From Anagrus nilaparvatae (lineage: Eukaryota > Arthropoda > Insecta > Hymenoptera > Mymaridae): a stretch of 64,000 nucleotides of DNA. Below are positions 1-64,000 of this stretch, piece by piece (within the stretch, counting starts at the first letter, position 1; every line of letters begins with the position of its first letter). The notes below the pieces were generated by a model. That model saw only the letters and a list, made by a program, of their open reading frames with translations, did not search any database and had not been told where the DNA came from. Location: positions 66,742,501-66,806,500 of the forward strand of contig JAKSXM010000007.1 of the NCBI GenBank assembly GCA_022575985.1, read 5' to 3'. The position numbers and the translations under genes were made by a program.

Positions 1-1720
1 AAGAGATTTTTTGTACTTGAAAATTTTTGAACAGTGGTAACATTTGAATTCCATTATTCAAGTAGATTTAAGAGAGTTTTCTAAGTGGAAAAAAGTCAAA
101 AATTTATTAATTTGCCTAAAATTTTTTATAAACAATTAAAAATTTAAATCTTAAATTTCATACCTTTTCATATCAGGCAGGTTCCTTATCCAAAAAAACC
201 AAACTAATTATTTAAAAAAAACACACATTCACCGATGTAAGAATTTTAAAATTAAAATTTAATTTATTCAAATAGAAAACGTGCATTTAAACATTTGACT
301 GAAACTGTCGGAAATTAAACGTCTTATAAAACACACTCGATATACTAAAATGATAATAATAAGAACAGAAGTAAAAAAATATAAAAAAAATTTTTGAAGA
401 AGGAGACAAAGTGGGAGAATATTATAAGAAAGAAATGATAATATTCACATTAATCGTTGTATTTTACTATCAAAACATTCGTATTCTGATTTTAATTTTA
501 CGTATGTATTGAATAAATATATTTTTACTATACATGTGGAATAAATTATCAGACATAAAAATTGTATAATCAACTAGACTAAAAAGATAAAGATCGAAAT
601 ATTATTTTTTTGAATTTATTTAATTTGAATTTTAAAAAAAGGGGCATCATTTTTTGAATTTTTTTAAAATATACTTTTTTTTGGTTAAATTTTTTCTTTA
701 ATGGTCTTTTACGCGTATTTTAAATTTCTTATCTTGTTAGGAGAAATGATAAATTTTTATTTGATAAATAAGTTTTTTTCTTAAGATTATAGCATTTTTT
801 TTGAATTCATAGTTTAATTTTTAACACCCGATTGAGATTCAATTATATTTTTTTTACGCATTTAGATATGAAAATTATTTTAAAAAAATAATAAATTATT
901 CAATATAACTGTTATAAAACTAACGGAATATTTCTAGATATTTAAAAAAAAGAATAATCTTAACCCATTTTTTAAAATAAGTAAATTTTTGACAAAATAA
1001 TTTGTAAATAATCGTTAAAAAACGTAGTTTTTAAATTTTAGTTAAATTTAGGAAAAAATTGAAAATTCTCGATTTATTTTTGTGAATATTGAATTATATT
1101 GGCCTTTTTGATCAAAATTATGTCATCCATTTTTTTATGCTGTAAATGATGTCTTAAACCATTTTTGGATACCGGCTCAGGCTGTCTTGATTTTCACAAA
1201 CTGATTAGAAAAATTTGAATCTGGCTAAAAATTCGGATTCCCCAGCAGCCACTTTCACTTCAGTATATATAGCGACATGTATATACATTAAATTCCTTCG
1301 TTTGCGAAAACTGAAAAAACTGGAAAAAAATTTGGTGACACAGTGCCATATTATATTGACAGTGTTACATTGCAATCTCCACTGCCAAAGGTATATATTT
1401 TCTTTTTTTTGTTTTTGTAGTCCCCTTTATGTTGATAACCAACTGTATGCTTGAAAATAAATAAACAAAAAGAACTTTTTATCTGAAGGCTTATTTGAGA
1501 CTTATATTATAATGCATAAAATTGTTTTTTGGACAAATGGTTAATTATTTTTTGCTCATTACGGAAAAAAAATTTCATATTTGAATAACTGGGAAAATTT
1601 CAGACATTAAAATATTTATATACTTATAAGTTATTTTATTCTGAATATAATTGGAGATATTAAAATAAAAAAACTAAAAATCTGCTTGACTAACAGTATA
1701 ATTATAATATGTTCTTTGCT
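1..1720. other. AT-rich intergenic DNA, no gene seen
   Basis: The stretch is dominated by A/T runs. The only open frame of note (1215-1454, plus) is short and lysine/cysteine-biased, has no recognisable motif and no splice context, so I do not call it. I see no RNA gene or clear repeat boundary here. Confidence 0.6.
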
Positions 1721-1725
1721 AATAT

Positions 1726-2725
1726 AGTCCGGGTATATCCGTGAAACCACCTCTACCTAATTATGAAAGGGGATAAATCGAGTGAAAACCGATTGCATTG
1801 TATTCAGGAGTATGTTAGGAACAAAGTCCCGGAAAGTAGAATATGGATAAATGAAAAGGGGGGATTTTCACCCCATTTTTTCACCCCATTTCCCCCACAA
1901 GTACAAGCTCATTTAAGAAACAACTTTTTTTTAATTTTAAGGAGTGCATATAGGTTTTTTGGGTCACGGAACCCAAAAATGATGTCAGAAATGATATTGG
2001 ATGCATTAGGGGGGGGGGGGGGGTGAATTAGCCCATTTTTCACCCCTTTTACCCCATAAATAACTAATTTTTATAAAAATGTTTATTTTTCATTTTCAAA
2101 ATGAAATGGCTAATTCACCCCCCGCAATGCATCCAATATCATTTCTGACATAATTTTTGAATTCCCTGACCGAAAAAACCCATAGAGACATTTAAAAATG
2201 AAAAATAAACGTTCTTATAAAAATTAGATATTTTTGGGGTAAAAGGGGTGAAAAATGGGCTAATTCACCCCCCGCAATGCATCCAATATCATTTCTGACA
2301 TAATTTTTGAATTCCCTGACCCAAAAAACCCATAGAGACATTTAAAAATGAAAAATAAACGTTCTTATAAAAATTAGATATTTTTGGGGTAAAAGGGGTG
2401 AAAATGGGCTAATTCACCCCCCCCCCCCCCCCCCAATGCATCCAATATCATTTCTGACATCATTTTTGGGTTCCGTGACCCAAAAAACCTATATGCACTC
2501 CTTAAAATTAAAAAAAAGTTGTTTCTTAAATGAGCTTGTACTTGTGGGGGAAATGGGGTGAAAAAATGGGGTGAAAATCCCCCCTTTTCATTTATCCATA
2601 TTCTACTTTCCGGGACTTTGTTTCTAACATACTCCTGAATACAATGCAATCGGTTTTCAATCGATTTATCCCCTTTCATAATTAGGTAGAGGTTTGGCCT
2701 TTTTTTTCACAGATTTACCCGGACT
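1726..2725. mobile_element. 1-kb foldback (inverted-repeat) element
   Basis: The left arm (1726-2030) and right arm (2410-2725) are near-perfect reverse complements. Both start with AGTCCGGGTA-like ends and run through a G-run at 2010-2023 whose partner is the C-run at 2418-2434. The loop holds two direct copies of a ~150-bp unit (2111-2260 and 2262-2410) that matches part of the arms. The pentamer AATAT stands directly outside both ends (1721-1725 and 2726-2730), a candidate target duplication. The open frames in the arms are mirror images of each other and are not taken as genes. Non-autonomous; superfamily unknown. Confidence 0.8.
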
Positions 2726-3034
2726 AATATACAGTGGCCGTTTTATAACGAACATTTCTCCAATTTCTTGAGTATAAAAAAAATTTAATTTTTGATATTT
2801 TTATTGAATTTTATTTTTGAGTTGAATATTATAAAAATAATAATTACATCAGGTAACATAAATTTTAAATTTTCATAAAATAAAATTTGTCTATACTTCT
2901 AGGGTATTAGGAGTTTCTGAAAATAGAGCGAATTTAAATATTTTTCTATTGTTATTTTCCAGTCGTTATAAAAAATCAAAATGATTTATCAAGAAAAAGT
3001 TCAATATAGTAATTAAAAAAAATATTATAACATT

Positions 3035-3040
<6 letters not shown>

Positions 3041-3065
<25 letters not shown>

Positions 3066-3375
3066 TCAATAATTTTTTGGGGATTTGAACCCGAGGCAAA
3101 AGGAAATGCAATACTCACGCTCTCACGCAAGCACCACACTCCTCGACAATGTGTAGTAACTAACTTCTAAACGAGGGTTTTATGCTTAGAAAATCTAAAT
3201 TTCTTCCTTATCGACTGCACATTTTTAAAGCTTAGAATAAAACTCCCTTTTTGAAATTTTACTTCTACACATTGACGAGGAGTGTGGTGCTTGCGTGAGA
3301 GCGTGAGTATTGCATTTCCTTTTGCTTCGGGTTCGAATCCCCAAAAATTTATTAATTTTTTTTTTTTTTTTTTTA
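3041..3375. repeat. Head-to-head inverted repeat with tRNA-like B-box arms
   Basis: Arms 3041-3156 (minus sense) and 3265-3375 (plus sense) are reverse complements separated by a ~108-bp loop. Each arm carries a tRNA T-arm/B-box-like string (GGTTCGAATCCC at about 3328-3340; ggatttgaaccc at 3080-3092) and ends in a T-run of about 20 in its own sense, as Pol III products do. The upstream part (GTGTGGTGCTTGCGTGAGAG) resembles a decayed D-arm region but does not fold into a full cloverleaf by eye. A tRNA-derived SINE pair or a foldback built from one is the likely origin. Confidence 0.6.
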
Positions 3376-5249
3376 GTTTTTATGACTTAATCAATGTATT
3401 TTGTTTTATAAATTAGAAAAATAAAAATAAAAATTAATACTATAAATTAATATAAATTAATAATATAAAATTATTGAATTAATTTGATCAAAAATATATA
3501 ATATCAAACTCTTTTTAATTTTTAACTTTTAGTTTTATTTTTTTTTTTATTTCTTGATGCAAAAAATGTTTGGAATAAAATGCTCAAAAAATCGAGCAAA
3601 AAATAAGGTTTCAAATCCGATAAATCAAATTAAAGCGATATTTAGTACTTCAAAATAAAAAAAAATTTGGTACTATATCCAAAAAGAAAAAAAAAATTAA
3701 ATTGTTTTTTTATTTTTTTATGAAAATAATTTATAAAAAAAAATTTTTCAAAAAATTAAGTATTAGATCCAAGAAAAATGACTAATTCATAACATAACAA
3801 AATTAACAATTTTTCAGACTTCAATGATACGAATTATTGAAATGATTTCCATTTCAATGCAAAAAAGTAAAAGTAATCTTCGCTTACACTAAATAGCTAA
3901 TTTATCTAGTAATAAAATCTTAACAGTATAATTTTATTGCTTGATAAATTGATAATTTTCGCATATTATCTTTTTACACCTGAGATCCCATATATTATAT
4001 TTTCTTCATGTTACATTACAAAAAAGGCTTTTATAAAAGAAGAAAAACTTACACAATACAAAGTTGACCCTGAGGCATAACGGAGTATTTTATTGTATTA
4101 TACAAGTCTCGTCATAAAGTATCAAGAGTAGGGTCAATCGGCCAACCATATACACCTGTTTCTATAAATGTACACGCAGGTTTCTTTTTTTTGTTGTAAG
4201 TTACGTTTTGTGTCTCTCGATATGTCGCTCTTCTTCTTTAAGATACGCCCTTAGCTCTGGGTCAAAGCGGCTTTTTTTTACACACATAATGTAACGGAAT
4301 ATGTAGTTTAGTATGTAAGAGATATATCTGGGTTAAAATGTTAAAAATTTTAAAAAGATAATTATTATACACATGCATAAAGTTACGACGCCCATCATAA
4401 TAATTATATTGGATTTTTTGATCCGAATTTTTGCATATTTTTTTTTAAAACCCTTTGGCGGCTTTTTATATTAAAATTAAATACTATTATTTTTTTTTTT
4501 TCAAGAGTGAATACAAAAAAATTATTTTTCTCATGCTTTTTTTTTTATTTTAAATTTAAATTATCGTATTGAGTAATTGTAATTTATACAAGTTTTTATT
4601 GATATGAAAATTATACATGTCTTCATATAAATATGATTAATTAAAAAAAGAAAAGGCACTTAATATGGTACTTTTATTTTTTATTTTTTGTTGAGCATTT
4701 TAATGAAAGTAAAAATTTATTAATTTTATAGAATTATTTAACTAATATTACTTTCTTTTGAGGTAAATTAGAAAAATTCAGATTTTCGTGCAATAAAAGC
4801 TTTGAAATTTTGCTTGCGGTAAGCAAAATTTCGCTTACTTCTAAGTTTTTTTTTTTCATTTAAAATGTTTGTGGTTACTAGTTAATTCTCATCCCCTAAG
4901 TCATGATACGCAGGAACTAATAACTAAATATAAATTTTCGTTCAACATGGAACATGTTTAAGATCAGGGAAGTTACTCCAAGCCTTTTTTTTTTGGGAGA
5001 TGGTTTAAATGAATATAAAAGTTTCATAATTTGATGATTGCTATCTCGGGATCTCGCATGTTGTAAGCGGAATTTTTTATTTGTTTTTTATTTGACTATC
5101 ATAGAAATGATTCAAAACGCAAAGAAAATTAAAAAAAAGTATCACCACAGCGTGATATTCTTAAAAAAAAAAAAAAGCTGATAAACTGTGATTTGGGGCA
5201 TTCTTTTTTTATGGCCAAGGGTGGTATAATACAATTTTTTTTCTGTTTT
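3376..5249. other. AT-rich intergenic DNA, no gene seen
   Basis: Poly-A/T runs and degenerate short repeats only. No coding signal on either strand stands out. Confidence 0.5.
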
Positions 5250-5369
5250 AATTTTTGGTTCCTCATAGAGGAACCTTTGTGATAGATGAAATTTTGATTT
5301 TTGATTTTTTGGCATATAAGCACGTTTTGGGACCTCAGGAAGCTAAAAAACCGGTTTTTAAAAAAAGTA

Positions 5370-5431
<62 letters not shown>

Positions 5432-6990
5432 ACCGGTGAAATTTCACAACCATTATGGAATTAAGACCTAATTTTTTTTTCAAAAATTTTTTCATCAAAA
5501 AATCTCAAACTACTTTTTTTTTTTTTTAATTTGGATGTAATACCTCATTTATTTCCACGAAAGTACCTATATTTGAAAGTACGATTTTTACTCGATATCT
5601 CGAATCTGATAACTAATTTTTTGAAAATTTTTTTCCCAAAATTTTTTTCATAAAAAAATACAAAAAATACCAATTTTTTTTTTCTTTACGGACGCAGTAC
5701 TTAATTTATTTCTGTGGAAGTACTAGTTTTAGAAATCTCGTTTATAGCATTTTTTTGGACCTGATACTTAATTTTTTTTAAATTTTTTTCTCAAAATTTT
5801 TGTTGCCAAAAAATACAAAAAATGCCAAAATTTTTTTTTTTTTAGGACGTAATACTTAATTTTTTTCTATGAAAGTACGAATATCTGAAAATATTGTAAC
5901 CGGTGATATTTCACAACCATTATGGAATTAAGACCTAATTTTTTTTTCCAAAATTTTTTCATCAAAAAATCTCAAACTATTTTTTTTTTTTTTTTAATTT
6001 GGATGTAATACCTAATTTATTTCCATGAAAGTACTTATATTTGAAAGTACGATTTTTACTCGATATCTCGAATCTGATAACTAATTTTTTGAAAATTTTT
6101 TTCTCAAAATTTTTTTCACAAAAAAATACAAAAAAAACTTAATTTTTTTTTATTTTTGGATGTAGTACCTAATTGATTTCTATGAGAGTACTAGTTTTAG
6201 AAATATCGTTTATAGTAATTTTTTGGACCTGAAACTTAACTTTTTCCAAAATTTTTTTCTCAAAATTAAAAAATCAAAAAAATAAAAAAATCTGTAATAT
6301 TTTTTTTTTTTTTTAGTGTAATACTTCCTTTAATTCCATGAAAGTACTAATATTTGAAAATTTTGCAATCGGTGGTATTTAACAACCATTATGGAATTAA
6401 GATCTAATTTTTTTTTCAAAAATTTTTTCATCAAGAGATTTCAAAATACTTTTTTTTTTTTTTAATTTAGGTGTAATATCTCATTTATTTCCATAAAAGT
6501 ACTTATATTTGAAAGTATGGTTTTTACTCGATATCTCAAATCTGATAATTAATTTTTTGAAAATTTTTTTCCCAAAATTTTTTTCACAAAAAAATACAAA
6601 GAATACCAAATTTTTTTTTTGTTCGGACGTAGTACCTAATTAATTTCTATGAGAGTAATAGTTTTAGAAAACTTATTCATAGTAATTTTTTGGATCTGAT
6701 ACCGAATTTTTTCAAAATTTTTTTCTCAATATTAATAAAACATAAAAATTAAAAAATCTGTAATATTGTTTTTTTTTTAAGTGTAATACCTAGTTTATTG
6801 AAAATTTTTTTCTAAAAATTTGTTAAATAAAAAACATTAAATCACAGCAACATTTTTTTTCTTATAAAATACGGTATTTAACTTTTTTTTTATGAAATAC
6901 TGATATCTCAAATTATAATTTTTATTAGATAAAATAGACCATTATAAATATTTTGCTATTGTTAATGAGGAACCATAGTGCCAATCACTT
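5250..6990 (+). repeat. Dispersed repeat, expanded in tandem (about 470-bp units)
   Basis: The unit begins near a GAGGAACCTTTG-like end, carries AACCGGTGAAATTTCACAAC followed by 'CATTATGGAATTAAGA', then T-rich sequence with TCGATATCTCGAATCTGATA. This core recurs at about 5431, 5897 and 6368, so the interior is a degenerate tandem. The far end reads GAGGAACCATAGTGCCA (about 6968). The same family occurs at 32755-33560 (opposite orientation) and 61770-62510. No protein is encoded; the short frames across it are chance. Confidence 0.8.
5368..5428. repeat. (GT)n microsatellite
   Basis: About 50 bases of GT dinucleotides flanked by GTAT tetranucleotides, at the same place within the dispersed repeat as the GT tract at 61881-61920, so the tract travels with that repeat family. 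Confidence 0.95.
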
Positions 6991-8188
6991 GGCAGCGTTT
7001 TTTTGATAGGTTTAAAGTCATTTTTAACCAAAGAATTATATGAATGAAAAAAATCGATTATTACGAGTAAAATCAAAGCGAATTTGTCCACTTGTCACAA
7101 TTAAAAATTCTGCTTGTGGCACTCAAATTGTTTTTCTTGTCATAGCCAGCAAGTACATTTTCAAAGACTTATTTCCTCGCCACTGACGAAGAAAAATCAT
7201 GCACAACCCTTGGCCATATAAAAATACCTCAAAACACAGTTAACGTAATTTACGCACGATTTGGGCCTTCTTTACTTTTCTGGACATGGGCTTGTAATAT
7301 ACTATTCAGTGTTATTTTAGATGAACAGATTCAAATAAGATTGAATTTAATTCACCAAAAACTAATTCCACTACTGAGAAAACCCTATTTTAGGATCGTA
7401 GGGGAACATTTCGACAAAGAAATGCATTTTTGCATTTTTTTTTTTTAATTTTTTTACAAAAGAAAAAGATAAACCTGCCAATTCTTTTCAATTCAAATAA
7501 TTATAAATAATATAGTAGTAAGATATTAAAAAAATATTTCTGATAAACAAGCATATTTTAACATTATACCAACACAAGGGATTTACTCAATAATCATAGG
7601 TGGGATTACGGGGGGGCACTTGCCACCCCAATATTTCTGGATTACCATCTAAAATATATGTAAATTTATTTAAATATACTGTTTTGCCCCCCCCCCAAAA
7701 ATGTGTTTTGCCACCACAAAAATTTTTCTGAAATCCCGCGCATGTTAATAATGCATAAATATATTATGTGCGAGAATAACAGGTAATATTGAAAATGTCC
7801 TTTTGACACATTTTTATACATGCAATATATCATAATACCATCAAAATTGAAATTTACTTTTGTTTATTTACTTTAAACATTAAATTACATGAATTGAAAA
7901 ATTGAAAAAAATAAAGACATTTCACACATTTAAATACAAAAATTTTTTTAAATATGAAATATGTCAACTTGCTACTAAATAAATAGCATAATAAATTTCT
8001 CATAAATATTTAAAAATAATTTACGTAAAAAAAGGATTGGTATTTACAACACTTGTAAAACGCATATTAAAACAATAAATTTATGTAATAAAATTTTATG
8101 ATGAATGAATATCAGTTAAAATTATTCATGTCGATATTTATTTAAATTAATTATTCTAAGATTATTAATTAATTTAATAATTTTACAG
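6991..8188. other. Intergenic or upstream intron of the ZP gene
   Basis: AT-rich. A short element-like stretch at 7600-7740 has G- and C-runs around 'gccacc' repeats in inverted order. The stretch ends in TTTTACAG at 8181-8188, a good splice acceptor directly before the first ATG of the next feature, so at least its last part is probably intron. Confidence 0.5.
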
Positions 8189-11100
8189 ATGACAAATGCA
8201 GAAGAAGGTGAAGTAGTAGAAAAGCCAAAAGATGAAACACGTAACAACGAAAATCATCATCAAGACAGTGAAATAAATAATTCAGATAAAATGTCAATGG
8301 AAACAGAAAAAGATAATTCATATTCATCATCAAATTTACGTAGTCATCATAGACCAGGTCATCAAAGTGTTAGTTATCATGGGCCACCACCACCAGTACC
8401 ATCATCAACAGGTACAGGATCATCACAATCAACATCAAATAGTAACACTGGTTCAGTATTACAAACAGATAATAGTATTGATAAAATATTTAATACTGGT
8501 ATACAAGATAATTCATGGCCATTAAGTATATCATCTGGTGATTTACCTAAAATAATATCATTAGATGTTAAATGTGAAAAAAATTCAATGAAAGTTTATT
8601 TAGCATTTGATAAACCATTTTATGGAATTGTTTTTAGTAAAGGACATTATAGTAATGTTAATTGTGTACATTTACCTGCTGGATTAGGTAGAACATCTGT
8701 TAATTTTGAAATTGGTATTCATGCATGTGGTACTGCTGGTAATACTGATACTAGTCTTTATAGTTTTGAACATGGTGGTTCTGGTACATATTTTGAAAAT
8801 ATTGTTGTTATACAGTATGATCCACAGGTAAGATTTAATTTAAATTATAACATTAATTTTTCTGATTTTTATGATTCTTGTAACTTTTTTTATGCTGAAG
8901 ATTTTTAACAATTTTTACAAAGGCAAATAATTTTTAATTATTTCTGATCAGTTTAGTTTTAATAAAAGGACTTAGATAAAAATAACAGTCCTCCTCCCTA
9001 TCCCGTTTTTACTTAATTTCTATAAATATCCAGACAAACAATTTTTAAAAACATTTTTCTAAATGCCCTCAATTTCAATAATTTTTAAGAAAAATGTTAA
9101 GGAAGATAATTTTGCTAAAATCGATAATCATTAATTTGTGAGATTCCCAATTTTTGGCCCAAATTATTAAAGAGGAAGTTAGCTTAGTTTTGGAGCTGGA
9201 GAAGGCCTTTTCAACATTTTTTTCAATGAATTTATTATGGTTCGTTTCCTGAATATTTCCCTCCCAAAAAAAATAATAAAATTAAAATTAGTTAATATCT
9301 AAATACAAAATTTTCTAATTGACAAAATTCTTAGCTGAACTTGATTCACAATCTTTAAGATTACAACACCTAAAATTAATTAAATAAATAATTTTTATAA
9401 AACCAATTGCTTAACCATAAATTAAAAAAAAAAAAAATTATTAATTCATAAAATAAAATGAATTTTATTAAATAACCTGTTAATAGTTTTAAAATGATTT
9501 ATGGTACAATAAAAAAAACATTAAAGTATTTCAATATTACATGGTTAAATTGACACAAATTTTTTTATTCTTAAAAAACCTTTAAAAAAATGTTGAAACG
9601 AACTGTACTTTTGTACGACAAGTGAATCAAGTTAAACTGTAAGGATGTGTATTTATACGTTTTTTTTAAATTTAATTCCCATTAATGACAAACCATCAAC
9701 TGAGTGAGAGAATTCTTTGCCGATCGTTAAAGTGATAAATCACACAGAATAAAAAAAAAATTATTTCTCGTCTCTGTCTTTTCCTTCTCTTTCTTAAAAA
9801 AAAAAGTTGTTTAAAAAAATTAAGTGTGTCATTTCCTGACGTACATGTAATATTATTTTTTTATTTAGGTTCAAGAAGTCTGGGATCAAGCGAGAAAATT
9901 AAGGTGTACTTGGCATGATCTTTATGAAAAATCAGTAACATTTAGACCATTTCCAGTTGATATGTTGGATGTCGTTAGAGCTGATTTTGCTGGTGATAAT
10001 GTTGGTTGTTGGATGCAAATACAAGTTGGTAGAGGACCATGGGCTTCTGAAGTATCAGGTTTAGTTAAAATTGGACAAACTATGACGATGGTTTTAGCGA
10101 TTAAAGATGATGATTCGAAATTTGATATGCTAGTTAGAAATTGTATGGCACATGATGGCAAAAGAGCACCTATTCAATTAGGTAAGCGATTTTTTATTTA
10201 AATTTGATTCAGAGTGCGAGTATATAGTACAGATATTTACCCATTTCCTAATCAAAAGACCATTTTTGTAAACTTAAAAAAATGATTCAATAATCTTTTT
10301 TCATTCAAGCATAAAAATAACCTTTTCTGTGTCTGACTAGTCTCGCCTGTAACTACTTATTTTTAAATTTAAGAATTTTTGTGACTTATACGTCTAACTG
10401 TAATCGTCTGAATTCACTTAATCTACAAAATTTTTGAAAATCTTATTCAAATAATTATATTGTCTGACTAGACTTGTCTTTAATTACTTAAAATTAACCA
10501 AAATTTGTATACAAATGAAATATTCGACTAAATTATTTATAAGTACTAATTAATTTTTATTTTACAGTTGATCAAAGAGGCTGTATAACAAGACCAAAAT
10601 TAATGTCAAAATTTACAAAAATAAAAAATTTCGGCGCAAGTGCATCAGTATTATCGTACGCGCATTTCCAAGCATTCAAATTCCCAGATTCAATGGAAGT
10701 ACATTTTCAATGTACGATACAAATATGTCGTTACCATTGTCCAGATCAATGTTCACAAGATCCATCCGGATTACTACATCATCAAGATGGTTTACTTACT
10801 GGTCATACTGACGTCACGTCATATGGATTACCACCACCACCACCATTACCATTAGAGGCTTATTTACAGGTAATAATTAATTAAAATTCTAATAACCTAC
10901 TGTCCTTTTAAATGAATAAAAAAGAATTTAATTTACGTTTCTTATTTATATAAATACCGTTTTATTATATATAAAAAAATGTTCTCATTTTGTGTTGTCA
11001 GTCCGTGGGAGCAGGTCATCCTCGTGATGAACGTCGCCGTAAAAGTCGTTCTTTACCATCAAGTTCTTCCTCAGTAACAACACCAGAAAAAGCAGTTGGT

Positions 11101-11472
11101 GTCAATCGATGGATAAGAGTTGTATCGAGTGGTGACTTAACATTCCCAATTGATGAACAAACAACAACAACTGTCGATACAACAATTATCGATAATCAAC
11201 AAGGAAAAACAATGGTTTACCCATTTAAAGATAATGGAAATTTAAATAATAATGGTCATCTTGTTTGTATGACAACATCTGGTTTTACATTAGCATTGAT
11301 TCTATTATTAAGTATTTTGTTATCATCTTGTGCGTTATCTGCTTATTTATGTGCTAGGTTAAGACCATTCGCTAGGAGAATCAAAAAAGCTAAGGCTGCG
11401 CAATTGAATAATATTGTTGGATTTAATATGGATAATTGTCAAAGTAAAAAAACAGCATGTTTTTATTCATAA
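8189..11472 (+). CDS. dyl: ZP-domain membrane protein, dusky/dusky-like/miniature family (4 exons in window)
   Basis: Exons are 8189-8827, 9869-10181, 10568-10869 and 11002-11472, with GT-AG junctions that keep frame (phases 0, 1, 0); together they give 574 codons plus TAA. Residues 1-115 are low-complexity and hydrophilic. A ZP domain follows, from about residue 121 (KIISLDVKCEKN) through exon 3, with the family's spaced cysteines (for example CRYHCPDQC). A basic RDERRRKSR stretch at about 426-434 is a furin-type site, as ZP proteins have just after the domain. A hydrophobic segment at about 510-535 (TLALILLLSILLSS) is followed by a basic cytoplasmic tail. Known members organise the apical extracellular matrix and cell shape under cuticle in wings and bristles; that role is family knowledge. 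The first ATG abuts a splice acceptor and no signal peptide follows it, so the true start is probably in an upstream exon not identified here. Which of dy, dyl or m it is needs a tree. Confidence 0.9.
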
Positions 11473-12300
11473 TTTTTTGAGGACTGAACATTTTTTTTTT
11501 AATTTCATTTTATTTATTTATTTATATTAATATTTTACTAATTTTTTTAAATATTTAGACGTATCTGAAAAATAACTAAATTTTTTAAAAAAATTCTTAT
11601 TTTTCAGAAACGTTTGATAAAAAAATAAATGAAAAAAAGTTTTTTTTTTAAAAATAACTTTTTTAATTAGTGCTTTTCTCGGTAGCTTAAATAAAATTAT
11701 AGAAAATTTTTTTTTTTTTAGTTTTTAGATTTTTTCTCAAAATGAAAAATTCGTTTTTCAAAATATATTAGATTAAAAAATTAAGTGCGTATTCGCTACC
11801 GAGAAGACCATTAATAAAATTTTTGTATAGAATTATAAAAAAAAATATTTTAAAAATTAACTATAAATTATAAGATATTTATTAAAAAATTTTTTTTAAA
11901 TAACACAAAATGACTGAATTTTTAATTAAGATTCAAAAAAATATTTATATATATAATGGCATATAATTTTAATGTTATATATTGTTTTATTTAATTGTGT
12001 GTGTTAAAAGTTATTTATTATGTTATATTTAATTGTTTTAAATCAAAAATACACTATAAATAAATGGGCGCGCCTTTTATATTATGAAATTAATTTATTA
12101 ATTGGGTTTTTTTAAATTTATTTTAATAAAGTGTGAATTTTAGTATTTTAAGAGTTAATTTTAAAAAATTTGTTGTAATGTTTATTTATTTATTTATTTA
12201 TTTATTGATGATGTGTTTTTATTGGATTGTTAAATGGTATGTTTTTTAAAAATATTGTTTTTCAATTTTTCGAATTCGATGGGGTTAAATAATCCTTTTT
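11473..12300 (+). other. Probable 3' UTR and downstream flank of the ZP gene
   Basis: AATAAA-type signals occur at about 11624 and 12125, and either could end the transcript. A small palindrome lies inside (11669-11686 CTTTTCTCGGTAGC against 11795-11806 GCTACCGAGAAG), likely a short inverted-repeat element. No further coding signal. Confidence 0.5.
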
Positions 12301-13013
12301 ACCGGAAAGTTAGTATCTACAGAAATTATGTCACTCTTTTTATAAGAGGGTCAGTAACAGAAAAAAAATTTTATTATTGGATTAATGATTGAAATTAGAA
12401 TAGAAATTCATTAAAAAATTAAGGTCCCTAAAATTTTAGTTCATTTGATTAGTGATTTCACCAAATACTTGATAATCAATTAGTTTCTAATGGGGCCAAA
12501 AATTCTTTATCCTATATTTGGTGGGATTACTCAGAAAAAATGAACTAAAATTTTATAAACTCTTTTTTTTGCAAATGGTATACAAGTTTATCCAGTAATT
12601 TACCTAAAAAACTGCTGCTTTCAAGCAATAAACAACCTTATTTGCGTTTTAATTTACCGCAAGAAAAAGGTAACTTATTACTTAAGAGTATAATGCATAA
12701 AAAGAGGGAGTACGTGGGGACTAAAAGAACAGTTTTTAGCATTTTATAATCGTTCTCAAGTTATTTTTTATGAGAATGTAGAAATTTGTTGCTCATATTT
12801 ATAATTTTCTAAATTTTATAAAGATTTTTTTCGAAAGGGACTTTTTCTACCCAAAGAATTGAAAAATAACAATATTATTGAAACATTAATTTTTAGAAGT
12901 ATACATGGACTAATCCAGATGAAGTGTATAATGCTTGTATACCCAGATTTATCGTAAAACCCGTTAAAAATGTTATTCCGAATTGCAAAATTAAATACCT
13001 GTATACTTGATAA

Positions 13014-13371
13014 CGGGTTGGTAGGGTAAAACAGTTACCGACATTAGTTTTTTTGAAATAATTAATTATGTTGTTAATATAAAAATTTGAATTTTATTTC
13101 ATCCACTCTGTAATTAAATTCTGCGTCGATTAAAAAAAAAAAAATTTGTAAATAGCTCAAAATTTACTAGGAAAAAAGTTGAATTTTCTAAAATTGCCTA
13201 TTAAAAACTTTTTTCCTAGTAAATTTTGAGCTATTTACAAAATTTTTTTTTTAATCGACGCAGAATTTAATTATGGAGTGGATGAAATAAAATTCAAATT
13301 TTTATATTAAGAACAAAATTAATTATTTCAAAAAAACTAATGTCGGTAACTGTTCTACCTTACCGGCCCCT
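13014..13371. mobile_element. Palindromic foldback element (~360 bp)
   Basis: Arms 13014-13180 and 13203-13371 are reverse complements for about 160 bp, with ends reading ggttggtagggtaaaacag and, reversed, ggccggtaaggtagaacag. The loop is about 20 bp. Typical of a miniature inverted-repeat element; no target duplication was clear to me. Confidence 0.75.
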
Positions 13372-15689
13372 TCTTTAAATAAGAATATTCAATTAATTCT
13401 TGTTTTTAGAATCGTTTTTGAAACATATTTAAATTTAGCGTTTCAAATTAGAAATAAAAAATTGAATACTTCAGATAGATCAATCCATGTAATACATTAA
13501 TTTATAAGAAGTTTATACTGAAAACCAATTTATTTATTCGACAATTTCAAATAGACGATTAATCAATAAATTGTTATTTGTTAGCATAGTTAAACAAATT
13601 ATTTAAGGTTTGTTGTAAAAGAGGAAATGTACAGGATCGTCGCTTATTTTCTAATCAAAATTTTTGTTAAACCTTTTAGCGCCTAATCGACCATTTTTGG
13701 ACATATGAGTTTTGATATGAAAAATGAATATTTTGGACTCTAGTAGGTAATTAGGATCGCTATTTCCATTTCTTAAAGTAGTTTGCAACACATAAAAAAT
13801 GCGATATCAACAGCTAACGTAGGGTTAATTCCGAAATATTATCTGTCCAAGAACGGTCGATTAGGTGTTAATGGGTTAAATAGCAAAACGCCAGTATATG
13901 AAATTTTAAATTACTTATAAGAGATAAGAAATAAAAAATGAAAATTGAATATTACCTCGGAAGAAATAGATTTTGGCAACCAGATTAAAGCCCAAAAATG
14001 TCCTAATGGGACCATATCTAGCTTTTTTCCACCAAAATTCATTTCTTCCCTGGTAATATTTCATAAACATTATACGTATTGCAGTATATCTGGTCACAGT
14101 TTTAAATTCATAAAATTTAAAAAATTTTTGAATTATTATGTTAATCAAAATAAGTTAATGTTATAATATTAATTTTTAAGCATTAGAAATTATAATTTAA
14201 GATTGCAACTGAAGCTAATTTATGTTAAATAATATTTGAAAAGAAATAAAATATTTTTAATAAAAAAAATTAATTTCATTTATTTACGATAATAAACAAT
14301 AGGTGAAGGCCATTGATGCTTTATGAATTCAATTTAAGGGGGTTGGCGCTCTTTAGCGTTCAGGGGGCGGAGCCCCTTCTTATATTTTAAAATTAAATAA
14401 TAAAAAATCTTGATTTTTTGAGCTATCACTTTTTTTATTAAAAATAATAGTTTTACAATAATTGTTTTACGTTTTAAAGACATTCATTCTTCAATTTTAA
14501 GGCTAAAAAACATAATTTACATATTTACATATAAACATTTTTCTTTGAATTAAATTTAAAATTTCTGGAGCGTTTTTATAATATTTGGTAATAATCTTTA
14601 CTGAGCAGTGATCTTAAACGATCTTACACTATATAATTTATGTCCCTGGAAGACAATGTGTACAAAAACTAGTTTTTTATTCAAAATATTGTTTGAGAAC
14701 GCCCTGATAACTTATATAATTAAATTAGAATTCAACTTCTTAACAATTATAAGAAAAGAATTCAAAAAACTTTAATTTTTTCTATTTTTTATAATTCATT
14801 CTCAATCTAAGAACCTCTTTAGGAACTTTATTTAAATAAAAAATTGTACTCTTACAGAAAATTTTTACAAGTTTTTTTTTTAAATGAACACATTTTGATA
14901 CTTTTTAAATCTAATATGTTTATATACAATTCAAGAACTTAATTAAAAATTTAAATACATGTTTAATAGCGTAGGCTTGAAACCCCTTTTTGTAATCACT
15001 TTTTTCTGCTGATAGGCCGATAAAATTTTCCAATAACTATTTATGTTTTTTGGGTCGCTGACAACGAATATGAAACTTGATTTGACCGGAAACGGTACAG
15101 TTGCCCAAAATAAAATTTTTGAGTTTTTATGTTTTGTGGGTTTTATATAATTTTTATCTGGTACTTACAAGTACATATATATTTAAGTAATTAAGAAAAG
15201 GGTGTTCATACCTATACTATAAGTTCCATTAAAATGTTATTAAATTTTTTTTCTATCACATACCAGCTCATCCATGTATCATACTTCAATAAACAATTAT
15301 TGTTATTAATTTAACGTTTTATATACACATAGTATTTATGCTCGATACTCCGTAGCATAATTTAACGTCAGAAGGCTAATAAAATCATCAAAAAATTCAG
15401 TTTCAATGTCTTGTGATAAGCAAGTATGAGAAAGTAAAAAATGCATATCAGAACAAAAAACTTCTTTTAAATTTATGTCTTCAGTAATTCTCATATTAAA
15501 TTTGTCATTTAAGATAATGTATTTTATTCCAATTAAATTATAAAAAAAAAAATAAAAATCTGATTTAATATTCTTAACGTTGAATTAATTTCTACTGTTC
15601 TTATAATATGCAGATGGTGTAAATTTAAATAAATTTGTGCAAATCGCATAAAATATTATTTTTTCTTAACAAATATCGAATATGTAGGC
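13372..15689. other. Intergenic DNA with scattered repeat scraps
   Basis: No gene recognised. At 14340-14380 a GC-rich hairpin (CAGGGGGCGGAGCCCCTTC) stands out from AT-rich surroundings; similar G/C hairpins occur at 38970, 55487, 60478 and 63975. The stretch 14960-15150 is a diverged relative of 41540-41690 (shared 'gctgatagg' and 'cagttgccca'). The two overlapping short frames at 13915-14166 lie on opposite strands and look like chance. Confidence 0.5.
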
Positions 15690-16703
15690 TGCGCCTGCAG
15701 TGTATTAACGATACGGTCCCAATTGATTCTGAAAACTATTTTAAACCAACTCCAATCGAAATAACGCCAGTTTATTAGTTAAGTATTATATCTACATTGG
15801 TACCAACAGACAATGAGCAACCAAGTAACAGCAACAATAAAATTTATAAACTGCCAGATTTCTGGAATGCGTTACTAGAATCTTGCCATTGGGATATTAT
15901 TTATAGACTCCTAACCCCGTATGCTTCCAGCTTCAGTAGAATGCGTTTTCTTAAATAGGAAAAGAACAAACCATACCAACGGTCTTTCTTTTTTTGCACT
16001 TGCTTTGTTTTTTTTATTTCGCAGAGTATGTAGGAAGTATTGTATTAATACAAAATGAGAGAGATTGTGAAAAATACTGATCCACGATACGGATATATTA
16101 TTGCCTCGTACGGCCAATTGTATTTTGTAGGATAAAACTTCAATAGCCATAAAAAGAATTCCCTTAAAAGAAATCAGTTCTTTAAAGAGAAAAGTAAACA
16201 ATTCTCCGGCTGAAATATCAGATTCTGTCCTTATACATGATATACATGTACTTAGAACATCCAATTAAGATTAACCACGATAACATAAAGTCACATCAAA
16301 AAGATAAAGTTCATAACATCAAAAATCTGTTGCTCATTATTTAGTCAATGACTTGAATGTTGAAGAAAAAGCTCAATTAATCAAAGATTTACTAACTAGG
16401 TTGCACAAATAAATATATGTATATTTATCCTTCATAGCAATGTTATCAATAATAAATTATTACAGAAAGTAAAAAATTCAAGTCTAATACATTTAATGTA
16501 TACACATACTTAGCACATCCTATTAAGATTGGCCATGACAATATAAAGTCACATCAAAAAGATACGGAGATATTATCGCCTCGTACGGCCAATTGTATTC
16601 CGCAGGATACAACTTCAATAGCCATAAAAAGAATTTCCTTAAAAAAAATCAATTCTTTAAAGAGAAAAGTAAATAATGCTCCTGCTGAAATATCAGATTC
16701 TGC
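15690..16703 (+). pseudogene. Decayed multi-exon coding remnant, family unknown (left part)
   Basis: Several short stretches translate sensibly on the plus strand between stops. One at about 15707-15778 begins NDTVPIDSEN. One at 15779-15957 contains LPDFWNALLESCHWD. One at 16360-16412 has EEKAQLIKDLLTRLHK and then a stop. One at about 16560-16703 starts DTEILSPRTANC and ends EISDS. The last module also appears at about 16090-16220 and at 24275-24410, so the locus contains duplicated exons. Frames are broken in the first two, hence pseudogene. I do not recognise the protein; a transposon-derived gene is possible. The 7.2-kb element that follows has inserted into one copy of this repeated exon. 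Confidence 0.45.
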
Positions 16704-16888
16704 TGTAACGTCAGGTCCAAATAGTCCTAAATAAAAGGGCTAAAATTGAAATAAATAATTAAAGTTTAGAATTGCTTAATAAAAAGCATGACTTGATAAA
16801 AATACACCAAGCGTAACTAATTTGACACCTGAACAAATATATAAATATATTTGAGAGTTTATCAGCTAAACGGGCGTTGGCCCACGTA
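16704..16888. repeat. Left terminal inverted repeat of the 7.2-kb element
   Basis: Pairs with 23745-23930 at roughly 90 per cent by eye, including 'ttaaagtttagaattgctta' and the following 'acctgaacaaatatata' stretch. Confidence 0.85.
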
Positions 16889-17040
16889 TACGAGACCTTG
16901 ACGCAAAGCTTCCCCCGTAATAAAAATTATTAATAGATTTGGTGACAAGGCACCTTTTCTTATCTCTATATATAGAGGCAAAATCCAAAGGTTCAGTCTT
17001 CTTGTCGTGCCGCCGCTGATTTTAGCTAGGCGGTGCTGCA

Positions 17041-17163
17041 TATGTTACTCTTATAACTGAGGATCGACGTCATCGAGAATACTTTAAGCGCCGTAAATTG
17101 AAACCAAGATCAATCTCTCTTTATCATTGTCACGGATTGCGCCCTGATGATTAATCTAATCTA
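17041..17163 (+). pseudogene. Possible first coding exon of the element's gene
   Basis: A plus-strand frame reads VTLITEDRRHREYFKRRKLK and then SLYHCHGLRPDD before a stop at about 17151. It sits just before the array begins at TTCAAG (17164). It is basic and arginine-rich. No family recognised. An upstream frame beginning near 16866 (KRALAHVYETLTQSF) may belong to the same gene. The link to later exons is inference. Confidence 0.35.
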
Positions 17164-17735
17164 TTCAAGGATTTGACTGGTCCTATTAAGGTTTGTGTGG
17201 ACCCTAATTCATCCGCTGACGCCAAACAAGCTACGTACCACTTGGATAAAACGGCCCGGAGTAAACGTTCTTTTCTTACGGCGTGGGACATGTCCGTGCC
17301 TCCAGATATGGCTGTAATCAAACTTTCTGAGCATAACCGCTGCAGTGATATGTTGCGCTATGCCATGAAGCATACTCCAGATAAAAAAAATTATTTTGTT
17401 TTTTTGTTTTCTGAAGTTTTTTATTAATTTATTGTTTATTTTTATAGGCATAAATGCCTATATGGCCTATGTAGGGGACCCCGGGAGTTCAACTGTACTA
17501 CATATTGAACCCGGACAGTTTTGCTCGATAAACACCCTATTACGGGGGCTTAAAGCGTGGAGAATCATTCCTGCTCCTGCTATGGAAAAATTTATGGCCC
17601 TTTATCACAAGTTACAATTAAAAACCTGCGATTCAGATGACTGTGCTCCTACCTCCTTGTGTAGCATTTGTGGCTGTAGATATTCTGGTGTCCATGCACC
17701 CGTTTTCTTCGCCTCTTCATCAATTGGTAAGTGAG
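17164..17735 (+). pseudogene. Module A plus module B, first copy: unidentified protein segment
   Basis: One open frame covers 17173-17427 (GPIKVCVDPNSS ... KRSFLTAWDMSVPPDMAVIK ... MLRYAMKHTPDKK). An AT-rich intron-like stretch follows and ends in TTTTTATAG at 17448. A second frame then runs GINAYMAYVGDPGSSTV ... HIEPGQFCSINTLLRG ... to the GTAAGT site at 17727. The A frame has no convincing donor before the AT-rich stretch, so whether A and B are spliced together is open. The cluster C-x4-C-x5-C-x2-C-x-C in B could bind metal. No family recognised. Confidence 0.4.
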
Positions 17736-20700
17736 TGTACATATTGAACCCGGACAGTTTTGCTCTATAAACACCCTATTACGGGGGCTTAAAGCGTGGA
17801 GAATCATTCCTGCTCCTGCTATGGAAAAATTTAAGGCCCTTTATCACAAGTTACAATTAAAAACCTGCGATTCAGATGACTGTGCTCCTACCTCCTTGTG
17901 TAGCATTTGTGGCTGTAGATATTCTGGTGCCCATGCACCCGTTTTCTTCGCCTCTTCATCAATTGGTAAGTGAGTCTACATATTGAACCCGGACAGTTTT
18001 GCTCTATAAACACCCTATTACGGGGGCTTAAGGCGTGGAGAATCATTCCTGCTCCTGCTATGGAAAAATTTATGGCCCTTTATCACAAGTTCAAGGATTT
18101 GACTGGTCCTATTAAGGTTTGTGTGGACCCTAATTCATCCGCTGACGCCAAACAAGCTACGTACCACTTGGATAAAACAGCCCGGAGTAAACGTTCTTTT
18201 CTTACGGCGTGGGACATGTCCGTGCCTCCAGATATGGCTGTAATCAAACTTTCTGAGCATAACCGCTGCAGTGATATGTTGCGCTATGCCATGAAGCCTA
18301 CTCCAGATAAAAAAAATTATTTTGTTTTTTTGTTTTCTGAAGTTTTTTATTAATTTATTGTTTATTTTTATAGGCATAAATGCCTATATGGCCTATGTAG
18401 GGGACCCCGGGGGTTCAACTGTACTACATATTGAACCCGGACAGTTTTGCTCTATAAACACCCTATTACGGGGGCTTAAAGCGTGGAGAATCATTCCTGC
18501 TCCTGCTATGGAAAAATTTATGGCCCTTTATCACAAGTTACAATTAAAAACCTGCGATTCAGATGACTGTGCTCCTACCTCCTTGTGTAGCATTTGTGGC
18601 TGTAGATATTCTGGTGCCCATGCACCCGTTTTCTTCGCCTCTTCATCAATTGGTAAGTAAGTGTACATATTGAACCCGGACAGTTTTGCTCTATAAACAC
18701 CCTATTACGGGGGCTTAAAGCGTGGAGAATCATTCCTGCTCCTGCTATGGAAAAATTTATGGCCCTTTATCACAAGTTACAATTAAAAACCTGCGATTCA
18801 GATGACTGTGCTCCTACCTCCTTGTGTAGCATTTGTGGCTGTAGATATTCTGGTGCCCATGCACCCGTTTTCTTCGCCTCTTCATCAATTGGTAAGTGAG
18901 TCTACATATTGAACCCGGACAGTTTTGCTCTATAAACACCCTATTACGGGGGCTTAAGGCGTTGAGAATCATTCCTGCTCCTGCTATGGAAAAATTTATG
19001 GCCCTTTATCACAAGTTCAAGGATTTGACTGGTCCTATTAAGGTTTGTGTGGACCCTAATTCATCCGCTGACGCCAAACAAGCTACGTACCACTTGGATA
19101 AAACAGCCCGGAGTAAACGTTCTTTTCTTACGGCGTGGGACATGTCCGTGCCTCCAGATATGGCTGTAATCAAACTTTCTGAGCATAACCGCTGCAGTGA
19201 TATGTTGCGCTATGCCATGAAGCATACTCCAGATAAAAAAAATTATTTTGTTTTTTTGTTTTCTGAAGTTTTTTATTAATTTATTGTTTATTTTTATAGG
19301 CATAAATGCCTATATGGCCTATGTAGGGGACCCCGGGAGTTCAACTGTACTACATATTGAACCCGGACAGTTTTGCTCGATAAACACCCTATTACGGGGG
19401 CTTAAAGCGTGGAGAATCATTCCTGCTCCTGCTATGGAAAAATTTATGGCCCTTTATCACAAGTTACAATTAAAAACCTGCGATTCAGATGACTGTGCTC
19501 CTACCTCCTTGTGTAGCATTTGTGGCTGTAGATATTCTGGTGTCCATGCACCCGTTTTCTTCGCCTCTTCATCAATTGGTAAGTGAGTGTACATATTGAA
19601 CCCGGACAGTTTTGCTCTATAAACACCCTATTACGGGGGCTTAAAGCGTGGAGAATCATTCCTGCTCCTGCTATGGAAAAATTTATGGCCCTTTATCACA
19701 AGTTACAATTAAAAACCTGCGATTCAGATGACTGTGCTCCTACCTCCTTGTGTAGCATTTGTGGCTGTAGATATTCTGGTGTCCATGCACCCGTTTTCTT
19801 CGCCTCTTCATCAATTGGTAAGTGAGTGTACATATTGAACCCGGACAGTTTTGCTCTATAAACACCCTATTACGGGGGCTTAAAGCGTGGAGAATCATTC
19901 CTGCTCCTGCTATGGAAAAATTTAAGGCCCTTTATCACAAGTTACAATTAAAAACCTGCGATTCAGATGACTGTGCTCCTACCTCCTTGTGTAGCATTTG
20001 TGGCTGTAGATATTCTGGTGCCCATGCACCCGTTTTCTTCGCCTCTTCATCAATTGGTAAGTGAGTCTACATATTGAACCCGGACAGTTTTGCTCTATAA
20101 ACACCCTATTACGGGGGCTTAAGGCGTGGAGAATCATTCCTGCTCCTGCTATGGAAAAATTTATGGCCCTTTATCACAAGTTCAAGGATTTGACTGGTCC
20201 TATTAAGGTTTGTGTGGACCCTAATTCATCCGCTGACGCCAAACAAGCTACGTACCACTTGGATAAAACAGCCCGGAGTAAACGTTCTTTTCTTACGGCG
20301 TGGGACATGTCCGTGCCTCCAGATATGGCTGTAATCAAACTTTCTGAGCATAACCGCTGCAGTGATATGTTGCGCTATGCCATGAAGCCTACTCCAGATA
20401 AAAAAAATTATTTTGTTTTTTTGTTTTCTGAAGTTTTTTATTAATTTATTGTTTATTTTTATAGGCATAAATGCCTATATGGCCTATGTAGGGGACCCCG
20501 GGGGTTCAACTGTACTACATATTGAACCCGGACAGTTTTGCTCTATAAACACCCTATTACGGGGGCTTAAAGCGTGGAGAATCATTCCTGCTCCTGCTAT
20601 GGAAAAATTTATGGCCCTTTATCACAAGTTACAATTAAAAACCTGCGATTCAGATGACTGTGCTCCTACCTCCTTGTGTAGCATTTGTGGCTGTAGATAT

Positions 20701-21807
20701 TCTGGTGCCCATGCACCCGTTTTCTTCGCCTCTTCATCAATTGGTAAGTAAGTGTACATATTGAACCCGGACAGTTTTGCTCTATAAACACCCTATTACG
20801 GGGGCTTAAAGCGTGGAGAATCATTCCTGCTCCTGCTATGGAAAAATTTATGGCCCTTTATCACAAGTTACAATTAAAAACCTGCGATTCAGATGACTGT
20901 GCTCCTACCTCCTTGTGTAGCATTTGTGGCTGTAGATATTCTGGTGCCCATGCACCCGTTTTCTTCGCCTCTTCATCAATTGGTAAGTGAGTCTACATAT
21001 TGAACCCGGACAGTTTTGCTCTATAAACACCCTATTACGGGGGCTTAAGGCGTTGAGAATCATTCCTGCTCCTGCTATGGAAAAATTTATGGCCCTTTAT
21101 CACAAGTTCAAGGATTTGACTGGTCCTATTAAGGTTTGTGTGGACCCTAATTCATCCGCTGACGCCAAACAAGCTACGTACCACTTGGATAAAACAGCCC
21201 GGAGTAAACGTTCTTTTCTTACGGCGTGGGACATGTCCGTGCCTCCAGATATGGCTGTAATCAAACTTTCTGAGCATAACCGCTGCAGTGATATGTTGCG
21301 CTATGCCATGAAGCCTACTCCAGATAAAAAAAATTATTTTGTTTTTTTGTTATCTGAAGTTTTTTATTAATTTATTGTTTATTTTTATAGGCATAAATGC
21401 CTATATGGCCTATGTAGGGGACCCCGGGAGTTCAACTGTACTACATATTGAACCCGGACAGTTTTGCTCTATAAACACCCTATTACGGGGGCTTAAAGCG
21501 TGGAAAATCATTCCTGCTCCTGCTATGGAAAAATTTATGGCCCTTTATCACAAGTTACAATTAAAAACCTGCGATTCAGATGCCTGTGCTCCTACCTCCT
21601 TGTGTAGCATTTGTGGATGTAGATATTCTGGTATCCATGCACCCGTTTTCTTCGCCTCTTCATCAATTGGTAAGTGAGTGTACATATTGAACCCGGACAG
21701 TTTTGCTCTATAAACACCCTATTACGGGGGTGAGTGTAAAGATTATCATTATATTTTTAATCGTATATAAAAAGAATTTTATTAATTTTCTCTTTTTAAA
21801 TTTTTAG

Positions 21808-21895
21808 TTTACCATTTACTGACCCAAATACTGATAAATGGAATGAAAACCGGCTTTTAGCAGCGAGAAATCTTCTGTCTGCAGCTGCTGCATGA
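21808..21895 (+). pseudogene. Terminal-type exon, copy 1
   Basis: A truncated B module ends at CGGGG before GTGAGT (about 21729). The intron runs to TTTTTAG at 21807. Splicing gives TLLRG joined to LPFTDPNTDKWNENRLLAA, then a poly-alanine end and TGA at 21893. This copy has a clean donor, acceptor and stop and so may preserve the original gene end. Confidence 0.5.
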
Positions 21896-22994
21896 CGCAA
21901 TTTACCGTTATTTTTATATATAATAGAATTTTTTATTTAACTACATATTGAACCCGGACAGTTTTGCTCTATAAACACCCTATTACGGGGGCTTAAAGCG
22001 TGGAGAATCATTCCTGCTCCTGCTATGGAAAAATTTATGGCCCTTTATCACAAGTTACAATTAAAAACCTGCGATTCAGATGACTGTGCTCCTACCTCCT
22101 TGTGTAGCATTTGTGGCTGTAGATATTCTGGTGCCCATGCACCCGTTTTCTTCGCCTCTTCATCAATTGGTAAGTGAGTCTACATATTGAACCCGGACAG
22201 TTTTGCTCTATAAACACCCTATTACGGGGGCTTAAGGCGTTGAGAATCATTCCTGCTCCTGCTATGGAAAAATTTATGGCCCTTTATCACAAGTTCAAGG
22301 ATTTGACTGGTCCTATTAAGGTTTGTGTGGACCCTAATTCATCCGCTGACGCCAAACAAGCTACGTACCACTTGGATAAAACAGCCCGGAGTAAACGTTC
22401 TTTTCTTACGGCGTGGGACATGTCCGTGCCTCCAGATATGGCTGTAATCAAACTTTCTGAGCATAACCGCTGCAGTGATATGTTGCGCTATGCCATGAAG
22501 CCTACTCCAGATAAAAAAAATTATTTTGTTTTTTTGTTATCTGAAGTTTTTTATTAATTTATTGTTTATTTTTATAGGCATAAATGCCTATATGGCCTAT
22601 GTAGGGGACCCCGGGAGTTCAACTGTACTACATATTGAACCCGGACAGTTTTGCTCTATAAACACCCTATTACGGGGGCTTAAAGCGTGGAAAATCATTC
22701 CTGCTCCTGCTATGGAAAAATTTATGGCCCTTTATCACAAGTTACAATTAAAAACCTGCGATTCAGATGCCTGTGCTCCTACCTCCTTGTGTAGCATTTG
22801 TGGATGTAGATATTCTGGTATCCATGCACCCGTTTTCTTCGCCTCTTCATCAATTGGTAAGTGAGTGTACATATTGAACCCGGACAGTTTTGCTCTATAA
22901 ACACCCTATTACGGGGGTGAGTGTAAAGATTATCATTATATTTTTAATCGTATATAAAAAGAATTTTATTAATTTTCTCTTTTTAAATTTTTAG

Positions 22995-23082
22995 TTTACC
23001 ATTTACTGACCCAAATACTGATAAATGGAATGAAAACCGGCTTTTAGCAGCGAGAAATCTTCTGTCTGCAGCTGCTGCATGA
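22995..23082 (+). pseudogene. Terminal-type exon, copy 2
   Basis: Identical in layout to the exon at 21808-21895: donor GTGAGT after CGGGG (about 22916), acceptor TTTTTAG at 22994, then the same short C-terminal frame and TGA. The 1187-bp spacing equals the duplicated block that includes the preceding A and B modules. Confidence 0.5.
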
Positions 23083-23492
23083 CGCAATTTACCGTTATTT
23101 TTATATATAATAGAATTTTTTATTTAACTATATCGACCTTTGTTAATGAGCCATTTTTATCTGACCTATTTGACCTGATATTGTTTTATCTATTATCATA
23201 AGTTTATCTAACTAAATTATAATTTATTGTGATAGTTGACAATAGACTTTTAAATACAAACTTAATTCTTTAAATTACATTGTATTAATATTTTTATTTT
23301 TACTGTATCTAGTTTACGCCAGTATTGATTAGAATAAACTTAATTTTGTTATTATCTCTGCACCTGCACATTTATAATTTTTCTATTTTTATTTTCCCAC
23401 TACCTAAAGCATAATTTATTATCTATCCCAACCAACTTCTTATGCCTCCTCAAATTTTATTTCACTTCGTTTTGAGTTTTGAAACTAGACAG

Positions 23493-23772
23493 TTACCCAT
23501 CATCAGGAGAAATGGCACGAGAATTATTTTTTGAGAACCATCCTGGAACTGACATTTTGCGTATTGAGGATGATAATACCATGAACATTGTTGTAAGTAC
23601 CTAGCCTTTGTCGAATTAGCTATAAAATTATTGCTGTTCAATATCTACCTAATATATTTTATTTTCTATTTTTTTTTTTTTTTTTTTTTTTTTTAAGTAG
23701 GAATGGGCTAGGATCAAAGCTTTTTATGATGGTGCGAACCACTTTACGTGGGTTCTGCGTCCGTTTATCTGA
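23493..23772 (+). pseudogene. Last two exons of the element's gene, ending inside the right inverted repeat
   Basis: Exon 23493-23592 follows CTAGACAG and ends before GTAAGT. It translates as YPSSGEMARELFFENHPGTD then ILRIEDDNTMNIV. After a 108-bp intron with a long T-tract and TAG, exon 23701-23772 continues in phase (EWARIKAFYDGANHFTWVLR) to TGA at 23770-23772. The stop lies within the terminal inverted repeat. I recognise no domain. Confidence 0.45.
23669..23694. repeat. Poly-T tract
   Basis: About 26 T in a row directly before AAGTAG; it doubles as a polypyrimidine tract for the last exon of the element. Confidence 0.9.
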
Positions 23773-23930
23773 TAAACTCTCGAATATATTTATATATTTG
23801 TTCAGGTGTCAAATTAGTTACGCTTGGAGTATTTTCACCAAGTCATGCTTTTTATTAAGCAATTCTAAACTTTAATTATTTATTTAAATTTTAACTCTTT
23901 TATTTAGGACTATTTGGACCTAACGTTACA
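23745..23930. repeat. Right terminal inverted repeat of the 7.2-kb element
   Basis: Reverse complement of 16704-16888; overlaps the last 28 bases of the predicted final exon. Confidence 0.85.
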
Positions 23931-24555
23931 CTGCCCTTATACATGATATACATGTATTTAGAACATCCAATTCAGATTGGCCACGACAATATAAAGTCAC
24001 ATCAAAAAGATAAAGTTTAAAACATCAAAAATCTGTTGCTCATTATTTAGTCGATGACTTGAATACTGAAGAAAAAGCCCAATTAATCAAACATTTACTA
24101 ACTAGGTTGCACAAATAAATATATGTATATTTATCCTTCATAGCAATGGTATCAATAATAAATTATTACAGAAAGTAAAAAATTTAAGTCTAATACAATT
24201 AATTTATACACGTGCTTAGAACATCCAATTAAGATTGACCACGACAATATAAAGTCACATCAAAAAGATACGGAAATATTATCGCCTCGTACGGCCAATT
24301 GTATTCCGCAGGATACAACTTCAAAAGCCATTAAAAGAATTCCCTTAAAAAAAATAAGTTCTTTAAAGAGAAAAGTAAACAATGCTCCTGCTGAAATATC
24401 AGATTCTGACCCGGAAAGTAAAAAATTTAAGTCTAATACATTTAATATATACATGTACTTAGAACATCCAATTAAGATTGACCACGACAATATAATGTCA
24501 CATCAAAAAGATAAAGTTCATAACATTGTTGTAAATAGAAGGATCAATAAATAAT
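23931..24555 (+). pseudogene. Decayed multi-exon coding remnant, family unknown (right part)
   Basis: Resumes the target sequence after the 7.2-kb insertion. From an acceptor-like TTATTACAG at 24170, one frame stays open to TAA at 24552-24554, with the repeated module LEHPIKIDHDNI on either side of LSPRTANCIPQDTTSKAIKR and NAPAEISDSDPESKKFKSNT. The module repeats show a ~280-bp tandem exon duplication. Lysine-rich and probably intracellular; no family recognised. Confidence 0.4.
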
Positions 24556-24989
24556 TTAAAATAAATGGATTTTGATTTAATTTATTAAAAATATCAGATA
24601 TATACACCGTCCGATAAATTTAATGTAAGGACGTTCAATCGAGATCATGGTTTTGAACCGCCGCCGACCAGGAGATATGCACCAGTCAGAGATAACCAGT
24701 TATTATAAGATAAATATAATTGATGTTTTGTCAGATACATATAAAAATATGCCTCCAGAAGACAAAGAATATGCAGATAATTACTACCTTTTTCCAATAA
24801 TCGTAAAACGAAGGAAACGGCTAAAAGCTCTTATACTAATCGATGGGAAAGAAAATTTGGACTAGGAATAAGCTTTAGAAAAGCAGCAGGCGCGATAGAT
24901 AACAACGAGTACTTTTTTGGAACTCCTCGCGTTATTACCCAGGGGTAAAAAAGTTACTTTTGGGTAACCAAGCAAAGCAAAATTCAAAT

Positions 24990-25828
24990 ATGGCAGATAG
25001 GCAGGAAGTCACTGAAGCCCAAGCGCGATTAAACGAGGCTCTGGCGCAAATGGAGCTTTTGCGAGCAGAGAATGACAGCCTCAGGGCAGAAAGCGTAAAT
25101 CATCAGTTAGAGACGCTTCGAGCCGAAAATGAGAGGCTTCGCCTTTCTAGGGGGTTGTCAGAGACCTCTGTGGTGCACGGGGGTGGGGCAACACCTAGGG
25201 GGCATAGAGTCTTATTAAAGGATGTAGAGGTGTCCCTACCAAAGTTTAAAGGGGATGACCCAGACAGGCCGGTGGCAGGGCCATGGACAACAAAATAATA
25301 GCGTACGGTTGGTTTCAATTGGAGGGTTATTTTGGGGCGAGCAACGCTCTTGAGGGGGCGGCCAAAAAATGGACCGAAAGTTGCTCTGAAATAAATACGT
25401 GGGATGCCTTAAAGGTGGCTATCCAAATTGAGTTTAAGGCGCGAATGTCTAAGGGCGAGATTCATGAGATAATGGCGGCATGTAGGAGGAATAAAGAGGA
25501 GAGTATCTTAGACTTCTTCCAAGAGATGAAGGTGCTGGGGCGGCAAGCGGATACGGAGGAGCGAAATGTTTTGAAATATATTGTCAGGGAAGTAACTGAC
25601 AACGAGCCAATGCGATTGGCATTATATTCGGCGCAGACTTTCGGCGATCTGCACGAAAAGCGTTACCTGATATCGGAGTCGTTAGCTGCCCCAGGGGCTA
25701 GTCAAAATTGGGGTTCAGGTAGCCAACAAAAGGGCAAAAAAGACTGTCAGCCTAAAGGGCAGCAAAAGAGCTCCAATGATCAGGAGCCCAAATGCTTGTT
25801 TATTGTATTGCAGTATGGGGTATTGTAG
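24990..25828 (+). pseudogene. Gag remnant of a gypsy-like LTR retrotransposon (frameshifted)
   Basis: The first ATG with good context is at 24990 (MADRQEV). A leucine-rich coiled coil (MELLRAENDSLRAE ... LETLRAENERLRL) is followed by SLPKFKGDDPDRPV, a sequence typical of insect gypsy-type Gag. The frame breaks near 25290. A second frame (25283-25828) continues with the Gag core: GWFQLEG, LEGAAKKWTESCSEINTWDA, IEFKARMSKGEIHEIM and DFFQEMKVLGRQAD. The end is lysine/glutamine-rich. No LTRs were identified. GC content is clearly higher than in the neighbourhood, as expected for a fairly recent arrival. Not functional as it stands. Confidence 0.8.
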
Positions 25829-26134
25829 TAAAAAGTTTAATTGTTATCCACATCTATTTTGTATTGTAGTATAGGTTACTTTGTTTAGAAGTTTGATTGA
25901 CATCGCTCCCTTTCATTTGAAGTTATAATAAAAATTCCTTGGTTATCAAAACGCAAAAAAAATATATTAAAAAGGTGAATATTAAAAAGGGTATTGCAAA
26001 TAAATTGTTTTAAGAAAAGAATGGGATAATTTAGTATTGCAGAGTAAGTTAAAAATAAAAGAGAAAGAGAAAAAGTCTTTCAAGCCTTTATTATAATTTT
26101 GTCATATTACTACTAAGCTTTACTTTGTTTGCTA

Positions 26135-26648
26135 AGGCTGATTCCAGACGGAGCGCTGTTAAACGTGCGGTTAGCTCAAATCTGTAGTTATACCTGCGGT
26201 TAGATTTTGTTGCCAACCTAAACGTCAGAACTACGCGAGATAGCTTCCTTATCGACAAGAAGTTTATTTTATTTATTTTCTGCTCCTAAAAATACGTATA
26301 TAAAACTTTGGAAAAGTTATATTTACTTCTTTTTATTTATATGAAGAAAAAAAGTTAATTATACCTTTATTATTATAATATTATTCATAATAATATTAAA
26401 ATTATTTTTATATACTACATAAAAATACAAAATAATTAAACTTATTATTTTTTTTTCCTTATTCTTTATTTCCAAAGTTTTATTTACGTATTTTTAGGAG
26501 CAGAAAATAAATTAAATAAACTTCTCGTCGATAAGGTAGCTAACTCGCGTAGGTCTGATGCATAGGTTGGCAACAAAATATAACCACAGGTATAACTACA
26601 GATTTGAGCTAACCGCACGTTTAACAGCGCTCCGTCTGGAATCAGCCT
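26135..26648. mobile_element. Inverted-repeat element (~510 bp)
   Basis: Arms of about 190 bp: left AGGCTGATTCCAGACGGAGC, right its reverse complement ending CAGCCT at 26648. Both arms include 'taaacgtgcggttagctcaa' and 'aggagcagaaaataaa'-type stretches. The middle is AT-only. Non-autonomous; target duplication unclear. Confidence 0.8.
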
Positions 26649-26758
26649 AAGATAAAGTTATCCTCAGTTGACTAAGTACACTGTTATTGTTAAGTGGTGT
26701 TTCTTGATTATATTGAAAGTAAAAATATAAACGAATTTTTCGTTTTGAATAAATAAAA

Positions 26759-27304
26759 ATGATAAAGATTATAAAGTCTTACAATAATATGATATTTTGG
26801 GTATTTTTGTTTACCATTGCATATCACATCAAGGGTAGGTTTATTATATTAAAGTTATACTTTCAAAATTGGTTTCATAGTTTATTTTTTTTTCTTTCTT
26901 TTTCTCATTTGCATATAGCAATAAAATCTTGTGAAGAGGATTCTATAGTGATTGAAAATAGATGTTTGAAATTCAAAGCATTAAATGAAAGGTGTAATTC
27001 ATCAACAGATTACCGCGTAGAGTTATTTTTACATTGTCTGTACCAAGTTTGTACCTGTTCACAGGATTTCGTAAATATTGACGGTGTTTGTATGCCCTTT
27101 AATAGAACAATTAAACCACAAAAATTTTTTATAAAAAGTGATAATATTACAAAGTGGACTTTTGTTATACCAATGATACTACTCAGCATAATGATAATTA
27201 TAATTTTCATTTTATTTAAAAAATATAAAGCTCTCACTATTGATGATAACCCTATTTATTTGGAAGGAGCTTTTTACAATAATATTGTTCCCCCAGTGAA
27301 TTAA
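26759..27304 (+). CDS. Small cysteine-rich single-pass membrane protein (2 exons)
   Basis: The open frame runs straight through, but an 84-bp intron is evident: exon 1 26759-26834 (donor GTAGGT), polypyrimidine tract, acceptor CATATAG, exon 2 26919-27304. The spliced product is 153 residues. An N-terminal hydrophobic signal (MIFWVFLFTIAYHIK) leads into an extracellular part with about eight cysteines (ending CTCSQDFVNIDGVC), reminiscent of an EB-module-like knot. A transmembrane segment follows (FVIPMILLSIMIIIIFILF) with KKYK stop-transfer and a short cytoplasmic tail. Type I topology is inferred. It lies between two halves of a broken retroelement. AT-rich codon use matches host genes, unlike the gag parts. 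Function unknown. Confidence 0.65.
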   Translation: MIKIIKSYNNMIFWVFLFTIAYHIKGRFIILKLYFQNWFHSLFFFLSFSHLHIAIKSCEEDSIVIENRCLKFKALNERCNSSTDYRVELFLHCLYQVCTCSQDFVNIDGVCMPFNRTIKPQKFFIKSDNITKWTFVIPMILLSIMIIIIFILFKKYKALTIDDNPIYLEGAFYNNIVPPVN

Positions 27305-27489
27305 GAACGAAACCTTTGGAAATTCTATTATTGGTATCAATAATTGTCGACCTTTCGAATATATATATAAATGTATGTATGTAAAGTTATATTTAAGTCA
27401 TAATAATTCTTAAATTAAATTTTTTTGTTGTTGTAATTATATATAGCATTATTTCCATTAAAGCACATAAAAAGGTAACTTGATAGGAG

Positions 27490-27792
27490 TGGGCCATATG
27501 AGGACAGAGTCTCCTGATAAAGATAAGGGCCCAAAATGTTATCGGTGTAATAAATTTGTGCACATAAAACTGGCTTGTCCAGAAAAGGATGCCCAGAAGC
27601 ATGACTCGGGGGGTGGGCTGGGGGGATAATATATTGGCTGTACGAGGGGGAAACCGCAATACGGTCAAGAGAGTAATTGGGGCGGATGAAGTCCTATATC
27701 GTATTGATAGTGGAGCAGACTATAATATTAAGAGGGAGGACGTTTATTCTCAGGTGAAGGGACGTCAAAAGAGCTTAAACAATTTTGTCTAA
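27490..27792 (+). pseudogene. Zinc-knuckle and aspartic-protease remnant of the gag-pol element
   Basis: From about 27528 a frame reads GPKCYRCNKFVHIKLACPEK, a CX2CX4HX4C nucleocapsid knuckle. The usual glycine before H is V here. After a stop and frame change, 27682-27720 reads VLYRIDSGADYNIKRED, with the DSGA signature of retroviral-type aspartic proteases. These are the next parts expected after the gag at 24990-25828, but 1.65 kb away. Broken by stops. Confidence 0.75.
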
Positions 27793-27836
27793 ATATTCAG
27801 TGCTATTTGGAGCAGATAAACCTCATACAAAAACAT

Positions 27837-28205
27837 ATTACGACTCACTGGACTCAACAGCAGCTACCAGAACTCAAAGTGAGAGAAATAGTTTGCTTTT
27901 TAGGGAATAAAAAACAGGTGCATATTGAAATATATTGACAACCAATAATGCAAAGAGATATTCTAAACATATCTCGATTTTTCACTTTCATACAATAAGA
28001 GCTATGGAAATGAGGAAACCTATTGCGACTCACTGTATCCAATAGCAGCTACCAGAATTCGAAGTGAGAGAAATGGTTTGCTTTATAGGGTATACGAAAT
28101 AGGTGCATATTGATATATATTGGCAACCAATAATGCAAAGAGATATTTCAAATGTAAATAACTAACACCCTATTGAACAATAGCTGAATGCAAAGGAACA
28201 ATTAT
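27837..28205 (+). repeat. Two-copy tandem repeat (~185 bp)
   Basis: TATTACGACTCACTGGACTC at 27837 and TATTGCGACTCACTGTATCC at 28021 start two copies that share 'agcagctaccagaa', 'gtgagagaaat', 'aggtgcatattgaaatatat' and 'accaataatgcaaagagata'. It follows the protease remnant and may be decayed pol sequence; no domain could be read. Confidence 0.7.
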
Positions 28206-28696
28206 GGCTCTTTGCAAAATCTACTGAACATAAATAAATTCTTGGCAAACGCACCTAAACTATTAATTATTCAGAAAATGGACCTAGAAAAGGTGTTCAA
28301 TAAAGTCCAGAGGAAGAAACGTTCTTATCAAGCCGTTATAAGGATGTAATATTAGGAATAACCAAAGAGTTCTTATTTGCTAAGAAATTGGATAGTATAG
28401 TCAAGAATAATAGCAATATCTTTCAAAACAGAAAAGCAGCTTTCAGCAGATCTTATATGCTCTTCTAGAAAAATAAAAAAAAAAAAAATCATTAATTAAT
28501 AAATTGCAATCTTGTTTAAGATTATACTCTAGTAGAATAATTTACAAAAGGCCCAGTTATTGAAATTTGCTTCAAATGTTTAAAATTTTGAATATTATTT
28601 GCCTATAATATCTAAATTTATTGATAACACATTATAATTCTAAATATTTTTAAATTGTTTAAAAATTTTTTAAAATATGGATTTTACTTAAAATTA
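28206..28696. other. Intergenic, no gene seen
   Basis: AT-rich with scattered stops on both strands. The first 200 bases may be further retroelement debris. Confidence 0.4.
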
Positions 28697-29266
28697 AGGT
28701 TGAATCAAGTGGATAAAAATATCATTTTTTGATTTAAGACTTCTGAAAATCGGAACTTCAGGAATGTTTATGTCCCTTAGAATAGATGGAGATATTAGAT
28801 CTTATAAAATTTTTCCCATTTTTGAGCTTCTAAATTAATCAAGAATTTATGAGGATTCTGTTTTTAAAGATCTTTGAGTATACATGTACACTAGCACTCG
28901 AGCTAGTGCTCACGCTAGTGTCTAAACTTTTGCGCCCTTGATGTTTAATATACTATATATTATTGTTAGAAATTTAAATTTTTTTTAGTGAATTGATGCT
29001 AAATAATGTCTTAAATATTATACTTTAAGATTTTTTAAATCGGATACTTTATAAAAAAGTCTTTTTAGTAGCTAATTTAGTAGCTTAAAAATAAAGAATG
29101 CTAATACCTCCGCCTGCAGTTTTTTTCAAATATTTTCAAATTTTTTTTCTTCAAATTTTAAGGGACATGTAATTTGATAAATGGCTATAAGAATTAAACA
29201 TTCCAAGTTTTGATTTTCATAAATCCCAAATCGAAAATTGCTATTTTTATCAACCTGATTCAACCT
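28697..29266. mobile_element. MITE with ~110-bp inverted repeats and TA duplication
   Basis: Left end AGGTTGAATCAAGTGGATAA; the right end is the reverse complement of AGGTTGAATCAGGTTGATAA. Both arms reach a 'gggacat' block. TA flanks both sides (28695-28696 and 29267-29268), suggesting a Tc1/mariner-type origin. Inside, near 28893-28925, is a small perfect hairpin built on 'cactagcactcgagctagtg'. Confidence 0.75.
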
Positions 29267-29577
29267 TAGTGATGCAAATAATTAATCTTCGATGTATTTT
29301 TGGTATTTTTTTCTTCTTAAAACAGTGGAAATTAATTCAAGTATTGAATACTATATATAGCAGATAAAATAACGTAAAAATCTTGGTAAAAATCTCGTAA
29401 ACTTTGGAATGAAATTGAATTGAAATATGAATTTCTCGCGTAGATATTTAATATTATATTACTAAACTGATAAATACATGCATAACATATTTTTGTTCAA
29501 TTCGGAGCCGAAAATTACGCCAACACACATTAATGATATACTTCTAAATGATTTTTTTATTTAAACTATTGTGACTA

Positions 29578-29920
29578 TACACAGAAACAGGGTTGAGCAG
29601 CTAAATTCGCTTGTAGTAGGAACTGAATATTACTCTTATCATAGAGAACAGAAAATATTTATGCTAGAACTGAGATTCAAGGTTTGAAAAATCTTATCTT
29701 AAAAAATTATTTTTTTTCAAAATCAAAATTAGTTGAAAATATATTTTCTAATTTAATGTACGTGAACTTAAAAATTATTTTTGTAACTAAATTTTATTTT
29801 GAAAGAAAAAAAATAATTATTTAAGAGAAGATTTTTAGAATCTCGGTTCCAGCATAAATTATTTCAGTTCATTCTATTCCTACTATAACCGACTTTAGCG
29901 GTTCAACCCGGTTTTGTGTA
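29578..29920. mobile_element. MITE (~340 bp) with imperfect inverted repeats
   Basis: ACACAGAAACAGGGTTGAGC on the left pairs with GGTTCAACCCGGTTTTGTGT on the right; the arms continue through 'gtagtaggaa' and 'ttcctactata'-type matches for about 100 bp. TA lies at both edges. Confidence 0.65.
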
Positions 29921-30120
29921 TAATATTTAAACTATCGTGGCTACACTTTCTATTAAAAAGTAATTTCGTGTATTGTCTTAGTTTACTGATAATTTCTTCG
30001 TATAAAATTAAAAATTTTTCCTATTCAAATAATAGGAATTTTATTTTAGTATTTTATTTGAGTTATTTATAAATTTTACAAACCTGCTTATATTTTTATA
30101 AATTATTATAAATTAACCTT

Positions 30121-30346
30121 CAATCAACTTAAACTCCATATAGAGCTGCAACAATGAGTTGCAATGAGTTACAAAAAGTTACAGGGAGATGTAATGATAT
30201 AGACAATAATATCTCAGTGCAGTTCTTTGGAACCCCATTACAAATCTTAGCAGGAACATTGCAGCGTCATACAACTACATAGAAATTACATTTTACGTTA
30301 CATTTTAACTCACTACGGCAACTTTAAATGGAGATTTCAGTTGATT
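30121..30346. repeat. Short inverted-repeat element
   Basis: CAATCAACTTAAACTCCAT at the left matches, reversed, AATGGAGATTTCAGTTGATT at the right, with weaker internal pairing (gagttacaaaaagtta and relatives). Confidence 0.5.
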
Positions 30347-30450
30347 AATAGTTATAAAAAAACCTTAGTTAATTATTTTTCTTCAAGTTGAAAAGTTCTT
30401 TCTTTAATTTTTCATTCAGCAGTAATCAATAATCTTTCCAGGTGTATATT

Positions 30451-31446
30451 TTAAAAATATTCATCATCAAATATTTCCTCTTTAATATCAACATCTTCAA
30501 CCTTAATACTTATATCTGTGTCCACAGATTTTGATAAATCTGTTTTATCTTTTCGGTTTTTATGACTTGGTATTTCTTCTTCAAATATGGGAAAACTTAT
30601 GTAATTTGTTTCCTCATCGTCTGAGACACTAAATTTCTCTTCTTTAACATCAATCAGATTCTCATTTACTATATGTATCTCAGTATCGTCGAGAGATTTA
30701 TTTTTCTGATTACTAGATTTCTGGGATTTAGAATTTTTATTATTAGATTCGCATTTGTAATGTCCTGTTGCAACATAATCTCGGAGATGTTTTGATAAAT
30801 CACCTTTTGAAATAAACTTCTTTTTGCAATTATCACACTCAAATTTTTTTGAGCCTGTATGAATTTTTTCATGTGTTCGAAGATTTGATGTCTGGTTAAA
30901 AGTTTTACCACAAAATTTGCATGCATAGGGCATTTCTCCTGTATGAACACGAAGATGAAAAGTCAAATGATGCTTTTGGATAAATGTCTTTTTACAATAT
31001 TTACATTTAAATTTTCTAATGACTAGATGAATTTTTTCATGACCTCGACGATGACTTGCTTGAATAAAAGTTTTATCACAATAATTACATTTATATGGCC
31101 TTTCTCCAGTATGAATTCGAAGATGCTGTTTAAAACTGAATAATTTAGTAAAATTCTTCTTACAATATTTGCATTCAAGTTCTTTTATTCCCAAATGAGC
31201 TTTTTCATGGTATTGAAGTTCTTGGTTACGTTTAAACGTTTTGCCACAGAAGTTGCATTGGTAGGGTCTTTCTATAGAATGAACCCTAAGATGACTTATT
31301 AAATAACCTTTATTACTAAATCCTTTGCTGCAGTATTCGCAACTTAATTTTTTGGTTGTATGGAGTTTTTTGTGTTTGTCAAAGGCGATTTTGTATTTGT
31401 AGCTTTTTGAGCAAATATCACATATGTACTTTATTTTTTCGGCCAT
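30451..31446 (-). CDS. C2H2 zinc-finger protein, 331 residues (copy 1)
   Basis: Seven canonical C2H2 fingers plus a degenerate eighth fill about residues 6-230 (YICDICSKSYKYK..., YKCNYCDKTFIQASHRRGHE, and so on), many with TGE/K-type linkers. The C-terminal third is acidic/lysine-rich and has three psi-K-x-E sumoylation-type motifs (VKEE, IKVE, IKEE). A nuclear DNA-binding transcription regulator is the family expectation. I start at ATG 31446 (MAEKIKYICDIC), not the longer in-frame start at 31533, because a TTATTTTTACAG acceptor lies 30 bases upstream of this ATG; an upstream noncoding exon is therefore likely. Its paralogue is at 47717-49315. No ZAD or KRAB-like domain is visible. Confidence 0.85.
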   Translation of the reverse strand: MAEKIKYICDICSKSYKYKIAFDKHKKLHTTKKLSCEYCSKGFSNKGYLISHLRVHSIERPYQCNFCGKTFKRNQELQYHEKAHLGIKELECKYCKKNFTKLFSFKQHLRIHTGERPYKCNYCDKTFIQASHRRGHEKIHLVIRKFKCKYCKKTFIQKHHLTFHLRVHTGEMPYACKFCGKTFNQTSNLRTHEKIHTGSKKFECDNCKKKFISKGDLSKHLRDYVATGHYKCESNNKNSKSQKSSNQKNKSLDDTEIHIVNENLIDVKEEKFSVSDDEETNYISFPIFEEEIPSHKNRKDKTDLSKSVDTDISIKVEDVDIKEEIFDDEYF

Positions 31447-32754
31447 CACAAGAGTATATCTCTTGAAATAATGTATCTGTAAAAATAAGTTATTAATGAA
31501 TATAAACTTTGCATTTATTAGAAACGAAAGCATTTTATTTATTAAGTAAGAAAATAAAAAAAGAAAATTATTATCGACCTATTTTGGGTTAAATAAAAAA
31601 GGCTATAATGTAAAGCTTCATAACCCTTTTAAAAATTGTAAGCCATTTTATTTATTCAATAGTTCCTGATTCATGATTTGTGGAAATTTTTTCAACTAAC
31701 TATAATTTATTATTATTATTCAGTTTATTTTTGGCATGACATTTATAATAATATAAAAAAAATGTGTCCACATAGAAAAAGTTTTGATGGATAAAATGTT
31801 AAAAATTTTTGTTTTTTAATAAATGAGTTATCGTTAATTAAAGATTTTGCAATAATTCCCCTATAATCTCAATTTTACTTGCTACTTGAAGTTCAATAAC
31901 TTAAAAATTTGAAAAGTCAGTGAATTTTCATCATAAACTGAAAAATTTTTCCTATTGGCGCAAGAGGAAAAAATCCTCTTGCTGTGAGGAGGAATTAAAG
32001 AGAAGAGAAATTCCTCTTGTGGCTAGAGAATGGTTTTTTTATTGTAACTATCACAAAAACCGATAAAGAATTAAAATTGAATATAAAAACTTAAAGAATA
32101 TTAATATAAGGGTAACATCAATGTACGCATTACAAATTTAATTTAGAAATAATTTACAATTACCTACTTCACAATAACTTTCACATTTATTTTATATATA
32201 AGGAAATTATTTACAAAATTTTCAAGTAAATAATTGTCTAATAATCTTTTTAGAAGAGGTAAGCAATCTTTTGATTTATAAATTGGGAAAATTTTTGTTG
32301 ATTTATCTTAAAAAAATTGAAAAAACATAATTTCATAATTAAAGAATAATAAGCTAAACGAGGAAACTCGGAGTAAACACAAAGAAAATAATTAAAATAA
32401 AAAAATTTTTTTGATAGAAAAAGATAATTTTATTTTTTATTTACCTATAAGTAATTTTCATTAAATTACAAAATTAGGGGTCACTTATAAATTACGTAAT
32501 GCAAAATTTAGTATTTTTGAACCCTCTCCTCCCCTAACATAACGCTTTTGTTGACCCTTCTAACATCTTCTAACATTGACTGTAACACAATGGTTTACCC
32601 CCCTTACCCCTTTCAGCGTTACTCACTTTATCAACGACCCCTTAGTGTCTGTTACGTAACTCTAGCAAATATTATTTAGAAAATTTTTTCTTGAAGACTG
32701 CGGAACTTTTAAAAATTGGTTCCCTTATAATTTGTACCCTACAAAACTAAAATA

Positions 32755-33560
32755 CCCTGCCAACTAGCTGGCACTAAGGTTCCTCAAACAATGAGCTAAA
32801 TACTTCAATATGCCACAGATATCACCGATTACAACCATGCAATAATACATTCATTTCTATTAACTTTTAAAACTTAAAAGAAAATTTATGTATTGAATTC
32901 AACTAAATCTATTTTTTTCAAAATAAAATCTAACGTAATTCATTGAATAATAATTATTCAAGATAGTACTTTCATGGAATTAAATGAAATATTACAACAA
33001 AAAAAGAAAAAATATTGCAGTTTTTTTAATTTATTTGTTTTTTTAATTTTGAGAAAAAAATTTTGGAAAAATTCGGTATCAGATCCAAAAAATTACTATA
33101 AACGAAGTGTCTAAAACTAGTACTCTTATAGAAATAAATTAGGTACTACGTCCAAAAAGAAAAAAAAATTTGTTGTTTTTTGTATTTTTTTATGACAAAA
33201 ATTTTTGGGAAAAAAATTTTCAAAAAATTAAGTATCAGATTCGAGATATAGAGTAAAAACAATACTTTCAAATATAAGTACATTCGTGGAAATAAATGAG
33301 GTATTACATCCAAATTAAAAAAAAAAAGAAAGTACCTCGAGATTTTTTGGTGAAAAAATTTTTGAAAAAAAAATTAGGTCTTAATTGTTTGTGAAATATC
33401 ACCGATTACATACATACACACATATACACATACAAAAATACACACACTTTTTTTAAAAACCGGTGTTTTAGCTTCCTGAGGTCTCAATACGTGCTTATAT
33501 GCCAAAATTCAACAACCAAAATTTGACCCATCACAATGGTTACTCATTGAGGAACCAAAA
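32755..33560 (-). repeat. Dispersed repeat, second member (minus orientation)
   Basis: Begins CTAGCTGGCACTAAGGTTCC, contains the reverse complements of the TCGATATCTCGAATCTGATA core and the AACCGGTG...CACAACC block, a CA-rich tract at 33413-33440, and ends with 'cattgaggaacc'. Same family as 5250-6990 and 61770-62510; absent from the matching place in the second zinc-finger duplicate. Confidence 0.8.
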
Positions 33561-34214
33561 TGAATTTTTCTCCTGTAAGGCGTGTTTAAATATTAAAATA
33601 ATTAGTTCGAATTGTACGGAAAAATTACTATGCAATACGTCTTAGTCCAGTTTTCATTAGCAAAGAAGAACAATATAATATTGCGTTTAGTCCAACTGCA
33701 CTAAGACTTTGAAAATTAAAAGAAAAATTATTCTCAAAAGAAAGATAATAAAATAAAAAAACTACTTCAAAATATGTAAAATTAAACTAAATAATAATAA
33801 AATTTGTAAAAAATTAGTAATAAACAAAATCATTAAAAACGAGAATGATTTTGTTATTTTAAAAATGATCCAAAATTGGTTAATTTAGCTTTGGAGTTGT
33901 TTTCAGCTGTTTTAGGTGATTTCTAAAAATTGTAATTAATGAATCTTATTTAACTTTTTATTATTACCTTTGAATAATAATTCCATTTAAAATTAAGTTT
34001 TAAAATCTAAATAAGTAATCTTTATTTTTAAAAACGTTTTTTTAACTTTTTAGCTGTTTTAAGGCGCTAATAATTAAAAACTCCACTTATAAAAATGCTT
34101 TTTTTTTTAGTAAATTATGGGTAAAATACAAGTAAAAAAAATAAATATATCGTTTATAATTATTTTAATTGATAAAAAAAAATAAATTAATAAGAAGTTA
34201 TTACTCGTTGTAAA

Positions 34215-34542
34215 GGGTCTACTCGGAACCTACACATTTCGAACTTGCACATCTATTTTCTTACACATTTTATTACACGAAAAAAATATTACACATTAAA
34301 TAAATTACCAAAATAAATCTTACACAAGTGTAGGAAAATTAATAATTAAATATTTTATATATTTTTATAATTATCATATTGTTTTACAATTAAAATATAT
34401 AAAATATTTAATTATTAATTTTCCTACACTTGTGTAAGATTTATTTTGGTAATTTATTTAATGTGTAATATTTTTTTCGTGTAATAAAATGTGTAAGAAA
34501 ATAGATATGCAAGATTGAAATGTGTAGGTTCCGAGTAGACCC
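34215..34542. mobile_element. Palindromic MITE (328 bp) with perfect 8-bp target duplication
   Basis: Left GGGTCTACTCGGAACCTACA, right its reverse complement. The arms pair almost over their whole length. GTTGTAAA is duplicated at 34207-34214 and 34543-34550. An 8-bp duplication fits hAT-type mobilisation. The paralogous stretch at about 50630 lacks the element. Confidence 0.9.
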
Positions 34543-36112
34543 GTTGTAAAGTATTAATTTATTTTTACCAACTTTACAACATCTGATAAAAAGTTTTAAA
34601 AATTGGTTTTTTTAAGTATAGCAAAAACGTGATTTTGAGCCTTCCAACTCAAAAAAAACTAAGTATATTGTACACGCTACATTTTTTCTGTTTATCGCTT
34701 TCTCCGTGAATATGATCTAAAGAATCCAAAAAAACGTGTTAGCACATGTGCGATCAATTTTTTTTTCTTCAAAAGATTGATCATTTTAAGCGTAATTCTT
34801 TAATGGATTTTCTCATATTTATTTTAGATGGAAAATACATTACAATATATAAATTTTTTTTAAGTTAGCTATTTATTAGTATTATACCTTTTATAATATC
34901 TTTTTATAGTATCTTAATCTACTAAAATTGGATGATTGTAAAGCGAGTTAAAGATGTCCGAGTTCGAATTTGTCTCCTCATGTTGATTAACGGATCATAC
35001 ATCCTCACACGTAAACATCACACACACACACGTGCATTTTCTAGTTTTTAGCATCTGATACCGGGAATCTTAAAACTTATATATTACATGCACAAAAATA
35101 TAAAAAATTAAAATTTTTACCATTAAATTTCTTTCTGAGGCGTAAAATATATAAAATCTTGCATTCTTGTATCAAATAAGTATGTTTTATATGCACTTTT
35201 ATATCGCTGAATGATGATTGGTTTCATAGTATTAATATATACACTAATAAATTTTTTAATTTGTATTAAAAAGTAATAAAAATAGTTTAAAAATATAGTA
35301 GCATTTAATAATATAAGTTTAGTAATGAAACTAAAAAAAATATAAAAATATTTTATGATACGACTCATGGAGGCTAGAATACGACTATTGAGACCACATG
35401 GTTCTTTTTTTTAGTTCTTTCAATGTGTATGTGTATATGTGTATATAATTTTTTTTTCTATTAAAATAAAATAGATGTAAGGTTTGGGTACTTTTCCATT
35501 CAACGTATATTTTATACAGAAGTTTTCTACATTATCAATTTAAAGTAAATACAACTCCATGTTACCTTTTGTACGAAAGTTTTCTACTTTATCAATTAAA
35601 AATTAAATATAAATTTAAAAAATCGCGCTAAATTATAAAAAAAAAACAAGGCTTCATTATTTCAGGCACGATCATTATATTCAATTATTATAGGCTTTTT
35701 GCCTTGCCCTTTTTTGCATAAGTCAAATTATTAGAAATTAATAAGTTTTTTTTTAGTAAAATTTTTGAAGCATCTTTTCGTTCTTAAGAAATTTATCGAG
35801 GTTGTGTGAATTATTTCTATTTAGAATCCCTTATTTATTATTAAAAGAAAAATCAGAGGAAAAATTTTTTATTAGATATTTAGTTATTAGCTATAAAGTG
35901 GATCTGCTGAAGTAAAGTAAAATATACTCATGGCCTCAAAATAACATAATTGATTCATTGAAACTTTTAAAATGTCACGTCTGCATTCAGATAAATCTAC
36001 GAAAAAATTTACAAAATACATGAAAATATAATAATTCTTTTTTAATCTTCGCTTTAAAATATTAGTTATAAAAATATTAGTTTTATTCTTAATTTCTTAT
36101 CAATCTATTATG

Positions 36113-36560
36113 TATATAAATCTTTAATTTTGTATGTGATGTGTTTGTTTGTCCGTTCGAACGCGATAAACTAGAACATGATAAAAGCTACAGACTTTAC
36201 GGCAAATGCGGCAAAATTTACCGGTAAAAACATAGGTTATTTTTCTTCTCGATTGATAACGACAAAAATTTTTTATGCATTGAAAAAAACTAAATGTCCA
36301 AGAAAAAAACATACAATTTTTAAAAATATTTAAAAAACTAAAAATTAAGAAAAAATTTTACGGTGGAAAAGATTTTGATTCGATTAGGGCATATTATTTA
36401 CGAACCCTCCTACATTTTCAAGTTAATCGGTTCGATCTGTCAAAAGTTACAATAATTTTTCGAAAATTACAAAATTTTAGGACTAATATTGTATATATTT
36501 CTAAATCTTAAAGTACACTAATTATCCGCCTGTGTTCCACTGCCCGTAATTTTTATGATT
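36113..36560 (+). repeat. Dispersed repeat related to 63241-63700
   Basis: Starts TATATAAATCTTTAATTTTG, has a GTTTGTTTGTCCG stretch, 'gataaactagaa', 'tttacggcaaa' and CGATTGATAACGACAAAA, all in the same order at 63243-63420. The later 'cgatctgtcaaaagttacaa' part also matches. Possibly a Helitron-like family (see 63241). Confidence 0.7.
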
Positions 36561-38071
36561 TAATAAATTTTATTAATTTAGAGTGTAAATTGATTAAAAT
36601 ATTGAATTAAAAAGATAAGAAAGTTTTTTACACAAAATTTTAATAGATCAATGTAAAAATTTTATCATGAATTGTATTCAATTTAACAACCATATTTAAT
36701 TTAATTTTAATTAGATCTGTTCTCATATATTGAACATTTCAATATATTGAACAATGTATCAGAACTGATCTGCTCAGTACTGGTCAATAGAGAACATTTC
36801 TAATTAATAGTAAAAATTTTAGTTTCCATCAATTTAGCATTAATTGTTGTGTTGTAATATATAATAATAGCAAACAATGAATTTTTATTAGCTCCCGTAG
36901 GTGATGACAATTAAAATAAAAACCCGTAATAACAATAATTTCATCATGGAAAAATAAATTTTTACATTGTGCAATTTTGTTCAATTTTATTTTTTTACAC
37001 CAAGCAAAATAAAAAAAAAGTTATTTATTTTTAGGCATAAAATTCTTTAAGAATAAATTATGTAGCTTTGGAACAGATTAAAAAGTTATAATTAATAATT
37101 TTTGTTTTAATAATTCAGATATTAGTGTGTTTCTTGTCATAAAAAATAATTCCGGTATATCGATTATCGGATGTCCAAGGCGTTAATAGTAGTTTTTATT
37201 TTGATATAAAAAAAGATCAATAAATAAATAAGAAAATTAAAATATTTAAAAAAAAAGAAATTTAACAGTATAATAATACTAATAATCGATAATTGGTAAA
37301 GTGTCATATCCTGTATATTTTTTTAACCACTAAAAAATATAGTAATTTTTCTACATGAAATAAAACTAAAATAAAACTTGTTATAAAATGACACAAAAAA
37401 TAATTTATTTTTTTATGCTAATAGTCAGGTCTGTAAGGCTTATGTAAAAAAAAGCAAAATTTGTAAGTACGACAACAATAAGTAAGCAACATTTTCCTTT
37501 GCAAAGTTAGTGAAATCTATTCAGTAACATATTAAGAATATTGTCTATATCAAATAAAGTTAAACAAATCACCCCAATTTTTCGTCTCATTAAGCCAAAA
37601 AATTAATTTTATCTTTTTTTTAATTTTGGCATGTCCTAGTAGGTAATTTAGGTCGCTAAATCCAAATATGGGGTCAGAAATTTTTTCTGAGGAATTTAAA
37701 AACATTATTTTCTAAAAATACCATTTTTTTTTCAAACTATTTTTTCAATTTTTAATTTGTAGTTACTTTGGACCAATTTATATCTAGTAAAAGTATATGT
37801 AGTAAAAAATTAATTGTTTGTCGGGTGTTACGTTATTTGCATAATTTTTGCACTTCAAATAAAACATTTATCAAAGAAAATTAGAACAAATATAAATGTA
37901 TCATTTTCTTTTAAAAATCTAGAATTATTTATAATCAAAAAAATAATAAAATACCCAAAAATCCTTTATAATCTTCTCCAGTCTTGCATTACTGTACCCG
38001 GAAAAAAGTTATTTATTTATTATACACGTTCTTAAAAAATATAATAAATATTTAATTTATAAATATAGGTT
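36561..38071. other. AT-rich intergenic DNA, no gene seen
   Basis: No coding, RNA or repeat boundary is evident apart from a small palindrome near 36735-36765 (atattgaacatttcaatatat). Confidence 0.5.
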
Positions 38072-38400
38072 TGTAAGGTTGAAAATAAGGGTGATACACC
38101 CCTAAAAATTAATTTTTGACCACAGATTGAGTTTCAGCAGTCCAAAATATCTACTGGAATGGATAAAAAATTAAAAGAAAATGTTTTTTAAAAAAATGAT
38201 ATTTTAACGTTTTTAAGGGTGAAAGTAAGTGTGATATATCCTTCAAAATTAGTATTTGACTTCAGATTTAGATTCAGCAGCCAAAAGCACCTACTAGGGA
38301 GTATAACAATAGAAAAAATATAAGATTAAAAAAAAACTAATTTTTAGGGGTTGAAATTGTGAAAATAAGGTTGCTACATCCCTAAAAAATAAATTATTTT
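38072..38400. repeat. Degenerate tandem repeat (~135 bp, about 2.5 copies)
   Basis: Each copy opens with 'gttgaaaataagggtgatac'-like text, then 'cccctaaaaatta' and 'gattcagcag'. Copies start near 38078, 38215 and 38345. Confidence 0.55.
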
Positions 38401-38557
38401 TTTTTTTGGTTCAAAATATTATCAAAAGAAAATTTTCTTTTAAATATTTAGAAAAAAAAATTTTTTTTAGGTTATGTTCAGTTCTTTTTGCTACCGACAA
38501 TTTCTGTCTCATTGCCATTAAATGCAATTGAAAAATAAAATTAAAAAAAAAATGCGC

Positions 38558-38596
38558 CTAGACAGGGACTTGAACCCTCGACCCTGGACCCAGAAA
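38558..38596 (-). pseudogene. tRNA-Lys fragment (T arm and acceptor)
   Basis: Minus strand: GGGTTCAAGTCCCTGTCTAG, the 3' part of a tRNA-Lys, next to an A-run as at the intact gene; the remainder is lost. Confidence 0.6.
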
Positions 38597-38762
38597 AACG
38601 ACAAAAATCTTTATATGTGCTCTCCTGAAAAACTTAAATTTTTGTGTTACGCGATTTTTGAGATTGCGCGGTAGAATATGAGGCCCCTATAAAAATGATA
38701 GCGATTTCTATTGTGATCAAATTAATCAAATTAAGAAGCAAACATTTACTAAAAAATAAAAT

Positions 38763-38784
38763 TAAAAAAAAAAAAAAAAAAAAT
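38763..38784 (-). terminator. Pol III terminator (T-run) of the tRNA-Lys gene
   Basis: In the minus sense, about 18 T follow two bases after the tRNA 3' end. Confidence 0.7.
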
Positions 38785-38785
38785 A

Positions 38786-38858
38786 CGCCCAAACAGGGAC
38801 TTGAACCCTGGACCCTCAGATTAAAAGTCTGATGCTCTACCGACTGAGCTATCTAGGC
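38786..38858 (-). tRNA. tRNA-Lys (anticodon TTT)
   Basis: A complete cloverleaf on the minus strand, 73 nt including the discriminator: acceptor GCCTAGA with TTTGGGC (two G-T pairs), D arm GCTC/GAGC, anticodon arm TCAGA-CTTTTAA-TCTGA, variable loop GGGTC, T arm CAGGG-TTCAAGT-CCCTG. No intron; CCA is not encoded, as usual in eukaryotes. Partial copies of the same gene with the same flanks are at 38558, 58005 and 60315, so it sits in a duplicated segment. Confidence 0.93.
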
Positions 38859-40640
38859 AGCTGGGCATCGGAGCTCTATTTACGTCTTTTATACTTAATT
38901 TTTAATTTTAGCTATAGTTTATTTACTTAAATATACAAATAATTTTTAATATATATATTTTTATTAAACTAGGGGGCCAGCCCCCTGCGCGCTGAAGTGC
39001 GTCAACCCCCTACAAAATCATATTTCATATTTTATCCCAGTAAAACTAGCTCAATTCAATAATAAAAACAGTTATACAGTAAGATGTAGATTGCAACAGA
39101 GCTGGGATACTGTGACACGCTGTTATCCGTATATACGGCGTACGGTAAACGGGTACTAGATGTAATCAGCCGTATATACGGCAAACTGCATACGGTAGCC
39201 GTATAAATTAGCCAATGAATACGGCAAATTTCAAACGGATCCCGTATATACTTCAGCCGTATGAAAATCCATACGGGAAAAGTCAATACGGGAGCCGTAC
39301 AGAATATGCCTTATTAATGGACTATTTTAAACGGGTCCCGTATTGACTTTTTCCGTATGAAAATCCGTACGGCAAAATCCAATACGGGAACCGTACAAAA
39401 TATGCCGTATGAATGGACCAATTTATACGGCTCCCGTATTGACTTTTGCCGTATGAAAATCCATACGGCAAAATCCAATACGCTAGCCGTATTAAATAGT
39501 CTATTAATACGGCATATTACCTACGGCTCCCGTATTTATTTATGCTGTATGAAAAACCCTACGACAAAAATCAGTACAAAATCACCCGAAAATCACGTAT
39601 TTGTACGGCATAAGAATATACGGCCCCATATTTGTCTCACACGGGCCCGTATGCATATAGGACCTGGGTATTTTCATAATGCCCACGGGTCCGTATGCGA
39701 ATGAGACTTGGGTGTTTTCATAATGCCCACGGAACCGTACACAGTATGAAAATACCCAAGTCCTATACGCATAAGGACCCGTATGCATATAGGACCTGGG
39801 TATTCTCATATTGCTCACGGACCCGTCTCACATGTATACTGACCCGTGGGAATTATGAAAATACTCTCTCCTATACGAATACGGGTCCGTGGGCATTATA
39901 TGAAAATACCCAGGTCCTATATGCATACGGGTCCGTATGCGTATGAGACTTGGATTTTTCATAGTACTGACGGGTCAGTGGGCAGTATGCATTCAAACTT
40001 TAACATACTACCAACTAATCCGTATACTTATAAAACCAAAGTATGGACAGACTGTGCACGGATCATTATACTGCTTGGCCGTATATACGGCTGTTTTCCG
40101 TGCCCAAAATGCCGTGCACGCCCAACTCTGGATTGCAAATAATGAACTTTTTCCATAATTTTAATAAACCATTATTATTTTTATTTTCAAAATTTATCTA
40201 AAAAAAATGTATAATATTGCAAATATTGCATACTGTCAGAACCCTTTTCATCCCTCAAAGTAAATTTTTTTTTGTCCTGGACGGAGAAATCAAGAACGAA
40301 ATTTTACAATAGGATGACAAAATACTCGATTTCATATACTGTGTTGCATTATAATAAATTAAAAAATTAACATTTAAAATTGTCTTACAAATTCTTGTAC
40401 AACGTGCCGCTAACATTACATAGCAACAATAAATTGACCAATTAAATAAAATCGATGACGAAATTTATAGAAGATTTTATAATAAAATGAGAAAATTATT
40501 GTATTTCTTATTATTTACGTATACGTATTTTTTAATATGTTTTTTATTATAATTATAAATACACAAAATTTTATTAATAATTAAGTATTTAAAAAAATTA
40601 ATAAACGCGCGAGAGTATATAACAGAGAACTTTTTGTATT
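38859..40640. repeat. Duplicated tRNA-associated segment, copy 1
   Basis: Flank 38942-39096, continuing at 40131-40330 after the hAT insertion, matches 55478-55760 and 60462-60800: GGGGG...CCCCC hairpin with 'gcgcgctgaagtgcg', 'cctacaaaatcatatt', 'cagtaaaactagctcaattc' and 'tttccataattttaataaac'. The part at 40395-40510 (acgtgccgct ... aatcgatgac) matches 56195-56310. Confidence 0.8.
39097..40130. mobile_element. Non-autonomous hAT-type element, copy 1 (1034 bp)
   Basis: Ends CAGAGCTGGG and CCCAACTCTG are inverted repeats. GATTGCAA is duplicated exactly at 39089-39096 and 40131-40138. The homologous stretch at 60595-60615 has the same flanks with no insertion. The interior is almost wholly built from short palindromic CCGTAT/ATACGG motifs in ~96-bp and ~55-bp near-tandem units. 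The short frames inside (39357-40158, both strands) repeat because the DNA repeats; no transposase. Confidence 0.9.
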
Positions 40641-40818
40641 TTACACCGCTAGCACCTAATAAAAAATATAAATCACGCGCATGACAAAATCAGCGTGACC
40701 AATCAGAACACGATTAAATTAGACGAAAAATTATGTCAAATGAGTTTTTTAGAGATAGAAGGTATTTATACAATATATTTCATAGCTTTATTATTAAAAC
40801 AACTTTTCATTAACTTAC

Positions 40819-40885
40819 CTATGTGAATTGTAACATTACAACCAGGTTTTGAATCAATTTTACAAATTTTGCATTTAGGAGCCAT
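40819..40885 (-). CDS. Possible first exon of a THAP-like or zinc-binding protein (partial)
   Basis: Minus strand: an ATG at 40885 opens a frame of 22 codons, MAPKCKICKIDSKPGCNVTI then HI, ending exactly at a strong donor (G|GTAAGTTAATG, 40818 downward). C-x2-C-x7-C at the N-terminus fits the start of a THAP or similar zinc finger. A TATAAATATAAA-like stretch lies 20-30 bases upstream. I could not find the next exon towards 40140, and the hAT insertion may have intervened. Could also be a stray transposon exon. Confidence 0.35.
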
Positions 40886-41059
40886 GTATTCACAAAGAGA
40901 AAAATTTATATTTATATTGGAAACTTGGAATTTAAATAAAATTAAATGTTATGAAATAATGAGGTTAGAAAAAACTATTCATTATGATTATTTTAATACA
41001 AACACATTTAAGAATTTAATTAATTATATTTTTAAGAAATTAAATAAAAACTTATAAAA

Positions 41060-42060
41060 ATAAGAGAAAACAAATCATGGAATAAGATTTATACACAGAT
41101 AGGATAATATTTTTGTAAACTTTTACCTATGACTTTTACACTTTCACAGTCCGCAATCCTTTTTATTTATCCACCATGTTTATCTACATATATCTATCTC
41201 TTTTTTGGAGCGTCCAATCATATATTCTATCGCCCGTTTTTAAAAAATCAAAGAGTTTATCTATGCTTTATTATTTCAGTAAATATTTAGTTTTAATTGG
41301 TTAAATTTTTTAATATATTAAAACAAAATTATTAAACTGTATATAAACAATCACTATTCAATACATATAATACTTAATTATAAAGGTGCGACAATATATT
41401 TAAAAAAAATAAAAACAAAATGTAAAAATTTATTTATAAAAATATATTTTTTTATTAGTAAAAAATTGAATACATTAAAAAAAAACAATTAGAATTTTAT
41501 TAAAGTTTTTAACAAAATATAGAAAAAAGTTTAACATATAAAGTAGGCCTGAACCTCTTTTCTGTAATAATATTTTTTATTGCTGATAGGTCCATAGAAT
41601 TTTTCAATGAAATTTTCTGATTATAGGATAGCTGTATATGAATATGAAATCTGAAAAACGGTTCAGTTGCCCACAATAGGAATTTTTAAGTATGTGATAA
41701 TAGTTTTTACCTAAAATGCTCTATTCCCCAGGATAGAAAATATTGAAAATCCAAAAAAAATTAATTAAAGTTGCTTACTGCGGGCCACTGGACAAAATAT
41801 GTATATAAAAAAATATGTATATCTTGTTCGTGTTCAGTAACTCAAAAAATACAAGTAAAGGATAAAAATGTTAAAAACTCAGCAAAACATATCTTAAAAT
41901 TTCTATTGGACAATTTTCTGTACAAATGGATTTCATATTCGTATTCAGTGACCCAAAAAACATAAAAATTCTTTGGAAAATTTTATGGGCCAATTAGTAA
42001 AAAAAATTGAGGACGATAAAGGGATTCAGGCCTAGACTAATATTAATGTAGTTACTCCTA
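41060..42060. other. Intergenic with one diverged repeat
   Basis: 41540-41690 is distantly related to 14960-15150. Nothing else supported; the frame at 41771-41965 contains a direct repeat of 'attcagtaactcaaaaaat'-type text and is not convincing as a gene. Confidence 0.4.
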
Positions 42061-42313
42061 CACTAAAAAAAAATCCGCTTGTGGCAAGCAGAATTCCATT
42101 TGTAGCTAGCAGAATTTTCTTATCTCGTCAAACGATTGCAAATGACTTGAAACGCAAAAAAATTTAAAAAAAATGTTTTTCCCACTTACGTTCTTGGGAT
42201 TTGAGATTGATTTTCTTTAGGTTTCACTTCGTTTGGAATCGCTTGAGAAGAAAAAAAATTCCGATAACCACAAGTGGAATCCCGTTTGCCGTTACTCGAA
42301 TTTTTTTTCAGTG
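42061..42313. mobile_element. Short inverted-repeat element (~250 bp)
   Basis: CACTAAAAAAAAATCCGCTT at the left pairs with AATTTTTTTTCAGTG at the right; inside, 'gcttgtggcaagcagaatt' pairs weakly with 'ccacaagtggaatcccg'. Similar 'cttgtggc' scraps occur near 7085 and 32025. Confidence 0.55.
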
Positions 42314-43199
42314 CAGCATAAAAATCTTTATGAAATTATAGATAGGTTTATTTGTAATCTAAACAAATTTCTTATTAAAAATAATTCTTTTCAAGAATTA
42401 ATTTTATAAGAAAATTTAAATAATTTTTTATTTAAAATATTTTCTCTCAAACCTGTATTAGCTACTATTATAAATAAAATTCATATGTTAATAATTAGAT
42501 TACTGTAGTAAATTGCTAAGAATTATTATAAATAAACATTTTCGAGAAAAATTTAGACTATTAAAACTTCGACCGGCGTGGCGAGGTTTAACATTTGCAA
42601 AAATTATTATTCAATTGAACTTTTATAAAATATCTAATGTTTTACAGCGAATTCAAGCATTCCCTGTAGTTATACTGTTATTTTCATTTGTCATATTCTA
42701 ATGTTACTGAATACAAAGATCTAGTAATTTATATTATTTTATGATTTTGCAAAAATTATCTACATTTTATTAATTTACTCGCTCGGGGCTAAGGTTTTGC
42801 TCTATATAACATAACAAAAATAAATTAAAAAGTAATTATTTCTTTTTTAAAAATTATTTTTAAAAATTGATTTTGGACTTAAAACACAATAAAAAATTAA
42901 ATTTAAAATTAAAAAAGATATTTGTTTACGTGAAAATTTAAAATTACAACGTATTTTTTTCTTAGAAAAATTTTTTTTCTTTAATTTTAAAAATTTTATG
43001 ATAATTTTGATTTTGTAATTAACCATATTTAAATATTTTTTAAAAAGATATTACATTTTAAATATGGCTAAATTTAAACCAAACCGGCACAAGATGCATG
43101 GTCGGGTCTTTAAATCGGTTCCAAAGTAATTTTTTTTTGAAAGTACTACTAAAAATAAGCCTCCATGCCAAATAAATAAATAAATAAAAAAGCAAATAT

Positions 43200-44710
43200 A
43201 GATTGCTTAAGTTCAAGAACAGTTTTTAGATATTTACCATTAGAAGAACAAAAGTTGATTAATTTAAGAAGTAAAATAAATATAGATCAAGACTCACATA
43301 TTTGCTCTAAACATAAAAAATATTTTTTGACCGTTTATCAAAATAACCGAAAATATTGCTGTAACCCCCATAAAACACATTCTGAATTTGTTCAGATCTT
43401 TGAGGGAAATCAAACTTGAATTTTATCTATCTTATAATGATATTTTGGGTAGTCATATAATACCTGAGCAAAAATTATGTGATAATTGTCGTAAATCAAT
43501 AAACGAACGTAAGCGAATTCAGAGTGACGAAGCAGAAATTTCACTTATCTGCACACCAAAAGAAAACGCTTTAGAAACTTGCAATTCGGTTTTAGCTAAA
43601 GTTTGTATTTCACCTATAAAATTTAAGGAAGGGCGAATTGTTAATAAGATAGCATACGGAAGAAATAAATTAAGCAATCTCACAGATGTTGTAAAATTAA
43701 AATTTAAGAAAGCTTTAGAATTTCCAGATGAAATAATTCTAAAATATTCTAAAAATCAACTTAGAAAGCCCCTATTTTTTTATACAATGATGTCAGAATT
43801 AAAAACAAAACTTGAAAGCTGTAACTCTAAAGAGAAAAAACAATTATTAACAATGATGCCTGATGAAATGACATTTAAAGAAATTACGAGTACTTTAAAT
43901 GTATCAAGACATATGATAAGGGAATCAAAAAAATTAAAAAAATTACATGGCTTCTTTGATTCTCCAAAATCTAAAATTGGGGCTCGCATATCTCAAGAAA
44001 TTTTAAATCGCCTCAATAATTTTTCTTGCAATGATTTATATTCTAGAGTAATGCCAAAATAAAAAAAATGTTATTAAAATTAGTGATAATGAGTTTAGAT
44101 CTCAAAGAGTAATGCTTTTAAATTTTAATGAGCTGTCTGCTGATTATAAGAAAAGTTACCCAGATGATAAAATAGGATTTACCACATTTTATCGTTTGAA
44201 AACTAAAGAATGTATTATTGCTGGTTCAATTGGAACTCAAACAATTTTCGTTTACCCCATATATCAAAATTTTAATTTGCTAATTAGAGCGACTGGAACA
44301 AATATATCTTATAAAGATATGGTTTCCAAAGTGGTTTGTAATGTAAATAAAAAATACTGAATGTTTCGGATTTGCTCATCGTATCCTAATGAATCAACTG
44401 TGAAAAATTTTATAGAAGAAATTTTTTCTACATCAGCTGGTGAAGTGGATGAATGCGAAGAATTTTTTGAATCTTTTCAGTCGACCTCAGCTGACCGAGC
44501 AGAAATCGTTTCAAATATATGCTCCAAGAAGAAATTACTTAGCTTAATTGAAGACAAATTATATATTTTGTTACCTCATATGTATGTTACTACACAGCAA
44601 TCAAAATATTTTAAGTCTAAAAAAGAAAATTTATAGTAAAATAAAGCAATTGTACAGTTAGATTTCCGTGAAAATTTTAAATATGTTATTCAAGATAATA
44701 TCCAACAGAG
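43200..44710 (+). pseudogene. Degenerate transposase-like gene of the 43060-46382 element
   Basis: Pieces follow each other in changing frames. 43201-43410 has CSKHKKYF and KYCCNPHKTH, a cysteine/histidine N-terminal motif. 43388-44059 has PEQKLCDNCRKSI, a helix-turn-helix-like part (FKEITSTLNVSRHMIRESKK) and further helices. 44112-44357 has DDKIGFTTFYRLK and ECIIAGSIGTQTIFVYP. 44361-44633 and 44645-44710 end with VQLDFRENFKYVIQDNIQ, which resembles the catalytic-core strand of a large arthropod transposase-like family usually left unnamed in annotations. At least three frameshifts or stops make it inactive. The family link is from memory of the conserved motif order. Confidence 0.6.
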
Positions 44711-44889
44711 AGTCCGGTACTAAAGTGCGGTGATGAATTTCAGGTTGAAGCTGAGCTATATGTGTTAGGAAAAACTGGTAATTATTTTTTAAACTAATTT
44801 TAGGAGATTCGTACTTTTTTATTCTTACTTTTTTTACTTTAACTTTTCATAATACTTTATACAAACAACTTGCACAAAATTTATTAACG

Positions 44890-45280
44890 ATGCACAGGAA
44901 AAATCTTGAAGAAGCAGCCGCTGCTGCTGAAATTCCAGATGTTAGCCCTTCAGAGAATTATCAAGAAAATAATGACCCAAAAATGAAGAAATCCTCTTCT
45001 AGCAACAAGTGTTTAAAAAGAAAAGCTGCACCAAATAAGAAAGTTTTAAAAGAAATAACAAACGAGCAAGATAAAGCAAAAGTTCAGAATAAGAAAGATA
45101 TAGTCGAGAAGATAGACTTTCAGCAAATACCTCCTTCGGAGGCAGTTTTTTGTAAAAATTTAGTTTGCAATTTCTTTTGGTGATGGGTATAATAATGAAG
45201 AAGACAGTGACATATCAAATACTGATGGTAGCGATATTGAAGCAGAAGCTGATGTTGTTATTGAAAAAAAAAGCTAAGGG
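44890..45280 (+). pseudogene. Lysine-rich then acidic frame of the same transposon
   Basis: Frame 44890-45180 starts MHRKNLEEAAAAAEIPDVSP and becomes lysine-rich (SNKCLKRKAAPNKK). In another frame, 45182-45277 continues with an acidic tail (NNEEDSDISNTDGSDIEAEA) to a stop. A low-complexity nuclear-type tail, perhaps the 3' part of the transposase gene. Confidence 0.4.
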
Positions 45281-46382
45281 TAATATAGGTCAACACTTTT
45301 TTATACTTATAATGACTTAATACAATTTATGAATAATTTTTTTTTCCGGATAGTTATAAACATACCTATTATTGATACTGGCATGTGGATTGATAAGGAG
45401 ATTATATTATTGATTAGTTTATACAAAGAGCATTTACTTTTTTTTTAGTAAAAATAGAGGCAAATTTTGGAAAAATCTTATCAAAGGATTAGGAAAAAAA
45501 AGTTATTTAAGAACTCAAAAGGATTAAATGATGCTTACAAGAAGTGTGTTGATAACAAATTATTATTATTAAGTTGCCACCATTTTTGGACAGAGGGGGG
45601 TGGCCGGGTTGAGAAATAATCGCCAATATGTATACAGATTTCTTGCAGTAAAATAGTTTCATAAGTAATTTTTAATATTTTTTGATCCTTTTTAGGAAAA
45701 AAATAGTTTTTTAATTTATTAAAATTATTCCTTTAAATTTCGACGTTTTAATACAAAAGCTCCTAAAAACATAAAAATATATATCCTTATGAAAAATTTC
45801 CCGCGGAATCCAAATTTTTGGCCAGATTTTTAATTGGTCACGTGACTTGGCGGGAAATGTGAAATTTGTAAAAAACGAAGTTTCAAAGCTGCTCTATTTT
45901 GATCTAGAGCTCTGAAAACGCTATAAGCAGTGGTTTCTCTTTTTCATCGTAAACTTTGAAGTATCAGAAGTACTTTGAAACCTACTAAAGGATTTTTTAT
46001 TTATATACTTTTGAGAAATTCAAATTAAAAAAAAAAGGGGGGTTTAGCGTTTTCTTGCGCATGCGCAGATCAAAGAATTTTTTTGACCTCAGAATTGGAT
46101 TCTACGGGAAATTTTATATCCGGGCCTAAGAAGAAAAAATTTTTCAAGAAAATGTGTTTTTTACAGAAAAAATAAGAAAAATTTTTTTCATTTTTCTTAC
46201 TTTTTTTATAAGAGTCCAAGACAAAAAAATGGTCGCCAAAAATCGAGGATTGAACCTTATAAGCTAAAAATTGGCATGGAGGCTTATTTTTTATAGTACT
46301 TTCAAAAAAAAAATACTTTGGAACTGATTTGAAGACCCGACCATGCATCTTGTGCCGGTTTGGTTTAAATTTAGCCATATCT

Positions 46383-47340
46383 AATTTACCTAATTTCATT
46401 TTTCTAAATTTAATAACATTAAAAAATAGGTTAAAAATTAAAAATTTAAATAAAAATCATTAAAATGCTTGGATGCATTTTTTTGGCAACGATAAATTGG
46501 TCAACTTTTTAATCACAGCTATTATAAATATTTGACAATAAGCATTTTGCTGCGATCTTCATAATTATTATTTTATCAATTTAAGTTTATTAATTATGTA
46601 TAACGACTAATAAATTTTAACTTCTTTTGTTCATTTAAATAATTAAAAAAAATATTACATTTTTTTTGTTTTTAAAGTTAATTTTATGAATAATATTAGC
46701 GAAAATTGTAAAAAAAGTTAATTTTATGTTTTATTTATTGATTTTAGAAAAGTACTTATTCTCTAAAGTGAAAAGTAAAAATGTGGGTTAAAATTTACAC
46801 CATCGTACTTTTAAAGTAGCGATTTTTTTTCACACCTCCAAAACAGTGAACTTGAAATTCATACTTTTAAAGGTGCGAATTTAACGTTTACACCAAGAAT
46901 GTATAGCGCGTTTCTAAATTCACACTTTTAAAAAGTGAATTGTTTACTCGCGCCTTGCGGTAATATAACCTTAAAAAATTTACACCTTTAAGGTATAATT
47001 CTACTTGGAGTGCTCGGTTTTTAAGCAGAATTGGATAATTTACGGGGAAAATGGGAAGAGATAATGGAAAATTTTTTTGGGGTTAAGTAAATGAACTTAT
47101 AAAGTACGTGAAAAATTTTTTTTATTAATTTTTATAATTTTTTATGCTTTAAAATTTTATGTAAAGTTCATGTATTTTCGCAAGAAAAAGCAAAAGGTAC
47201 ATGATAAAAAATGTTTGACAACACCTACTATGTTATAATTATTTTGAATTTGTCTCCAATTGTAAATATTATAAATAAAACACTTTAATATTTTTATGTA
47301 AATATCTTTTATTGTTCCTTCTTTTTACAATTTAATCATT
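46383..47340. other. Intergenic, no gene seen
   Basis: AT-rich. At 46790-47000 short 'acacctttaaagt'-like segments recur in both orientations, probably a decayed MITE. Confidence 0.4.
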
Positions 47341-47342
47341 TT

Positions 47343-47396
47343 GTTAAAAAACGACGCGTTTCGGAAAGTTAACTTTCCATCCTCAGGTTTATCTCA
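47343..47396 (-). ncRNA. Hammerhead-ribozyme-like motif
   Basis: In the minus sense the order is AAAC, CTGAGGA (CUGANGA core), a U, stem II GGAAAG-TTAA-CTTTCC, GAAA, ACGCGT-containing stem III, GTC (cleavage-type triplet) and GTTT, which pairs with the leading AAAC as stem I. Stem III is a short palindrome, as in dimer-acting hammerheads. One extra unpaired U follows the core. Such motifs are known in terminal repeats of Penelope-like retroelements; no Penelope reverse transcriptase is visible here, so this would be a solo relic. Confidence 0.5.
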
Positions 47397-47716
47397 ATTA
47401 ATGAGAAAAATAAAATTATATTAAAACACTTTTTGAACATAGTTTACGTCAATGTTGCATGGTCGAGCAACTGTATAATACTGCAGTATTATATTACCTA
47501 CTATGTGTACCATCAACCGAAATTACTTAACTTTACATAAAAATTTAATGCATAAAAAATTATTAAAATTAATAAAAAAATTCTTTTCACGTATTTTATT
47601 ACTTCATTTATTTAAACTCAAAAGATTTTTCCATTATTTCTTCCCGTTTTTCCGTAAACTAATTTTCCGATTTTGCTTGAAAACAGAGCGCGCAAATTTA
47701 CATCTTGAAAAGTACC

Positions 47717-49315
47717 TTAAAATATTTCCTCTTTAATATCAATTTGGTATTCAACCTTAATATCTACACTCATCCCCTGAGCTTCAGATAAATCTGTTTC
47801 ACCCTTTTGATTTTCAATAGTAGCTGTTTCTTTAGTAAATACGGAAAAATTTATTAAATTTAGTTCCTTCAAGTCTACGACGTTAAATTTCTCTTCTTTA
47901 ATATCAATCAGATTCTCATTTATTATATTTATCTCATTATCTCCAAAACTTTTATTGTTTTGATTGCTAGATGGCTTGAATTCAGAATTTTTATTGTTAG
48001 ATTTGCTTAAGCTTGCGTGATTTTTTTCATGAGTTCGATGATGACGAGAATGAAGTTTTAAATTAAACGATTGCGTAAAACTCTTTTCACAAAATTTACA
48101 CTTGTAAGGTCTTTCATCAGAGTGTCTTAATAAATGTTGTTTTAAATGAGTTTGAAAATGTTTTTTTAGGTTAAATTTAGTACGAAATTTCTTCTTGCAA
48201 AGCTTACAATCAAACTTCTTTAATCCTAAATGTTTATCTTCATGGTATCTTAAAGTAAATAATTGCTTAAAACTCTTCTCACATAATTTACACTTGTACG
48301 GTCTTTTATTAGAGTGGCTTGATAAATGTTGTTTTACTTCAGCTTTGGTTATAAATTTTTTCTTACATTCATCACATTCGAAATCCTTTAAATTTAAATG
48401 AATTTTTTCATGTACTTGTAGATTTGTAAGCCAATTAAAAGTTTGGTTACAATATTTGCATTCATAACGCCTTTCACTCGAGTGAACTCGAAGATGCTTT
48501 AGTAGATAAGATTTTGTTCTTAATTTGTTTTTGCAAATGTCACATTCAAATTCCTTTAAGTTTAAGGGAATTAATTTACGAACATTTAATCGGTTCACAT
48601 TGTAATTATTAAATTTGCAACCATTAACTCCTTTTTCAACAAGATTGCCGAGATGATTTAGTAATTCACCTTTGGATATAAACCGCTTTTTGCAATTTTC
48701 ACACTCAAATTTTTTCAATCCTGTGTGAGTTCTTTCGTGCGTTCGAAGTTGTGATGACTGAGCAAAAGTTTTTTCACAAACTTTGCATACGTAGGGCATT
48801 TCTCCAGTATGGATTCGAAGATGAATTGTTAAATGAGGCTTTTGAAAAAATTTTTTCTTACAGAATTTGCATGCAAAGTTCTTGATACCTTTGTGAATTT
48901 TTTCATGACCTCGACGGTGACTTGCTTGAACGAATGTTTTCTCACAATAATTACATTTGTAAGGTCTTTCTCCTGTATGAATTCTAAGATGTTGAGTAAA
49001 AATGAATAATTTGCTAAAAGTCTTCTTACAATATTTGCATTCCAGGTCTTTTATACCCAAGTGAACTTTTTCATGGCCTTTTAGTTCGTCACTACGTTTA
49101 AAAGCTGTACCGCAAAATCTGCATTGATAAGGTTTTTCTGTTGAATGCACTCTGAGATGACTTGCTAAATAATATTTTGTCTTAAATTTTTTATGGCAAA
49201 TCTCACAGTTAAATAAAGTTTCCTCTGAATGCAGCATTATGTGCTTGTTAAAAGGCGCTAAGTTTTTATAAATTTTGAAGCAAATATCACATGTGTACTT
49301 TATTTTTCTGGCCAT
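47717..49315 (-). CDS. C2H2 zinc-finger protein, 532 residues (copy 2)
   Basis: About 13 canonical fingers plus a degenerate one. Fingers 1-8 correspond one-to-one with those of the 30451-31446 gene (for example YKCNYCEKTFVQASHRRGHE at finger 5, and the same broken eighth finger). Fingers 9-14 (from FECDICKNKLRTKSYLLKHL) have no counterpart there, so either this copy grew or the other lost them. The C-terminal region repeats the acidic/lysine-rich pattern with IKEE and IKVE sumoylation-type motifs. Start chosen at 49315 (MARKIKYTCD): the TTATTTTTACAG acceptor stands 30 bases upstream, as in copy 1. Nuclear DNA-binding regulator by family; target unknown. Confidence 0.88.
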   Translation of the reverse strand: MARKIKYTCDICFKIYKNLAPFNKHIMLHSEETLFNCEICHKKFKTKYYLASHLRVHSTEKPYQCRFCGTAFKRSDELKGHEKVHLGIKDLECKYCKKTFSKLFIFTQHLRIHTGERPYKCNYCEKTFVQASHRRGHEKIHKGIKNFACKFCKKKFFQKPHLTIHLRIHTGEMPYVCKVCEKTFAQSSQLRTHERTHTGLKKFECENCKKRFISKGELLNHLGNLVEKGVNGCKFNNYNVNRLNVRKLIPLNLKEFECDICKNKLRTKSYLLKHLRVHSSERRYECKYCNQTFNWLTNLQVHEKIHLNLKDFECDECKKKFITKAEVKQHLSSHSNKRPYKCKLCEKSFKQLFTLRYHEDKHLGLKKFDCKLCKKKFRTKFNLKKHFQTHLKQHLLRHSDERPYKCKFCEKSFTQSFNLKLHSRHHRTHEKNHASLSKSNNKNSEFKPSSNQNNKSFGDNEINIINENLIDIKEEKFNVVDLKELNLINFSVFTKETATIENQKGETDLSEAQGMSVDIKVEYQIDIKEEIF

Positions 49316-51299
49316 CACAAAAGTATATCCCTTGAAATAATGTATCTGTAAAAATAATTCATTAATGAATATAAGCTTAGCATTTATCAAAAACGAAAGC
49401 ATTTATTTATGAAGTAAGAAAATAAAAAAATAATTATTATCAATTTTTTGGGTTAAATAAAAAAGGCCATAATGTAAAGCTTCAACGCCCTTTTAAAAAT
49501 TGCAAGCCTTTTTATTTATTCAATAGTTCCTGATTCATGATTTGTGAAAATTTATTTCAACTGACTATAATTTATTATTATTCTTCAGTTGATTTTTTGC
49601 ATTACATTTATAATAATATAAAAAAATGTGTCCACATAGACAAAGCTTTGACGGATAAAATGTTAAAAATTTTTGTTTTTTAATCACTGAGTTATCGTTA
49701 ATTAATGATTTTGCAATAATTCTCCTATAATCTCAATTTCACGTTACTTGAAGTTCAATACTTTAAAAATTTGATAAGTCAGTGAATTTTCATCATAAAA
49801 ACAAATGATTTCGCATTTTCCTGACTATTTATTTATTAATGATAATTTTAAATATTTCAAATCCTTTAGGCTCAAATGGGCTACTAATGCAAAATATACA
49901 AGATTGGACCAAACCAGTAAAAATAGAAACAAAACGTTTTAGGGTTAAGGAAAACCTGAGATAAAGAAACTAGTGTTTTCATCGAATTTCTTAAGGAAAA
50001 AATATATAAGTAACTTTTGGAAATATTATTCAGAAAATGTTTTCTTGAAGACTGCAAACTTTTTAAAATATGAATTTTTTTCCTGTAAAGCGTGGTTAAA
50101 TGATAAAATAAATAGTTCGAATTGTACAGGAAAAATGACTAGAGAATACGTCTTTTAGTCCAGTTTATAACATCATTTGAATCTGCTAGAAAAATCCCAA
50201 GTCTATGAATTTTTAAAAAATTCAATATTTAACATTTTAACTGCTCTAAGACGTTGAAAATTAAAAGAAAAATTCTTTTCAACAGTAAGATAATACTTTA
50301 AAATATGTAAAATTAAATTAAATAATAAAAAAATTTGAAAGAAGTTAGTAATAAACAAAATTAAAAATGTGTCTGATTTTATATTATTTTAAAAATGATC
50401 CAAAATTGATTAATTTAGTTTTTTAGTTGTTTTTAGCTGTTTTAGGTGATTTCTAAAAATCGTAATTAATAGATTGTATCTTATTTAACTATTTATTATT
50501 ACCTTTTAATATTATTTTGATTAGTTAATTACAATAATTCCACTTAAAAAAGTTTTAAAAGCTAAATAATTAATCTTTATTTTTAATAAAGTTTTTTTAA
50601 CTTTTGAGCTGCTTTAAGACGCTAATAATTAAAAGCTTCTACCTTTTTTTTTATTTGATGGATTTATCATATCTATTTTAGATAGAATCCACTTACTTTA
50701 GAAAAGTATACTGTATAGAATAGGTACATTGCTCTCTGATATATTTGTCTCTCTGATAAATTTCTTGTGAATCATGCTTCAAATGCAACCTACGATTGAA
50801 ATGATATCCAATAATTTTCAGTATTCTAATTACTTTTTTATGTCCAAAAAATCAACTAAAAATTTTTATTTTTATGGTGAAAATAAAAAAAAAACTTGTA
50901 AAAAGAATGTAACATCGTTATGGAAACCTAAATTTTTGTTTTCAATTATGCATTGGTAAAATGAAAGAAGTACTTAAAAAAAAATTTATAGAATTTTTGT
51001 CATGAAGTTTTTAGAATAAGAATAATTTTTTACTTTAAGGTAAAAAAAAACTTTCGTCCAAATAAAAAATTTTCATTTATGATAAAAAAAAGTCTCGGTA
51101 ACACAAAATATTTTTTTTAACTTGATATATAAAAATAATTAAAATACAAAAGGGCATAATAACATAATGTATTTAGTACAGACGTTAAAAAAATTTTTTA
51201 TTGTGATTTCTTGTATAATCAAAATTTGAATTAAAAAATTGTAAAAAAATAATTTAAAATTTTAATTAATATTGGTAAGCTGCTGATTAAACTGATAAA

Positions 51300-51860
51300 A
51301 AAAACTTTAAATTGCAAAAATCAGTCGAAAGATGGCCGCAATAAAACCTTTGAATTTTTACGTTTTAGCGTAAAAGGTATTCATTTTAATTTTGCTGGTA
51401 TTGGGGTTATTCCTCGGCCGATTTTTGCAATTCAAATTGCACATTAATCAGATTTTAAAGTAGAATATGATTTGAGGCAAAAATAACATTTTTACAAAGA
51501 TTTGCAAAAATGAAAAAAAAAATTCCGAAGAATTTAGAAATAAAGAAATTTTAATAGACATCATACTGTGAGAGGTGAAAAAGACTAAAAAAAAAATAAT
51601 AAGAATTATTTTTTATTGTTGTACTTTTTTCCGCGGGGTGCCTCAAAATTTTCTTTTGTTCATTTAATCTTTAAAATTTTTTTTGCTTTAAAAAACTTAG
51701 TATACTTAAAAAACTGATTAATGTGCAGTTTGAATTGAGAAAATTGGCCAAAAAATAACCCTGATATCAGCAAAATAAAAATTAATACCTATTTTTACTT
51801 TATGCTCTATTGAAGCCAATTATTAGCCGATTTTTGCGATTCAAAGTTCTTTGTCTTCAG
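51300..51860. mobile_element. Inverted-repeat element with ~155-bp arms
   Basis: 51305-51465 (AATTGCAAAAATCAGTCGAA ... GCACATTAATCAGATTTTAA) pairs in reverse with 51705-51860. It lies in the part of the zinc-finger duplication unique to copy 2. A frame beyond it (51841-52095, minus) shows nothing recognisable. Confidence 0.65.
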
Positions 51861-51869
51861 GTGAATCAA

Positions 51870-53690
51870 TACATTTACAATATTTATAAAAATTGAATAC
51901 TTTTCTGAAAATTGCAATTTTTTTTTCTATATTTTTACCAGATGTTAACGTCTTAAAAAGCATGATAATGTTATTCAAACTCTGAAACAATAGAAATATT
52001 TTTTTTCTACCTCTTGGAGTTTGAAACAGCAGGAAGGTGTGAAAAGTTTTTTGAGAAACAATAGATGAATAGATTGCATCTGTGCCTTGATTCATTTTGC
52101 TTTAGCTCTAAAACTAGAAATTCGCTACTTTAATCAATTATATATTTGTAATATACAAATCAAGACCAATCCATTAAAAAAAATGAAGCCAATCGAAAAA
52201 TTTGTTCCTGAGATACAGGTCTCGTTTTTCAAAGGTCACAGAAAATTTGCAAATTAATATTTTCGAATTTTTAAAACACCAACTTGTAAATGAAGAGTCA
52301 TATTATCAGTGGTAAAAATTTGGCCAGAAAAAAATGATTGTTTCGATACTTTTTTGAGGTCCAAAAAAAATTTCAAAAAATTCTTGTTTTTTGACTTATA
52401 TTTGCAACAAAACAAAAACTAATAAACTTGAACTATATTCCTTTGGTAAAATTGTAAAAGTATAGTCAAATAAAAAAAAATATGTTTCATTAAAATATCT
52501 CTATTTTTACCTATATAAGACACCTTCTAAGAAGTTATTATTTCCTGTTGGGCTGTTGATGATTTAAACACTTTTTTTAGCTCGAAATATATCGAATTAA
52601 TTCAATACATTTCGATTTGAGATATTTTCTATAATTTTTAAAGAGAAGAAAAAAAAGACAGCAATTAAAAAACGCTTGTTGTGCGAGAAGGAAAAAAAAG
52701 ACATGTATACTCTGCTCCTATTCCATTTTGCTACCTACTGGTATCAAAGAATACAATATTATGATCCATACATTTTTTTGAAGTTAGCAATGTTTCATAG
52801 TATAATCAAAGAATACCCTTTATAGTATCTTAATAAAAATGTCTGAGTTTAAACAGTTAAATTCGTCTCCCCATTATCGCATTATCGGCGCATATGTTAG
52901 TTAACCGATTATAAATCCTATCACACGTATACTATCACACACATGTGCAATTGCTAGTCTTTAGCATCTGATTTCGGGAATCTTAAAACTTATTTATTAC
53001 ATGCACAAAAATATAAAAAATCAAAATTTTTACCATTAAAAGATTTCTTTATGAGGCGACAAAATATATAAAATGTTGCAATATTGTATCAAATAAGTAT
53101 GTTTTATATGCACTTTTATATCGCTGAATGATGATTGGTTTCATAGTATTAATATATTCACTAATAATTTTGTTATTTGTTTTAAAATGTAATAAAAATA
53201 GTTTAAAAATATAGTATAAAGTATAAAAGTAAAAAATATAAAGTAAAAAAAATATAAAAATATTCTATATAATACGACTATTGAGATCACATGGTTCTTT
53301 TTTTTAGTTCTTTTTTTTTGTTAAAATAAAATAGTTGTGAGGTTTGGGTACTTTTCCATACAACGTATATTACATTTTATACAGAAGTTTTCTACATTAT
53401 CAATTTAAAGTAAATGCAACTCCATGTTACCTTTTTGTATGGAAGTTTTCTACTTTATCAATTGAAAATAAAATTTCAGGTACCATCACTTATTCAATTA
53501 TTATATAGTCTTTTTGCTTGCCCTTTTTTGCATAAGTCAAATTATTAATTTCTTTTTAGTAACATTTTTGAAGCATCTTTTCGTTCTTAAGAATTTCCTC
53601 GTGGTTGTGTAAATTATTCTTATTTAGAATCCATTATTTATTATTTATTTTATTTTATGTTTTTTTTAATTTAATTTATTTATTTATTTA
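51870..53690. other. Intergenic; distal block of the segmental duplication
   Basis: No gene. 52860-53640 is the duplicated block described above; the rest is unremarkable AT-rich DNA. Confidence 0.45.
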
Positions 53691-53696
53691 ATTAGC

Positions 53697-54515
53697 TGTA
53701 CACACCAAAACATAAAGATTGTTTTTAATACTACTTTTTATTAAATTTTGATTTTAATATTTTAAAAATAAATCTTTTCAAATTATTTAAATTCATTTTT
53801 AATCTTTTTGTTTTTGTTTTTGTAGGCAAAAGATTTTTTTCCAAAAAAAATATTTTGAAATGACTTAACCTTCATTTTAATTACAATTCATTAAGGTTAT
53901 GAGTGTGTATACTTGTTTATTTTTTCGAGTTTTGCAATTCCAGAAAAATAAATTTCTTATGATTATTATTAAAAATAATTTCAGAAAACTTTTTCAATTT
54001 CTAAAAATCAGGTCTTTATTGAATATTAATGTATTTATTTAACAAAACTAATACCAAAAATTATAAATACAAAATAAAAGTTAAATTTTTAAAATATTGA
54101 AGCTATATAATTATAAAATATTTAATAATTAACGAAGTTCATCTTCTTCGGAGTTAGCAGCCATTTGATATTAAAATTGAAAAAAATATGAAAAATCACT
54201 TTAAACTTATTTATTTAACTGAAAATAATTACGACTATTTATTTTAAGGAAAAGAAATTGAATGATTTTTAATCATAAATAACGCTAATTTATAAAAAAT
54301 TAAATTATATTTTAATAACCACACAAATTTGATAAAAAAACTTGAGTTAAAATAGACAAGTATATACTCATAACCTTATTTCAAAATATTTTTTAAAAAA
54401 ATGAAATTAAATAATTTTCAAAGATTTATTTTTAAATTTAATATTTTTAAAATATTAAAATCAAAATTTAATAAAAAGTAGTATTAAAAACAATCTTTGC
54501 GTTTTGGTGTGTACA
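53697..54515. mobile_element. Inverted-repeat element (~820 bp)
   Basis: TGTACACACCAAAACATAAA on the left pairs with the reverse of TTTGCGTTTTGGTGTGTACA on the right; arms of ~230 bp include 'taatactactttttattaaa' and 'aaggttatgagt'. On the minus strand near 54136-54171 a tiny frame MAANSEEDELR starts, perhaps the remnant of a first coding exon. Confidence 0.75.
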
Positions 54516-54666
54516 TAAGTTTACACATATTGGTTACATATGCATTTAAAATGTGTACTACGTTATACAATATATCCACATGGAGCGTAGTCCGAGCGCG
54601 GAACTAGCTATTATAGCCATAGCTGCAAGAATTAACAAATATTATGTGCACATAATTTAGTGCATG

Positions 54667-54914
54667 CACACTAAACCAAAAAGAATTTTTTGTTACCCAG
54701 AAAAGAATTAATGTTTATTTAATTCTTTGGAGAGGAATCCTTTTGAGGTTAATTCTTTTAAAAAAAATTATTTGTGTTTTACTTCTGTTCAAAAGTAATT
54801 AAATTGAAAATAATTTGTTTTGAAAGAATTAACTTCATAATAGTTCCTCTCCAAAGAATTAAATAAACATTAATTCTATTCTGAGTAACAAAAAATTCTT
54901 TTAGGTTTAGTGTG
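54667..54914. mobile_element. Palindromic MITE (~250 bp)
   Basis: CACACTAAACCAAAAAGAAT pairs with the reverse of ATTCTTTTAGGTTTAGTGTG; arms of ~110 bp include 'gaattaatgtttatttaatt' and 'ctttggagaggaa'. The minus-strand frame across it is a palindrome artefact. Confidence 0.75.
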
Positions 54915-55477
54915 TGGTTCTTATAATGTAATAATATTCTTTTCTGTAATTTATAATGTTTGGTAACTATTAAATAGCCTCTTCTATTTAACATATTTAG
55001 CCTCTTTATATTACTTAATCTACTTTATTTTATATAATTCCAATTATTTTTGCTTAAGTTTATGTAACCATAAGTTTATGTTTTGGATATTACTTATTTT
55101 TTTACTATTATTTACTTTTATTTTGTCTTTTATATCAATAGGCAGCCTATTGAAAATTGATATTGCATTATAAAGGCTACTTTTTTGTCCCATTTTCCTT
55201 TTTTTTACCTATGGGGGTTATTTTTCTAGTTCTATTTTTCTTTAGCTTGTACTTCTCTATCAAATACTCTATTTTACTTTTAATGACTGTAATATAATAT
55301 AAATTTTTTACTGATAGTAATTTTTTGAACTCTTCTTCGAATTCTGGTAAATGTTTGTACTTTTTATATATGATTTTTTGTATTTTTTGTAGTACTGAAT
55401 TTAGAAGGTCTATATTGTTAAATATACCTAAATAATTTGTAGTATTAGTTATAGTTTATTTACCTTTATTATTTTTT
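54915..55477. other. Possible LINE 3' debris
   Basis: In the minus sense, parts resemble the C-terminal region of the LINE at 58034-60314 (lysine-rich, many stops). No boundary can be set. Confidence 0.25.
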
Positions 55478-56440
55478 ATTAAACTAGGGGCAAGCCCCTT
55501 GCGCGGTGAAATGCGCCAACTTCCTACAAAATCATATTTTATGTTTAATCACAGTAAAACTAGCTCGATTCAATAATAAAAACAGGTTATAAAGTAAGAT
55601 GTAGATTGCAAATAGGTGCTGCGCACCTCGGGTGGGAACCCTTTTCATTCCTCAAAGTAATTTTTTTTTGCCCTAGGCAGACAACTCAAGAACGAAATTT
55701 TATAATAGGATGTCAAAGCTTGACTTGACTGATTGAGACTGACTCCTGAAAAATGTAGTTTTTGGGAACGTTGGTTCTTTTGATTTCCCTTTCCACGAGC
55801 ATTTTTCAAGAAAAACGTCATAGACAAGTTATCAAAAGAATTCCCATGACTATATTTAATCCAAAAAAATTGTTTACCGTTAAATAAATACAAAAATTTT
55901 AATCTTAAGTTGACTAAATAACAATTAAAAATTTTATAATTTTATCTTATATAATAAAATTTTAAAGGAATAGACCCAAAGTTTTTTTTATAATTATCTT
56001 GTTTTTCAACTTCCGATATTCAAACACTTGTATTTTGATAGACAATAGATTGGAATGTCTAAAGCCTACAAGATAAAAATAAAAATTAAGGCCATCTAGA
56101 AAATTTGATTTCTTAAATCATTCTTGAAATAAAAAAAATTATTTAATAATAATTAATAAAATATAATGCAAATCTATCATCACAATAAATTCTTGTGCAA
56201 CGTGCCGCTGACATTACAAAGCATCAATAAATCGACCAATTAGATAAAATCGATGACTAAATTTTTAGAAGATTTTATAATAAAATCAGAAAGTTATTGT
56301 ATTTTTTATTATTTACGTATTTTTTAATATATTTAATTATAATTAAAAAAACACAAAATTTTATTAATAATTAAGCTTTTTAAAATATAATAAAAATTAA
56401 ATTACGTGTGAAAGTATTTGACAGAGAACTTCTTGCATTA
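55478..56440. repeat. Duplicated tRNA-associated segment, copy 2
   Basis: Shares with 38942-40640 the G/C hairpin (ggggcaagccccttgcgcgg), 'cctacaaaatcatattt', 'agtaagatgtagattgcaaa', 'aagaacgaaattttataata' and 'acgtgccgctgacattacaa'. Here GATTGCAAATAGG has no hAT insertion. Confidence 0.8.
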
Positions 56441-57910
56441 GGCGCCAGCCATACTAATCAGAGCTGGGATACTGTGACACGCTGTTATCCGTATATACGG
56501 CATACGGTGAACGGTTACTAGATGTATTTAGCCGTATATACGGCAAACTGCATACGGTAGCCGTATAAAATAGTCCATTAATACGGCAAATTTCAAACGG
56601 ATCCCGTATTGACTTTTGCCGTATAAAATTTCATACGGCAAAATCCAATACGGGAACCGTACGAAATATGCCGTATTAATGGATCATTTTATACGGCTCC
56701 CGTATTGACTTTTGCCGTATGAAAATCCATACGGCAAAATACAATACGGGAGCCGTATAAAATATGCCGTATTAATGGACCATTTTATACGGCTCCCGTA
56801 TTGACTTTTGCCGTATGAAAATCCATACGGCAAAATTCAATACGGGAGCCGTATAAAATATGCCGTAATAATGGGAAATTGTATAAGGCTCCCGTATTGA
56901 CTTTTGCCGTATGAAAACCCATACGGCAAAATCCAATACGGGAACCGTACAAAATATGCCGTATTAATGGAACATTTTATACGGCCCCCGTATTGATTTT
57001 TGCCGTATGAAAATCCATACGGCAAAATTCAATACGGGAGCCATATAAAATAGTCCATTAATACGGCATATTACCTACAGCTCCCGTATTTATTTATGCC
57101 GTATGAAAAACCGTACGACAAAATGCAATACCAAATCACCTATTTGTACGGCATAAGAATATACGGCCCCATATTTTTCTTATACGGGCCCGTATGCATA
57201 TAAGACTTGGGTAACTTCATAATGCCCACGGGTCAGTATACGTATGAGACCTAGGTATTTTCATAATGCTCACGGACCCGTCAGCATTATGAAAATACCC
57301 AGGTCCTATATGCATATGGGTCCGTATGCGTATAGGACTTAGGTATTTTCATACTATGTACGGATCCGTAGGCATTATGAAAATACTAGGTCTCATACTC
57401 ATACGGACCCGTATGCATATAGGACCTGGGTTTTTTCATAATGCTCACGGATCCGTCAGCATTATGAAAATACCCAGGTCCTATATGCATACGGGTCCGT
57501 ATGAGTATGAGACTTGGGTTTTTCATAATGCTGACGGGTCCGTGGGCAGTATGCATTCAAACTTTAACATACTACCAACTGATCCGTATACTTATAAAAA
57601 TAAAGTATTGACAGACTGTGCACGGATCATTATACTGCTTGGCCGTATATACGGCTGTTAGTTTTCCGTGCCCGAAATGCCGTGCATGCCCAGCTCTGAT
57701 ACTAATCATGCCCAAAAATTAAAAAACTAAATTTCTTTTTCCGTGGATAAAAATAGGTGGCATATATGTTTTTCGACGAATCCGGGGTCCGTTTTGCGAA
57801 TTTCGTTATAAATTTTTTGTTATTAACAAATTATTGGCCAATTTTGCAAAAAAATTTCCTCGGAAAATTAAATTTAATTTTTAGGCATGATTAGTATGAC
57901 TAGTGCCTAG
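56436..57910. mobile_element. Small foldback element split by the second hAT-type copy
   Basis: Outside the hAT copy, 'taggcgccagccatactaat' plus 'catgcccaaaaattaaa' pairs in reverse with 'tttaatttttaggcatgatt' and 'agtatgactagtgcctag' (57880-57910). Removing 56459-57706 leaves a ~240-bp inverted-repeat element, so the insertion hit its left arm. Confidence 0.65.
56459..57698. mobile_element. Non-autonomous hAT-type element, copy 2 (1240 bp)
   Basis: Same ends as 39097-40130 (CAGAGCTGGG ... CCCAGCTCTG), with its own exact 8-bp duplication ATACTAAT at 56451-56458 and 57699-57706. The interior has about five ~96-bp palindromic CCGTAT/ATACGG units where copy 1 has about two and a half, which explains the 206-bp length difference. 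No transposase. Confidence 0.92.
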
Positions 57911-58004
57911 ACTAGGTAGAATACGAAGCCACTATAAAAATATTTCTATTATGATCAAATTAAGAAGCAAACAATCCCCTAAAAAATAAAATTAAAAAAA
58001 AAAT

Positions 58005-58033
58005 CGCCCAAACAGATTAAAAGTCTGATGCTC
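58005..58033 (-). pseudogene. tRNA-Lys fragment, left side of the LINE insertion
   Basis: CGCCCAAACAG then GATTAAAAGTCTGATGCTC: acceptor end fused to the anticodon arm with the T arm deleted, cut after GATGCTC by the LINE. Confidence 0.7.
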
Positions 58034-60314
58034 AACTTGTGAACAGTTTATTTATTCATAAATTTTTTACATTGTTATTTACATTTGGCAAAATAAACTT
58101 ACAAAATGCCTGACTTATTTTGATGTATATACATATTTACATATTTACATTTTATTTTATTTAAACTTAATGGCGAAATTTATTCGCACTTAAAGTCTGT
58201 CTTTTTTATAATTATTCATTTATTAATTACTTTGTATAACTTTTAATATTATTTTTATTCTGTTCTTTTTGATTACATTTTTTTTGATTCCGCTATAAGG
58301 GAAAAAAAATGTTTTAAATGGTCTGAAGAGAGACTCTAACAGGCCAAAAGAAAAAAAACACTTGTTGCTTCTGGTTATTTTTATTTGTTGTTATGATTGA
58401 TTTTTAATTTTTCTTTTATCTTGATTTTTAAATTGTTTAATTCTGAAATTTTCTCTGTCTTTTAATTCTTTTATGTACTTTTCATTATCTTCTAACCACC
58501 AATACTTTTTCTTAGCTCTATCAAAATTGTAAAGGTCTATTTCCGGTATGCTTTCTGAAAAAGATTTATTATCTGTATAAATTTGTGTATTATTTTGTAA
58601 CTCTAAATTTATTCTTTTATCCGCCTTGTTACTTATCCAGTTGTGAATAATAGGTACATTATATTCATTTTGTATCAGTCCTTTTTTGTCTACAAATATA
58701 AACCCTTCAGGGGGTATATATCTAGATTTTAGTACATTTTTCTATTTATTCGCTATCTATTTTTATTAAGTCTTGTATTATATTGTTGTTTATTATATTT
58801 TTAATTGAATTAAAATAAGATCTGGTTAAATTTATTATAAAATTATCAAACCTAGGAATTTTAGCTATGTCATATATTTTTTTATTTGTATGATATTTTT
58901 TGTAATTTTCATTTTTATCTCTGTTTACATTGCCACATATTCTTAAACATTTTCTTTCAAATATTCTTAGCTACTCCATCATCAACATATTTATGTTGTA
59001 CCAACATGGAGCTGCATACGTCAGTATAGACCTTATTAGAAGCATATAGCAAATAACTTTTGCTCTTGAATTTAAGTATTTAGAGTGGAATAATCTGCTA
59101 TTTTTAAAAAAAAGTAGTTAGCTTTTCTGATTAGTACATCTATTTAAATATTTAATCTAAGTAGGTTATCTATCTGGAATCCTAAGTATTTAACTACTTT
59201 TTTAATTGGTATTTCTTCTTCTGTATCTTTATTTTTGATTGTTACTATAAATTCATTTTCGCTTTTTTTTCCATTTTTGATGAAAATTCTAGAGGTCTTC
59301 TTATTATTATTGTTTTACATTTATTTGCATTAATCTTCATGATCCAGTTTAGATAATAGTCTTTTATTTTATTTATCAGTATGTTCATTTTATCTTCCAT
59401 TTTCTTAATGTTTTTTCCTACTACTCCAATAATTAAAACATCAGCAATCGCTGTTGTAAAATTCTCTTCCTTTGTGTTAAGGTCAAATAAGTTGAGTATA
59501 TCACTATTAAGAATATTAAATAATTTAGTTGAATTAATTGTTCCTTGCTGTAGTCCATTTTCAATTTTGCCTATTATCCTTGCTTTAGTGTTATTTGTAG
59601 ATACAATAAAAATTCTATTCCTTATCATATTATCTATTAAATAATTAAATTTTTATCGAAATTTTTTCTTTTTAATTTATACATCAATCCATCTGTCCAT
59701 ACTAAATCAAAAACTTTCTCTAGACCTATCAGACATAGGATAACTTTTTTTTTGTCGTTGAGAGCATTGCATGTTTTGCTGATTAGGTTGTTTATTGCAT
59801 GTGTTGTGGCATGGTTTCATCTAAAACCAAACTGTTGATCTGGTATTATTTTTTTTAACTCACAGGGTCTGCTTATAGGGTTATTAATTATTGCTTCATA
59901 TATTCTATCCAGATTTGATAATAGACTTACAGGTCTGTTGTTTTCTGGAACTTTTTGATCCTTATCAACTTTTCTTAGATATACCAGTTTTGCTATTTTC
60001 CATTTCTTTGGGAAGTATAATCTGTTTGTTGCATTATTATAGATGCTGGCTAATTTTTGTTAATAACTTTTTGGTAAATTTTTTAATACTACATTTGGGA
60101 TGGTATTGAATCCTGTTGGTGTTTTATTTGGGGTTCTTTTTACTATATTTATTACTTCTTTTGTGTTTGTAAATAAATTGTTTTCTTCATCTACTAATTT
60201 TGGATTATATGCTGGATTTTTATTTGTAAAGTTGGTGATAGTATTATTTTCAATTTGAAAATTCAAATTATTTGTTATTATATTAGCTTCTTCTTTTATT
60301 AGTTCTGATAATCT
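58034..60314 (-). mobile_element. LINE (non-LTR retrotransposon) remnant inside a tRNA-Lys copy
   Basis: Bounded by AAGTCTGATGCTC (58021-58033) and AAGTCTGATGTTC (60315-60327), a 13-bp target duplication with one mismatch. Reading on the minus strand, the open pieces give reverse transcriptase blocks in order from ~60266 down to ~58400. Truncated at its 5' end (no endonuclease domain seen), with several stops. Confidence 0.75.
58400..60266 (-). pseudogene. Reverse transcriptase of a jockey-like LINE, decayed
   Basis: Blocks in order: 60266-60063 with TPNKTPTGFNTIPNVVLKNL; about 59950-59840 with PENNRPVSLLSNLDRIYEAI and IIPDQQFGFR; about 59740-59700 with LEKVFDLVWTDGL; 59628-59245 with GLQQGTINSTKLFNILNSDI. 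The catalytic YADD position has decayed to AIADVLIIG. A lysine-rich tail (about 58900-58400; WWLEDNEKYIKELKDREN) has the usual C-terminal feel. Several stops and frame shifts; inactive. Family assignment rests on the RT block order and is approximate. Confidence 0.75.
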
Positions 60315-60348
60315 AAGTCTGATGTTCTACCGACTGAGTTATCTAGGC
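60315..60348 (-). pseudogene. tRNA-Lys fragment, right side of the LINE insertion
   Basis: Minus sense: GCCTAGATAACTCAGTCGGT then AGAACATCAGACTT, the 5' half of tRNA-Lys with a few substitutions; it continues into the same flank as the intact gene (cgttgggcattgaggctcta). Confidence 0.75.
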
Positions 60349-60800
60349 CGTTGGGCATTGAGGCTCTATTTACATCTTTTATACCTAATTTTTAATATAA
60401 GTTATAGTTTATTTACTTTAATATATATAATTAATATATATAATAATTTTTAATATATATTATAAATTTTTATTTAACTAGGGGGTAAGTCCCCTGCGCG
60501 CTAAAGTGCGTCAACCCCCTACAAAATCATATTTCATATTTTATCACAGTAAAACTGGCTCAATTCAATAATAAAAACAGTTTTACAGTAAGATTTAGAT
60601 TGTAACTAATGAACTTTTTCCATAATTTTAATAAACAATTATTATTTTTATTTTCAAAATTTATCTAAAAAAAAATGTTTAGTATTGCAAATATTGCATA
60701 CTGTCAGAACCCTTTTCATACCTCAAAGTAAATTTTTCTTTTTGCCCTGGATGGAGAAATCAAGAACGAAATTTTATAATAGGATGACAAAATATTCGAA
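60349..60800. repeat. Duplicated tRNA-associated segment, copy 3 (empty hAT site)
   Basis: Same order as copy 1: 'ctctatttacatcttttata', G/C hairpin, 'cctacaaaatcatatttcat', then GATTGTAACTAATGAACTTT where copy 1 carries the hAT element. This gives the unoccupied state of the site. Confidence 0.8.
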
Positions 60801-60847
60801 TGAGTTTTCACATATTATGTGTCGCATCTACAGATATTTCATTAGTA

Positions 60848-61580
60848 CAGGAATCCCTCGTTATCCGCGGGGGTTACGTTCCTGAAAAGTACCGCGGATA
60901 ACAAAACCGCGGATAATAAAATCTTACTCTTATGGCAAAATAAGGGTTACGTTCGTAGAAATTAAAATGATATAAAAATTTATTTTTTTTTTCTTATAAA
61001 AATGATTTTTTGACTAAAAGTACGTAAATTTATTTCTAAAAATACAAAATTTCAATGAAAGTAAGTTCAGGATCAATTTTTCTGTTAAAGAAAGTCTTTC
61101 ATCCGCGATTGTTTTGCTCGTCTTAAAAATGGCAGTTAGTAAGGAATTTATGATTTGTAAAATGGTTTTTCGTTGAGAGAAACATTTGGTTCGGTTACTG
61201 GCACTTTTTTCACCATTATCAATCAAATCCTAAATTTTGAGTTTATCCGCGATATTTATGACGCTCCTTGCGCGAGATGGTGTATTCTTATATGATTGAG
61301 GTGTTTTCCTTGATTGAGGAGCCATTATAATTACGAAATACAATTTTATTTTATAAAATTGAAAATAAAAATGAAAAAAAAATTAATGTAGGTTAGGAAA
61401 AAATTATAAATATTCTAGAAAATCTGAACATTGTCACACTGAAACAAAATACTTCTTGACGTTATTTTTAAAATTATAACCGCGGATAACGAGAATTTTC
61501 CCACGGAAACCAAGGGATTGGATATTTAGGTCCTACCGCGGATACGGTGAACCGCGGATAATAAAACCGCTGATAAGATT
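60848..61580 (-). mobile_element. pogo/Tigger-like (Tc1/mariner superfamily) remnant
   Basis: Starts TA|CAGGAATCCCTCGTTATCCG, a pogo/Tigger-style terminus. 'ccgcggataacgag' near 61481-61495 is its inverted partner, and several 'accgcggataa' subterminal repeats lie at both sides. Encloses a truncated transposase N-terminus (next entry). The right end is eroded. Confidence 0.65.
61014..61325 (-). pseudogene. N-terminal fragment of a pogo/Tigger-type transposase
   Basis: ATG at 61325 (MAPQSRKTPQSYKNT), then INIADKLKI, an in-frame TAG, and DLIDNGEKSASN. The pattern KLKI-x-DLI-x-NGE-x-SAS is that of the psq/CENP-B type helix-turn-helix of Tigger/pogo transposases. The DDE part is absent; dead copy. 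Confidence 0.6.
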
Positions 61581-61769
61581 AAACATTTTTTATTAAAATT
61601 TATAAAATCAGCGCTATTTGATTTTCTATTTCCAATTTTTCTTACCTTGTTCGACGATGTATTTTTATCAACATTTAAAATTTTATTTTTCGCATTTAAT
61701 TTAGTATTTTTTTGCATTTTTGTATCTGTGAATGTTTTTTCCGATCCTTTGAAATCAAAGCGTATGCAT

Positions 61770-61878
61770 ATTTTCCTCAATGAGGAACCTTTGTTATGGG
61801 TCAAATTTTGATTTGATTTTTTGGCATTTAAGCACGTTTTGGGACCTCAGGAAGCTAAAAAACCGGTTTGAAAAAAAA

Positions 61879-61921
<43 letters not shown>

Positions 61922-62510
61922 ACCGGTAAAACTTCACAACCATTATGGAATTAAGAGCTAATTTTTTTTCAAAAATTTTTTCATCAAAAAATCTCAAACT
62001 ACTTTTTTTTTTAATTTGGATGTAATACCTAATTTATTTCCATGAAAGTACGATTTTTACTCGATATCTCGAATCTGATAATTAATTTTTTGAAAATTTT
62101 TTACGCAAATTTTTCGCCACAAAAAAAATACAAAAAACACCAAATTTTTTTTCTCTTTAACGTGGTACCTAATTTATTTCTATGAAATTACTAGTTTTAG
62201 AAATTTGGTTTATAGTAACTTTTTTGGATTTGATACGGAATTTTTTCAAAATTTTTTTCTCAAAATTAAAAAAACAAAAAAATTTTAAAAACTGTAATAG
62301 TATTTTTTTTTTGTGTAATACTTCATTTAATTTCATGAAAGTAATTATATTTGAAAATTTGTTCCAAAATTTTTGTCAATAAATAAAACTTTTAAAAGTT
62401 AATAGAAATGTATGTATGATTCCATGCTAGTTATCTGTGATATCTGTAGCATTTTGAAGTATTAAGCTCATTGTTTGAGGAATCTTAGTGCCAGCTAGTT
62501 GTCAGAGTAT
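61770..62510 (+). repeat. Dispersed repeat, third member
   Basis: TGAGGAACCTTTGTTATGGG, 'gcacgttttgggacctcagg', GT tract at 61881-61920, AACCGGTAAAACTTCACAAC, 'tcgatatctcgaatctgata', and the end TTTGAGGAATCTTAGTGCCA near 62480. One unit, so it shows the unexpanded form of 5250-6990. The minus frame 61794-61997 (poly-TH) is the microsatellite translated. Confidence 0.8.
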
Positions 62511-62517
62511 TTTTTGA

Positions 62518-62700
62518 GCTGCGCATGCGCGAGAAATCGCTAAAATATCGCTATAACCCTCTTTTTTTAAAATTTGAATTTATCAAAAGTATATAAATAT
62601 AAAATCCTCTAGTAGGTTTCAAAATACTTCTGACACTTTTATGATGAAAATTTTATGATGAAAAAGAGAAATCACTGGGTTATTGACTCCATGCCAATTT
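62518..62700 (-). repeat. Fragment related to the interior of the 43060-46382 transposon
   Basis: In reverse complement it matches 45920-46075: 'tgatttctctttttcatc', 'gaagtattttgaaacctact', 'gcgcatgcgca'. Confidence 0.7.
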
Positions 62701-62916
62701 TCAGATCATTTAAGGACATTTTAGGGGTCGACCAAACCCAGGGTAGCCCTCAAGTGGCTGTTAACGACGAAAATTGGATTGGATACAATGGATTTATGTA
62801 TATGACCATATATTTTAAAATTGCTACTTAACTTTAGAAACAAAAATTTGGAAATGTGTATTAAAAGACTGTCAAAATACATTACACATTGTCAGGTTGT
62901 TTCGCTTCATTATTTT

Positions 62917-63099
62917 TCAATCATGATGCAAGCGTAGGAGCCTGACAAGGATTAAAAAAAATTTACACCTGCTGGAAATTAAATTTGAATCTAGACTTTC
63001 ATTAAAAACTTCCTTGTCGATTGATTTTGTTTGGGTGTTATGTGTAAAATTTTCAAACAGAAGATCATCAGCATACTTGCATATGAAACTTTCAGCCAC
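62917..63099 (-). pseudogene. Reverse transcriptase scrap (YADD box)
   Basis: A 60-residue frame reads ESFICKYADDLLFENFTHNT, then serine/aspartate-rich text ending SRCKFFLILVRL. YADD preceded by a hydrophobic/cysteine stretch and followed, some 35 residues on, by a KC-like pair fits a non-LTR RT palm. Too short to place in a clade; could be chance. Confidence 0.4.
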
Positions 63100-63220
63100 A
63101 GTTTTATGTTGGCTAAAAAATATTTGATATTAAGTTATATTGAATTTTTCTATTTTTAAAAACAAGCTTAAATTATTCACAAGTTATTTAAATAATAAAA
63201 ATATTTTAAATTTGTTTATT

Positions 63221-63303
63221 AAATCCTATCCTATCCTATCCTATATATATATAAATCTTTAATTTTGTATGTTTGTTTGTTTGTTTGTTTGTTTGTTTGT
63301 TTG
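63221..63303. repeat. (TATCC)n followed by (GTTT)n microsatellites
   Basis: Four TATCC units at 63223-63243, a short (TA)n, then about eight GTTT units (63270-63303). Confidence 0.9.
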
Positions 63304-64000
63304 TCCGAAATGGATAAACTAGAAAACGATAAAAGGTAGAGACGCGGGGTTTACGGCAAAAGATGGCAAAAATTACGGGTCAAAACATAGGCTAGGTTGC
63401 GTTTCGATTGATAACGACAAAAAATTTTTATGTTGAAAAAACTGGATTTCCAAGAAAAAAATTTTTATCAAATTTTCAAAAAAAACCAAAAAAACAAAAA
63501 ATCGAGGAAAAATTTTACTATCAAAAAGAATTTCATTCGATATATATTTTTTACGGGTATATTTTTTACGTATCCACCTAAATTTTCAAGGCGATCGGTT
63601 CTATCTATCAAAAGTTACAATAATTTTTCGAAAATTATAAAAGTTTAGGACTAATATTATAATTATTTCTAATTTTTATCAGCCACTGATGTAGTAACTG
63701 AATATAGAAACTAAAAGAAGCTTGAATAGCTATTATCAGACAGAACCCTAGAATGGGTATTCGAGGGAAACAATGAACACTTGTGGATCCTATGGAAGGG
63801 TAGCTAAGCTTTGTATTGCTGATTACTAATTATCTGTCTGGGTTCATATGCCCGTAATTTTTATGATTTAGTAAATTTTAGATAATACTTCGAATAAAAA
63901 AGGTTATTTTACAAAATATTAAGTAACCTAAAACAACATATTTTTGGAAAAATAAAGCCGCAGGGGTCCAGGGGGGCGTAGCCCCCATGGTGGCTGCCGG
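63241..64000 (+). mobile_element. Possible Helitron-like repeat, cut by the window end
   Basis: Begins TATATATAAATCTTTAATTT, GTTTGTTTGTCC and 'gataaactagaa', the style of many insect non-autonomous Helitron/Helentron repeats, with a relative at 36113-36560. Near the window end is a GC hairpin (CCAGGGGGGCGTAGCCCCC). The true 3' terminus (CTRR) is not visible, so the class is a guess. Confidence 0.4.

Follow-up and report, generated by a model that had tools for sequence, protein, structure and literature searches.

An inserted element with LTR U3 starts at both ends and an array of JmjC exon pieces in Anagrus nilaparvatae

Organization of the element and its insertion site

The stretch of DNA analysed here (64,000 bp; the window) contains a 7.2-kb element with inverted ends and an internal tandem array of exon-like modules (Table 1). 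The left end (16704-16889) and the reverse complement of the right end (23745-23930) were identical at 172 of 186 positions with one gap (92%; BLASTN, E 3e-77), and CTGC lies immediately outside on each side. Both the inverted ends and this 4-bp duplication, described earlier in a sequence-only reading of the locus, were thereby confirmed. At these two positions the chance probability is 0.006 for any 4-bp identity and 0.0013 for CTGC.

Table 1. Coordinates of the element, its flanks and its internal modules, and of a second element in the same genome
Feature	Position	Strand	Description
Element	16704..23930		7.2 kb, contig JAKSXM010000007.1, Anagrus nilaparvatae
CTGC target-site duplication, left copy	16700..16703		Matches 23931-23934
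CTGC target-site duplication, right copy	23931..23934
Left arm	16704..17029	+	LTR positions 1-326: U3, including a TATA-like box, followed by a probable R start
Right arm	23745..23930	-	LTR positions 186-1, inverted; outer end again U3
Unoccupied paralogous site	16086..16442	.	Flank-repeat copy running through the insertion point
Flank repeat, right copy	23931..24526	.	93.5% to 16225-16702
First B copy, longest	17032..17380	+	Exon of the JmjC gene that precedes the catalytic one; matches L045 from 2034, 86%
B/A/truncated-A array	17164..22917	+	19 A starts, 6 B starts
First A exon copy	17448..17730	+	JmjC exon with HxE half of the metal site; donor GTGAGT kept
JmjC-gene 3' region	22951..23745	+	73% to L045 3404-4201, 72% to L039
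Last-exon homologue	22995-23081		Within 22951..23745
Small second exon pair	23512-23592 + 23701-23745		Assigned by eye
C218 element	C218:494235-495255		1,021 bp; TSD AATC

On both sides the element is flanked by the same repeat, one copy at 16225-16702 and the other at 23931-24408. When the flanks were joined with one copy of the target-site duplication (TSD) kept, they aligned without a gap over 357 bp (92.7%) to the adjacent, unoccupied copy of this repeat. Judged by this gapless match and by CTGC on both sides, the window copy was inserted as a single unit, which upholds the earlier description of a mobile-element-like unit with inverted ends, a TSD and an amplified exon array inside.

The ends are the U3 starts of LTRs resident in the genome

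By alignment, the apparent terminal inverted repeats (TIRs) proved to be the U3 starts of LTRs. These LTRs belong to a Ty3/Gypsy-type family that bears an envelope and is present in the same genome. The left arm, with its TATA-like box CTATATATAGAGG at 16966, was 84-92% identical to the LTRs at L002, L004, L005, L006 and L007. Both arms start at LTR position 1 and run inward, with U3, not U5, outermost on the left and on the right, and the outer termini read TGTAA (U3 start TGTAACG). In a tree built from 31 U3 ends, the two arms paired as sisters with a support of 94/89, which lies under the starred level of the tree program. They differed at 8 of 160 columns before the joint. Over these first 160 columns, compared with L005 and L002, the right arm had six private changes and the left arm two, so the right arm could derive from another LTR copy.

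The family has ordinary members. The direct repeats L043/L044 are 99.7% identical over 649 bp, span the LTR TGTAACGTC...GACGTAACA and are flanked by the TSD CAAC; a 4-bp TSD was also found in eight of nine further direct LTR pairs (in the remaining pair the LTR end could not be located) and at the solo LTRs L005 (GTAA) and L046 (CTCC). The sequence-only reading had proposed looking for an integrase-bearing relative in this genome, and one exists: the C171 copy encodes RT (best match Ty3, E 1e-82), RNase H and an integrase core, and it also has a frame resembling gag and a fusion glycoprotein of the Monjiviricetes type (E 9e-182). It was counted as one insertion with the C1 provirus, with which it shares a stretch of 1.5 kb (98.5%), about 0.13 kb of which is flanking DNA. 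An assignment of ORF4 as Vpu (Pfam E 0.002) fell below the cut-off and was not accepted.

The family shares with other Ty3/Gypsy (Metaviridae) elements with a captured envelope the TG...CA LTR ends, the polypurine tract and the 4-bp TSD. The window copy differs from these elements in lacking a direct LTR pair, with U3 and U5 outermost, and in having U3 at both ends; it also lacks gag, pol and env of its parent, and its relatives bear an antisense JmjC gene. Solo LTRs, and LTR derivatives with internal deletions (LARD, TRIM), keep one U3 end and one U5 end; the window element resembles them as a non-autonomous remnant with the TSD of its family, but both of its ends are U3. Among chuvirus-type envelopes the nearest comparison is Anakin of mosquitoes, which is described as a Pao capture; for Gypsy elements, PMC10084718 gives no clear capture of such a glycoprotein.

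The modules are pieces of a JmjC gene

Recounting the modules gave the same numbers as before, namely 19 A starts and six B starts, the latter spaced by 926, 926, 1165, 926 and 1187 bp (copy number as given by the assembly). The A starts comprise 12 full copies, which differ at no more than six of 232 sites, five copies that break off at about 116 bp and continue directly into B, and two that break off at about 50 bp and continue into GTGAGTGTAAAG. It is very unlikely that the assembly produced this array from a single A-B unit, given that the copies are set apart by patterned differences (at sites 29, 61, 64, 97, 142, 176, 192, 193 and 235, among others) and that three block lengths are present.

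Alignment with related frames shows that A is a JmjC exon with an internal deletion (from FFASSS to IG(K)) and that B is the exon preceding it. The encoded protein, which had not been recognized from the window itself, was identified through relatives elsewhere in the genome: the JmjC Pfam domain was found in four of five scanned frames (E about 1e-14), the HxE...H metal triad in 8/8 related exons, and the best PDB match was the histone demethylase KDM6B (E 3e-4). A predicted structure of the JmjC relative P0001 had a mean pLDDT of 40 and was not used. From these comparisons the parent of the modules is a spliced JmjC/zinc-finger accessory gene, antisense in the relatives and usually near the 3' LTR, and it looks to be under conserving selection. 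The gene has the Pfam domain and the triad in common with JmjC histone demethylases, but is element-borne and has a C2H2 tail, and the array holds only half of the domain without the full metal triad of JmjC hydroxylases. Our literature search found no account of a JmjC gene carried by an LTR element, and a pattern search of IMG/VR returned 51 matching stretches, none confirmed as a JmjC relative.

We then weighed the proposal that the locus is a true DNA transposon whose cargo-gene exons form a modular repeat protein. Open frames of 121-127 aa do recur in the array, and the sequence-only reading had noted one in every B module; they are real but broken pieces of one parent gene, longer frames of which exist elsewhere in the genome. 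The period of 239 bp shifts the frame between units, every full A copy meets an in-frame stop (TGA in 10/12, TAA in 2/12), and A-to-A splicing would also shift the frame. The donor-like GTAAGTGAGT, previously placed on B, belongs at the end of A, with GTAAGTAAGT instead in two of the 12 full copies; the donor position of B reads CCAGATAAAA in 6/6 copies, against CCAGGTAAGA in L045 and L043. The first B copy has its own acceptor cut off and AT in place of GT at its donor. Because of the frame shifts, the stops and the lost B donor, the array as read here cannot give a repeat protein by read-through or A-to-A splicing. The A module also keeps HIE and lacks the distal metal-binding His, and we consider a modular protein scarcely credible; a Ginger transposon with such a cargo gene was rejected on frame, splice phase, the missing metal ligand and the TSD.

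All matches of at least 90% identity lay within the window, the best elsewhere in the genome reaching 89%, so that the array looks like one locus and not a self-amplifying family. Divergence between duplicated units was 1/1191 for the 1187-bp, 8/2141 for the 2091-bp, 8-10/926 for the 926-bp and 4/239 for the 239-bp step. The array probably grew in place after insertion, although this is weakly dated, since the divergence of the oldest step (4/239) is too close to that of the arms (8/160) and youth could be mimicked by gene conversion.

A second element with two U3 ends

A second element of this kind lies on C218. It consists of LTR positions 1-300 and an inverted complete LTR, the arms being identical at 300/300 positions. 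The inverted LTR retains AGTTT, bases that precede the primer-binding site and follow the LTR in 5/5 fetched 5' LTRs with an end found (with L040 and L044 counted as a single insertion), and by that comparison AGTTT is a cDNA-like feature. The inner joints of the window element carry no comparable scar. The two elements have different U3 subfamilies, interiors and joints, so neither was copied from the other, and C218 is a second, independent case.

Of 116 U3 matches, 100 were listed, and among these 25 neighbouring pairs lay less than 40 kb apart, of which 23 were direct, two inward and none outward; a second U3 family gave six pairs, all direct by our reading. C337:5290746/5300006 was dropped as a further inverted pair, its left LTR having no TG end.

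These data bear on whether the locus could instead hold a pair of separate, ordinary LTR insertions facing opposite ways, with the DNA between them deleted or rearranged and the CTGC match due to chance. Insertions could cluster in the flanks, which are repeats, and by eye the inner joints resemble deletions at short similarity. Against this stand the gapless match of the joined flanks, the low probability of a 4-bp match with C218 needing like luck, the lack of outward pairs in the census, the sister or identical arms and the AGTTT retained in C218, and we regard two insertions as unlikely.

Comparison with Ginger elements

The ends had also been compared with those of Ginger-type elements. 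As described for Ginger1 in PMC2836005, these have TIRs of about 40-270 bp, TGTNR termini, a 4-bp TSD of CCGG or CCGT/ACGG and a size of 2.6-7 kb, and autonomous copies encode a Gypsy-integrase-like transposase. The TIR length (186 bp), TGTAA ends, 4-bp TSD and size of the window element agree with Ginger1/Ginger2, and two U3-U3 elements are at hand; they could accordingly belong to a non-autonomous TIR family, re-mobilised or copied by a Gypsy integrase or a Ginger-like transposase. However, the two elements are not copies of one another, only two of the 25 pairs seen among the listed matches are inward, and the TSDs (CTGC, and AATC at C218) are neither CCGG nor CCGT. The window element also lacks a transposase: as had been noted, no integrase is visible inside, where open frames of at least 120 aa are JmjC pieces only. 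We regard such a family as unlikely too, slightly more so than two separate insertions. The suggested link to Gypsy-type integrases was a good guess, but the ends are those of LTRs and the TSD is different.

Proposed origin and significance

With a probability of roughly three in four, the element began as an aberrant reverse transcript of a Ty3/Gypsy-type element with two U3 ends, was inserted by integrase, and had its array multiplied later. We infer that two DNA segments, each with a correct, polypurine-tract-defined U3 terminus, would have arisen during reverse transcription and been joined through template switching, snap-back or end joining. The product would be a linear molecule that begins and ends in U3 and whose interior is deleted, in the order LTR 1-326, a piece of the JmjC gene, inverted LTR 186-1. 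Integrases normally join one U3 and one U5 end; here the integrase of the family would have taken two U3 ends instead, inserting them with its usual 4-bp duplication. The JmjC exon fragments may then have been multiplied in the chromosome by successive unequal exchanges or slippage.

The array is a caution that tandem clean open frames with donor sites can be debris. Two independent U3-U3 insertions with the normal 4-bp duplication of the family suggest that inverted-LTR molecules can complete germ-line integration. The Ginger paper (PMC2836005) calls the steps from LTR retrotransposon to DNA transposon unclear and names oppositely oriented LTRs as one possibility; the window and C218 loci illustrate such an LTR-to-TIR step, which now becomes testable. 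We see even odds that a natural Gypsy-type integrase takes two-U3 cDNA, that an LTR element can become a TIR element in a single aberrant reverse-transcription event, and that the two loci are caught intermediates of the Ginger1 route, from a lineage with an antisense JmjC chromatin gene. The parent family combines a Ty3-type pol and an envelope of the mononegavirus class with a JmjC gene that is antisense and conserved; this gene, we speculate, is possibly a tool against chromatin silencing.

The element ends are LTR starts

The inverted ends described in the sequence-only reading agree at 172 of 186 positions, and each is the start (U3) of a long terminal repeat (LTR). The left arm corresponds to LTR positions 1-326, including a TATA-like box at position 263 of the LTR, and the right arm to positions 1-186, inverted. 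On contig C1, direct repeats running from TGTAACGTC to GACGTAACA are 99.7% identical over 649 bp, have a 4-bp target-site duplication (TSD), CAAC, and show a polypurine tract just ahead of the 3' LTR. A relative with an integrase exists in the same genome: a copy on contig C171, which has a flank in common with C1, encodes reverse transcriptase (best match Ty3, E 1e-82), RNase H and an integrase core, together with a gag-like frame (zinc-knuckle match sub-threshold) and a frame for a Monjiviricetes fusion glycoprotein (E 9e-182). Searching with the glycoprotein returned six relatives, of which the three with names occur in Hymenoptera. The element does not belong with the Ginger elements, as described in PMC2836005: its TSD differs and it has no transposase.

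The CTGC duplication is present beside both ends, a 4-bp match with a random chance of 0.006. The flanks are two copies of one repeat, one unit of which the insertion divided; joined with a single CTGC, they match, gap-free over 357 bp at 92.7% identity, another copy of the repeat that has CTGT at this position. TSDs of 4 bp also occur at C1, at loci L005 and L046, and in eight of nine further direct LTR pairs; the ninth yielded no LTR end, and the end in the C342 pair was placed by hand.

Features of the window and of related loci (L, fetched loci of the same genome; C, contigs)
Feature	Location	Remarks
Left arm	window 16704-17029	
Right arm	window 23745-23930	
Direct LTRs, C1	L044:133-781; L043:5007-5655	
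Second inward U3 pair	C218:494235-495255	
Flank repeat	window 16086-16702; 23931-24526	130-aa open frame 24162-24551, internal repeat EHPIKIDHDNI.SHQKD
Third flank-repeat copy	window 16086-16442	
Gag-like open-frame pieces (by eye)	window 24900-25800	probably another retroelement adjoining the insertion
Segmental duplication, ~9 kb	window 30733-40130; 48599-57698	75-83% identical in longest pieces; includes zinc-finger-like repeat region, by eye
Second small exon pair, JmjC strand	window 23512-23745	MARELFFENHPG..., then EWARIKAHFDGANPFTWVL...
Similar exon pair (by eye)	L045 3944-4310	
112-bp tandem satellite	L039 7867-10000; L042 1-2957; L043 2484-3847	between JmjC 5' end and 3' LTR in C171 and C1 copies; far longer in C171
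Ty3/Gypsy-type family with Monjiviricetes-class envelope and antisense spliced JmjC/zinc-finger gene	C1:9228836-9258055	relatives L043, L044, L045, L067, L070, L071

A second inverted case and a proposed route

The U3 start pattern gave 116 genome matches against 7 for a reversed-pattern control. Among the 100 of these 116 matches that were listed, 25 neighbour pairs less than 40 kb apart (some overlapping or duplicate) comprised 23 direct, 2 inward and 0 outward pairs; a second U3 family (29 matches, control 4) formed, by our own reading, six pairs, all direct. The second inward pair, on contig C218, has the TSD AATC, and its arms agree at 300 of 300 positions; LTR 1-300 is followed there by a complete LTR plus AGTTT, both in reverse complement. 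This AGTTT directly follows the LTR in all five fetched 5' LTRs with a found end (two being one insertion), and stands just ahead of what we read as the likely primer-binding site. A joined strong-stop product would fit the C218 structure naturally, while nested genomic insertions make it hard to explain.

In retroviruses, the polypurine tract sets the start of plus-strand DNA at position 1 of U3. Tail-to-tail fusion of two segments with this end, whether through template switching, snap-back or end joining, would yield linear DNA with U3-U3 ends. Because the LTR termini are TGTAACGTC and, inverted, TGTTACGTC, the two ends are nearly equivalent for an integrase, and insertion of the U3-U3 DNA by this enzyme would leave the 4-bp duplication. 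We infer both the joining of segments and the role of the integrase. Judged by title and start of abstract, none of the papers listed in a search of the open-licence literature is about integrated inverted-LTR elements, which does not imply absence from print.

The array modules derive from a JmjC gene

The 19 starts of module A and six of module B were recovered, in blocks of 926, 926, 1165, 926 and 1187 bp. The protein, previously unrecognised, proved to be related to JmjC. A search of the genome itself (488.7 Mb, 393 contigs; the window is C62:66742501-66806500), with module A as query, returned 111 matches, and 88 of these lie beyond the window; matches of at least 90% were confined to the window, and the best outside (89%) lies within a 445-aa frame. 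Four of five related frames match Pfam JmjC (PF02373, E 1e-15 to 2e-14); the fifth, an upstream frame of the more distant locus L038, gave no Pfam JmjC match. One related frame matches KDM6B in the PDB (E 3e-4), with HIE opposite HQE and the distal His also aligned; a C2H2 finger follows. Module B is the exon preceding the JmjC exon: at locus L045 the B exon end reads CCAG|GTAAGA, and the JmjC exon begins directly after TTTTATAG. The A modules of the window lack the segment reaching from FFASSS to the final IG(K) codons, and thus retain HxE and have lost the distal His.

Twelve of the A copies are full, five end at ~116 bp at the junction with B, and two end at ~50 bp, fused there to GTGAGTGTAAAG. 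The donor-like tract formerly placed on B actually closes A. The array does not encode the modular repeat protein once considered: its 239-bp period shifts the frame. All 12 full A copies have an in-frame stop at the identical place (TGA in 10, TAA in 2), A-to-A splicing shifts the frame and encounters stops, and the B donor is AT in six of six copies. The first B copy has no acceptor of its own because the LTR junction falls downstream of the acceptor point.

The order of the duplication steps is readable from their divergence (239-bp duplication, 4/239 different; 926-bp, 8-10/926; 2091-bp, 8/2141; 1187-bp, 1/1191). The two arms, sisters in the tree (support 94/89), show 8 differences in the first 160 columns, so the array grew after insertion if the arms were alike when inserted. 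Right- and left-arm changes in these columns stand at 6 to 2; a right-arm excess of 18 to 2 was dropped as largely the product of misaligned last columns. The dating of array growth is weak, and gene conversion could mimic the youth of the array.

The JmjC gene in the LTR family

We surveyed 29 direct LTR pairs (23 from the first U3 family, 6 from the second). Ten enclose a JmjC match from the module A search, antisense to the LTRs in every case. In eight of these the distance between its start and the 3' LTR is 2.2-3.5 kb; the distance is 11.7 kb in C171, with a long satellite in between, and 19.1 kb for a partial match on C113. The other 19 pairs, many of them short, have no JmjC match. JmjC occurs together with ORF4, the second envelope-side frame, in six of seven fetched neighbourhoods (ORF4 identity 22-28% in two), and a polypurine tract with LTR start is visible in four; the L066 neighbourhood showed neither feature. 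A literature search for JmjC with LTR elements, covering open-licence papers and so not implying absence from print, found nothing relevant among the papers listed.

Eight related JmjC exons gave 28 pairs, 13 of them saturated; dN/dS was 0.07-0.28 in the 15 computable pairs, with dS below 1 in two only (0.10, 0.28). HxE...H is present in all eight exons, and one exon slice contains a stop. Given the low dN/dS and the retention of HxE...H, the JmjC gene of the LTR family looks maintained by selection, and the array in the window is debris of this gene.
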